A DNA stretch of 64,000 bases, taken from assembly GCA_947179485.1 (NCBI GenBank), contig OX359246.1, positions 72,691,508-72,755,507 on the forward strand, written 5' to 3'. This DNA is from Allacma fusca. Lineage: Eukaryota; Arthropoda; Collembola; Symphypleona; Sminthuridae. Made by a program: the position numbers and the translations under genes. A model generated the notes under the pieces. That model did not search any database and was not told the DNA's origin. It saw only the letters and a program-made list of their open reading frames with translations. Numbering within the stretch: position 1 is the stretch's first letter; each line of letters opens with the position of its first letter. Positions 1 to 64,000 of this stretch are shown here, piece after piece.

Positions 1-333
1 CAGACGGGCACGAGCCTAAAATATCCCACGGGGTGATGCTCTATCGTACACCAAGCCTTAGTTTGTTTGAAAGCTAAAATTGCAAACGTCAGAAATTCGT
101 TCAAGTCATTCAAGTCTATGTACATTCACAACCGCTGCTCCTGCATTCACAACTAATGGCATTTCTCACGAGCTTTTACGGGGTTTCACGGTCTTTTTTA
201 ACCGCGATGAAAAGACCGTACCCGCCCGTAACCCGTCAAACGTAATAATTTTTACCCGTACCCGCTCGAAGCCCGTGCGGGCCGGGCTTTTTGCGGGCTT
301 ACCCGTAAATTTTGACCGCCCGAGATGCTCTAG
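1..333. mobile_element. hAT-like element fragments, ACCCGTA-word DNA
   Basis: Two short GC-richer patches sit in AT-rich DNA. The first ends at base 45 and the second at base 333. Both end with GATGCTCTA, which on the other strand reads TAGAGCATC and fits the hAT terminal pattern TAGNG. The second patch (about 180-333) is built of degenerate ACCCGTA/CCCGCTCG words. No matching left ends or target duplications are visible; the first copy may run off the window edge. The open frames here (for example 80-427) follow the word repeat and are not believed to be genes. Confidence 0.35.
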
Positions 334-3300
334 TACAGGTCCATGTGCAGGTACAACATGGGTATACATAAATTTTGTACCCAAACATTTTAGATGCTAC
401 TTTTGCCACAAAAGAAAACTTCATTAAAATTATTCGTCCCGAACCCTTTCCGAAATAAAACGGGTAAAACATTTAAGTTCTATACATGTCACGAACAAAA
501 CAATACCAAAATCCCATTATTCCAAGATTGCACCATATAAAGGGATAACTGTATAAGGTTTAATAAACTCGAAGAACCGACAGGGCCAGAGACTATTTAG
601 TAGCCTTTGATACCGTCACGAAATAATACGGGGAAAATATTTGAGTCCTAAAATTCTCCCGTCCCGATCAAATCCATTCCGAAATGCCATCATTCTAAGG
701 AGTACCTTTCAGAGTGACAACTCTAAAAGGTGTAATCTTATAGGAAGAGTTATCCACACATTCTTTACATAAATGGAATGGTCCCACTGCGGAAATAATT
801 TTGTCCTCCCCGACATACTGTTTTGTCCCCGTCCGATTCGACTTTAATCCAATGTAAGTAAAAAAGGATTTGACTATAAAAAACGACTTGGTTAAACTAA
901 GATTAAGATATCACATCTAAAATACTACCCAATTTATGCATCCATGTATACAATATATTGAGGATAACATTTAATTTTCTTCATTTACCCGACAGAAAAA
1001 TCTGTACATGGGTAAATGAAACCCTTTGTAACTATAGTGATGGTCCCGAATTACTTATGAATTTCCAAAACAATTTTCAAGTGGCTAACTAACAATAAGC
1101 ATGGTACTAAAACGATACATATCCTGCCTTTTGAGGGCCAGTTTTCCAAAAAAGGCTTTATTGAAGGCGGCAGAACAATTTTTCAGCCGGTTAAACGAAT
1201 GTGGACAGTTGCCTGAATTTGTTTTTGCGAAGGTTGGACGGAAGGATTCACAACAATCATATTAACGATACTCCGGGACAAAACTACTTCGTACGAGGCC
1301 CTTTTATAGGCAAAAATTCTAGGGAGGAATGAAAAAAACAGGAATCTAGGCTAGGATATAGACAAGGTTCAATGGTATTTATATGCGAATAAAATATTAT
1401 AGGAAGTTTGAGGAATAAATATAGGCACCTAGGAAATTTAGGCTAGGGGCTTCTTAAGTAAATATTATATGAAGGGCGCAGGTATCCTACTGACACCGAG
1501 TACAGAGTAGGAGTATAGGCATGCAACTGATGCATATAATTTAATATTTAAGAGGAATGTATAAGTTTGAATTCGGAATTCCCTACATTTTACACTAAAA
1601 CAATGGTTGTAAAATTGCGGAGAAGTAAGTAATAGTATAGCACGATTGTTGACATCTAGACGACAACGATGTACCAAATTTTCAGCGTAGAACAGACCAA
1701 CAGACCAACGTAGCAATAAATAAATATACAGTATTATTAGCTACAGAATATTTCGACATAAATACATTTTCTGTTTTCCGTAGTGACTTGAAAGCTGTAA
1801 TATAGGGAACAAGTAGTTTTGGGTAGTGTTTAATTCTGTTCGATATCGGGAATTTCCGAGGTTCCGGTTCGGTTTCGGTTCCGGTACGGTTTCGGGACAA
1901 TGGTTTAAAGAACCGTTAAATTTCGATCCGGTTTCGGGTACAAAAATCAAATGCGACCGTTTTCGGAAGGGTTTGTTAAAGCTGCCGTTTTGAATGCAAA
2001 CGCGAAACATGCATTTGTCAAGAATTTGTCAACAATCAGTTGAAAAGGCAACACAATTTTGACTTTCATTCAAATGAATCCTATACATTTTCTGCCGGTT
2101 CGAGGACGGCTTTTAGTTTCCGTATCGGTTCCGGGAAGGCAAAAATGTCTCATTTTTGTTGAAGGAAAGATGAAATTTAAAAATTGCATGAAAGCTGATA
2201 TGGCAAGGAACGAAGTAAATTAAAAGGATTTATTCATTAGTAGAAAAATAAATAGGCCATTGAATAAGGCTTGAAGGAACGACATTTCATTTGGACATCT
2301 CTGACTAAATTAATTATTTCAGCGGCTTACAATAATTAATGAAGTGCTTACAATTAGCATTAGAATTTGGGGCACAATGCGAATCTTCCTAATTGTAAGA
2401 TTCATGTTGCGAAAAATTAATACTACATCACCTTATGATTTATCCCCTAAATATGAACTACGTCATCCAGAATTTATTATGTGTCGTGAGAAAGCACAGA
2501 GAGGGGAAAATGTAATTCATTTAATATTCACTGACACATTTCATTTACGGCCACGCCACGTGCTCTAAGCACTGATGCTCACACTGCTCTACTTTTCCGT
2601 AGTGGTAGTGGAATAGTGGTAAAGTATAGAGTATTTATAAAAAGTACATATATTAAGTAGTTATTGGTAGAGTAGGACCGCACTGAGATATTTTCTGGTA
2701 GGAGTAGTGGTAGGTAGAGGAAGCGGATTGTTGTAATTAATAAAATAATCTGGTCTGTTTATGGAAGGTTTTTTTCCGATTCCATTCCTTGTGTTTTTCT
2801 CACTGAAAACTGCACTTATTGATGTTTTTATCACTTTCGGGGGTTCACTTTTACCCGCTCGAAAAATGCTTTTCTTAGGAGCAGGTGCTCTTACCCCGGT
2901 AAATTTAGAGGACATAAAATATGCATGCCACCTATATCCTGAATTCTATTCCAGTAGGATTTTCGGGTCATTTGTAATTTCTTACCCGTCTGAAACCTGA
3001 ACTGAGAAGCAAACCCAATCTTAACTCGGTTTCATTGTTATAGTGCAGCCCGAGCCCGGTCGTAGTCCAAAGTATGTTCGTATTTACAGGCCAAACCCGG
3101 CCAAAACAGGACCGAGTCGGGTTTGGGCGGGCCCGAACCAGAAAACCCGCTTCCGGGCCCCACCAGTTCTTTCAATCTTGCCTCAGTTTTATTTCCCACG
3201 GTCTTGGAAACTTGAGAAGCTTGGCTCGTTTCCCACATTCTCTTATTTTTACTTTATGTTTCATTATCGAATTATTTAACCCCTGGCATACTATGGTATG

Positions 3301-3781
3301 TTGTTTTATTGTTTGGTGTGCTTGATCCATATGCGAACACATTCTTGTTAGTCCTTATGTAGTATCCCTGTATCCCCTAAATCCTTATCCCATAAAGTAT
3401 TACAAGGCATATTCACATTCCAAACCTCACACTAACTTTCTTATTTGTTAATCTATTTTGACTTTCCTTTTGCATTTTGAAAAGGCTTGGATCTCACAAT
3501 ATGGAAGGTTTGATATAATACACCTTCAAAATTGTCTTTCCGTCATCAGATACTGATAACTAAAGTTGGACTAAAGTGAAATGTACTCATCGTCAGACTT
3601 TAGTAGGACATTAAACCATCAATCCTACTCTACGTGCGGTTTCGAAAGACCAACAGTCCTTGCGATTAGAGCAATTCTTGACTTGCAGAATGGTTTCAGA
3701 ATTTTTGGTCTTTTATATTAAATATTTTGACAAAGGCTTGAATTCCAATTGCCTTTTCTGTCGCATTCTATTTCCTGTCAG
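334..3781. other. Intergenic, transposon relics
   Basis: No convincing exon is seen. Two blocks stand out by composition: 1840-2140, made of degenerate CGGTTTCGG/CCGGTTC words, and 2580-3170, made of AGTGGTAG words followed by GC-rich CCCGGCC/CCCGCTCG words. They resemble the word-filled interiors of the intact hAT-type elements further right, but I could not find paired termini or target duplications, so they are called relics only. The rest is AT-rich without recognisable signals. Confidence 0.4.
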
Positions 3782-5352
3782 GGCCGGCACTGTTACTCTT
3801 TGCGTTTTATCGGCAGTTAGTAATATCATTTGCAAAATTTGCTCGCCCAGATTTGACACCATTTGAATTAGGCTTGGACGGAATGCACACAACTGACCCA
3901 CCCGAGCATGGGTTTGTAAATATAACAATGTCCTTGGTGATTGATAAGGAAATAACGAGTGCTAGAATTCGCGAGATGTTTCAAAATCGTATTTTACCCC
4001 TACAAAATGAGAACGGAGAGAAAATTTATCAGAAACTCACCCAGTACTACACAAGTTTCATGGGATACGCTTTCTGGGCAAGAGATCTCAAGTTCGATCT
4101 CCAAAACCACGTCCAGGACTACAACTATGAAAATTTGTTACAACTTCCAGCGCCCTCTGACATAACAACATTAAAAGTTGTGCTATCGAAACTGATCCAG
4201 CTACCATGGAAACCACATCGAAGTCATTGGGAAGTATTAGTAGTCCCGAATTTTTCCCATGAAAAGGGTCAAAGCAGCCGTAAAACTCTACTGATATTTC
4301 GCTTCGACCATGGACTCTGCGATGGATACAGTCTCGTCGGCCTGTTTCGAAATTTATTTCAGTCCCCATTCCTGATGCCTGGTTTAGCCCGCAATGAGCG
4401 TCTTTTAACTCCCTGGGAGAAATTTACAATCTTACTTAAATTGCCGTATGTAATGTTACGTCCAATGATTAATTTTGCCCAGGTGAATAACTTCGACAGG
4501 TCAAAGTTCTCTGATGACTTCATTTGTGACATCAGCGAGCCATTTAAAAATGACCAAATTAAGTCAATCAAAAGAAGAATTGGGGTGGAGTTTGCTTCGG
4601 TGATGCATGGCGGAATTAGTGCAGCCCTGTCTTATGCCTACAATGTGACAAATAATATTCCACCCAAATCTATAGAGGTTACGTCGGTTTTTCCTCTTAC
4701 AAAACATCCCGGTGGGGTTTGTAACCACTGGTATATTTGAGAACTCAATGTTTTATAATATTGGAATCAAATTTCTGCAGTAATATAGTGATCATTTTGA
4801 GATTAGATCCTTCATTGTAGGTTATCTTGCACCTTGGAATTTCCATATAAAATCAGCGATTCTTCAGTTGATCGCATTCGGAGAACGGACTCTGTCATCA
4901 AGGAAACTGAGAGGAAACTTTACCATTACACCTACAATTACTGTACGCGTCTTTTATCACTCCTCCCTGTGCGGATGGCAAGAAAAATTGTATCAATGGG
5001 TACTCAACTGGGTCCCGTGGTTGATATTACCAGCCTTCCTTGTACATCATCACGAGAATTTGTTGATAACGGGGAGATCATCGATTCATTTGTGGCACTG
5101 AATCCTAATTCTGGGATTGGTAATAACTAATATAGCATTCTTATGGATTGCATCAATTGACATCAAAACCCTTCGAAAAATTTAACTCAGTCTTTTCGGT
5201 TTTTCGGAATAGTGGTCTCAGCTTGGGGAGTGAATAATAACCAAAGGATTTGTTTTAACATGGTTGGAAATGTGTTTGGCAGTCGAATACCTGCTGGAAT
5301 TTTGTCGTCCACCTTCATGCAGGAAATTATTGCTCTGGAGAGGGATCAGTAA
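3782..5352 (+). CDS. WS/DGAT-like O-acyltransferase (wax ester synthase family), 5' end uncertain
   Basis: Three exons, 3782-4730, 4821-5119 and 5213-5352, joined by introns of 90 and 93 bp with GT-AG ends. The joins keep frame and encode about 462 residues plus an unseen N-terminus. Family enzymes esterify fatty alcohols or diacylglycerol with acyl-CoA, usually at the ER or lipid droplets. Seen: a hydrophobic N-terminal helix (GPALLLFAFYRQLVISFA), then the acyltransferase motif as DHGLCDG at 4306-4326. This is the HHxxxDG motif with the first His replaced by Asp and the second, catalytic His kept. SHWEVLVV precedes it (PLWxxxLV-like block); HPGGVCNHW ends exon 1 and the Trp codon is split by the intron. 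The C-terminal exons match the usual family tail in layout. No ATG is visible: 3779-3781 is a good splice acceptor (CAG after a pyrimidine tract), so an upstream exon is likely, but its donor was not found. Substrate unknown. Confidence 0.8.
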
Positions 5353-5671
5353 TTCTGCTAGAAATTGAACCGAAAACTTAAGATTGAGCTGCTTGGGGAC
5401 CAGAGGATGATCAAGTCTGAAAGTGCAATAATTTGGACACCCATGCCGTGTTTAGGGAAGTCGGAAAGTGTGGATTTCTGCATAATTTGTTTAATATTTT
5501 ACAACATACTGATTACAGTGTTTTCCAAGACAGCTGCTACAACTAGTGCAGGAGTATTGCTTGCGTTTAGTTCTTCGAAACAAGCATTCCTTGAGTTTCA
5601 ACCAGTAAAATTACATCAGGAATATTTCACATTAAATCCTCAATTCTGTCATCCATTCCCATGTATATCAA

Positions 5672-5677
5672 AATAAA
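5672..5677 (+). terminator. Candidate polyadenylation signal of the acyltransferase gene
   Basis: AATAAA lies 320 bp after the TAA stop of the WS/DGAT-like gene. It is the first canonical hexamer noticed downstream. The open frame between the stop and this site (5365-5676) has no recognised features and is treated as 3' untranslated sequence. Confidence 0.4.
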
Positions 5678-6303
5678 TTCAGTAGCATCAAGTAAAAGCT
5701 CGGAATGATGTGCATATCAACTTTATATTTGTATGATAAAAATGTCCACATTATTTTGCCAGCCTCGAATAGCCTCAGCAGTGTCACTGTACGCATAAAT
5801 TAAATTATAAAATAATCTTGCTATGAAAGTTGCAGCTGAAACTATATGTGAGTTTAAAGATGGTTCAAATGAAGTTTTATTAAAAGGATTAGCATTTTAA
5901 TGGTGGTAATTGGTGGGAAAATGTTTTTTCACACGCACCAAAATTTGATAAGGAATCCGATAAAAATATTTTAATACTCAAATATGAAAATTTACTAATC
6001 AAAAAAGTAAAAACCAAAGTGATCAAAATATCTCGCCCCACCCTCAATATTAAAATGAGCTTTAATTAACTGGTATTTTATTTTTTATTATCCTTTCAAG
6101 ATTTTTCAGGATAGTGACTGCTTCCAAATTGTATATAGTTAATAATATACATCGGCCGCATTATATTGGTTTCACATAACCAACTGTCGCGTTTGTAGAA
6201 CATTTTACGTTCTGGTCCGCGTTCAACTCGCAGATTTTGCATACGCTGAACTCCGCGAACGAGCGCATTCACTGTAGTATTGGAGCACGCTGAGTACAGC
6301 GTA
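5678..6303. other. Intergenic, nothing recognised
   Basis: AT-rich sequence between the acyltransferase 3' end and the first pogo-like element. No exon, RNA gene or repeat was recognised. Confidence 0.5.
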
Positions 6304-6305
6304 TA

Positions 6306-7173
6306 CAGTCAACTCTCTCTATAATGGATATTCTGGTGACTGACATATTTTGTCCCTTATAAAGATTGTCCCTTATAGGCTTATAACGGGAATAAATCCA
6401 CTATAAAGAAAGCTCACTAACTTATCCAAAATTTAATTACACATGCTCATGAAAAATTGCAAAATCACTAAAAATACATGTTGTTGGTTTAATAGTTTAC
6501 TAATTTTTGAATTGTAGTTCCCGACAGATGAAAAACAAGTAGTTATTGTAGGCTGAGTAAGATTTGTTAATTTTTGGTATGTAACAGGTTCAAATCTTGA
6601 AATCCAAATCCAAAAATCTGTTGAATGATTGTCACCCCTCCAGATACCACGTTCTGATTTCTTGCAAGTATGCGTTGCTGTTCCATCCATATTTTTCTTA
6701 ACACATTTTACTCTGTTATTTGCCGGATTGTATTTCAAACATTATTCCAGGTTTTATTTAGTGCTACATATTTTTAAATTTCATCTTTCCTGATTTTAAA
6801 TAGTGGTGAATAAAAATTAATAAATGTATACGATATTGTCGGTTATAGTTCACATTCATAGTCCCGAGACAACTTGAATAAACAGACATGAAGCAAACTG
6901 AAGTGCAAAAATAAGCTTAGTATGTAGTTTGCACGTTTTGTTTCCAAATTCTGGTAGAATTGTCTGCAGACATACGAATTATTTTTTGAAAATCCCTTGT
7001 AGAATGTGTGTACCACTCTACCGTATCTTGAAATGTGTTCCCTTATAGGGAGTTTTCCATTATAAACATATCCCTTATAAGCCGAGTCTTATACATGTAG
7101 TTATATGGGCACTTTGCCGGGACAAACCAATTATGTCCCTTATAGAGTACTCCCGTATAGTGAGAGTTGACTG
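6306..7173. mobile_element. pogo/Tigger-like non-autonomous element, 868 bp
   Basis: The ends are inverted repeats: CAGTCAACTCTC on the left and the same 12 bases inverted on the right, followed on both sides by CTATA-type sequence. A TA dinucleotide flanks each end (6304-6305 and 7174-7175), the target duplication of Tc1/mariner/pogo elements. CAGT termini fit the pogo/Tigger branch. The interior repeats TCCCTTATA words near both ends, as expected for transposase-binding subterminal repeats. No transposase frame is present; the frame at 6433-6738 (-) shows no known domain. Confidence 0.75.
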
Positions 7174-7175
7174 TA

Positions 7176-8116
7176 GTAGGTACATATCTTAATTCGCTGA
7201 ACACCGCGTAGAGCACTGCAGTAACTGAACATGTACTCTGTGTTCAGCGCATGCGAAAACCTGCGCAATATCCGATTCCTAGAAGATATTAAATATGAAA
7301 TAGATTGAGATGGATTTTGTAAAATTTCACTCCCTCCATGAAGATTTTCGGGGTCACGTCACAACTCAATTGTGAAGGATCGATCACATATTTTCTTTTA
7401 TTATAGCTTATTTGGGCTGCGGGACAAATACATGTGGAGAATACTGCATACAGAACAAAGTAAGCGAAGAATTAATCCTACCCCAATTTATTCAAGTAAA
7501 GATGTAACACAATATTTTCGATTCCCCCATTATGTAGCTAATTCGTTTTCAGCTAGTCAGAATTGAATGAAATTCATTGGCGGAGCAAATGCTCATGATC
7601 GCACAGTATATATGAATGTGTTCTTATTTGTATTTATCTAAATTTTGAAATAACACATTGTACTATCATATATGATGTAATACACTGTATGGCTACTTCT
7701 GTTGAGAAGCAGTGTCAATAAAGCCTTTATATATTGCAGTGTTTAGAATTTTTGCGCGAAAAATTCAGCAATGATAAAATAAAAAACAATCTAAATTGTA
7801 CTCCAATGAAGCCTGCTCAGAAAAACATTGACGTAACGAATGTCGCCTTTTAACGCAATCGAATTCCTAGGATAGACATTCTTCTTCTAGGAATCCCGTG
7901 GCGTGTCTTCAAATGCTGTGCTAATAATGACAGGATTAAATTAACTACTCATTAATAAAGAAGACTAAGATGATATATGCCTTTCCTGCTTACTATTGTA
8001 TTTCATGGAAATGAAAAACTAAACCAGATGGTTAGGATGTTTTAAACGGTTCACATTATAAATGACGCAGAGCTAAATAATTCCCACAGTTAAATATCCT
8101 TAGGTTCTGTCGGCTA
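7176..8116. other. Intergenic, nothing recognised
   Basis: AT-rich spacer between two mobile elements. The short open frame at 7372-7566 shows no domain and no splice context that supports it. Confidence 0.5.
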
Positions 8117-8124
8117 CACAGGAC

Positions 8125-8624
8125 TAGTGGTCGGATCGATTCAATTTGATTCGAATTTTTCGATTTGATTCAATTTGAAGCTTGAATTGAATCGAAAAAC
8201 CAATTTTCGATTCAATTTGCCCCAAAGCAATTCAATTCGATTCAATTAACTCGGTGAATCGAATTGAATCGTAAATCGAACGATTCAAGTGGGAAAATAC
8301 AAAATTTTCCTTATGTTACTAGAGTGTCGTATACATATTATAAAGGGTATAGTAAAAGCTACGCTAAAATAACAAACGTTGTGGTATACGTGGTATTTGC
8401 ACTTTGAATATGCGGAAAAAAAGTACCCATGCGCAGCCGAAGCGGTTTTGATGAATTGTTTGAATTGCAATCCACATGAAATGATTCGATTCAGTTCAGT
8501 ACCCAAATCAAATCATTCGATTTGGCTTTGCTGCAAATCGAATCGAAACACTACTGAATCGAATTGAATTGAATCGAATCGAATCGAAAATTTCCAATTC
8601 TGAATTGAATTGGTCCGACCACTA
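8125..8624. mobile_element. hAT-type miniature element, GAATCGAATT words, 500 bp
   Basis: Both ends begin TAGTGGTCGGA when read inward (TIR about 21 bp with two mismatches), fitting the hAT terminal consensus TAGNG. The element is flanked by an exact 8-bp duplication CACAGGAC at 8117-8124 and 8625-8632. Both arms consist of degenerate GATTCAATT/GAATCGAATT words; a short unrelated core (about 8290-8470) separates them. No transposase is encoded, so it must have been moved by one made elsewhere. Confidence 0.92.
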
Positions 8625-9040
8625 CACAGGACAGAGAAATGCAGCTTTCATGCATATAACGATGTACAATGATACCAGCGCACAGGGCTCTTGTATACTG
8701 TATATACATACATTTTTATTACTTTGATGTGAAAGTCCATAATTACACATTAACGCAACACGAGAATACATCTACTATTGAAGTCGTTGGATTTGCTTAC
8801 GTATGGTAACCTGTAGGACAGCGTAAACTTCCAAAATAACAACCTTCTCATAAATAACCCTATCGAAATTGTCATTTCGAAAGAGAGATTCTTCAAGGAA
8901 TCACGTTTCTTAAAATTTCTTGCCAATGTTTCATAGATTCCTTTTAATTACGGTGACATTCATTATGCTGATTTTGTTTCGGGTGGCTGTGGATATAACT
9001 TAATCATGCGTAAGAAACAGAATCTTGCATTTGTCTATCT

Positions 9041-10145
9041 CAGAGCTGCGCTCAAGTCAAGTAAATCCCAAACTTGACCCTGAACTTGACTTGACCCTGA
9101 TATTCAAGTAGGTTTTTCAGTCAGTCTTGAACTTGACGTTTCATGGTCAGACAATTACTTGAAAATTCAGGGTCAAGTACTCAAGTACTTTTCGCGTAAC
9201 TTGAACCTGGTCAAGTATAGCCGGGACAACTCTTGACTTGACCATGACTTGACCATGACCCGAACTTGAACTTGACTTGCATTGTCAAGTATTTTTCAAA
9301 ATAGAAATAGTATTCACACTTACAACATTTATTATGATTTTTATTGATGAAACACTAAGTAATTAATCTAATTAAATACTCTTGATGTTTATTACTGCAT
9401 ACCACTAATCGACTAAAACGTAGCAAATAACAATACAATAGTCTCTACTAATTGTAAGACAGTCTTTTAGGTGTAAGTAAATCAATTCCCATTGAATTTT
9501 GGTACTAATAATAACTGCTTGCGCTAACATTAAAGTTTGGGTTGCTTCACTGAAAATCGCCACAGTTCAACGTCCAGAGTACTTTTACTTAAGTAGCTTG
9601 ACTCAATAACCATGCGTTTATTTTATGCAACAATACCGTACAACAATTGAACACTTGCTTTCATAAGTGCTACTCGGAAGTTTTTATATTATTATTCTTT
9701 CGTTCACTAGTACAGCCGTGTCTTCCCAAGCGGATCTGGATATATTGAATCGTAACTCGAAAATATGTTGTTTAGACGAATATGCATGGGTACGGAATCT
9801 CGGAGTAACGACAAAGACATTTTGAAAGAAAGCCTATTGAAGTATTTAGCGCCACAATTTCGATATACGTAACGTTTCGTCACTTGAATAAGTACTTGAA
9901 ATACTCATGGTTCATGGTCAAGGATTTACACATTTTTACTTGACCATGAACATGACTTGACTCTCAAGTAGAAATTTTTGTCTTGACCATGATAACTACT
10001 TGACTTCAAATCTCAGGGTCAAGTAGATAAATAACTTGACCATGCCTTGAATGCTCAAGTATCCATTATATTTTACTTGACCATGACCCGAACTTGACCA
10101 TGACTTGAAATACTCATGGTCTACTTGAACTTGAGCGCAGCTCTG
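9041..10145. mobile_element. hAT-type miniature element, ACTTGACCATG words, 1105 bp
   Basis: The terminal inverted repeat CAGAGCTGCGCTCAAGT is perfect over 17 bp, and the 8-bp target duplication GTCTATCT is exact (9033-9040 and 10146-10153). About 250 bp at each end is an array of ACTTGACC/TCAAGTA words in both orientations, probably transposase-binding subterminal repeats. The middle (about 9300-9870) is ordinary AT-rich DNA without a long frame. Non-autonomous. Confidence 0.94.
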
Positions 10146-10153
10146 GTCTATCT

Positions 10154-10670
10154 TATGTAAGTCATAAAATACAACGAATAATAAACACTAACATCAAGAT
10201 GAGTATAACTCATAGGCCAAATCACACATTGAAAACTCACGAAGCATTGGCAAATATTTTTTTTAGTTTCTTGTAAAATGTACACGATTAATGGTTGTGA
10301 CGACTAGCGATAGAACAGAGTTCAAAATAACATTCATATGTACACACTTAATAATATGCGGCATGGAAATACGTATGCGAATAATTTCTAGGAAATAGGT
10401 TCAGCACATCAAGCAGCACTACAAAAATTTTCCCATGTAGTTACAGAACGTATAAAAAAGAAATTTGGTTTATTGCTACAAAATTAACCTGATTTTCCCA
10501 CGGCCAATACTTGAGAAAAATTACGATACACGTGTAAAATAATGTCTGTGACCGTTAAGGTTAATAGCTTTGATATTTATCAAGAATCAAGCTATCCTGC
10601 CACTCACTACCACATATGTGATTACGATTCCACGAAACAAAGTTTCACAAGTGTCGCTGACTTGCCCGGG
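10154..10670. other. Upstream region of the first cyclase-like gene
   Basis: AT-rich spacer between the hAT-type element and the TATA box at 10671. The open frame from 10542 runs straight through the core promoter and is not believed to be translated. Confidence 0.45.
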
Positions 10671-10706
10671 TATATAAAGGCGATGTTGGCATGGATTCCT
10701 CAGTTT
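10671..10706 (+). promoter_or_regulatory. Core promoter: TATA box and TCAGT initiator
   Basis: TATATAAAGG at 10671-10680 is followed by TCAGTTT at 10700-10706. The A of the initiator (10702) lies 31 bases from the first T of the TATA box, the spacing known for arthropod TATA/Inr promoters. The predicted transcript would have a 109-base leader before the ATG at 10811. This promoter supports the two-exon model of the gene downstream. Confidence 0.75.
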
Positions 10707-10810
10707 ATTTTCAAATTGATATACAATTCAGACCCAATTCAGCACCGAAATAATTCAGCCAGGAGTTTAATAACAATCGCAAGTAACATCTAGTTCAAGT
10801 AAAACCGACA

Positions 10811-11881
10811 ATGAAAGGTATGAACGTTTTGATTAAATCCATCAGTGTTTGTAAATTTCTTTTCATTTGGTTAAAACTAATTACAATTGTTTATGTAAGT
10901 CATCAATTGTACTATATACCCATGAATATTTTATTGTGTTCTGCAGACACTAACAACAGGTTGGAATGCGCCATTGACAGAGGGTTAATCTATTTGGAGA
11001 CCATATTTGAAAAAAATCCGTGGGCATTTTCTGCAACTTCGTACTCAAAAGACAGGATTACATTTACAGATAACTATGATTATAAATTTACTGGATACCC
11101 GGAAACGTTTACCCACTTCCTTGCTCTGGACCTTCTGGGAAAGCATTTGTCGCCTTTGGTTCGATCCAAACTTGCAGAATCCTTACGACCCGCAACATTG
11201 CAAACGCTGAACTATTTTGTAGACCCTTTAATATTTCCTGATGACGTCGACACTACCTCATTGGGATATACGACACTTCTCAAAGCAGGGGTTTTAACAG
11301 AAGACAGCACTTTACCTGTGGCAGAGACAATTTTTGGAAATGTTGATGACAACGGGATAGTTGAACTTCATTTCAAACCAGCTGAGGACCGAAGAAAAAA
11401 TACCATATGCGCTTGCGTATGTGCCAATGTTTTGCATCTTGCCTATACACTCCGGCAAGAATCGAAATTGCAAAAGACGGAGAATTATGTATTTGATTGG
11501 CTCAGGTCGGGAAACTGGAAACAGGGAACACTATACTATCCAAGCGGGTTTCCTTTCTTGTATTATTGTTCCAATTTTGTTAAATTGAACTACAGAGTAC
11601 AGAAACGATTTAGACCAGTGCTTCTTTCAGCTATTGAAAATTCTTTGGTGGATTGTCGGCTTCCCTTGGATTATGCACTTTTGTTGTTAGCATTGGAGAA
11701 TTTAGGTCAGCGGGACTATTCGGATGAGATTTCTGAAATATTGCTCGAAATGCAAGAAGACGATGGGAGTTATGCACCAGATGCGATTTGGGGAGACAGG
11801 CACGGTGTACTGTACGGCGGAAAAGCTTTTTCTACCATTGTAATTGTAGGGGCTCTTACAGCTGCTGCTAAATTTCTATAA
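10811..11881 (+). CDS. Terpenoid-cyclase-like single-domain protein, copy 1
   Basis: Exon 1 is 10811-10817 (ATGAAAG) with donor GTATGA; exon 2 is 10947-11881 after CTGCAG; the intron is 129 bp. The product has 313 residues. It resembles the alpha-helical barrel of squalene-hopene and class II terpene cyclases. DVDTT at residues 102-106 (11243-11257) is a variant of the DxDD acid motif, and a QW-like block (QEDDGSYAPDAIWGDRHG) lies near residues 272-289. Other visible traits are a Cys-rich TICACVCANVLHLAY segment and a hydrophobic C-terminus without a clear anchor. There is no signal peptide; the in-frame hydrophobic stretch before exon 2 belongs to the intron. The length is about half that of squalene-hopene cyclase, so only one barrel is present. 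Family known: such cyclases protonate isoprenoid substrates. Inferred: this one might act on, or merely bind, a prenyl compound. The nearest relatives I can think of are microbial, so horizontal origin is possible. About two-thirds identical by eye to the copy at 22851-23897. Confidence 0.82.
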   Translation: MKGMNVLIKSISVCKFLFIWLKLITIVYVSHQLYYIPMNILLCSADTNNRLECAIDRGLIYLETIFEKNPWAFSATSYSKDRITFTDNYDYKFTGYPETFTHFLALDLLGKHLSPLVRSKLAESLRPATLQTLNYFVDPLIFPDDVDTTSLGYTTLLKAGVLTEDSTLPVAETIFGNVDDNGIVELHFKPAEDRRKNTICACVCANVLHLAYTLRQESKLQKTENYVFDWLRSGNWKQGTLYYPSGFPFLYYCSNFVKLNYRVQKRFRPVLLSAIENSLVDCRLPLDYALLLLALENLGQRDYSDEISEILLEMQEDDGSYAPDAIWGDRHGVLYGGKAFSTIVIVGALTAAAKFL

Positions 11882-11921
11882 ACGTAATTTTATATACTTA
11901 AACCACTTTTATAAAATGAAA

Positions 11922-11927
11922 AATAAA
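11922..11927 (+). terminator. Polyadenylation signal of cyclase-like copy 1
   Basis: AATAAA lies 41 bases after the TAA stop codon at 11879-11881, giving a short 3' untranslated region. Confidence 0.6.
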
Positions 11928-13299
11928 AACAAGCATGTGCATTTCATGTATGAGCATCAATGTATTGGATAATTGTATTGTATAAAACGATATATAATTA
12001 TTTTAAAACTCTTTATGAGGTATAGCATCCAATACGTGCTTACATTTTCTGCTGGGAAATACATTTCTTGTATTCCCAGCTTTTGAGATTTGTAAGTGTT
12101 TTCAATTCATGAATACAACGGACGCCAATCCATTTATGATGCAAAACTAGAAGGTCGATCAAACTTTGACCAGCTATTTTCCAGGCAGTAGATCCTCGTC
12201 AGGTAACTGTTTGAATATTTTGTACTTGTATTGCTACTTAGCCTTATTAGATGAACAAAATAGGTTGTGAGAGAATTTAAAGCATACAATATCACAATAT
12301 GTAGATACGTTCTCTTCTTGGCCCGTTGAAATAATGATTTCACACATAGCAAATAATACCATAACGGGAACGCTACGATGTAATAGATGACACTATTTAT
12401 TACTTTGGAAAATTTTGTTGTAATTCGATTTACTGGCTTTTGAGAGAATTACATACGCAAAATAATTTATTCATCATTTTGCTACGAATTTTCATTGTCA
12501 AAAGTAGGGACTTACTATTCTGATTTTTGATATATCGTTATAATCTAATATTTATGATTTCATGTTATTTTGTCATTTATTGATGTGTTACAAATAAAGA
12601 TTTACATAATACAATCGCATTTAGGTTATGTCAAATGACAATGTTTTGCAGTTTTTGCCCTCCCAGTTGCAAAGTCCCGAAATGCTTGCCCATTTTGGGG
12701 TAGCTTTAGAAAATGGCCTGTTTTTGGGCATTGCCATATGGTTCAAATTCGTTGTGATAAAAGTAGTTTTCTGACTTAATTGCGAGTAATTATCGATATT
12801 TAAAATATTTTAAAAATATTATTTACTATTGCCTTTAATGTATGTAGCCTTTGTTGTTACAAAAATAAAATTCCTGAAGATTTGGAAACGGGGGGTTTGA
12901 ACATGGGAAGTTGCTTCCATATGAGACAACTGCTCGGGGGCTTTTATGTCTTTTCCCGGAAACTACTTTTTAGAGGATTTGTCCATTTGTTATAGTTTTC
13001 TGTTTACAGTTTTTGACTTTCGTTTTGTAGATATTTATTTCATAATTTAATTATTTTCTGAGTTAAGGTGACATTGAAAGTTAACTATACTTTTGAATTA
13101 ATCAAAATACGCAATGGCTGCTCTATTCTATTTTTTATTTTTTACTCACTACATAATTATTTGTTGTTGTACTGTAGATGAAAGCCATACATGGTTCGAA
13201 AATGCATGTAGAAATAAATCTGCAAAGTAACATGTTTTAAGATTCATTCTATTTATCTACAATAAGGAAATAATAAGTTTGTGTATTAAATTTGTTTTT
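11928..13299. other. Intergenic, nothing firm
   Basis: AT-rich DNA. Around 12650-12750 a patch with GCCC and TTGGGCATT words recalls the AAAATGCCC-word element at 26813-27889, but no termini are seen. No gene recognised. Confidence 0.4.
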
Positions 13300-13307
13300 T
13301 GCATATG

Positions 13308-13606
13308 TTATTACACGGCGTTATACATGGCATAATTTTTATAAAAATCGTAATCATACCCGAAATATAATAATCATAGTAAATAGAAGCCATATTTATT
13401 GTATAATTTCCGACATAACGATGACGGAAAGTAACGTCTATTTGATATTTGCTAATGGTAACGGAAACTAATGCTAGTATATTTGTTTTGCTTTGTAGTA
13501 ACGGAACGGTAACTGAATTTTCCATACAATATTTAGTAATTTAATGGTAATTAACACCAATTTTAAATTTTATAGTATAATAGTGTAACATAACGTAACG
13601 AGAATG
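13308..13606. mobile_element. Probable degenerate hAT-type miniature element, TAACGG words
   Basis: The segment is flanked by an exact 8-bp repeat TGCATATG (13300-13307 and 13607-13614). Inside are GTAACGG/CATAACG words. Read inward, both ends carry CGTTAT at the same distance (11 bases) from the boundary, but the outermost bases do not match the hAT consensus. The flanking word is nearly palindromic, so chance is a real alternative. Confidence 0.4.
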
Positions 13607-13614
13607 TGCATATG

Positions 13615-14490
13615 CATCTCCGAATAATGAAAACAATTTTGGAAAAAAAAGTCGACAAAATTTTTCTTGAAACTAGAGGAAAAATAGTATCGCTATTTTG
13701 ATCAGATATTTTGTTTTGTTGTTCCTTTATAAGCCGGAAGAAGAAAAACAATATGGAAGATAAGTGTTTAGCCCATGAAATTGATAGGGGAGTTTTGCGC
13801 TGTTCCTGACGAATCTCAAGCTAGAATTATTATAAGAAATCAACAGGGTACGTCGTAAATATGCTTTCTGACTATTTCAAAAACTTGCCATAACCAGCTT
13901 TAGACCTTAACGTAAAACAGGTTACTCTTAAAAATTACACAAAATTGCTGTTTCAATTGTCGAAGTTCTGGAACGTCTGCTTGCTCTTAAAGTTTAAATA
14001 ATTATTGAGTTGGTCAGAATTGTATGTATGCGTATGCCAGAATATAAAATATTCAGAGTTTGTACAGTAGCGCCAGAAGATATAAATAAAATGTATTCGT
14101 TTTGACAATTTAGACAAATTGTCCTGCACGCATGCGCATGCGTACCATGCTTCAAATTATTACTTGATAAACGGCATTTTATTGGTTAACAAATTTGTTT
14201 ACCTGCTGTGAGACAAAATGATAAAATTATTTATTTATTTGAAATGTTTTTTTACCGGGGTAGTTTACAATTCTGTAGCTTAATAAGTTCGAAAATTACA
14301 CTCATAATACAACAACATTACAAACCATAGCAAAGAATTATGACAGCGTTACTCAATGAGTAGCCAACATCAAAAGGCCATCTGTGAACACTATTTTGAA
14401 GCCATTCTACACGTCCTATGTCTCCAAATGTTGAAACGTTTCCCTCCATAATAAGGCTGCCATTGTGATTGTTGATACTTAGAATTCTGA
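13615..14490. other. Intergenic, nothing recognised
   Basis: AT-rich sequence downstream of the TPPP gene. No exon or repeat was recognised apart from short A/T runs. Confidence 0.5.
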
Positions 14491-14496
14491 TTTATT
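14491..14496 (-). terminator. Polyadenylation signal of the TPPP gene
   Basis: TTTATT on the + strand reads AATAAA on the gene strand, 40 bases after the TAA stop codon at 14536-14538. Confidence 0.6.
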
Positions 14497-14535
14497 TTTA
14501 TGTAACGGATTCTTCGGAACGTTTGGAACTTTTGT

Positions 14536-15577
14536 TTACTTTGGGGGTGGAACTGGGGATGGGGATTTGCTCCCCTCCGACTTATCCCCCAGTTTTGTTT
14601 TAAAAGATGATGTATATCCGGAAGTATCCTTCACATCCCTTCGGCCCTCAATCCCACGGCCCTTTCCGGTGGAATCAAATCGTTCCTTGTGGGATCCGGT
14701 GTACTTGGATGTGTCCGTCAGTCGATCTACAACCCCTACATGAGTTGCTTTGGTGGCGGACGAGAGACCTGGTCTCCCACAATTTATGAGCTTATCCTCA
14801 AGTTCCTTCGGCTCAATCTTCTTTGCCGCCGCAAAATCTTCAATGTACTTCTTAAAGTCGTCAAAATTTATTTTCTTAGCAGTTCTGCAAGGGACAATAT
14901 TAACATATTGATAATTTCACACACTCCTAAAATCAACGAATGCCTTTTGTACATAATGCAACAATGTTAGGTCCTTCTGCTTACAATTAAGGGATCTGTC
15001 AATAAAGAAACGAAGGAGTTACAACAATATTTGCCGTATAAAGGATTTTCATATAATATTAAAGGGCTTGCTTCTACTTTGAATTTTTTGAGAAGTCTTT
15101 ACAGACTCACCTCATCACAACAAACTGACTAGAATGTCCCTAATAAAAAATCCCTTAGATTTTAAACTTGAAGACGTTTTCGTGGATATGAGCAAGAAGC
15201 TATTCATTATTTATAGTAAACAATCAAGTAATAGGTAGGTGACGTCAGAGACACAATTATTATGCATTGACCTCGTTTAGCTTGAGTCAACCGACTTCAG
15301 AGATCATTTTTATACGAACACTGTTTGTTTTGAATAATTATTAAGAACTCATTACTTACTTAAATTGCTTTTTAAAGTGAATAGAAGTATCTGTGGTAGT
15401 AATTTTTTTCCCATCAATAACATGGGCCTGCTTCATCCATTTGTCGCTGTTGGTCAAGGATATTTCCTTCCCATCCGAATTTTTATCCCCAAACCTGCTG
15501 AAGGCGGTGAACTGATCTTTTAAGGTGGGTTCTTGGGGTGCAGCCTTGTCGGCAGAGTCTTCAGCGGCGTCACCCAT
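14536..15577 (-). CDS. TPPP: Tubulin polymerization-promoting protein (TPPP/p25-alpha family)
   Basis: Two coding exons on the minus strand: 15577-15360 and 14884-14536, joined across a 475-bp intron (donor GTAAGT, acceptor TTGCAG). The join completes an AAA codon and gives 188 residues, near the usual 170-220. Members bind tubulin, bundle and stabilise microtubules, and are cytoplasmic; the Drosophila relative is called ringmaker. Seen: the p25-alpha core from about residue 18, with [33 protein letters not shown] and [17 protein letters not shown]; then [20 protein letters not shown]; and the hallmark C-terminal block [19 protein letters not shown]. The tail ends in a Pro-rich PSPVPPPK. The ATG follows a CAG acceptor directly (15578-15580), so at least one non-coding 5' exon lies upstream, beyond or within the mobile element at 15624. 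No frameshift or missing block is seen. Confidence 0.95.
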
Positions 15578-15623
15578 CTGAAAAGAAAGTGTGGAGGTAA
15601 TTTAGTTTCACTTCTCTCATATA

Positions 15624-16457
15624 CAGTAAAACCTGTATATAATGGCCGTTCATATAGTGGTTTCCTGTCAATAGTGGTCAAATTTGGCTTCCCGGTCCCA
15701 TCTCCTATCCTTTATCATAGGGAATTCCCTCTATATAATGGTTTTCTATATAGTGGTAACCTGTTCATAGTGGTCTAATGAGCATGCCCCTTCAGTTCAA
15801 AATACAGCTTAAAGCACCTGTATATAGTGGTCAACCAGTCAGAACGAAGGGATACAACTCGCGCAAACCCGAACCAATGACACAGCTGTTTGAGTTTAGT
15901 GCAACTAAAGGCATTTTGGGGCGTTTTTATCTCCAGCCGTTTAATATTGCATGTATTTGTACTAAATCAAACGATGGTTTATTGGCTATATTATTAGTCC
16001 TTTGAAGTATTTCAATTAATTAGTGGTTACTTTTAATCATTTTAAAAAATTATTATTAGCTTTAAAAGATCTCAGATGATTTAATCATCCTGAGGTAATT
16101 CGAAACGAAACTTCGTCGAATAAATAGGTCGACAAATATTTTTACCCAATTTCTCTATGGAAAATGCCTAAAAGGCAAGGTGCTTTGAAGATCATTGCAG
16201 TATTCTTCAAGATTCCCTTGGCAAGGTGAAAATTCGAAGTCTCAATTAGAAGTAAATTAGTGATTATTTTTAAAAAAGTGTAAAATTGCTGGTTGTCAAT
16301 AACATATGCAATTCAAACTGCTGGATTCCTGCTCGTATGCCTGTATATGTATGTTTATATAGTGACTTTTGACCACTATATACTTATACAGTGGTCCCTG
16401 TCTATAGTGGTCAAATTTCGGCGTCCCTAGGAAAACCATTATATACAGGTTTTACTG
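15624..16457. mobile_element. pogo/Tigger-like non-autonomous element, 834 bp
   Basis: The terminal inverted repeat CAGTAAAACCTGTATATAAT is perfect and runs about 22 bp, with TA duplications at 15622-15623 and 16458-16459. TATAGTGGTCAAATTT words recur in both ends in opposite orientation. There is no transposase. It lies 46 bp upstream of the TPPP start exon, so it is in that gene's 5' intron or its promoter region. Its short frames (15533-16005) follow the repeat words. Confidence 0.85.
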
Positions 16458-16459
16458 TA

Positions 16460-19400
16460 TATACATAATTACACGGGTACGGGGTTCCTATTCACGTTTG
16501 CTCTCCTTTTTCACAAATTAGTAAATTCCCTTTAAAATATTCCATGTAGTAGGAAATTACTTCTAGGCGAATAGTATTTGCGGTCACATGGAATATAATT
16601 TTACAACTTCGCACTTTTTGTTTTCATTCCGGAGTAAATTTCTTCAGAATGTGTTTTGACTTTTGACTCGCATTTGTAGGAAATGTTGTGGGCTTTCCAT
16701 AGATTTGAGTGGTTACCCTTGGTTGGAAATTGTAGACATGCAAAAATGTATAGAGCTATATAGGTTAGAAAAAAATTCACTTCAGGAGTGTAATAATTCA
16801 AAGAAACTACGCTGGTGAAATTTCTGGCAACTCCACAATTTTATCAGGGCTGAACCAGCCGTTATAAAAAATACTTTAAATGATCAGCGTATGTATGTCA
16901 AAAAAATTACTGTAACAGGAGGAAAGGCTCAAGATGGAAGATAGCATTAACGTAAAGGAAGCATGTCCCCCGTGTTTTCCTCTGTTATTTCTGAGACTGA
17001 ATTTCTTCCAACTTTGTCCCGGACTCTTGCCAGGAATGTCCGCAATTCCCAGTGTAATCACCTAAGAAATTCCTTTCTGAAACGTTTATACAATTTTGTA
17101 CAAAACAGCATGGACAATTTCTTTTTGTCCTAAAATGTTGACTACCTCTTAAAGTTTTTTTTAAAGTTGCTCAAATATTCCCCACTTCCCCTGTTATTTC
17201 CAGCCCATGTTCCCCCCGGAAAATTATTTCAAAAAGAAAACAAAATTCGCTATAAAATAGTGGGAATTGCTCATTTCCCAGGTTACTTCCTCATATGGAA
17301 TACAGGGTGTCAACCATCAGGATATCCCTGTACAAATATGCTTTCTAAACCCTACAAACCCAAGAGCAAAAATGTAGCTCACATAGCATCCTCTATCTGC
17401 CCTCAGAATTATGGTAACCCACTTCTCAGCTTCTAACCTTGGAATATCACCATGTACGTTCCATAATGCAGAAACGTACAGAAATATTTGCTAATCTTCT
17501 ATTATAATGGACGTACTTATATATGTGTTTCTAATCCAATAATAAAACACTTAAGTTAATCCTAAGGATAGCAAGACTCTTCCCCCTAACATTTTGTAAA
17601 TATCCACATTCTTTCAGCAGTCTATCGCAGACAATCATAATTTTACCCCAATTGTAAAAAATATCAATTGTATTACAATTAAATACACAAAAAATACAAG
17701 GAGTAGTAAATACCTCAAAGAAAAAAACATTCAAAGCCCTCCACTATGAGAGCATCAAAAAATATTACTTATTTTTACCTGTAAAATGATACAAACCACC
17801 TAAATCTCGAGCCTTATAATAGTAAATTGATTGGACTTTAGAAAAGAAAGTTTCTAGTCGTAGCTCCTTCCAAATATGTCACTTACATTGAATTAAGTAG
17901 CGGGACCTCCTCGGGAAAAATCAAGTATCAAGTACAGTAGCTCCGACTCTCTCACAAAAATGTCAACGGAATTCTTTTGGGCTCAGACTAAAAATGTTTA
18001 CACAATAATCCAAACCAGCGGAATCCTATATGGAGTCACTTCCTCACTTGGAAAATAAACCTAAAATAAGACAAAATCAGAGCTCCGCTCTTGTCAAGAA
18101 GGGAGTGTGGACAAGTTGTTGGATGTGGGAGATTTGAGGACGAAAATAGATCAAATCCAGAAAGCTTGGGACCGCGTCTCCTCCAGCACAGTAGTGTATT
18201 GGGGGGATGTTATCTTTCTTGATACTTGTAACCCAGTGCAATGTGGGGAATTTGGTCTGCGGCACTCACTCCACTAAAAATGTATTCCTCCTATTATACA
18301 CGTAGTATATACATATGCTTATGCACACCCGTATGATGACTAGGACTCTAAAATTAACTCACATCTCTTAGAGGCACTTATTATGTTCTCCGGATGTGCC
18401 TATAAAATCCTCAACTAGTGTGTGTTTGTATACGTCCGTGAGTCATAATGAGTTATGATGACATGCCCAGAGATAAACATGACATATGTTGGGGAGACCA
18501 TATGTATGTAATTACATGGGTTAAATGGGACTCTCTCTCTCTCTGTAGTACCTCCTGGATGTTTTACTACAAATTACTTACAGGCGGTGCGAGGCTCTCA
18601 TCATCCAAAACTTACTGATACTACCACATACATATACAGAACACACTGGCCATCAAACAATAAAAACGAGTGGAAGTGCTAATTTGTGTAAATAAATGCA
18701 CTCTGCAGGAGAAGGAGAGGTGATGTCAGCGGACTCGTACTATTACTATTACAACTGCCTCTGAATTATCTCGGGGACTTTCAATGGAATGGCCTCAGTT
18801 TTCTATTAAACCTAATCAGTCCTGCACACAGGCTCCCATTAGGTATTTCAAGAACGTCCAACCACAAATAATTACCCTATGATCATCTCAATACACTGGA
18901 CAGAGTTGAGAGTCTCTCTCTCATTACCACAGACTCTTTGCAATAGTTGAGAGACCTATACCTATATAAATATATATATAGTAGATAGCGATAGCAATTC
19001 CTGGGTGCTCATGGGATCCTTCCCTACAGTAGATACCTGTATGATTGTATGTATGTATGTATATACAATGAAAGTTTGACACAACTGTAAAGAAGAGCTA
19101 CATTTTTAAATGGATAATTCTGGGGACCATGTACACAACTTAGGGCTCAAATGTCAATTTGTTTGTCAGTCAAAGGCTTGGAAATGATTGGATAACACGG
19201 GGTTGTTGGGGCTCAGGCCATGTATACCGACCATGAAAGAATTTATCCTTATCTGCAGGAACAATGAGTGAGATTCTCCCGACAGTTTGCATTTTGATTG
19301 TGATTTATAGGCAAATAATGACACCTCCCACATAACCGCACGAAATGTCATCCCGATGAGGTTTTAGTTGTAGAGAGATACAGAGAGTATACATTAGTAA

Positions 19401-22400
19401 CACATATTAAATTACTGATTAATTAATAAGCTTCCCATATGCTATTTTCCTTAAATTTTGACACTTTAGAATGTCCTAAATTCCTCGGAACTGAAAATGA
19501 GTCCCTCGGTTTGAAGCCTCATTTTGGCTCTCTTATATGAGGATGGCTAAATTTTAAATCCGAATTTTATATCGTGTAGTTTTTTAAGGATGTCTCCTGT
19601 GAAAATGGTACTTCAGTAATTATAGGTAATAGGTTCGTATTGTAATGATCCAGCTGCGTTTTATCATTTGCTCACACGTCATCACCACAGAGTGAAGATA
19701 GTTTGATTCTATGGCTATAAGCGCTGCGCTCAGCCCTCGTGATGAAGATTATTATTATTGGAAATGCGAAATGACTGAATTGTCAATATTGCAACTTGCA
19801 ATTATTATCGTATGAAATTCTAGATTGGTAAGTGTAATGCTATGAGAATTGAATCAATGAATGTTAAATGTGCTGCGGATGAGGATATGCTGACTATACC
19901 TGACTGATCCTGCCATTCTAGAATCAGATTTTTTCGAATAAAGACGTACACTTTCGTTATAATATGTAATTTACATTTGATGTTTACAATAATTAGAAGG
20001 ATTTTACTGTAGTCATATAACCAGGCATGGAGAAACACAATTCTGCACATCACACAAGGCTACTAATCCCATTGAGCAGTAAGTTGTGGGACAGAAAGCT
20101 CCTTACATAAATCTACTTACGCCCCGTATGCACGAGTGATTTTAAAATTCCGGTAATAAATAATAACTAATGTTAATAATGAAGTTAAGTATTCCTGACT
20201 GACGTGACAGTAGTTTCGAATGAAGTTATGGTTGTAGTGGCACTCACAATAATCTATGTATATGTGCAGACTATGCGGACGGACCACTTTGACATAATTG
20301 CCCTCATATCCCTTGTAACTTCCCAGCGGAGGAACCCCAGGAATTCAGTCATCACTATATTTATAATCCTAGAGTTGGACTCTGGTGCCATAACACATCA
20401 TAGTAGTTCTGATTTACAAATTATAGTTTCTGTGAAAGTCATCCACGGTCCATTATGTTACTTGACTGAATTTGCATGTACATATATATGTAAATCCCTA
20501 GCGATAGCTAGCAGCCTCTTTAAATCAATAACTATACAGCCGGGGTAGATACAGGACTTGAGAAAGGTGTGGAAAGACAGGATTTTAATTTCTGTCACGT
20601 CACCCTGTTACTGTAACGTCTTAGGAAGGGAGAATGCTAATTTTGAGTGCTAGAACAACACTTGCACAATAGCACACTCTTGAAGAGGAACTGCTTCCAT
20701 AACATCTGACAATTATGTTTGAATTAACACTCAACTTTTTCCCTGCCTTGTTTACCATCCTCATGAAAGCCTCCCATAATAATAATTCTGAGGATTCATC
20801 AGTATAGTGAGTTTTTGTATATATGCAGTTGTTTATTGTGACATTTCGTAAGTTTATTTGTTTTTAATGTGTCATAATCGGATTAGAATAATGTAAGGGA
20901 TCGGAGGTAAAAAGCTGGCTTGGAGCAAGAGCAACAAAAAGGTAGTTTCATTGGGCTCGACCATTAAAGTAATGGTTATGTCTCAGTTTAAGTGATCGTC
21001 AAGTCAGAAAAATAGGAAGCGTAAACTATACACACGTAAACTATACTTTACTCATCAGAGACTAGAGATACATACAACGATACAAGGTACATGGATGATT
21101 TCGTACTTGTAACAGAAGTCGTTTTGTAAAGGAAATTAAAGTGACGTCACCTCTCTGGGCCCCATCAAACTTGACGTGGGAAAGGTCAATTTGAAATCCC
21201 TACCTATTATTTTTGACACTATTTCACAATTTTATGATGATTAGAGTTTGCAAGGACAATTGCCAATTCAAATGGGGTGGAAATCGCATCTCTCCATCTC
21301 TTTATACACTCTGTTCACGCCAAAGGAACTTGTTAATTATTATTAGTAATGACTGTTTAATGCAAGCAACACATGCCTCCATGAGAGATAGCGTATAAAC
21401 AGGACTCACAGGTACTCTCACAACAGGGGAAGACACTTCACTGCAGAATTATAGCTTGGAGCAATTCTAATAGTTACTTTAATTATTATTGTAAACTCTC
21501 TTCAAAACAAAACACTCTATGCTGTGTGAGAAAGTGGACATATTATATATTATTATACTATTATATACATACATACATACATAAGAGGTGTAGACGTGCG
21601 GGACGGTCCTTGAGGAAATCAGATTTGGTTAGGGAAATTTGCTTAAGGTTTGGGGAAAACTGGAACTATCTTAAGCTTTTGACACACGAAATTAGTAGGG
21701 ATTCGTGTCTTTAAGTGCGTTTTGCCCCAATTGTTACGTATGTATATAATTGTTTCTTGTGAAATATATATGGTACAAGCCTATAGCTGCTATTCTCTAA
21801 TCAAAGTGGATTGTTCAGTTAGTTCGTATTTCCTTGTCGAAGCATATGGATTTTGTCACACTCGAACACAAAAATGTTCAACCTCGCTCTCAAAATCGGT
21901 TGGTGAACTGATGTTCACTCAACCTTTGCCTCAATTCTGGGCTTAAGTCAAATCTGCACTGGCACTCCCTATTTGAGTAGTAGTATAATTTTCCATTAAA
22001 ATCCAACAATATTGTAGGCACTGGTTTAAAGCGAATCCAGTAATCTTTAATCTTTAAATTTGATTGGGATTATAGTGATCAATGCGCGGATCAACCAGGA
22101 CCAAGGATGTAAAAATTGTGTGCGGAAATTGAGGGCAGGCTGAAATACGGGAGCTAATTGAATACTTGCGCCCGACTATTGGGATGAGGGTTCCAAAGGC
22201 TTGATGAACAGAGAGACTTTTCACAGCTTGCCCCAAATCATATTGGATGACCGACTGATAAATTTATCCCGACAAGGCAGGACCCTGCCACACTTCCACA
22301 CAACGTTACTGAGGTTCAAATATTGTCCCAACTTCAAATCTTCCTATGGATTCTTCTACCTTTGTCAGAAGCTGAATGTCTTCTGAAGGAAATTTACTGT

Positions 22401-22689
22401 AAAGATGAAGCCTCCTCATAAATTCCGGACATCCTCGTTCCGCACCTCATTGCTTGAAATTGGTGGCAAGTTTTGACATGCTCAGAATGTTGCGCGCAGT
22501 GATTCGTTTGCATTACATTTTAAGGTCCATCAAATTTGCTTCAAACTCAACTGTCAACAATAATTTTTTTAAACAACATTTTTTAAATAAAACATTGGAG
22601 TAATTACATTACAGAATGAGACAAAACTATTGTCTCAGAGTAGATATTCATGTGGGTCATTTGAAATCAGAAAATTGGCTTTAAAAATG
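16460..22689. other. 6-kb gene-free stretch
   Basis: No coding exon could be supported on either strand. It holds scattered simple repeats (a CT run near 18532, TATA runs near 18966, GTAT repeats near 19050), and otherwise unremarkable AT-rich DNA. The 5' non-coding exon and promoter of the TPPP gene should lie in its left part, but no clear core promoter was identified. Confidence 0.45.
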
Positions 22690-22695
22690 TTTATT
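22690..22695 (-). terminator. Candidate polyadenylation signal of cyclase-like copy 2
   Basis: TTTATT on the + strand reads AATAAA on the gene strand, 155 bases downstream of the stop codon at 22851-22853. Confidence 0.4.
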
Positions 22696-22850
22696 ATCAC
22701 ATTATTATAGAATCACGCCTGCGAATTTTTTAATGGACTTGTAACTTGTGAACAAGTCTTACCAGCCACTATAAATCCTGGAAATGAATCTATAGTAAGT
22801 TAGAGAAAAATTGTAAAATTACGGAAAACAGGAAAACAGACACCAACGAA

Positions 22851-23897
22851 TTAAAGAAATTCAGGGGTAGCTGCCAGCGCACCCACGATTAAAATGGTTG
22901 ACAAAGCTTTTCCGCCCCACAGAACACCATGTCTGTCCCCCCACATTGCATCTGGTGGGAAACTTCCGTCCTGTTCTTGCATTCCGAGTAAAATTTCAGA
23001 AATCTCTTGTAAATGGTCTGTCTGGTCTAGATTTGTCAATGCCAGCAATACTAATGCGTAATCCAAGGGAAACCGACAATCCTGGATGGAATTTTTAATG
23101 GCGGCGAGAAGAACTGTTCTGAATTTTGCTTGTACTTCGGAGTCCATGCCAGCAAAGTTAGAGCAATAGTACAAAAACGCGTAACAATTTGGGTAGTACA
23201 ACGTTCCCCGCTTCCAGTTTCCTGACTTGAGCCAATCAAACACGTAACTTTCCGTCTTTTCCAATTTTGATTCTTCTCCGAGCGTGTAGGCAAGATGTAA
23301 AACGTTGGCGCATGTGCAGGCACAGATAGTCCCCTTCCTGCGTTCTTCAGTTATTGGTTTGAAATGAAGTTCAACTACGCCGTTGTCAGTCACATTCCCA
23401 AATACGGTCTTCGCCACAGGTAAAATGCTGTCTTTCGTTACAAGACCTGCTTTCAAAAGTGTGGTGTAGCCCAGTGATGTAGTGTCGACTTCGCTTGGAT
23501 ATATCGATTCATTTACAAAATAGTTGAGTGTTTCCAATTTTGATGGATGTAAGCAGTCTTCGAGTTTTGATCGAACTGCAGGAGCAAAGTGCTCCCCCAG
23601 GAGATCCAGAGCAAGGTAGTGGGTAAATTTTTCGGGTTGGCCACCATATTTGTGGTGATAGGTATTCGTAAAGTTAATCCTGTCTTTTGTGTACGAAGTT
23701 GAGGAAAATGCCCAGGGCTTGTTTCCAAACAAGGTCTCCAAGTAACTCAAACCTCTGTCAATGGCGGACTCCAACCTATTTGAATCTGAAAAATAATATT
23801 TGTTTCAGGTTGTAATGGGATTGTTAATGGACGTCAAAGGGAAAAGATAGAAAATAAAAATTACAAATGATTGGGAATAATAACATTTATCTTCCAT
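22851..23897 (-). CDS. Terpenoid-cyclase-like single-domain protein, copy 2
   Basis: Minus strand. Exon 2 is 23785-22851 after TTTTTCAG. The best exon 1 is 23897-23885 (ATGGAAGATAAAT, donor GTTATT, intron 99 bp), giving 315 residues and the same intron phase as copy 1. The alternative ATGGAAG exon, exactly parallel to copy 1, would need an AT donor in place of GT. The protein parallels copy 1 throughout: DRGLSYLETLF near the start, EVDTT at residues 103-107 where copy 1 has DVDTT, the Cys-rich TICACTCANVLHLAY block, VFDWLKSGNWKRGTLYYPN, and the QW-like QEQDGSFPPDAMWGDRHG. The first acidic residue of the DxDTT motif is Glu here, which may alter activity. No stop or frameshift interrupts it, so it looks like a live gene. 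Opposite orientation and about 11 kb spacing from copy 1 mean it is not a simple tandem duplicate. Confidence 0.82.
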
Positions 23898-24653
23898 TAT
23901 TACTGTGACCTTCTGAAAGCCTCTCTGTTGGAACGGAAGGTAATTATTCTTCCAAATGTGAGCACAAACAGAAACACTTTGCTTGCCGGAGTTGTCCCCA
24001 AACTCTTCTGAAATTTTGCGAAACGAAGTAATTGTTTTTGAAAATCGTCTTTATTAATTTATGAATTTTTTTTATACCATTTACTGTAATTCTCTAGAAT
24101 GACACCCGGGTTAATTCTGCACAGACACGATTTATTTCAGTGGTATACATGAAGATGTGAGATACAAACTGAAATACGCTTATTGTTTTCGACATTAACA
24201 TTCGTTTTACGCCTTTATAAATTACTTTTATCGTCTGGATATCTGGTTGTCTGTCATCATGATACTACTCAACAAATGTCCTCAGACAGTTCAAACGTTT
24301 TACAGTGAAACGTTTCCTAATTAATCGGAACCCTTGTAGACGTTTGAGACATCCATTCGACCTAATATATACGCGTCGCCGTCAGAGGCGCTGTACCAGG
24401 TACAAATGTTCGCGCACAAAATCTTTGTTGACGTTGTTACAACTTCAACCGATAGAAGTCGCCTCCCCTTTGTGATTTATCATTTTGGGTATTCCGACAT
24501 GGAATTTGACATTTGTCTGGCAATGCTGAACACTGTTACTCCTAAATTTAAAAATAATATAAATTTTAGATGGTTTTTGAAAATATTTCGATTCCTATAG
24601 AGTTTTGTAAAGTAAGCTGATTCCAGTTTGTATCTCACATCTTCAGATATGTA
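23898..24653. other. Upstream region of cyclase-like copy 2
   Basis: AT-rich DNA holding the presumed promoter. A TATAAAAAA box on the minus strand (24076-24068) lies about 180 bases before the ATG, but no good TCAGT initiator sits at the expected distance, so the promoter is less certain than that of copy 1. Nothing else recognised. Confidence 0.35.
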
Positions 24654-24661
24654 CCACAACG

Positions 24662-25852
24662 CAGTGGTCGTCACGGGAACGGGTAAAACCCGGGAACATG
24701 GGAACGGGAACGAGTACAGGAACGGGTACGGGAACAAATATTTTGTTCCCAACCTGTTTGGGTACAGGAACAGGAACACGTTCAGGTGGACCCGACCACT
24801 GGGAACAGGAACAGGGGTGGGAACAGGAACCGAGATTTTCGTTTTGTTCCCGTTCCCATCGGGAACGGGTACGGTGTACACATGATCCTGTTCCCATACC
24901 TGTTGTTCCCGGGATCAAGTGGGTACTTTTACCATTTTCTAGAAAAACACTCAAAATTGATCTTGGAAGACTTGATAGTACTTTATTTATGTATAAAATT
25001 CAATTTGCATATTCCATTTCGTTCTTTTTTCCTGCAATTTCTACTCGCATATCCTTGCCTTAAAGATAATAATGTTAGAACTCCTGTTTCAATACAGTTG
25101 CTGTATTTTCTAGAATAGTTCTACAAAACTTAATTATTATTAGTTTATACTTTTGCTCCACGTTTTACCCTTGAAAAATTGCTTGCTCGAGTTAATATTT
25201 TCAAAAAATAAATCTAACAAAGGGAAACTTACACGTACTAGAATATGTTTTTCAGATATATTGTATATGCAGAATAATTATCTTTGGGACAGTAATTGAT
25301 CTTAAATATTAAGTTCCATTTTGAAACCCTCATCAGTATTCAATTTTATTATTGTAAAAGCAATATCAATGTTTTATTCATTCTTGTATCCTTTCAGAGT
25401 GTCATTTTAAAGTGTAGATATTCAGTCTACTCGGTACATAATCTCTGAAGAATTCAACAATCAGTAATTTTACTGATATGTTTCGCTATGGGAGAGCGTT
25501 TAGCCGCCCTGCATATTGTCAGTTTTTATCTGCAAAACGAAGGGTTTGGTTAGTGAAATCCTGATAATAGTTTTTACCACATATAATTACAATACGACTT
25601 GGACCCGGGAACGGGTTTGGGAACACCAGCTGTGGGAACGGGTACGGGTCCACAACATTTTTAATTTCTGGGTACGGGAACAGGAACGGGTCCGGGTACA
25701 CGTTTTTATTGTTCATGGGAACGGGTACCTAAAATACTGTTCCCATCATAACGGGAACGGGTCCGCGTACGGGAACACTTAAGGGGAGTACCCACAGAGT
25801 GGGAACAGGAACGGGAACGGGAACAAACTTTTTGTACCCATGACGACCACTG
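24662..25852. mobile_element. hAT-type miniature element, GGGAACGGGTAC words, 1191 bp
   Basis: The termini match as CAGTGGTCGTCA read inward from both sides, and an exact 8-bp duplication CCACAACG flanks them (24654-24661 and 25853-25860). About 240 bp at each end is a dense degenerate array of GGAACGGGTAC words. The centre (about 24940-25590) is ordinary AT-rich DNA. The long frames here rich in Gly-Thr or Pro-Val (24480-25118 and 25516-25782) are translations of the word array and not genes. Non-autonomous. Confidence 0.94.
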
Positions 25853-25860
25853 CCACAACG

Positions 25861-26804
25861 TTGTACATCTATTTTAACAAAAACTAAATGGAATTGCTCA
25901 CTGATACAAGTTACAGCACTTAATAAAAAAGGGGATCTAAGCTCAGAGCGTCCAAGAGAAAGTGGGATTTAACATTGTTTTGCCGGATATTTATACCATA
26001 CATCTTTTAAAGGAAATATCACTGATTTCCTCAAAATCTTCACTACTGAGAGCTACAAGCGTAATTAAAGCACCTTATTTTTCAGCTGACCATTTATAAG
26101 CATTCTTATGAGTTTACAGTGTATCGGATGAGACTGGCATATTGTATTTGCATGTAAATGTTAGGGAAAAACTAGTACACGTGGCCCTGAAAAACTTTTC
26201 CATTTTGTCATGGGGATTACATGCGACGGTATTTTAGAATAAAGCTGAATTAGTTGGCAGTAGGGATGTTCACGTAAAAAAGTCAAAATGCCTACGGTAT
26301 GTAATATTTACCACAGGTAATTGAATATAAGTTCAATCTAATCATGATTCATCCAGATTATTGCAATAACAAATGGAGGATGTAAATACGCCCTTATAAT
26401 TATTGCTATCATCATACATACGCTCGTCAATATTTCTCGACCTAGGTCAATGACAGAAGTTGATGTCCGTCTCAAGAAAACTTGCTACAGCTGGAGGAAC
26501 GATGACGGAAAATTATTTGGTAAAAAACGTTTCCACTTAATACGAATCGCATGGCCAGACAGATTCATTAAAATTCCTACTATTAGTCAACCCCAAATGA
26601 ATATCGAAATTAGTTTTGACTAATTACTTAAATTTTGAACCAGAACTAGTATGCCCAAATCGTGAGACTACTTTTATAATGGATATCAAAACTAATATCA
26701 TCTTGAAAATTAAATTATATGTTTGTGCTAACCCTAGTCATAAGCTTATTTATTTTTTGTAAATGTACTGAAATTACTAGCGTACTTGAAAATGCAGATA
26801 CTTT
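25861..26804. other. Intergenic, nothing recognised
   Basis: AT-rich spacer between two hAT-type elements with no supported feature. Confidence 0.5.
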
Positions 26805-26812
26805 GTCATAGG

Positions 26813-27889
26813 CAGGGTTGCACAAATGAAAATGCCCTCGGTTTTATGCCTGCCCTCCTGAAAATGCCCTGAAAATGCCCAAAACGCCGAAAATGCCCTG
26901 AAAATGTCTTACTCTGAAAATGCCCGGCATTTTGGGCATTTTTACAGAAACATACACTATGACCATTATTGCTCCTATAGCGAATATAAGGGAGTTTTTC
27001 ATAGTATAATCAAACCCATCCAGTTCTAGAAAATGTTATACTTGATTTAAAAAAAGGATTTAATTCGTCTAATTCCCTAATGGCTATTTCAATAAGCCCC
27101 AACGGAGTTGCAAACCTTCAACGCTGTACATTAAAAAAACTTTTGGATTTGGAAAGAACAATTTGCACAGTGCCAGTATAAATTCCGTATTTTGATAATG
27201 GCTTGTAAAGTATAGAAAATTTTACACTTTAATTAGATACATACAATGCGACGGTTATAATATATGTCAAAACTTGGAGTTTCTTTTTGTGTCGACTTTG
27301 AAAACTGCATTTAATCAGCCGTAGTAAACCAGTGTAATAATTCTAGGAGTTCAAAATGTAACAATAAATACATTTAGATGACGACGAGTTTTTAAGCTCA
27401 CAAACAATGATATTGTTAATCTTTTAACAACTATTTTATCTTTTTGTGCATCTTTGCCCGAATATGTTTGTTCTTAAAACTTAAATAATTACAGACACGG
27501 TGTACAAGCGAATTTTTACAACAAAATAAGGAAAATAGAATTACTATTATTTTTCCATAAATATGTGTATCAACTGGCTCCAGGTTTCAACCTTTTTGGA
27601 AACAGTTTGTTTTTATAATTTTATCAAGTAATCCAGTTGAATATTAAAATTATTTGCAACATACTGTTTTGTGACTTATTTTGCAAAATTTCGCAGGTAG
27701 CTAAAGTCATATATTTAAAAAATTGGAGTGAATATGCCGAAAATGCCTGCCCTAGGCTGAATATGCCCAAAATGCCCAAACTGCCATATATGTCCGAAAT
27801 GCCATGAAATGAAAATGCCCAAAATGCCAGGGCATTTTGGGCAGGCATAATGCCGAAAATGCCATGGCATTTTCAATTGTCCAACCCTG
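26813..27889. mobile_element. hAT-type miniature element, AAAATGCCC words, 1077 bp
   Basis: Inverted ends CAGGGTTGCACAAATGAAAA and CAGGGTTGGACAATTGAAAA differ at two positions, and the 8-bp duplication GTCATAGG is exact (26805-26812 and 27890-27897). CAGGG fits the hAT terminal consensus. The outer 130-160 bp on each side are arrays of AAAATGCCC/GGGCATTTT words; the core is AT-rich. Frames at 27624-27985 are word translations. No transposase. Confidence 0.94.
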
Positions 27890-27897
27890 GTCATAGG

Positions 27898-28778
27898 CCA
27901 GTACCAGGGTATTTATGTACGTCAAATTCAGCGCACGTGAAAGCACAACCGTATTACACCATATTTTGCACAATGCTACTAACATTTTATATTAGGCAGT
28001 TTCGGACATGCTAACTTGATTATTACCCGCAAATACATAACAAAGTCAAATCCTGAAAACAAATTCAAAACATGAGACTTCATTAATTCAAATTAAATTC
28101 AAAAGGAACAAGGAAGACGAAAGAATACGCAACTGAAGACAATGCATGGACCAAGTACAATACAGGCAGAATATGTCATCCTGACCAACATAGGAAAAGC
28201 ACCATTATTTAAAAACAGCGTCTGACCTCAATTTATTTTATGCTTGCACAGGCATCGTTTACGATCAAGGTTGGGTTCATTTTGTAACCTCTACATTAGG
28301 TCTTCCTCCCAAATAATTTAATATAAGCATAGTCATATCATTCACAAATGTATCACAAATTGCGAATTCCAATATGACCTTTGACATCTAAGCACATATT
28401 ATTTAAACGGTCGAATTAACTTGTATTCGAAAACATATGGCATTAGTCTACTGTAAAATTTATTACAAAGTATTTCTTGTTTGCTGTTCCACTTTGAACC
28501 GTAGGACGATTTTCCTGCAAAATTGCCAAGAGATTTTCAAATCAACAGCCAAATTGTAACAATTGTTCTATTTTATTCCAGGATTTTTGCCCAAAATTCC
28601 CAATTTAATCTCGCATGAAAATGCCCAAAATATTTTTGACAAACATGACCTATGTATTGTGCAGTTCTCGTACTGAAACGAAAATAACTAAAATGCTGGA
28701 CATTTTCAAATCTAGGTACCCTACTCGCAGGGGATTATTCCCAGACCTGAGGGTTTCGTTATTAATCACCATTGTAGA
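27898..28778. other. Intergenic, nothing recognised
   Basis: AT-rich spacer. Isolated GCCCAAAAT words near 28575-28630 recall the neighbouring element but have no termini. Confidence 0.45.
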
Positions 28779-29072
28779 CTAGTAAAAGCCCTGTGCTTCA
28801 CAGGGACATTTACTTGAAGTGGTGGTAGTGTGATTGTAGAAATTAAAAGCCAAACGGTTTACGAATCAAGCCCTGTCCAAGAGACTTGTTGTATGCCTAC
28901 ATCGTGCGCGCTTGTATTAAGAGTAGCGCTTTAAATAAACGGGAAGGTAGTGCTCGCTAATAAGAAAGCGTGATTGGCATGCCACCTTTTGGGGGTTGTG
29001 TGAGGCCATTGAACTACGAAAGTACCAAACTTTAAATAAACGGACAGAAAGTGCTCTTTAATAATAAAGGAT
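28779..29072 (-). mobile_element. Probable small non-autonomous Helitron
   Basis: On the minus strand the sequence CCCTGTGAAGCACAGGG forms a 7-bp GC-rich hairpin with a three-base loop. It is followed after six bases (CTTTTA) by CTAG at the 3' end and then a T, the layout of a Helitron 3' terminus (hairpin, CTRR, insertion before T). A TC start preceded by A is available at 29072, before CTTTATTATTAAAGAGCAC, so the element would be about 294 bp. No Rep/helicase is present. The 3' end is better supported than the 5' end. Confidence 0.45.
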
Positions 29073-29092
29073 ATCATTATTGATATTATGGC

Positions 29093-30072
29093 TAGTATTT
29101 CTTGTCAATTGCAAGTTAACCGCAATTACTAATTGAACTTGCAAGTTCGGTTCAATTCCGGTTATTTTACACCAGAGAATTGCAATTGTCGGTGCAAGTG
29201 CAATTTGTGTGTACTTAAATTGCAATTACAAAAGCATTAAGTACTTGCAATTACCGGTTAAGCACAACTGAAATTGCAAGAGATTCAATTGCAATTGCAA
29301 GTGTTTGCACTGCAAAAAGTTGCAATTTTAAAAATATTTATCAATTTAATTGCAACTTGCAACCCTTTCGAATTTGAGCGCAAAATTCCATAAAATGCCT
29401 CAATAAGTCATTTCGCTCTAGTAACTAATTATAATAAACTTGAGTATTGTCTCAACGAGTGCAGTTACTGTACTTCCTGTACAATTTCGTCGGTGAGGAC
29501 GCAAAATGATCTAAATTCATTTTCGATTAAAATTAAAATGTTCCCATTTGCACAAAATTATATAAAAATAGGCCAAATATTTTAAGGATACGAAAGATAT
29601 GCTGAACGATGAAATTTTACAATATTTCAGCCTTCGAGGCCTTGAAGGAAGGCAATTTCATTTTTGCATCTCTGTTTCAGTATGGATTGCATCTAGATTA
29701 TTTTATTTAATACATTTTGTTCAATTTCGTGAAATAGCATGTATACCATCTTGCTACTAATAAGAAATGCACGGATCATTTTGTCTCTTCACCGAGGATT
29801 TATACTGTATATATCAGTTAACTTGCAATTACAAATTGCAATTGCACTTGCAATTGTACTTATCGGTGCAATTACTTCCAAATGTTTTTGCAATTGCCTT
29901 ACCAATTGCAAGTAACTTATGAACTAATTGCAAGTTCAACTTCGGTTATTTGCATGATTAAATTGCCACATTTTAGCAAGTACCAGTTATGGCGTTACTA
30001 GTACTTGCATTATCAATTTAATTGTAATTGCAAGTTCGGTTATTCCCAAAACTTGCACCGACAGAAACACTA
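29093..30072. mobile_element. hAT-type miniature element, TTGCAAGT/CAATTGCA words, 980 bp
   Basis: Ends read inward as TAGTATTTCTTGTC and TAGTGTTTCTGTCGG, fitting TAGNG hAT termini, and carry an exact 8-bp duplication ATTATGGC (29085-29092 and 30073-30080). Both arms are filled with TTGCAATTGCAAGT words in both orientations; the core (about 29370-29815) is ordinary. No transposase. It lies 20 bp from the presumed Helitron start. Confidence 0.92.
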
Positions 30073-30080
30073 ATTATGGC

Positions 30081-31907
30081 CAGTTAATTTGATCATGTAC
30101 GACAATATTTCAAACTTCAAAAAATTAGGGTGTTTAACCATTTCCATAAAATGGTCCGTAAACTTGCAGTTCATCATGAACTTAACTGTAATAATAACTG
30201 GCATATTCACAGTCGCGTATCACAAACTGGTATGAATTTGTTCTCGGAGGCTATTTCCATACCTTGAATATTTTACGGTGATTTTAGTAATAAGGCTGGC
30301 GCGTCATTTGTGCCAATTTATTTTGATTTCGAACCTTTTGACACAAATTCCACAACTATAAGTATTTTGTGATATTGCATTAGTAAATTTCCTATATAGA
30401 GCTTTCCTTTTAGATGTCATTCCCTTACATTTGGATCATTGAATTCTGTCCAGGATTGCATATACATATGTATGTACATTATAAAGTAGTCAGATAAAGT
30501 GGCATCTCCATATATCGGCAGGCATTTCCTCATCCCTTGGGAACCACTATATAAGAAATTCACTGTAATCGCATATCGTATCGGTGAGGTCATGGAATTG
30601 ACTTGTAGCGTGGTCAAGAGGTAACCAAATGTCTTAAATTGAACCAAATATTGGACCAGTTTCACGATTCGCTAAATGTTTGGGGTTAATTCTTATTCAA
30701 TTTAGAATTCTTTCGTTGAGCGTATTTGAAAGCCCTTAAAATTTTCTGAATTTGAGCATCCTTTTTATAAAATCAAGCTGAGCGTAAAATCGAAAACTTC
30801 CTAAATTTCAGTTGTTCCAAAAAATCCTGCCTTTGCTCCTGTTTCTCGAGCTTTGAGTTTGTGTCGACAGTTCTTGAGTTCAAGGGATGGAAGAAATTTT
30901 TTAAAGTGTAGAAAATTTGTTAAGAAATGGGAGCATATTTTTCCCATTGTCCCTTCCATGGTCCAAGAAGAAAAAGGATATAAAACATCCGACAAACACA
31001 TGTTCAATTACTCAGACAAAATCATAACTCTGCGAATTTTTTATCAAAAGAATTAATTAATGATAATTAACAAATTAATAATAATTAATAATATATACAT
31101 ATAAGGATTACATAATTAATGATATATAATAATTATAATTACAAATTTAGAAAACATTTTGATTTTATAAGTTAGAATTAGACATGCTGTCTTATTGTTA
31201 GCCTCTGGAAATTGTGCAAAACAACTCCATCCTCAATCGAATTAAATCCGTAAGTGTATTTATTATATTACTGCTTACAAGGAATGACATAAATTATAAG
31301 TACATATAAAATTGGAGTAGGTCGTCATTATTATAGTTGTAATAATTTTGTAGACCCAATTTCCCGGGCAAACCAGTGCGAGCTAGTTCTAACTTTTGCG
31401 TGTGTTGGGACATAGGACCAGATAAATACCTGCACTAAAAATCTCATTCCGAGCCTGAGTGGACAGATCGCGGTGTTTGCTTGTTCACCAAATGTTATTT
31501 CCCACACAGTAATTTCTGGGCACGCAAATAAACGAGATCAGAAAAATGCTCGACCAGACACCAGACAAATCGCTCAATCAATGAAACGATCCCCGCCCTT
31601 GGGACCCGACATCATTTGTATCAGCCACAAATCTCATTACAAAAATCTCAGGTATAGTTACAGTGTATCATAAGCAGGCAAGAACGCTCCGAAAACAATA
31701 CGCTCATGAACATCAAATCAACAGCCAGGAAGTATAGAGAACAAAGATCTTACAAAAAGTCATCATTCTCAATATTTGCACCCTAAAACAAATTGCCCTT
31801 AGAAGGTTCGTGTAAACGTTATGTGGGTGATAAACTGCGTATCACAATTTAAAAAAATGCAAAGTGCACAATAGACAAAATTATTTGCAACAGGCTTTGA
31901 AAAATAA
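30081..31907. other. Intergenic, nothing recognised
   Basis: AT-rich DNA between the last hAT-type element and the presumed 3' end of the PPxY gene. Short frames (30417-30665, 30801-31056, 31473-31673) show no domain or supporting splice signals. Confidence 0.45.
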
Positions 31908-31913
31908 TTTATT
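31908..31913 (-). terminator. Possible polyadenylation signal of the PPxY gene
   Basis: TTTATT reads AATAAA on the gene strand about 700 bases after the stop codon. Nearer variant hexamers cannot be excluded, so the length of the 3' untranslated region is uncertain. Confidence 0.25.
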
Positions 31914-32614
31914 TCTCTTAAAAATGTACAGGAACTTGTTATAAGTACTTAGATAAATAACATATATATTTTGCGAGATGGTCACAAGCCGACCCACTCA
32001 CACCATCGATTATCACTTGCTCCGCTTTCAAATAGACTCCTAAAATAATTAAACAAATCTTAACAAGGATTTTATGGACAGCTGAGGAATTCAATGTCAA
32101 CAACAGACCGCCCCTATAAGCTTTAAAACTTGAAATCATGTGTCTAGGAAAAATTCCAAGAATATTTTCCCACGGATACTAAAAGGGGGTCCTTACAATC
32201 CAAAATCATTTGATCAAAAGTTTTTACAAAAACAACTTCAACAATAATTATGAAGATCCAATTAATACTGGTTTAAATCCAAAAAAAAATTTAAGTACAA
32301 TTCCAAAACACAACTTTCACAAAAAGGACTATCCGCTGGATTTATATTATTACAAAAAAGTTCGGTCACAATAAACACTACTGTTAAAATAGAGCAAAAC
32401 AACAAAATAACAGAGAACAGTCATTTCTTTCCCGGTTCTCTCGTCCGACCTAAAACGGAATCAAAAAGGTATGATTTAAGGAAAGAAAAATTCCCTTTTA
32501 AAATTTACCATAACTCATAAACACATATCACGGAGAATTATTACAGGAATTAAATTTTAAATAATAATTATTATTTTGGGTAATTTGAGTAGAAATTTAA
32601 ATTTCGAATAAGGT

Positions 32615-35600
32615 CTAAGCCTCTGAAATAGCGATAGCAATGTTATTATTAATATTATTATTACTATTATTATTATTATTATTTAAATTTAAATTTCCCG
32701 CCAGACTCGGCTGAGTAGTGTCAACACTCGGGGATAAATTGCTCACAGTTGAGATTTGCTCAGGAGCATTCCTACTGTTTGGGGAAATGCGCTCAGGGCT
32801 GTGAGTGGGGACGATAACATTATTATTGAAATGATTACTACTACTACTACTATTATTATTAATACTATTATTACTGTTACTACTGCTAACAATACTCAAG
32901 TGATTTGCATTGAGTTGATTCTCATTGTCCATAGCATTAGGGTCGGGGAAGGGCGGGGGGTAGGAGATGGAGTGACGGGGTGAGGGCGTATATTCCCTTG
33001 TATAAGGCGGAGGGGCCCCTAATTTGGCATTCAGCGCTGCATTAGCGTTGGCACTCTCTGAGGCGTCCACGACCACGACGCAATCTCCATTGAAAGCATT
33101 CCCTCCCGAGTCCCCCCTCTCCCCTCCTCCATGGGAAAGGCTGGAGGATAGGGTGACTGTCTGGATATTCAAATTTCCCGCCGTCGCTGTCACTACAGGC
33201 AGAGCGCGCCCCACCTCGTCTAGAGTAGTAGGTGACGCCAGGACGGGTCGGGTCGATATGAGATTCGTGGAATGACTAGGCGAGGGATGGCCGCAGGCAA
33301 AGAAACTGTCGCTACTCGTCGTCACACTTGAATTGGGTTGTTTCGTGAAGAGGGCGCCGGGGTCTAATTTAATAGCTTCATCATATGGGGGTGGCTCCCC
33401 TTGGACGGCCACGTCATAATCTGGAGGCTTTGTGGGTCTGTACTCCTCATGCATGGGCGGGGCATACATAGGCACTGAGACATTGATCACGTGGACATCC
33501 CCATTTTGACGTCCATTCCTTTCATCCTGAAAAATAAAAAAATCACGATACAATTTACTTTTCAGTCATTTTTTTTCCTTTGTAAATACATAAAAATGTT
33601 CTCATTAAATATGCCCTATATGTTTCAACTTGAAAGCCCCCAAGCTCTTTTTACATCTTAAAAAACTATAATCCAAACAACAATTTCCGTCCTCACTCAA
33701 TACAGAATCTGACTCAAATGTCTATTTTTGCATTTGAATGTAAACATCGGCAGGAAATATTCTCTTCACTCTGGTACTATTTGTACACGGGTATGTCTAA
33801 ACATTTATTTAATAATTTATTTCCCCGGAGCTTATTATTTACAGGTTCGAAAAAATTTCAATTCCCAGGAATTTTCTTCAAATATTTGATTTAAACTGCA
33901 TTAAATTTATGCTCGAGAGGCTAATTTCATGGAATTTTATTATAACCCCGTTTATTTGTTCCAACAATATTCGAACGAATTGGGAATTTTAACTTGGGAT
34001 TTGTAAAATGTCATGCAGATTTAACGTATTTTTCTTTACAAATAAAATCCAATATTGGAAACATTTTTTAATTAGAAAAAAACTGGAAACCTAATCCTAA
34101 AATCCTCTCATTTGAAACGTTGTACTAAAATGGGGAAGAAAATATTTCGGGCAAAATTTCCCTTGAAAATCTCCTGTATCTGTGTTTTTCCCATAATAAA
34201 ATAATAGGGATTTAAGATATTTTTAAGAGTATAAATTTGGTCGGAGAGTAAATCTGGGAAGTTGCATTTATCAAGTTCAAATTAGACGAGACATTTCCAA
34301 ATTCCAAAGAAATTCATCATTTTATTGGCAGGAAGTGCTATTTTTAAGCTTTGCATTTCTGGATGTCCATTCTCAAATTCCCCATAATTTTCGAGGAACG
34401 GGACGGGACAGCCCAGGAGAGTATTTGAACAGTTGTGGTGAACAAGGAAGCCAGAAACCCCACCACAAAAATTATTATCATGTTTTCCAAAGTCATCGGA
34501 GACATGCATATAGATTCTACTAAAAAAAAAAGCCCAACAACATTTTCCCCATGTTACGTGAGCATTCCCTGTAATTTGTTTACCGTCCTGGGGAGCCCGA
34601 CTGCATTCAGGAAGCACGCCATCGGCTCATAAACAAGATATTGTGTGACAGTTTGTGGGCATCGGCTCAAAGCATGATATTTAAATTCCTGGACTACAGT
34701 AGCCTCTCCCTATCACAAAACCCCTCGAAAATAGAACTAAAAACCATATCTGACCAGATAACTTGGACATATTTTACTCAATATCATCGTATTTGCCCCA
34801 ATGCTTTATTTATCAATGTTAAAGTCCAGGGGGATTTTAGAGGTCCTCTGAGAACCAGACCTCACTTTACATTAGGTAATGCCTCAATCCTGTAGAATAT
34901 TTAGTCGATACTCCCTGGCAATGCTTATTATTTATTGGACGCTTTTCATAGCTCATTTATCCCTTCCATGTCATATGAATTTCTTAACTCCTGTCTTTTC
35001 CATTGTAAATATCCCCACAGACCAGGCCTGCTTATAAGAGGGGCCGGAAAATTCTGAAAATTTACCCTCAAACCTGGACGTTTAAAATAACAACATCTCA
35101 AATAATTACTACATTTTAAAATTGTTATTTAATTTCAGAAATGCTTAGTACAGGTTAGTAATTGACAGTCCTTTAACAAAAACAAATATAAACCCCGTTA
35201 CAAAAGGGGAGCTCACGCTGGGATTAATTATCAGAGTCAGCAATGACGTCATGGCCCCCTAATGACGTCATTGGATTAGATATTAGACGACGTTAAATAA
35301 TATTTGAGGATAATTCCCCGAAAATAATTGTCCTTGAGAGAGTCGCTGGCGTAAGGAGACCTTTCTTCTCTCATTCTCACAATCCGCCCTGTCCCGAGAC
35401 ACACAGGAGTAAATACTAAATAAATAGCGCTAATTGTGAACGTAAACACTACTCTCACATTACTTTCAATGTGAATGGAGAGCATACTTTGGAAAACATA
35501 TATGTATGTAATTATGTACATATGTGGGAGAGGAAACCTTTTAAAAGTCATTGAGTATGAGTTGAGTATGATGGAGCTCTAACCCTTTTTCCTGTTTCAC

Positions 35601-38600
35601 ACAAGAAGCCCAGTTTTGCAAAAGTAAAGTTCCTCGTAAATTCTCTCTTATTGAGCAAATGAATGTGTGTACGGTGTGTCTGGGAGATTTTCCTCCTTCA
35701 TTACTCAACTTACTTAGTTCTGTAGGAGGAAAAATGTAATTATATGAATGTCAATATTTTTTGATGCCCCCATTTTAAAGGGATTTTTTTCTAAACCTAA
35801 AAATATTGACCGACAGGTTCAAATCTATGAGATCAAAGGGTCAATTGAATGAAGCAAAGAACTTCTTTTTTTTTGTTGGTAAAACTCGATAGCAATCTGA
35901 GCGAAGGGAAATTTGTTGGGAAAATTTAAACCGCACTAAAAACTTTTGTTGGATAAAAAATGTAAGCCGCATTAAAAACTTGTTTTTGGCAAAAATTTGC
36001 TGAAAGAAAGTAAGGCACAAGAAAAATTTCAAGGAAAGTTTAAAGCAAAATATGTACAAATTTCTGGGTAAATTTATGGCGCAATACAAAAATGTCTGGG
36101 AAAATGTAAGACAAAATAAACATTCCTGGAAAAAGTTAAGGCGTCACAAAATTTTGTGAAACAAATTAAGCCGGAATGCAAAAATTTGGCAAAAATAATT
36201 ATGTAAGTCTCAATTAAAATTTGCTAAAAACAATTTAAGCCATCATTAAAACGAATTGAAATTTGTTGTTAGTATTTCATTATTTATTTCCCTGTTTCCA
36301 TTGATTCCTGCTGTGAGAAGGAAATTTTGCTCAATAATTGGAAAGCATTAAATAATTTTAATGGAATAATTTCGAATAGAGGCTAAATTTAGGGAAATTG
36401 ACTGATCAATTGAAAATTAAAGACTAAATATGGAAATTGCTATTATTACAGTGATGACAATAATTTGGGGACCGTGGGTTGGGAATCGGGTCTGGGGAAA
36501 TAATATGGGCCATTCTCCATCCACTAAACCTGTTTTCCGGGGAAATGAACGGAGCCCTCCGGCATGTAATTATTTTGCGGGTTCTAGTATTTACCGGAGC
36601 TCCCCAAGAAACCACTTTACTTATTTGGTTTTGTTTGTTCTCCGTCCTAAAAGCTCCCCCTCCTTCGACGCTATGGATAGATACAGTTCCCTCCATAATG
36701 GATATAAAATTGTACACGTACATAATAATATGAATGCATATGTACATACATACATACATACATCAAGGGGAAGGATACCTTTCAAAACCAGGAGGTATCA
36801 AGTTCTCACATTGTGTTAGCAAAAGTTGTCCCCGCTCTCTGTCACGCAAACCCCGCTCTCGACTCCTGGACATTGCTAGAACAATGTACCTGGTATTTGT
36901 AGATATTGTTCCTTATTTGAGAGTACACTCTACAGTCGTGACTCCGCCCTATTGTACAAGAACCTATTAATTGAATTCTAACTCCTTGAAGCTCCATGCT
37001 CTTACACTACTGAGGTATGCTAACATTGGGGTAAATGGGAATTACGTATCCTGGTGCCCCTTGTGTTATACAAAAATCTCTCTGACTCCCTCACGTGATG
37101 GAATCACTGTACTTAAAATGTGTGCTCATTCTATATTTTACTAATGTGATTGAATCTTATTTCCGTCATTTCTCTCTCCCAAATGTTTGCGTAGCAGAGT
37201 AGATATAGCTAAATACGCAACTTTTAATTATTATGGATTGATTTTATCTCGGATATTTTCTCGGACAACTTCGTACAATTTACGGGCTACAGACGGAAAT
37301 TCAAGTAAATAGTCTCGCACACGTGTGCTCACTCTGGGAATTGGGTTAGCAAACGGACAATTGAGCAAGGGTAAAGTTCAGGGGGAGAACTGGCGTCAAT
37401 ATTAAAATATATTTTGCTCATGCTAATTTTTACCCCCATTTTTTTTTTTCGGTAAATTTGTTAAAAATTTACGGGGAAATTTTGAGAATTTTTCCAGAAA
37501 CTTGTGTGGGTTCAAATTTTTAGAGATTTCCATTTTGGAAGTTTCAATTTTGTGCTACAAATTTGGAGAAGCATTTTTTCTGCAACTTGGATCCCGGAAT
37601 TATTTTCCGGGTGTAAATTTTAATTAAATTTTGAAATTAATTTAAGGGTAAAGTAATGGAAAATTTTTGGGGAATCAAATATTTGGCATGGTATTTAAAT
37701 TTATTTAATTTCCCTCTATTTTCCCCAAATGTTTTGAATTTCCTTCTCTCCCCACCCAAATTTCCCAATTTCCCTCAGTGGTTACAAAAATGTCCCGGAA
37801 TTCCCGTAATTAGTCTCTCTGTCCCAATTCCTTAAAAAAGGTTTCGCAATGTACTGTAATGGCTCCAGCCATTAAAAATTTTCCTACAATTTACTCAAAC
37901 TTATTACCCCTTCACTGGGAAAATACTCAAGGCCTGCTATATAGCCAGCCAGCCCGCAATCTATAAAAGTGAAAGAAGATCCCAGGCCTTGTTTTTACTA
38001 GATACAGGAATTTAAGAAGAGCCAATTGCCAAAGGATGAAGGGGAAATTTCCCTGGAAATCCCATTAAATGCTTTACATTTAGAGTGGAAAGTAAATGAA
38101 CTATACTAGTAAATAACCCTAGCCTTGATCTCCATGTCTTTTAGAAATTAGGAAGAGCTTGAGGCAATCAAAGGACCCTAGTAAAAAAAAATAAAAAGAG
38201 GAAAAAAGTACCTGATAGTCCAAGCGTGTGAGTCCAGAGACGCGATGAGTGGACACAGAAATAGGGCGTCCGAGCCATCGACACATGGCAATACAAACAC
38301 AGAAAGAGCCGCTGATGACACAGGCAACTCCCAAATATCTCAAAGGGTCAACGTACCCATGTCCCTACAAAAAAAAATCACAAATACAATTTACCATTAA
38401 GTACTTAACTTGATCACTAGCAGCCTTTGACACACATCCCTGTTCCGTATCACTGTCCTCAACTGTCCCTGTCGAATCCCACTAGGACAGCCTCCCTATA
38501 CAAATCTAGCTCTAAAAACCAGACTGTCTGTCTGTTTAATACAAATTCTCATGGACATATTTTGTCCATATGGCTAAAAACACGATCCTTTTCAGGAGGT

Positions 38601-41600
38601 ACTCTCCCAGCAATTTTTCCCTGTATAAATCTCTTTTTTTTGTATAAATTACGGGACATGACAGAAACGAACCAGATTCTTCCTCTTGGTATTTCCTCAT
38701 ACAAAAAAAAATAATTACATATATGTCCTACCCTGGGAAGATACTAAATGTAGGGCAGACATCCATAAAAAAGTATTTAGAAGAAAAAATCTACCAGACT
38801 AACAAACCCTTGTTGAACTGACAATGACTGACAAGTCCCGGAACGGGCCTCGGATATTTCCCTCACGGAAATTTGTCCCAACGAACTGTTGCTTCCCCAC
38901 CAAAGACTTTAGCCCTGTCATGTAATTATACATTCTTACAAAGGAGCCCACAAGAGATAAGACACTCCCTATCCTCAACACTGTAAGTACATACTTATTA
39001 TCCCACCCGCAAAAAAATCTACAAATTTTAAAACCCCAATTGGTCAAAATTTTTGCAATTCTTTTCTTTGCAAATTTTTTCCTCAAAAATATTTCCCCTA
39101 CAAATTGTCTGAAATTTAAAAATTAAGTCTTTAAAATATTTTTGAATTTCCTGGAAAAATTTTGGCACGTCATTAAAAATTCATTTGTAAAAACCCTGGG
39201 GGAGTTAGAGCCTCCGGAAGGATAAAATGTACTCCTTTGGGGCAAGCTGAGACTCGCTTTTAAAAATCGTCCCTCTGAGCGTTTTTAAGGTTTTTTATGC
39301 TGACTTTTCTAAAGGGGGACAAGGGACTTGATGGGATGTGTTATAATCAGAATTAAGGATGTGTTCTGATTGGAGGATATCTCTTACTTGAGCAAAGCCG
39401 AGCCAATTGAGAGTGGCCCCGACACAGACGAGACCGATTCCATAGCGGTAAGTCCGCTGGGTCCTCCGTTCCATGGAGTCCAGAAGACTGGCTGTGGATG
39501 GGTTCGGGAGTCGGTCGGACATTGATAAGGACATTCCGATGTCGGAAGAGGACTCTTCCGGGTCGGATCTGGGACTCAGACTGGGATGGAGATGATGACG
39601 ATGGGGGAGATTGTGGTAATGATGAACGTCCTCCCTCCGGGACTGTGAGGAATTGTGGGGGGAGTTGGGTCCGGACCAAGAAGTCACAGCCGCCAGCCTC
39701 TGCTCTTCCGCCACTTCCTCTTCCAAATCCTGATCCTCCTCTTCTTCTTCTTCCTCTTCCTCTGCCTCTGCCTCTGCTATGGGGAACTGATGAACACGAC
39801 CTCTGAATAGGCTGTCAACTCCAAGGGATGATGAGCGTCGGGTGGGTCGAGGGTGTGGGACAATCTGACCGCGAACTAGACCTCGAACCTCTTCGTCCTC
39901 CACAATGAAGTCCTATTTACGGATAACAAATGAGAAAAAAAATGTCATTTCAAATAATACTGTCTGTCTCACGTCATTTGTAGTATTTGCCTTCCCAAAA
40001 TGCTTACTCCACACTTAAACCCCACTATTTTTAATCCCCTTCTTCCCCCTTCACTTTTCTTGTATACACATAGGAAATACATATACAGTGAGTGGAGACT
40101 CTTAGTCCTAGACCCTACAGAAAAAAACTGTCTTTTACACTATGCTTTTAGACACTAGAAGTCGTGATAGGACAAGTCTCACTCTGCCCCAATCTCTCCA
40201 TCTACGTTGTAAGGAGTGAGGAGTCTCTATACCAAGGGGTGACTGTAACTCCGCTTTACAGGTTTACACGCAAAAATATCCTCTCGAAAAAAAAAATCCG
40301 TCAATAGAAATTCTTGAAGGAGACTCCTTCATATGGCTCTTGAGAGGCTCCAATTTTTGTATGGTTTAGTATGTACAAAATAGGGACGCTCTACTAATCC
40401 TCACACATTTCTGGTCTCTAGTGGTTGAAATACTACGTTCCCAGAAATACTTTAACTTCCAGGGGTTTCCGGCCAGAACTGAAGTGCGAAATCTTGTATT
40501 GACTCAAGATCCCCAGGATTGCACGTACACGTGTGTGTGTTTTGCTTATTGTTATTGTTAGATATATAACTATAGCATGGATCTCCAAATACAGAGACTT
40601 TGTCAGCACTCAGAAGAGATTACGTATTATTATTATTTGAATTCCATAAAAGCCAAAGAAACGCCTCAAAAGAAATACAAATGCCACATACGCACACACA
40701 AAAATATAAGTTTACAAGTCAACGGAATTTGACCAGAAAATTTTTAATTGTGAGAAACTTTCAAAATTTTAGAAAATATTTCCAAAAATTAAGGGCTTAA
40801 AATTTAGGTTCAAAATTTAGTCTTAAAATTTGTACAATTTTTTTAAAAAAAAGTTAATATAGATTAAGATACGCCCAAAAAGAGAGCATGTGAAAACTCC
40901 ACTCGACTTCGAACTTCAAATTCAAGTTCGAGTGTCACACTTGACCTTAAAAAAATTTTAAGGGATGTTAGTATTATTGTTTGTAAATAGAGGGAGAGTC
41001 AAGTCCCTGGTAAAGTCCTGCACTCCAATTTGAAAGTCAAGTTTTTTGAAATCAAGTGATACTTTGAAACCCACTTAGAGAAAAATTAGAGAATTTTGAA
41101 GTTTGAGGGAAATTCGAGTTTGAGATTAACTTTCCCTGGGACTTGTGTGGAGCTTTTTTGGGTGTGTGTGTGTGAAATGTAATGAAGGTCGAACTTCCTA
41201 GGGTTCGAGGAGGGCAACAAATGTTGAGAACAAATGAAATTTCAAGTGGGGATTTTTTGAGGAGAAATACTCACACTTGAGATATAGTCACAGTGACAAT
41301 GAGAGAAGGTCTATACCTGGTAATATTTGTGGAGGTATTTGAAAACAGCTGGAACAAGTGTGTTCTAAAAATGAGTAATTTTTACTTGAGTTTTAAAAAA
41401 AAGACAGAAGTGGGCACAAGTGGGAATAATTCCCTTCCACATTTACGCTTTCAGAGTCCATCGTCCACAAGGAAATTATGGCTCGGAAATTTGTTTGAGT
41501 GAGGAGGTTTGAAAGTACTTGTAAAGCGTTCGGGAGCCAAGTGTGTGTACGGGAAAGCCTGTGGCTCAGGGTTTCCTTCTGGGAGTGAGCATTCGAGGAG

Positions 41601-44008
41601 GTGAATAATTGAGGGGACAGTTCATACTCGTCATGCTCAATTCATTTAACAGTCCACACACACTGGACCCCATTTCCATGTCTTCCTTTTTCAAAGCCTT
41701 TCTTTTCCCAGGACGGTCTCTCAGAGCATTTTATCCCGTTAGAATTTTAGCGCCAGTTATTTTAAATCTACAGGGTTTGGGCTCTAGGAATGAGAAAATT
41801 TCTTCTAATCTCATTTTGCCCCAGTTTAATAAATTCTGGATCGATAATCCAAATCATTTCACCTCCAGGCAGGGATGAGGTGTATTTTAAAAATTAAACT
41901 CAAATTTTCTAAAGTCATTTTTGTAAAGATTTTTGTTTAAACGATTTTCTGAAAAAAACCAATTAATTTATTAGAAAATTTAGCTCAACTGTCGTTGTTA
42001 TTGGGATAAATAGTTTTTTGTTATGTTGTAATTGTATATGTAGGGTATTGAACTTTTTCTAATATTTCTAGTTCATGTAATGTCCACAAAAATTTAGGGG
42101 AGGGATATTTTGTACCCTAAATTTTGAATTTAGGAGTGAAACTGGTTTTAGATAATTTAAAATGCAAACTGGAGGATGAAGTCAGTCGTTGTGGAGAAAG
42201 ATGTTCTTTAATGGTGAAGTAGGTAGAGGGTGGGAATATTATGAGACACCCTGCGTATAAAATACAGCCTTCTTCAAGGGAATTGACTTTTACAGAATAA
42301 TCCAGAGACAATTCGTCCGATCAATTCCTTTTGCTTTGGGATTCAATTCAACTCCTTTTCCATGTCCACTTTAATTTATATAATGTCCCTTTACAACTAC
42401 TCTCATCCTGTCTGCCAAATGTGGAATTAAATATAAAATTCCAACTACTCTTTTCGTATGGAAATAACATTGAGACGTTTTCAAATTGACGATTCCGAAT
42501 CACACAAATGTACGACGTCCTTATTTTTTTATGTCGTTTTGGGGGAATAATCGGATAGGGCTGGAGTTTTTAAATCTGGAATAATGATTTTCTATTTTTT
42601 ATTAGTTCAGAAATAAAACAATTTTAGCACTACATATTTTACAGAATTAAAAATTGCACATTTTGAAATTTCGAAAAAATTCTATTGCAATTTCGAAAAC
42701 AAAATATTTTGTAATTTCTAAATTAGCACTTTTTGCAATTTCTAAAATGAAATATTTTGAAATTTCAAAAATAGCATATTTTGCAATTTCTAAACTACAT
42801 AGTACTTTTTGTAATTTCAAAAATGAAATATTTGGCAATTTCGAAAATAAAATTACGTTGCAATTTCTAAATTAGCATATTTTGCAATTTCTAAATTAGC
42901 ACATTTTGCAATTTCTAAATTAGCACATTTTGCAATTTCAAAAATAGCACATTTTGCAATTTCAAAAATAGCACATTTTGCAATTTCAAAAACAGCACAT
43001 TTTGCAATTTCAAAAATAACACATTTTGCAATTTCAAAAATAGCACATTTTGCAATTTCAAAAATTACACATTTTACAATTTAAAAAATAGCACATTTAG
43101 CAATTTCAAAAATAATAAATGTGGCGATTTTCTAAATAGCGTGTTTTGCAATTTTAAAAACGTAACGTATCGCAATTTAAAAAGTAGCACTTTTCTGAAA
43201 TTTGAAAACGCAAATTTTTTAAATTTCGAAAACCGTATATTTTGCAGTTTCGAAAGTATAACCCTTAACAATTTAAAAAAAAAACATTTAGAGAGATGAG
43301 AAACATCCAGAGCAGACATTAGAATTGGAGGAAATGAGCAGCATCAAGAATAGAATAATTCAATTATTCCTGAAGGTCTCGGAGCGGGGGGAAGATTGGT
43401 TTAGTGAAAATCACCGTGTGGTTTCATGGTTCGCCCCCATAAAGAAATATTTATCCGGAGAAGTAACGTGTGTTGTTTGATGAATTCCCTCCTGAGAGCC
43501 GTCTCAAAGGACTTTGTTGACAAGTAATTGAGTTTTGAAGTGACTCGGAGTTGAGAATGAGTTCTTTAATACGGAGCTTTTACTCGAGCCGCGAATAAAT
43601 GCGCAGCCAGGTTCCATACTCCAGCTCTCCAATTACACTGACCTTTGATCTTCCCAGCAAAATATACTCTTTCATCCTGCCCATTGTTCCGGAGTCTCCT
43701 TCAATCCTCCCCACACCATGGGTGGGTTCACAATTGTAAATGGCACACTTTCATCCATTTCCTTCTCAATAGGAGCCCGGCTCCAAATGGTACAAAAATC
43801 CCAATCCAAGACAATACACCAAACCTTGTCATACTTTTCTCCCCATACAAAAAATACAAGCAATTAATGCAGAGCGTCATATATCCCTTCCATACTTTTT
43901 GCTAAAATCAATACATAAGCTACATTTCCCCTAAAAATGCAAAAGGTACTAAAAGTGCATTTAAAATTAAAATGGGCATTACAATCCCTAGGATATTATT
44001 GTCTTACA

Positions 44009-44048
<40 letters not shown>

Positions 44049-46527
44049 CACACTGTACAGAAACCCTTGGGTCTTATAATAAGCTTGAGTCTGTCCATTA
44101 TGTGATGAGCTTACATTTAATCTTTTAGTTCACTCCGAGGATTACCAAGGATTTTTATTTTCACGGGCTTCACATTAGCAGTCTTAACACAAACTCACTC
44201 AAAAATACAGTCACCTCTGTATCACACGCAAGGATTTTTTTCTATTATTTAATTTATAATATTTCCCTGCTCCATAAGAAAAAGAAGGGGATCCTCTCCA
44301 AGGAGTGGACACTGTATCTGTAGCATTTGGATTACATCATAGAGCTATGTATATATGTACATATGGCTATGGCTCCACAGGCCTTTATACACTCAATCCG
44401 TGCTAATTGAATCCAACCCCAGGAAAATGAAAGAAGGTCAAAAGTTGAGGATTATTTCCTTCTCTGATTGTCCCTGCAGGAGTGGAGTGAGCTGTAGCGA
44501 TGTCCCTCATTAGAACACATGGACGTACATACATACATCCCCATCAAGACGTTATCAGAGCGTTAGGCTCATAATATTGTTACGTCTTACATTTCTACTA
44601 AATAACGTAAGTAAATACGTGAGAGTAAATAAATGTAAGATGATTAGACTGGCAGGGTTATAGCAGAATGTGCTTGGAGTCAATTAAAATAATTCCTCCC
44701 CCGCATCGGTAGCATCGATCGCATCGATTGCATCGGTCCGGAGGAAACCCTTCCCCGCATCTCCACAATGGATAAAGAACAATATTCTAAACTCATGAGA
44801 TTCTTCTCCTGGATGTCAAAGAAAAATAGGGAAAATGGCTTGGAAATTACAGAGTATAAGAATCCCTGACCTCCATAGAGACTCTTCCTGAATTGGAAAT
44901 CCAAAGGTAGGATTGGGAAAAAAGAGGAGTAAGAGTACGTGAGGTAGTGGAAAGATCAGACGGGATTGCTACTACTACATAGTAGCAAGTGGGAGCAAGC
45001 CTCAATATAAAGGGAAAAAATAAAAAAGGCACAGAAGGTGTCCCAATGGTCTAACCCTATTTGATAAGGCAGAGCATGCATGAAACCAACACACACACAC
45101 TCACACACACACACATACACACACATACAAACTCACACTCACACTCAATGACTCTGAGGAGGAGAAAGATCTGACTTTTACTTTTGTTTCAGGCGGCTCA
45201 AATGTGTGTAACGGGGTCAGGATGAGTGAGTCAATGAGACAACTTCTGTCATGTACAGTCGACTCGTATTACAAGCACTGGCTGAGGAATTGCATCGGAT
45301 TTTGGCCCGATGTGGGAACTCGCATCGTCGAAGTATTTACATTTAAAACTGCTACACAGTCTTATAACACCATAACAATTTCCCTGTCATAGAATCTAAA
45401 TTAACTTTTGACAAAAAGGGAAGGGATTGATTTTGACAGGAGCCCTTATGTCAAGACTTCACTGTATAATCTCCCCACTAATAGTTATAGTCCTCACGTG
45501 TCACTTGGAAGAATCCATTTAGAAAAAATTCATTTAGAAAAAAATTAAGAAAAAATTCATTCAGAAAATTTCATTTAGAAAAATTCATTTAGAAAAATTC
45601 ATTTAGAAAAATTCATTTAGAAAAATTCATTTAGAAAAATTCATTTAGAAAATTCATTTAGAAAATTCATTCAGAAAAATTCATTTAGAAAAATTCATTC
45701 AAAAAAATTCATTTAGAAAAATTCATTCAAAAAAATTCATTTAGAAAAATTCATTTAGAAAAATTCATTTAGAAAAAATATACATTGTCCAGCGGTATTT
45801 CTTATAAAACAATAATTGTATAAACTCCATGAAAGAATTAATTGTAATTATTGGAACACACATAAGTTCAAGGGAAGTACAAGGTTGGAGCGTGGAGATT
45901 CACACGAGGCTAATTAATATTAAAATGTATGTACATTCCAGAGGTAATTATACACATTACGGCATACAATCCAAAAGGAAGTGAACAGGAGAAGACTCAA
46001 GAGCTCCATGTCCTGTCCGAATATTTAATTAAATTGAAACCCGTCCAGGATAAAATAATGAGCCTCTCTCTTGGGACAGGGATCGATGAGGAGTTTCTGT
46101 ATAATATGCTATTGCTGTATAGGTATAGATAGTCCCAATATTATTGACATTTCCCCTCAATTTATATACACGTACATACATACACACTCTTATACACTGG
46201 ACATGGACAGGAGCAAACAGAGAGGGAAAAACAAGGAGCCTTATAGGAGCCAAGAGCCAATCAATACATTGAATAATAGATGGACATTTAATAGCCCGTA
46301 GAGTTTAAGCAGTAACCCTGCATGCATCCCTTTCAAACTGTTTAAAACTCCAAGAGTCTAAAATATTGCTGGGTATATAATCCCCTTGTAGGAATTTTCT
46401 GCGTATACTTTTATTGGGACTGTCAAAAATTTTACTGGTCCGGATCCCTCAAAACCGGTCCAGTGACAAGCCCAATCCTTACCCGAGTCTCATCCTCAGC
46501 GTCCTCACTCCTCCGTCCCTTGGACAT
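32615..46527 (-). CDS. Two-transmembrane PPxY protein with Asn-rich tail
   Basis: Four exons, all joined in phase 0: 46527-46483, 39912-39388, 38364-38212 and 33526-32615 (introns 6570, 1023 and 4685 bp; donors GTAAGG, GTAAGA, GTACTT). The product is 544 residues. Exon 1 encodes MSKGRRSEDAEDETR and is the least certain. Exon 2 gives an acidic Glu-rich run, a His-rich stretch, Ser-rich linkers and TM1 (YGIGLVCVGATLNWLGFAQ). Exon 3 gives TM2 (YLGVACVISGSFCVCIAMC) and a basic flank. Exon 4 is a disordered tail with PPDY, EPPPYDEA and APPPYTREY, which would bind WW domains such as those of Nedd4-type ubiquitin ligases, then Ser/Asn-rich and poly-Asn tracts. The two-TM plus PPxY layout recalls TMEM51-like and other small membrane adaptors, but I do not recognise a family. 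No signal peptide. Likely a membrane adaptor or ligase substrate; inference only. Confidence 0.75.
32638..32692. repeat. AAT/ATT trinucleotide tract coding poly-Asn
   Basis: An imperfect run of ATT triplets (AAT on the coding strand) encodes the Asn-rich end of the PPxY protein. A second tract of ACT/ATT triplets at about 32818-32890 encodes the Ser/Asn-rich stretch. Such tracts are prone to length change but keep frame. Confidence 0.7.
33527..38211 (-). other. Intron 3 of the PPxY gene (4.7 kb)
   Basis: AT-rich intron between the TM2 exon and the PPxY tail exon. Includes a TA-flanked CAGTAGCCTCTCCCTATCAC start at 34697, resembling a pogo-type end without a partner. Open frames at 34282-34895 and 36424-36970 show no domain. 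Nothing else is recognised. Confidence 0.5.
38365..39387 (-). other. Intron 2 of the PPxY gene, with a possible alternative TM exon
   Basis: The 1-kb intron between the two transmembrane exons contains an open frame on the gene strand (39086-38799). The part at about 38995-38900 reads YVLTVLRIGSVLSLVGSFV and resembles the TM2 exon (YVDPLRYLGVACVISGSF). An AG lies just before TAT in phase 0, and GTAAGA follows TCCTTT in phase 0, but the pyrimidine tract is poor. Could be a decayed or alternative exon, or chance. Confidence 0.25.
42645..43285. repeat. Tandem array, 24-bp unit
   Basis: About 26 imperfect units of type GCACATTTTGCAATTTCAAA plus AATA. The period is exactly 24 where measured (starts at 42901, 42925, 42949). 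Units are most alike in the centre (42860-43080) and decay towards both edges, the usual sign of unequal exchange in the middle. The frames across it only reflect the period, 24 being a multiple of three. Confidence 0.9.
44010..44047 (+). repeat. A38 homopolymer
   Basis: A run of 38 A residues. The upstream 80 bases show no retrotransposon-like features that I recognise and no flanking target duplication was found, so a retroposed tail is possible but unproven; the length may also be a sequencing artefact. Confidence 0.7.
44703..44738. repeat. Four 9-bp GCATCGRTN units
   Basis: GCATCGGTA, GCATCGATC, GCATCGATT and GCATCGGTC follow without gaps, a small GC-richer array in AT-rich intron DNA. 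ATCGAT also occurs within it. Confidence 0.8.
45089..45146. repeat. Interrupted CA microsatellite
   Basis: CA repeats interrupted by T and AA, on the + strand, inside the presumed intron 1 of the PPxY gene. Confidence 0.85.
45256..45464. mobile_element. Candidate miniature TA-flanked element, 209 bp
   Basis: Starts CAGTCGACTCGTATTACAAG and ends so that the inward read is CAGTGAAGTCTTGACATAAG, with TA on both sides (45254-45255 and 45465-45466). The inverted repeat is imperfect. The same size as the one at 60458-60666 and similar CAGT ends suggest pogo-type MITEs. Confidence 0.4.
45518..45778. repeat. Tandem array, 14-bp unit
   Basis: About 18 units of AAAAATTCATTTAG with 13-bp variants and CATTCA/CATTTA changes. 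Located in the presumed first intron of the PPxY gene. Confidence 0.9.
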
Positions 46528-48787
46528 GCCACCAGTTGATTTCCCCAGGAATATTAATTTTAAACACGAGAGTCCATTCCAAAAAAATGTTTAGAGCACA
46601 CAAAATCCAAACACATGCACTTTATAGGTAATTATTTCCTTAAAAATTAAACCCCTTAAAGTCTATATCAGTAGGGAGATTTTTTATTCCCATGAGTGTA
46701 ATGTAATAAATATCCGAAAGATTTCACTGGAGGGATAAATTTTAGCACGGACACTCGGTTCAATCAAAAGAAGACAAAAAAAAAGGCTGGAGGGAAAAAA
46801 GGCTCTGGTATTGTGAGGTTGATTTGGAAAGAGAATGGCGAAAGTGGTCTTTTTTTTTGGGGTAATTGGGAACCCTATGAGCAGAAATGGGCGTTTATGG
46901 CTCCTCACACGCCAAAGATTCCCAACGCACTCACACACACACACACACGACACTCACTCTCATATATGCTCTCCGAGTCTAAGTCTGGCAGGGAGAGAGT
47001 GCGAACTATATCGTTGGAATTGGAATTGTGTGTGTGTGTGAGGAGGGAGCCCAGATCGCCTCAGCACCTCATCTCATTCTGTAAAGGGAACATTTTTCGC
47101 AATATTGCCAATTCCAATAGCACTACGGCAGAGAGACAGAGAGAGAGAGAGAGCCTCTCTTTTTAAGTATGAGCAAGTGTATGTAGTTCGTATAATTATT
47201 ACTATATAAGCCCTCTGAGTCTATGTACAGTACTAAGGAGTCTCAGCTGTCAATCAAATAAGCCACACGGCTGCTGTACGACCAATGCTATAGATACATG
47301 TCCCTACTGTATATGCATAGGGTTTCTCTATATAAGTATACTGTGAGTGAGTGAGATGTGTGCAACCTACTTTAGCCCTGATTCGCACTAAAATACCAAG
47401 TACAGCCTCTTTTTTTCTTATTCAATGTTTCGTATATATGCGTGGATTCTCTCAAGATTTTTATTTTTCATCTCATATTATGATTTTTTTTATTTCAGAG
47501 ATCCTGAAGGCTTTCGTCCATGACCCATCAAGTAATTTCAGATATTACAAGTATTTTTTCTTGTGATTATGTTTGATTCTCATGTAGTAGTGTATAATTT
47601 TTCATGGGTACAAGTAACATTCTTAAGAAAATTTACAAACAATTCTCTCCTTCTGAGGAAGCATTTATTGCAATATTTAACATTTATTGCATTGATTTAC
47701 ACATCTAGGAGCCGTGGAGTCCGCAAAGCTAGACTTACGTGAAGATCTTGAGAGGACCTTGGAAAAATTAGTGAATCAATCCCTATATATTTTCGTGGAA
47801 GACGGATTTTATAAAATGCAAGATTGGCAATTGTAAGCTAGGAAGGGAATTTTGAGAGGGTTGATATTCGAGGGTATTTAAATCAATTCAGAACAATTCA
47901 TGACCTTATTGAGTTTAGTATAGGAGGGTGAGTCTCGGGATTGTCATCGTATGATTTTAAAGATTTGAGAAACGTGTACAGAGCCTGAGATGAACATCTT
48001 GAGAAAGATGTTTGCAAGTGGTTACATTTTAGCAGCGACTCATCCACCCTTGTCCTTGAGAAAGTACCCAATGCTATTAAAACTATACTGTTGTGGAAGG
48101 ATTCTGTTCCTGTGCATGTTAACACAAGGGATTGGATTTCCAAGCAAAGCACTTAACCGGTTTTAAACCACTATTAATTTCTAATAATTCAACAGGCAGG
48201 ATGATCCCATACAAAAGTGTAGTACAAAGGTATTGAGTTTGGACGAGATTTTTTAATAATCAAGACTGCAGCTCTCCGACTAATAACTCGGCATAACTTG
48301 GCTCAAGTCCTGAGGAAATTTAAATTTTTCCCAAACTCAAGGACTCAATGTTAAAATTTTGACGGAATTCTCTGGTGGATTTTGAAATCCTCAGGAATTT
48401 ATGTTAGGAATCATAGAGAGACTCGACGGAGCAGGGCCGTGGGCCGAATTAATGAATGAGATGGTGAGGGAATAGGTGGAGTGCGTGCAGAGGATTTTTA
48501 ATAACTAGCGCGGTAAAGGGCACATGTTAAAGAGCTTCCCTTGGACAACGTTGTAGGAGCGTAAAATATGCGTGCGTGTGAGCACTTTTGAATTGTTTCT
48601 GAGAAATAGGTCAAGTTGCACATGCATCGGCTCAGAAACTCTTGCTCTGTCCACACACACACACACACACACAGTCTCCACAGAAATAGTGCACGCGTTT
48701 CCCCAAGCCTTGTCTTTATTTCCTGCTTATGATAACAACGCCTGAGTTGAATCAAACAGGGATTGCCTCAATACAGGTCCTGAGTTA
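46528..48787. other. Upstream region of the PPxY gene with simple repeats
   Basis: If the 15-codon exon is right, its promoter lies here. The stretch contains CA (46932-46948), TG (47028-47041), GA (47131-47153) and CA (48651-48673) repeats. GA repeats can be GAGA-factor sites in arthropods, but no core promoter was identified. A possible exon pair at 47499-47836 is discussed in the findings. Confidence 0.35.
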
Positions 48788-48916
48788 CAGTCGACTATTG
48801 ATATTACAGCGGATTATTTTGTGTGCTTACACAAGGACTGCTAGATTTTTCCTAGGAACCCAGAGCCCTAGTTTGATAGTTTAAGGAAAGCTCTGTCATA
48901 TGCTCAGAGCCCACTG
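48788..48916. mobile_element. Candidate miniature TA-flanked element, 129 bp
   Basis: CAGTCGACTATTGATATTAC at the left and CAGTGGGCTCTGAGCATATG read inward from the right, flanked by TA (48786-48787 and 48917-48918). Inverted repeats are imperfect. Looks like a shorter relative of the element at 45256-45464. Confidence 0.4.
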
Positions 48917-49421
48917 TATATTTACTGAGCTGTTATTATAGTAGGAGGGTGGCCAGAGCATGGTGACAATGAGCACACAAGAACCTGGGAGAGACAACAA
49001 TTGAGCTTTTGTTGTTTGAGAGAAACGCATTGTCACACTTTCTTCCCAGCCTCCGCAACATTTTAGCCTGAAAGACTCGACGAGGGAAAGTGGTCACCTA
49101 CTTTAGCACCAGACAAGAACCATAAGCATGTATAGATAGTCAACTCCTTACAATCAGTCTCGGCCCTCAGGTATAATGTATACACACATGGTGACCCCAA
49201 ACCCCTCTGCCCCTCCTCTCCCTCAATTTTGGGAACACAATAAATTAAATTTCAAAAATTTAAGGAAGCTCCTCCCGTCATCAAAACACTGGATTAAAAA
49301 TCTTCCCTACGAAATTGTCCCTGACTTAATTAAAATAAGTCAGTATTTTCAATCACAGAAAATTAATATAAATATATTCTGATATTCTTCATTTAAATTG
49401 GTTTTATTCTTTAAAAAAAAG

Positions 49422-49490
49422 AATTTATTCTTTAATATAAATAGGAAGCTTCCGAACAACAATACTGCGCTCATCTTCTGGCGTTCTGCA
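49422..49490 (+). repeat. Dispersed repeat, copy 1
   Basis: Shares ATAAATAGGAAGCTT and GCTCATCTTC, in the same order and spacing, with 53249-53311. Function unknown; could be a piece of a SINE-like or other interspersed element. Confidence 0.6.
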
Positions 49491-50069
49491 AATAAATGCT
49501 AAAACTATCAAAGCCTATAGCCTTCTTTTACTATGTAATCTTTTTTTAGACAAAACTGAAACATTAAATTATATTCATGTTTTTACACACTAAAGATGGA
49601 TTTTTGTTAAAGAATTAATTTTTAGAATCATGGGTTCCGGAGCATCACTTGCTTATTGTTAGTATGTAGCCCTTATTGACGTTCATAATAAATATTTTTT
49701 ATTATCACGAAATGCTTGTCCAGGAATTTTTTTTCAGCGTATTTTTTCTGAGCAAATTTATATTTTATAATCAAAATTTCAGCAATATTTTTTTGGGGCT
49801 ATGGAATTGTGACAGGTGTTGGGGCACCCTATGGGTTTAAATATGCTGAGCATGTGCATATACATAGGCACATGTTACATATATAGGGAGTAGACATACC
49901 CATCTGAGTATATGCATGTGACTGCCTTTTCGCCCTGTATAGTTATAATTGAGCAAAGTGTGAGTCTTACGAGTGCTCTTTAGTAAATAGAACTTGTTTG
50001 CACAATAAGACAATGTGTATTGAGAATGGACGTATGTATGTATATGCATGGGGATGGGAGAGGAGACCT

Positions 50070-50071
<2 letters not shown>

Positions 50072-50101
<30 letters not shown>
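50072..50101. repeat. CT/GA microsatellite
   Basis: An uninterrupted CT run of about 30 bases, followed by a CT-rich stretch. Similar GA/CT runs occur at 47131-47153, 57560-57590, 59513-59555 and 59985-60013. Confidence 0.9.
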
Positions 50102-50105
<4 letters not shown>

Positions 50106-50645
50106 CCTCAAAATCTCCACTGAAAAACTCACTCTCGTCTCTGCAAATTCTCTTCCTCGTCCGCCGTCCTCTTTCTCTCGCTCCACAACCTAATTCCTCC
50201 GCATTTGTGACCCACTTCGCTCCTTCAGCATTATTATATGTGAGGGGCCCATTCCGATGAGAGCCAATGTAATGACCAAAGAGCGAGTCAATAGTCAGCG
50301 ACCCACTTGCTTTTTTCAAGTGTATTTACATCCAAGCACATTTATTACCCCCATAACAATCCTACATGAGTTGTATAAAAAAAAAGCAATTCCTCAAAAG
50401 TCATCTCATGGGCACTGTCAACCCATTTGTCCTTTCTGCTTGACAAAATCCACACGCCATATGACATGTGATACTATACAGATAGCAGAGTCCCTTGTGG
50501 TACATTTTCTATTATATGCAAATCCTATACCTATATGGAAATACGTACTCACACACAGGCTCCCTCAAATATTACCCTACCACTCGTATATATAATGTGA
50601 AGCCAAAAAACAAAACAAAATCCTATAAATTTCCCCCCCCCTACC

Positions 50646-50679
50646 AACACACACACATACACACACACACACACACACA
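50646..50679. repeat. CA microsatellite
   Basis: CA repeat with one T interruption. Others lie at 51853-51878 and 56322-56348. Confidence 0.9.
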
Positions 50680-53248
50680 AAATCTCCATTATCTTTCCAA
50701 AATTTCATAAAAACAAACTCATACCCTGGATTTTATTTTGTACGGATTAGAATCAAAATTGCAAATGCTTGTAAACATTCTATGAAAATATTCACATTCG
50801 TAATAATTCCCTTCCTGTAGTATCTCTTAATTATTATTAAAAATCCCCTTGGTGTTTGTTTCCTCATTAAAATATGGAAATTCGTAGGAAATTATAAATT
50901 TATTACAGAACGAGAGTACTTTCGGAATTTGACTTTTATCTGGAGTGATACATTGCATTGTAAATAACTTGTTATTTTCTTGGGTGGAGGAATGGGGATG
51001 GGAGGATTAAAATTTTTACCACAGACTATACGCATTTATATTTCCAAGCCCTTCAGCCCTAAAGTAGCTCCGGATTGCGACTGAACTATAAAATAATTAT
51101 TATAGGTACATATACATAGGAGGGCTAAAAATTTCGCAAGAAAATTTCGCTACAGAACTCTAATAAGTTGTCTAAGTAATAATTATTTTCCTAGCCTACT
51201 TCGTATACTTTGCCACGAGTGGGGTGGAATGTTTCCTGGGGCTCTGTCCATAATATATCCTTGCAGATATGTATGTAGAATCATTTATAAAGATACGCCT
51301 GTACATGAAAGATATTTGCAAATTCCATGCTGAGTCGTTCACATAGATAGATGCATATATAGAGTACGTATTTGTATACAGACGAAAAAAAAACAACCAA
51401 ATACACTCAGAAAAATAACAAGCGGAAAAATAATTGCATTTGGTTACAGATTGAACCATATAGGTATACAGAACTGTATAAAGAAATGTGTGCATACATA
51501 TGTACGCACACATATAATTATCAAGATGCATAGGATGGAGGAGACACTTTCCGCAGAAATACAATAGGAAGGGAATAAAAGCGTGTGAATTGAGAGGAAT
51601 GAGACTAGTCAAATAAGACCACTCGCTCGAGCACCACTATAAATGTTGAGCAGGAAATGTGCAAATAACTTGTGCTAAATTTCCCAATCCTTTCCAATGA
51701 ATTCTCAATGGTTGAGAAGGGCAGGAGAGTAGGACGCTCTTTTTGCACTCCCCCCTCACATACACACACACACAATATCCACATAATGACATTCCCTTGG
51801 CTCATAATGTCTCAGGTGGATACTAAGAGTCGAAAGAGGAACAATACACTGTACACACACACACACACACACACACACTATAGCCATCATTACTGTATAC
51901 ATTGTATAGGGAGCTAGTTCCAAAACGACATGTACAATATTACATTGTACAATATTCATTTGGAACCTACCTTGTATTTTTATGAGTATTTTAGTAAAAT
52001 AATCTGAGAAATTTAACTTCAATTTTGTATCCTCATAATTTGACTTCAGGTAATTTATTTTCTATCTTATTTTGTATTTTGTAATCAAAGACCAAGTGAT
52101 AATTCTGTACAGCTCTTTTATCCACTGTCAATTTAATTCCTCTCATGTATTTCTGGGATTTATCCCTCCTCTGACGCTCAATACATAATGAGGGAATTGA
52201 GTTGCTCAACAAGGCCTAATTAAATATGGGATTGTCAAAGGAAGATGGATTTGGCTGGAGGGCCCACTAATTTGTCCACACACATGGGATGAGATGAGAT
52301 GAGAGGAGTCATCTGTAAAAGACAGGATTTAACCTTGACATTTACAACTGCCTCAACCTCATTTGCGATAAGATCTTCCGTGTGCAGTAAATTGTCCCCA
52401 GCCAACTCATACAAACTTTACTGCAGGATTGAATTCAATGTATGTAAATATAGATGCATGTCCTTCCTTAAGTAGATATTTGTAGATATACATACAAAAA
52501 TGTACAGAGAAGGAGCAGCATTTCTCTCTGAAACTGCATCTCCCGGATGCTCCAATATACTAACAAAAGTAGATGTGTCGTACGTACAGATCTGTATATG
52601 TAATTATGTATAGCTCTTTATGTATATATGTATATCCATTGACAATACTCATTATACACTGTATAATCTCAACTGTCTCTCCTTTTATCCTCCACGAATT
52701 TTACAAGCGTACAATATAAAAAGCTTTTTTTGCCTGACTTGGATGTATTAAGGGCGGAAAACTATGCTAGTATAAACTGAACCAGTTTTCCACCAGATCC
52801 TATATACATATGTATATATCTACGTATACGTATGCTGTGACGTGTGAGTGAGATGCAGTGCGTGCCAGACAGCATGGGTATCGTCTGCCCCTCTCTTGTA
52901 CTTAGATACCTCTAACTTGGAAAAGTACGACAGGATTAGTGTCATAATTAATAGATACTGTTAAACATATGCACGGGGCTCCCCAGGCCAATGGATTTTA
53001 AATGGGATTTGTAGCTTTACACTTTTGTCCGCACATTTTACAGCTTCCTTTTAGGGATGAGTTGTAAAATCGTAACTGTCCATTTCAAAGGACTTTGTTC
53101 AACATCTGGTTTAATGACTGCATGGACTACAATGTAATTATTGGTAAATACATTGTACAGTTACAGCTGTCAAGGAATGGATGTTTAAAATTGTCAAAAT
53201 TTCAAATACAATATTTTTGACATTTAAATTCGTTTCAGGGGAAAATCC

Positions 53249-53311
53249 ATTCTTTATTATAAATAGGAAGCTTTCCAACAATAACTGTGCTCATCTTCGG
53301 GCTATCTACAA
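53249..53311 (+). repeat. Dispersed repeat, copy 2
   Basis: See the copy at 49422-49490; the shared core is ATAAATAGGAAGCTT, then AACAATA-type sequence, then GCTCATCTTC. Confidence 0.6.
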
Positions 53312-54649
53312 TTAACTGTCCCTTAAAAATGCAGGTAAACCTTTGAAGGTAAATTTAGAATCTGTCGATTAAATTGTTTCTTCTTTTCTCTCAAAAATAA
53401 AAATTTGTGATTATATACAGAAATAGTTTTATTGTAATTTATAAACGGATCTTGACTAACGGTAGACTCAAATAATTGTAGAATCAAATCCAGATTTTTC
53501 CAACTCTAAATTGGACTTCGAAAATGATAGTCCCAAGTCTGTGAGGAAATGTCCCAAGATCTGTGATGCTTATTTTTTTGGAAAACTGCTGACAAATCCA
53601 CTGCAAGGAAGACGCGTTATTGAAGCCTGTAAATAAACATTAGGCCAATGGACTCTCAGGCTAAACGGATCTGGTTCGTTCAACCCTGTCCGAACACTTG
53701 AGTCGATCCTCATCATCCCATACAGTAGTACTTACTTGGTTTTTGTAGTCATTTCCTAAAGTCAGCAATTCCTCACGGGAAATCACACTCATCAAATTCC
53801 GACACACTACTCAGGAACAGCCGAAGAACAGAAAGATCCCAGCTCTACAGTATTATTCCGATCGGGGCAATATCCTCCAAGTAAAAACCTCTGGCTCAAG
53901 GAACAATCCAAAGTGTGAGAAGACTAAAAATGAACATTTGGTATAACAAAACAGGGGGAAAAGTCTATTCGGACAGAGTCTTCATTAATTTCCCCGCATG
54001 TATAAATATAGTTTCCCTCCCTTCTCTGAAAACATTTGAAGAAGTTCGTGATTTGAAGAAGTTCGTGGAAGCCAGAGTATATTATTCTCTGCAAACGTTT
54101 TTGGAGATCAAAGGTCATGGGCTAGTCCATGACTATATGGGGTTTACTAATGATAAAATATAGGCTCATATAAACCCCAGGGTTGTTTATCTTAGAGGTA
54201 ATCATGTGCATGTGTGGAGACCAAATATTTATTCTATAGCTTTTATGTAATTATATTGTATAGTCTTGCTTTTTTTTTATTCCAGGAACTTCTTGCTCCT
54301 TTCCCCGTAAAGTCTGATACCCATGCATATGTATTAGCGTTACAGAGAAATATTATGCGAGAGAAACTCATTCCAGCTTGAACTTCCAAGCTGTCTCAGA
54401 TATGGCCCGAAGAGGGATCCAGACAAGTTATATGTACTGTTCAATCCACTCAAGTGAGAGTGTCTACGGATCTTTGGGTATAGAAATGCCGGCATGTGTA
54501 GTGCAGCTGGCGTAGCTTCCATACAGAATAAAGGGAACGGGGTATTTATCTGCAATTCTGCTACAATGTATATATTGGGTTCCTTCCTTGGAAGTAAATA
54601 GGAGAGATAGGATCTTATCCTTGAAGAAGTAAAATTGGCTAGCTGCATT

Positions 54650-55335
54650 TTTTATTCGAAGCAAAATGGGCTAAATGCATTTTGGAATAGAGGCAAAATG
54701 TGCTAAATGCATTTTGTACCAGAGGCAAAATGTGCTAAATTCATTTTGTACCAGAGGCAAAATGTGCAAAATGCATTTTATACCAGAGGCAAAATGTGCT
54801 AAATACATTTTGTACCAGAGGCAAAATGTGCTAAATTCATTTTGTACCAGAGGTAAAATGTACTAAATGCATTTTGTACCAGAAGAAAAATGTACTAAAT
54901 GCATTTTGTACCACAAGCAAAATGTGCTAAATGCATTTTGTACCAGAAGAAAAATGTACTAAATGCATTTTGTACCAGAAGAAAAATGTATTAAATGCAT
55001 TTTATACCAGAGGCAAAATGTGCTAAATTCATTTTGTACCAGAGGTAAAATGGGCTAAATGCATTTTGTACCAGAGACAAAATGTGCTAAATGCATTTTG
55101 TACCACAAGCAAAATGTGCTAAATGCATTTTGTACCACAAGAAAAATGTGCTCAATGCATTTTGTACCAGAAGAAAAATGTACTAAATGCATTTTGTACC
55201 AGAAGAAAAATGTACTAAATGCATTTTGTACCAGAAGAAAAATGTACTAAATGCATTTTGTACCAGAAGAAAAATGTATTAAATGCATTTTGTACCAGAG
55301 GCAAAATGTGCTAAATCCCCTTTGGATTAGAAGCA
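54650..55335. repeat. Tandem array, 32-bp unit
   Basis: About 21 units of 32 bp containing TGCTAAATGCATTTTGTACC and AGAGGCAAAA. The period is exact where checked (54721, 54753, 54785). Two unit types alternate in blocks: AGAGGCAAAATGTGC and AGAAGAAAAATGTAC. Because 32 is not a multiple of three the unit is read in changing frames; the open frames across it are not considered genes. Confidence 0.92.
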
Positions 55336-57554
55336 AAATGCGTTACATGAGCTTGAAAAATGGAAGCACTACTCCCGTAATGACAACCTTGCGAGTCTGG
55401 AATGACTGTGAGAGGAAATGAAGGAATGTCGTTGGTTCGAAAATTATGCGAGCATTGCCCATGTTATTACATCCACTCCCCGCATTAAAGAGCTGCTTCA
55501 TATATGCCAAAGGAGTCAACGGACTCCTACCTACATATGTACACGTAATTATCTACATACTTCCCAACAGGAGCTATTCCCTGCCTCAACTCAAAAAACC
55601 TTCCCTTACAAATATGTCCTCGGGAATCTCCTCCATGGAAAATAGGAAAGGTAGCGGGAATTTCCCTCATTTCCCCTAAACAGTCCATATACACTCCTTA
55701 CAAATATTACCAAGTACCCCTTTAAATCACAGCCCTATAATTTATGGAATTAAATCATTTTGTATGAAAATTAGCATAAATATTCTGAGAGGAACTTATT
55801 CCATAGCCAGAGACGACTGTCATTTATATTTTAGGAGCTCAAGCGAGTCCTTTAGGACCAATGGGTCAAAATGTACCTGGGGAAAGAAATCCTAGGAATT
55901 TCCGAAGAATTTACGAAGACAGGAAGACTCCCCAGTGAGACAGGGGATTACTTTTCTCAGGGATTATTACGATGCATTATTGATCAGGGGAGTTATGTGC
56001 AGAGTTTCGAATCTCCTTGGAAATAGCACCTTTGAGGGGCCATTTCGCTTAGGAATATTTTTTTTTATAAGGAGTGAAAAAAAAATTGGGATGAATATAA
56101 AATATAGAAACGTGTTGGGAAATATTGGACTCATGAGAGAAAATTATTCTCGTATGCAATACATATACATGCAAAAAGACAAGTACTTATTCGGAAAGAT
56201 AAATAAATACTAATAAAAACAAAAGACCTCCAGAACGACAGAGACATGTATATACAGAAGTGATTGGGAGTGAGACAAGTCTAGAAATATCCAGTGACTG
56301 CTTTGAGAATTCCAAGCACAAACACACACACACACACACATACACACATACCCAGGGGCATGGAATCCAAGCAGAAATTTAAATTCTGGGGGAATGTCCT
56401 CGGGAATCTATGTCAAGCTTAATAATAAATAGTTATCAATAGATACATATAGGGAGAGACCCATGCGGGGCAATAAATCCCAAATGCCAAAAAGTAATGG
56501 AGATTCTCTCCCGCGGGTGGGATATACACAGAGCTCTGCCTCTTCCCAATCCTTTTATTGAACATCGCGGGTTTTTTTTTTTTTTTTTTTGCAGAGGACA
56601 CAAATTTAGATCCTCTACTATTAAAAAAAAAACTAAAAATACGGGAAAACTACAAATGTGCATGTGGGATGGATTCTGTGTCCTGGCGGAGTGGCATATG
56701 TCTGTATGTGTCTGTGGGGCGTGTGTGTGTGTATGTATGTACATAATATGTACATAAGTGCAAGGATAAAACTCGGGAGGAAAAAGCGCCAGAGATGCAA
56801 ATCACCACCACCTGTGGTTCAATCTGACTCTCTGAGTGAGCCAAAGCCTATTAGTTCTACCGGGTACCCTCAACATGTTTATCCCCTCAAAAAAAAAAAA
56901 CAAAGCATTTTGTCACTGAATTCAAAATTCTTTTTCAAAATCCTCCTACCTTAAAATTAGTACCTACCTCAAAAAAAATGTAATCTAAATCTCCATTGAA
57001 ACTACTGTATCTTCAGGGTTGAGTAAAAATTTAAAAGAACAGAACCTTTTTTTTTTGGAGTGAAATTTTGTGAGAAGAATTTTGAGTGAAATAACATTTT
57101 GAGGGATTATTTACGGAGTCAAAATTCAAAAGAAGATTTTCATTTTTAGTAGAAAATAGCTGAGAACTTAGATAAGATTTATAAATTCTAAATGGTAGCT
57201 TTACTGAACCCCAGATGATTTGTCAAGATTTAAATTTGGCGATTTTTATTCTGAAAACCTAGAAAATTAATACTGGCGTAATTACAATTCCGGAGCGCTA
57301 GAATTTAAAATGTGGGGAGCACACACCTGTAGTGGGGCATTGTGAGATAATGAAATTCCGGGGCCAACGTAAGCATTCCCAGCCACCGTGTGTTCTTTCA
57401 ACTTCGAACCTGATGCGAATTAGCTCTCGTAAAATTTGTGTATTCACACCTATACGTAAAAATCCTGAAGTTACATGACTCTATTGAGCCCGTGTTGGAA
57501 AATGAGCTAAAAATAAACTGTTTAGAATTGGAAAAGAGCTCCTCCGTCATCTCA

Positions 57555-57559
<5 letters not shown>
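55336..57559. other. Non-coding with simple repeats
   Basis: Contains a possible exon at 55835-55934 (see findings), a CA run (56322-56348), a T19 run (56572-56590) and GT/GTAT repeats near 56720. No supported gene. Confidence 0.35.

Positions 57560-57590
<31 letters not shown>
57560..57590. repeat. CT/GA microsatellite
   Basis: An uninterrupted CT run of about 31 bases. Confidence 0.9.
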
Positions 57591-57596
<6 letters not shown>

Positions 57597-59524
57597 TTGT
57601 ACTCTCCTGCTATATAATAGACAACGCTAATTGCCCCCAACTCGCACGTACGCCTTGCACAACAAGTCTTCCAAATCGTTTCCTCACACATTTGTTCCCC
57701 CCAACATAGAGAGCCCTACAAATGCAAATGAGAATTTCCTGGGAAATTTCCGATCCCTCGAACTTACTCTGGATCCAACGAGAATTCTCCAACATATAAA
57801 ATGTATCTACATCCATCAGGATACTATTTACTCCTCAAATAATTCATACACATCGAGATGCATAATTATCGAAAAGTCATGGAAATCCTATAATGACAAA
57901 CACCTGACAAGGAGCTATATACAAGTAATTAGCCAGATAGGCATTTTTCCCTATCCACTTTTCATTAGCACCAATTATGATGTTGTCTGCCCGGGCTCTA
58001 GTACACACTATATACACAACAAGCCCATAGGAAATAACAAGGGAGTATTCATCCATGGATGTAAAAAAAAGACTTGGGAACTCCCTGGAAGAGTCACACA
58101 ATAGCCCAGCTGGAATAGGTACTATGGATGCAAAAAAAGGATATTTTTAGCAAACACGCCAAGGTTATACCCCAAGCATATCCTATCCTATGGGGACGAC
58201 TGCAATGAAGCGTGGCTAATTATGTGTCACTTCTCCTGTCATTTTTTCCCTCATTTTATGCAGCAAAAGAACAATTCCCTCAAGTGTCGGAATCCCATAA
58301 TATTATTACAATTTTTCAAAATCCACAATAATTCATTTGCGTATAGTTTCCTGCTGATTATGAGTTTCTAATAATTTGACACAAATAAAATTATCGTAAT
58401 TACCTCTCAAGTCTCACTTCAGCTGGATCTTGTCTCTTTCCAAAAAATAAGGAACTACTCTCAAGTGTGTACTTATTTACACAATGGTTTAATTTTTACA
58501 TATGGACTAATTATACCTATATAAATTCCAACTCTACAATTTTATACAAGAGCATCCCTCAAATAGTAAAAAGTCGTTGAATGGGAAATTTTCCTGTATT
58601 TAATTCCTTTACTATAGTGTCCAAACAAAATTCCAAGCATATCTGGGAGCTTTCAGGGGGGTTCATTTCAGAGAATTTGCTTTGGGGCACTCTGAGAAAT
58701 TTTCAAAGGACTAACTCTCCTTTCCCATGCACTCTCCAGAGGGCTCTCTCTGTACAAAGGACCCTTTTGCAAATGTCTGTCTGATTGTAAGCAGGGTCAA
58801 CATTTCTGACCGTACTTGACAGATACATTCATGTGCAATGGATTTCCACCTCAATAGCATCATTTATTTTCGTACTAAATTTGTTTTTGCTTTGCATGTA
58901 TAGAGTGCTCCCTGTGAAAACAATTCAAGGATAAAGAGACAACGAAATAGACATACCAAAAAGTCGCTCCGAATGACAAGTTGGAAAGTAAGTGCGTCAA
59001 AATGCAGTATTTGTATATATTTTGTGACTGAACTTGAACCACTTTCAAATACTAGACTCACTCAAGGTCCCTTAAACCCAAGGAACGGGACACACTTCCC
59101 GGATTTTGTAATGGCTCAGCAGCTCTGAAGGAACAGATTTTGAGCTCTGTAGTTTTAATTTAGTGTTCGTTCCAAAAGTAAATTTTATTGCGATTTTTAT
59201 TCACTCGGAGATGGTATCCGTGATGTTGTACTTCTGTGGTGGCACTGTTGTAGTAGCACGGGCGGAAATAAAATATGGAAAATAGAATTTTCTCAGATTT
59301 TGATTCAGAAATAATTATAGTGACAAAAATATTAGGTAGGATTTAATATAATTATATTTACAGAGTATTGCAATTTCCAATGCAATGGGTCCAGAGACAC
59401 TCGCTCCTTCAAGGAACAACAACAAGTGAAGACTCTGAGCAGGAGACGTTGACTGGAGAGGAGAGGCTTCGTGTGTCTCCACAAATAACTGCTGCGCTCA
59501 AGCCACAAGAGTGAGAGAGAGAGT

Positions 59525-59555
<31 letters not shown>

Positions 59556-59981
59556 CGGGCAGCTTAGTTTTGCTATATAATACACATAGTTTGTAATATA
59601 TAGGAGACACCCGCAATTTTCTAAAGGAGCAACGTATTTTCAATAAATCCATCATGAATCATGACCACAAAATACTGCTCCTAGCACATTTAAGAGCCTG
59701 CTCATGTAAGAATCGACTTTTGTGCATTTACAGTAGACTTTTACCATAAAGGACCCTCTTTTTCCAGAGTATGTCCATCAGGGGATTTACATAAATGAGT
59801 TTTAATTAACACACGCTTGTTATGGTATCTTCGATTCAATGTGGCCCAGGCTTCTTCATAATTTGCATCAGAAATTGGAAATGACTGTATAGCTGTGAGG
59901 GAGCTTATGGGAGCGACAGTACTTGAGTAAATCCCCATTTGCGGTAATGCAATTTAGCTTTATGTAAAAGTGTGATTGAAC

Positions 59982-60016
<35 letters not shown>

Positions 60017-60455
60017 CAGAGGGGATTTATCGTACTTTTGAGGCTGCTCATCTGCAAGGGAGTGTTTTTTTTGTATGTACTTCCCAGTGCACTCTTTCAC
60101 TGTCAAAATGAGCCCTTGGAATCGTAACTATAATAATTATTACTGTTATGGATGCTTGGGATTGAGCGTAAAAAAGATGGGGGCTGAGGATTATGATTAC
60201 ATATGCATATGCGCCTTATTCACAATAATTGTACATAACACTACGGAGGAACTCCCTATTTAATCACATAGCCCGGGCAAAACAATTTAAGCTAATGCAA
60301 TAGTTTGGGTCTCGTAATGTGCTTTAATAGGCTTTAATAAGGTACTCTCATAAGACCTGGGAATTTCCCCCTGCCTGGAAGTTCCGTAATGATAAGAAGC
60401 CTGCCAAGACCCTGGAATATCATATTTGATGTGATATAATCGTTGTAAATTTCTA
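57591..60455. other. Non-coding, nothing firm
   Basis: The frame at 57631-58104 is the longest here (157 codons) but shows no domain and its composition drifts. GA runs lie at 59513-59555 and 59985-60013. CAGTAGACTTTTACCATAAA at 59732 looks like an isolated pogo-type end. Confidence 0.35.
59513..59555. repeat. GA microsatellite
   Basis: GA repeat with two T interruptions; a second GA run at 59985-60013 lies about 430 bp away. Confidence 0.9.
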
Positions 60456-60457
60456 TA

Positions 60458-60666
60458 CAGTGCACTCCCACTCTTTAGGATGAGACATGGGGCTGAACTT
60501 CAACGTACTAAAGTTACAAAAATTTTGAACTCGGCCCCCCCCCCTTTATTTTAGCACAGTGTGCCTACATATATGATTTTGTTTTAAACGAATGTTTACA
60601 AGACGTTTTTGTGTCAAATATTTTTGTTTCTTTTTTAAGACAGTTGTTTTTTCAGGGAGTTCACTG
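60458..60666. mobile_element. Candidate miniature TA-flanked element, 209 bp
   Basis: Left end CAGTGCACTCCCACTCTTTA, right end read inward CAGTGAACTCCCTGAAAAAA, TA duplications at 60456-60457 and 60667-60668. The first 12 bases match at 11 positions, better than in the other small elements. It contains a C10 run. Confidence 0.6.
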
Positions 60667-60882
60667 TACACTGGAACTACGCGGTTCTATTACAAATGCG
60701 GGGTAATTAAAAATTAATCCGAATTAACAGCAGCAAATATTCGGAGGAATTTCTGGTTACATAACTCCATGTACATATGTATGTACATAGTTTCCTTCGC
60801 TAATGACTCTGTACGGTTTCTTTAAGGATTTTCGAATGCAGTGCTTATGTATACGTCCAATCACAAATGGAACCGTAGGGTA

Positions 60883-61081
60883 CAGTGAGCTCTCTATTAA
60901 AGGCATGTTTGGAGGTTACAAAGGGGATTTACAAAAGGACCAAATATAGGAAATTTTTTTGTCGCCCGGCATTCCCATTGGGATTGAGCTTGGGATTAAT
61001 TTTGGGTATTTTCAAGAGTGTATGGAATATTGTGACATATTTTGGGAGGGGTGGGATTCCTCTCATAAAGAGAGTGCACTG
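60883..61081. mobile_element. Candidate miniature element, 199 bp
   Basis: Left end CAGTGAGCTCTCTATTAAAG and inward-read right end CAGTGCACTCTCTTTATGAG match well over the first 13 bases. The left flank is TA but the right flank is TT, so the target duplication is imperfect. It lies 216 bp from the similar element at 60458-60666. Confidence 0.5.
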
Positions 61082-64000
61082 TTAAATTCTAGTTACATAT
61101 GCGCTTGCTGTTTAGTCCCAGCTTATAATGACAATTGCAAGGGATGTGGCTTTGCGGCTTCGTAAGTGAGTTGTTATTAATTTAGTTATGATTTTAAGGC
61201 AGTCACGCCCCTATATTCCTCTCCGGTTCCTATTAAATCCCTGGTATTTTCCTCAGATTTTCCTTTACCTACGCTAATAAATATTCAGAATGGTTTTTAA
61301 ATGCATGCGGATTTCTGGGGGGGGGGGTTGAGATTCGAGCGTCATACAGGAACCCCTGGGACTACAATAAGTCTAGGAAATTCGGCTTGAATTTAATATG
61401 AAGTTTATTTTTTGAGCAGAGTCTCCTTCCCAGTTCTATTTAAATTAATTCTAAGACCAAGGCCTTTTGATGCACGTATAATAAATAAATGCATAAATAT
61501 GTAAAAAATAAATAAACACAAGTTTGTCCAGAAAGTACGGAAATATTTGTGGAAAAATATAGGAGTTAAAATTACTTCTAAACAAATTCATTTTTTTAAA
61601 ATTGCTCAATTCCAGACACTGACAAATATGCTTAATAAACCCAATGCTATAAAAATTATGCAAACGTAAAAATAACAAGAGTTCCCGGTCTGCATTAAAA
61701 AACAGAATTAGAAACAGGACACGAAGGATAATGCCGAACGTCAAAGTTACCTTGTGAATTATTCAGTGTGAAAAAATCCCAAACTTACATATATGGTAAC
61801 AAAAAACACGAGTCACAAGGACAAAAACAAAAGTCAATGGAGGAGCTATGCTTAAATGCAGACGGAATACATAGGTGTACAAGTGGTACAAGTGGCAAGT
61901 ATATACTGTAAACATTTTGTCTCTGGCAAAATATCCAGGAAGACGTCAATGGAAATAAAATAAGGATATCTTACCGGGATTCCGGAGAAGGCGTAATGAG
62001 GGATCCACATGTACTCCGTCATGTTCCAGTACTATTTCCTTGAAGACCATTACAATTCCCCTTACACTCTTAGCTGACAGGCTCATGTCCAGGAGGAAAA
62101 CGTTTTAAATTAATTCTGGAATAATCCCAATTTCTTCCGTCACTCTAGTATGAATAATTTCCTTGTTGAGCGCAAATAAAATCTGCAGATGTGTCTTACT
62201 TGGACGAGGGCTCTGTAACGTATACTAAAATGAACGGAAGACACATTCTTCACCCTTCCAAAGCATTTAAAAACTACGCATCAATACTTCCGCTCATTGT
62301 ACATACTATGAGGGTTATATAACGGGGTGGAAAATTTCCGGCGTATTGTTACGTCATTGTAGGGTTTATTGTGCCACTCTGAAGCATATAGAGTGTGATG
62401 ACGATGCAGGGGAAGAATAATTGGGGTGAAGATGCAATGAGGCTAGTGCGTGGAAGATATGAACTTTTACAGTACAATTGGGGTCCTCTTCCTTTGGCCA
62501 ATATTTCTTAGCAATGATATAATCCTTGCAAATGTTACGTAAATGAGGAGAGTATGGGAAGTCTCAGAAGAACAGCAATATTTGTAATTGGATTCCTCGG
62601 ACTTACAATTATGTGCTATGGAAATGGCAAGGTCACTGGAGATTAAGTTTTGTCTTCTGGATTCAAATACATACTGTATACGAGGTTGTTGCGTACGAAT
62701 TCCTGGAGTAGACTCTCATTATAAGGACACCCGCTATATAATACCCTGTAATTTGGGAAGAGTTCCTTTTAGAAACATCAAAAAGGAAAATTTAATTTAT
62801 ATATGACCATTGAGCGCAGTGGTAATTTTTATAAATTTTAGAGGGTGCAAATTTAAGGGCCAATTTTGTAAATTTGAGAGGTTACTATCTTATGGGGACA
62901 GTTCCCTGTAAAAATGTTTTTTATTATGGAATTATATCCCAACGTAAAACTCGTTTGAAAGGCTTCTCCCTCACAGTAATAGCCTGAATCTTATTATTTT
63001 TTTGTATGGGAATATGTCACAAGGCCTGAAAGGTTATGTCATAAATTCTTTACGGGATTTCAGTTTATCCCTAAATACTACATTTGGGGGCTACTTCAGA
63101 GTAGTATTGTCTTTATTTAACTGTGAATTATACCATTGTGTAGAATTTTATTTACTTAGGAACTATAGTGCCAGTCACAATCCACAATCAGAGGAAAATT
63201 GGCTTTGTACAAGGAGGCTTGTTTTTGTATTAAGTTAGACAGTGAGCAGTTAATCAATTTCCGTGAGCAATTTTTCCTATTTTCAGCTTTTAGTGCCGGA
63301 TACTGACGATAATTAATTCCACTACAGATAGTGGTTTAGCAATTCCGAACTGTTTGTAAGTGATTTTAGCGGATGATTGAAGCGGAATTGGGGTACTCGA
63401 GTTCCATTTAAAGATGTATTACTAGCTGTGTATTTTAATGATTAAGCAAGAATAATCAGAAACGTTTTCTAATTATTTTCTAGAAATAGTTTGTTAGTAT
63501 AATTGTAGGAGCAGGGGGAATTCTGTTGGAGAAATGGAACTGTAGGAGGAAAAAGTGAAGAAGCAAGTACTCATGTTCAATGTTTCATATAGAAAAACTG
63601 TTTCATACAATAAACATAGATACAAAAATGCTACAGTATAGATCACTTAATTGGACATTTTGGTTGATTTATTTTCTCATAAAATCCACAATTTTCAAAA
63701 TTAAGGGTGAACGAGGTTTAAATATGAAGCAAGAATCAGATTTTGAATTCAAAAATTTAGTTGTGCAAGGACCAATTCAACAGAGATAAAATAGGAAAGA
63801 AAATGAGCTCTTTAATGAGCCGCTTGAATATTTTCTCACTGCTCCTTACGTTATCACACTGTTTGTCGCTAGATGGGGAGAACAGCAGAAAAGCCGGCTT
63901 ACGACTCTAGCTCAACCCAAACGTAATTCCAGGTCCTTTCTATCTTTCCCCATACACTGTCGATATGCAAATGAGGTTTGAAGGCATGTTTCGCATTCTT
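61082..64000. other. Non-coding, nothing firm
   Basis: AT-rich DNA to the window end. A G11 run lies at 61317-61327. AGTAGACTCTCATTATAAGG at 62704-62723 resembles the start of a pogo-type element without a partner. No exon is supported. Confidence 0.35.

What the first reader, a model, noticed from the sequence alone, without database searches (positions are those of the whole stretch)
10811..23897. Two intact terpenoid-cyclase-like single-barrel genes with a [D/E]VDTT motif in an animal genome
Two diverged, uninterrupted paralogues (313 and 315 residues) share a DxDTT-type acid motif, a QW-like block and an identical tiny-exon/one-intron structure. Classical class II cyclases have two barrels; here there is one, and animals normally have only the large lanosterol synthase. 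The pair may represent an uncharacterised family, possibly acquired from microbes and then given an intron and an arthropod promoter. This is my strongest candidate for a new system.
Basis: partly seen in the sequence, partly recalled or inferred. Interest (0 to 1): 0.8.

Follow-up and report, generated by a model that had tools for sequence, protein, structure and literature searches.

The report
Springtail family of class II terpene cyclases
A springtail genome carries a family of small proteins that look like ring-forming terpene enzymes of the kind known from a microbial drimane synthase, which would be unusual in an animal and may help explain the odd terpenes that springtails make.

The parts
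10811..10817 (+). Gene A exon 1 (ATGAAAG, phase-1 end)
   Evidence: GT donor at 10818, in-frame junction with exon 2; similar 7-nt exon candidates in 6 of 16 other copies; no RNA data
10818..10946 (+). Gene A intron (GT..AG, 129 nt)
   Evidence: sequence
10947..11881 (+). Gene A exon 2: nearly all of the stand-alone class II terpene cyclase (313 aa with exon 1), DVDTT motif
10671..10705 (+). TATA box (TATATAAA) and initiator-like TCAGTT, starts 29 bp apart, upstream of gene A
   Evidence: read from the sequence; no promoter test run
22851..23785 (-). Gene B main exon: second cyclase, EVDTT motif
23885..23897 (-). Gene B putative exon 1 (13 nt; the 7-nt donor position used in gene A reads AT here)
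   Evidence: unproven without RNA
14539..14916 (-). Exon of an ordinary animal gene (TPPP / p25-alpha) lying between A and B; shows that the genes sit in the host chromosome
   Evidence: Pfam p25-alpha 2.3e-31
3742..4737 (+). Neighbouring acyltransferase-like ORF (AATase / wax ester synthase); link to the cyclases unknown
   Evidence: Pfam AATase 6.4e-5 (just over its cut-off), WS_DGAT 1.2e-4 (below its cut-off)

Best explanation
Genes A and B are two members of an expanded springtail family of stand-alone class II terpene cyclases, each a single beta barrel of the HAD-TCbeta (drimane synthase) lineage without the phosphatase domain. Inferred mechanism: the protein binds a linear prenyl diphosphate (farnesyl or geranylgeranyl diphosphate) folded in the barrel; the second acid of D/E-V-D-T-T, held by the conserved Tyr of G-[TS]-x-[YF]-Y, protonates the terminal double bond; cation-olefin ring closure is stabilised by conserved aromatics; loss of a proton leaves a cyclic, drimane- or labdane-like diphosphate. 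With no phosphatase domain, the diphosphate leaves intact and is hydrolysed by a separate phosphatase or passed to one of the genome's many class I terpene synthases. Shown: homology, fold of the model, conservation of the acid and its Tyr partner, selection on the protein sequence, native chromosomal setting. Inferred: substrate, product, coupling to other enzymes, physiological role (cuticular or defensive terpenes).
Against: No activity, expression or metabolite data. Two positions essential in AsDMS are altered: Y373 is H in 8, Y in 4, F in 5 copies, and R378 falls in a gapped loop where the springtail rows show K, Q or R; Y373A and R378A (nearly) kill AsDMS. R425 is L or I in 17 of 17 and R513 is R in 8, T in 4, K in 1, W in 4, but AsDMS tolerates R425A and R513A, so these say little. 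Two acids of the AsDMS HAD domain were reported to help hold the diphosphate (PMC9128629, abstract and passages), and that domain is missing here. Model stretches 26-47, 84-86, 88-95, 141-149 and 281-287 have pLDDT below 50, so the pocket is not well modelled; three of five models were weak. The pair L004/L011 has dN/dS 0.45 at dS 0.06, and 4 of 15 pairs gave no ratio. The only globular springtail in PMC11321324 (Sminthurides aquaticus) had no terpenes besides cholesterol.
Confidence: 0.7

Rival explanations
1. Class II cyclase on a substrate without a diphosphate, as in MstE (a prenylated aromatic acid), or on the far end of a long polyprenyl chain destined for cuticular lipid. Same protonation chemistry, different head group; perhaps true of one group of copies only.
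Against: Much closer in sequence and fold to FPP-using AsDMS. Genes A and B keep the Tyr426 and Arg513 equivalents. The cyclised springtail lipids described (poduran, prespatane types) have sesquiterpene-like heads that look to me like class I chemistry (my inference).
Confidence: 0.2
2. A pseudoenzyme or binding protein that keeps the barrel but not the cyclase activity.
For: Two positions needed for diphosphate binding in AsDMS are altered; no activity data exist.
Against: Acid and Tyr partner kept in 17 of 17 copies, across protein identities to B down to 40%; purifying selection.
Confidence: 0.06
3. Contaminating microbial DNA or an assembly artefact.
For: The PDB relatives are microbial; three near-identical copies on chr1 could be an assembly duplication.
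Against: 16 full-length copies on two chromosome-scale scaffolds of a published HiFi/Hi-C assembly, an intron in A with similar candidates in 6 of 16 other copies, a TPPP gene between A and B, GC 0.36 and 0.39 in the 4-kb blocks that hold A and B, as in the rest of the window, and only 25-29% identity to the bacterial enzymes.
Confidence: 0.01

Closest known systems
AsDMS, drimenol synthase of Aquimarina spongiae (HAD-TCbeta; PDB 9mhs, 9m7d-f)
   Same: Cyclase barrel, DxDTT acid motif, Tyr partner, several aromatics; nearest sequence and fold relative found
   Different: Springtail proteins lack the HAD phosphatase half, are 25-29% identical, lack Arg425 and in part Tyr373/Arg513, and form a multigene family; gene A has an intron
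AstC / AacA, fungal HAD-like terpene cyclases (Aspergillus; AstC PDB 22ty, 22tz)
   Same: AstC matches by sequence; isolated cyclase domains of both work alone and release a cyclic diphosphate (PMC13244436)
   Different: Fused HAD domain; AstC is more distant from the springtail proteins than AsDMS; AacA was not compared here
MstE, merosterolic acid synthase (Scytonema)
   Different: 13% identity; substrate a prenylated dihydroxybenzoate (entry titles); no match by sequence up to E 10
SsDMS, drimenyl diphosphate synthase of Streptomyces showdoensis
   Different: 12-14% identity; Mg-dependent (PMC12365925); two barrels (recalled)
Canonical (class I) terpene synthases of arthropods (Chen et al. 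2024, PNAS; paper not held, seen only as a citation in PMC13389597 and PMC12051294)
   Same: Terpene enzymes spread between arthropods by transfer, e.g. mites to a fungus gnat (PMC12051294, passage); 44 class I matches in this genome
   Different: Other fold and chemistry (metal-dependent ionisation; recalled); unrelated family

Membership tests
HAD-TCbeta (HAD-like terpene cyclases) | TCbeta barrel homologous to AsDMS/AstC | tested here: met
HAD-TCbeta (HAD-like terpene cyclases) | DxDTT-type acid motif with Tyr partner | tested here: met
   second acid and Tyr427 equivalent in 17 of 17; first position D in 10, E in 7; T334 position S in 5
HAD-TCbeta (HAD-like terpene cyclases) | HAD phosphatase domain fused at the N-terminus | tested here: not met
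   in the model of gene A the ATG lies 7 nt before the intron; HAD_2 gives 2 exon matches genome-wide, on C10 and C12, none on C1 or C8; AsDMS HAD domain gives none (an empty answer without a positive control). First exons of the other copies are mostly unknown
HAD-TCbeta (HAD-like terpene cyclases) | Converts FPP to a drimane | not testable with these tools
   needs an assay
Class II terpene cyclases (superfamily) | alpha6-alpha6 barrel of the terpene cyclase type | tested here: met
   model of B compared with solved structures; model of A made, not compared
Class II terpene cyclases (superfamily) | Protonation-initiated cyclisation | not testable with these tools
   acid conserved; no assay
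Squalene/oxidosqualene cyclases | Pfam SQHop_cyclase match and two-barrel length | tested here: not met
   A and B have no Pfam match up to E 10 and are half the length
Class I terpene synthases | Terpene synthase C-terminal metal-binding domain (e.g. PF19086) | tested here: not met
   no Pfam match for A or B; class II type barrel instead
Horizontally acquired gene | Nested within or sister to a microbial clade to the exclusion of other animals | tested here: inconclusive
   18 springtail rows separate from 7 bacterial rows at 100/100, but no other animal or fungal genome could be searched

The most novel reading that the evidence does not exclude
An animal runs a two-step, plant- or fungus-like pathway: stand-alone class II cyclases make cyclic diphosphates that the genome's class I terpene synthases then ionise, with P450s finishing the product. 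At chr1 59.39-59.43 Mb a class I synthase, two class II genes, a class II fragment and two P450s lie within about 37 kb. The stand-alone barrels would also be living examples of the separate cyclase that has been proposed to have fused with a HAD phosphatase.
Probability: 0.3. Interest if true: 0.9.

Novelty: new variant of a known kind. Interest (0 to 1): 0.72.

Why it matters
Drimane synthases are described from plants, bacteria and fungi (PMC13244436, abstract); a large family of their cyclase domain in a springtail would extend this chemistry to animals. Springtails coat themselves with unusual terpenes (PMC11321324, PMC11959583, passages); in the passages read, the only cyclase proposed is a putative squalene-hopene cyclase. 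The genes give a direct, testable entry point, and natural single-domain versions of an enzyme type studied so far mainly as a fusion.

Tried and rejected
Squalene-hopene or oxidosqualene cyclase origin: rejected; PF13243 gives no match in the genome (an intron-split gene could be missed). A HAD phosphatase supplied nearby: HAD_2 gives 2 exon matches genome-wide, none on the two chromosomes with cyclases; the AsDMS HAD domain gives none (which the tool says shows nothing without a positive control); other HAD families were not searched. Viral and plasmid relatives: none; the phage and E. coli collections were not searched. Bacterial source: a scan of genome contigs with exact peptides of an AsDMS fragment returned 8 loci, all Flavobacteriaceae by title, and could miss a nearer donor; a profile search of 395 Bacteroidota genomes matched 3: the AsDMS genome itself and two remote single-barrel proteins (L036, L037). 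Donor unresolved; fungi could not be searched.

Gene clustering: by random shifts of 13 class II clusters (20 loci, broken ones included; the fragment L021 left out), a class I neighbour within 10 kb (1 of 13) is not unusual (p 0.096). P450 neighbours (2 of 13) are rarer by chance (p 0.007 at 10 kb, 0.015 at 20 kb, 0.046 at 50 kb), but only 92 of 891 P450 candidates were scored, and three gene families and three distances were tried, so this is a hint only. Prenyl diphosphate synthases are near 0 of 13.

Rows left out: A4 (14 rows) omits L006, L007, L011, L018-L021; L003 and L022 are the same gene and counted once; residue counts use 17 rows (16 full-length plus L011), with L019 apart. AstC is not among the structure-library rows shown (its entries may be later than the library). 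The ORF listing, promoter and Rfam tools were not used to annotate the rest of the window beyond.

Full report
What is there. Two uninterrupted coding regions lie 11 kb apart on opposite strands. Gene A has a 7-nt first exon, a 129-nt GT..AG intron and a long second exon, 313 aa. The two proteins are 70% identical over 310 aa. No third copy lies inside the window.

Where it is. The window is C8:72691508-72755507 of a 392.7-Mb genome. Contig lengths (C1 81,893,619; C8 75,608,127; C91 14,936) agree with chromosome 1 (81.9 Mb), chromosome 2 (75.61 Mb) and the 14.94-kb mitochondrion of the Allacma fusca assembly qeAllFusc8.1 (PMC10427803, passages with tables). Total span is 392.74 against 392.8 Mb, and 91 contigs against 95 scaffolds in the paper. 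The first 10 kb of C91 encode mitochondrial proteins under the invertebrate code. A TPPP exon sits between A and B. Contamination is not a tenable reading.

Active site. By alignment to AsDMS, the proton donor D333 and its partner Y427 are kept in 17 of 17 copies, F281 in 17 of 17, and the F518 position is W, Y or F in 17 of 17; the D331 position is D in 10 and E in 7 (gene B among them). D331A/N, D333N and Y427F abolish AsDMS activity, as do Y373A and Y426A, and R378A removes 96%; R380A, R425A and R513A do not lower it (PMC12365925, section 5 part 1). In the springtail copies the Y426 position is Y in 13 and F in 4; Y373 is H in 8, Y in 4, F in 5; R513 is R in 8, T in 4, K in 1, W in 4; R425 is never Arg. 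The R378/R380 region is a loop with gaps and its alignment is unsure. So the ring-forming machinery is kept while the head-group pocket has diverged, which suggests different substrates or products between groups of copies.

Copy number. Gene B as query gives 24 matches in the genome; a remote paralogue as query gives 23 and no new locus. I read these as 16 full-length single-frame copies, one copy split in two pieces 6.4 kb apart (L011), and four partial or decayed loci (L018-L021), on chromosomes 1 and 2 only. The tool calls its counts lower bounds for large families. Three chr1 copies (L005-L007) are identical or differ by one residue and may be recent duplications or an assembly duplication. 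By a script of my own (Nei-Gojobori type), dN/dS is 0.12-0.31 for the 10 of 15 tested pairs with dS above 0.1 (A against B 0.19), 0.45 for the young pair L004/L011, and not computable for 4 pairs (identical or saturated). The 18 springtail rows form one side of a 100/100 branch against seven bacterial rows; 10 of 21 inner branches are unresolved.

Context in the genome. No squalene/oxidosqualene cyclase C-terminal domain was found (the control rang in 2 of 14 genomes, both prokaryotes, and an intron-split gene could be missed). There are 44 matches to class I terpene synthases, 58 exon-level matches to prenyl diphosphate synthases and at least 92 scored P450 candidates of 891. At chr1 59.39-59.43 Mb lie a P450, a class I synthase with DDCTD and NDIISLEKE motifs, a class II gene, a class II fragment, a second P450 and a second class II gene. 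This clustering is suggestive but statistically weak.

How it probably works. Isolated cyclase domains of the fungal enzymes AacA and AstC turn farnesyl diphosphate into a cyclic diphosphate without their HAD partner (PMC13244436, section 6 part 1). The springtail proteins correspond to that domain. I therefore infer protonation-initiated cyclisation of a prenyl diphosphate, with release of a cyclic diphosphate for another enzyme. Chain length is unknown. The altered Y373 position, the unsure R378 region and the missing HAD domain, which in AsDMS was reported to help hold the diphosphate (PMC9128629, abstract and passages), are the main points against.

Evolution. Two papers propose that HAD-TCbeta enzymes arose by fusion of a separate HAD protein and a separate cyclase (PMC12365925; PMC9128629). 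The springtail genes are separate cyclases of this lineage; whether they descend from such an ancestor or lost the HAD part is open. Transfer from a microbe is plausible, as 809 transferred genes and two terpene-related gene clusters are reported in the springtail Folsomia candida (PMC5490193, passages), but no donor was identified, and other animals and fungi could not be searched here.

Is it in print? In the held library I searched for drimenol synthase with HAD terms (20 of 22 papers listed), class II terpene with animal and transfer terms, springtail terpenes, Collembola with transfer and terpene (13 of 14), arthropod terpene synthases, springtail with class II terms (20 of 82), animal class II cyclases, Allacma fusca with terpene and drimane/labdane with springtails (20 of 954). 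None of the titles or abstract starts listed is about such genes in an animal; the unlisted papers were not seen. PMC11321324 mentions a putative squalene-hopene cyclase in springtails, which could be a glimpse of this family or something else. Chen et al. 2024 on class I synthases in arthropods is not held and was not read. Subscription papers and the assembly's own annotation were not visible.

Noticed in passing
A. fusca genome (G000), listed: 44 matches to class I terpene synthases (PF19086), many as single open frames of about 400 aa, on five scaffolds.
   Followed up: partly
G000, listed: 58 exon-level matches to prenyl diphosphate synthases, far more than I would expect in an animal, including two loci about 0.37 Mb beyond the window on chr2 (L061, L062).
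   Followed up: partly
G000 C1:59393297-59430490 (L058, L060, L009, L010, L021): Possible terpene gene cluster: P450, class I synthase, class II cyclase, cyclase fragment, P450, class II cyclase.
   Followed up: partly
G000 C1:81670076-81679695: A P450 match about 8 kb from the split class II copy L011.
   Followed up: no
L005, L006, L007 (chr1 79.58, 80.06, 79.83 Mb): Three class II copies identical or one residue apart, about 230-250 kb from each other: recent segmental duplication or assembly duplication.
   Followed up: no
G000 C8:38245165-38246678: One locus with three exon matches to the squalene/phytoene synthase family; PMC11321324 found squalene synthase only in Folsomia candida among three springtails. 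It may be another member of the family.
   Followed up: no
window 3742-4737 +: Open frame resembling alcohol acetyltransferase / wax ester synthase, 6 kb upstream of gene A.
   Followed up: partly
window 42649-43208, 45508-45777, 54625-55340: Tandem arrays with units of 24, 14 and 32 bases.
   Followed up: no
L036 997-2028 and L037 964-1920 (unnamed Bacteroidota genomes): Remote single-barrel cyclase-like proteins without any Pfam match up to E 0.01; L036 is followed by an integral membrane protein that looks like a UbiA-type prenyltransferase (my reading, untested).
   Followed up: no
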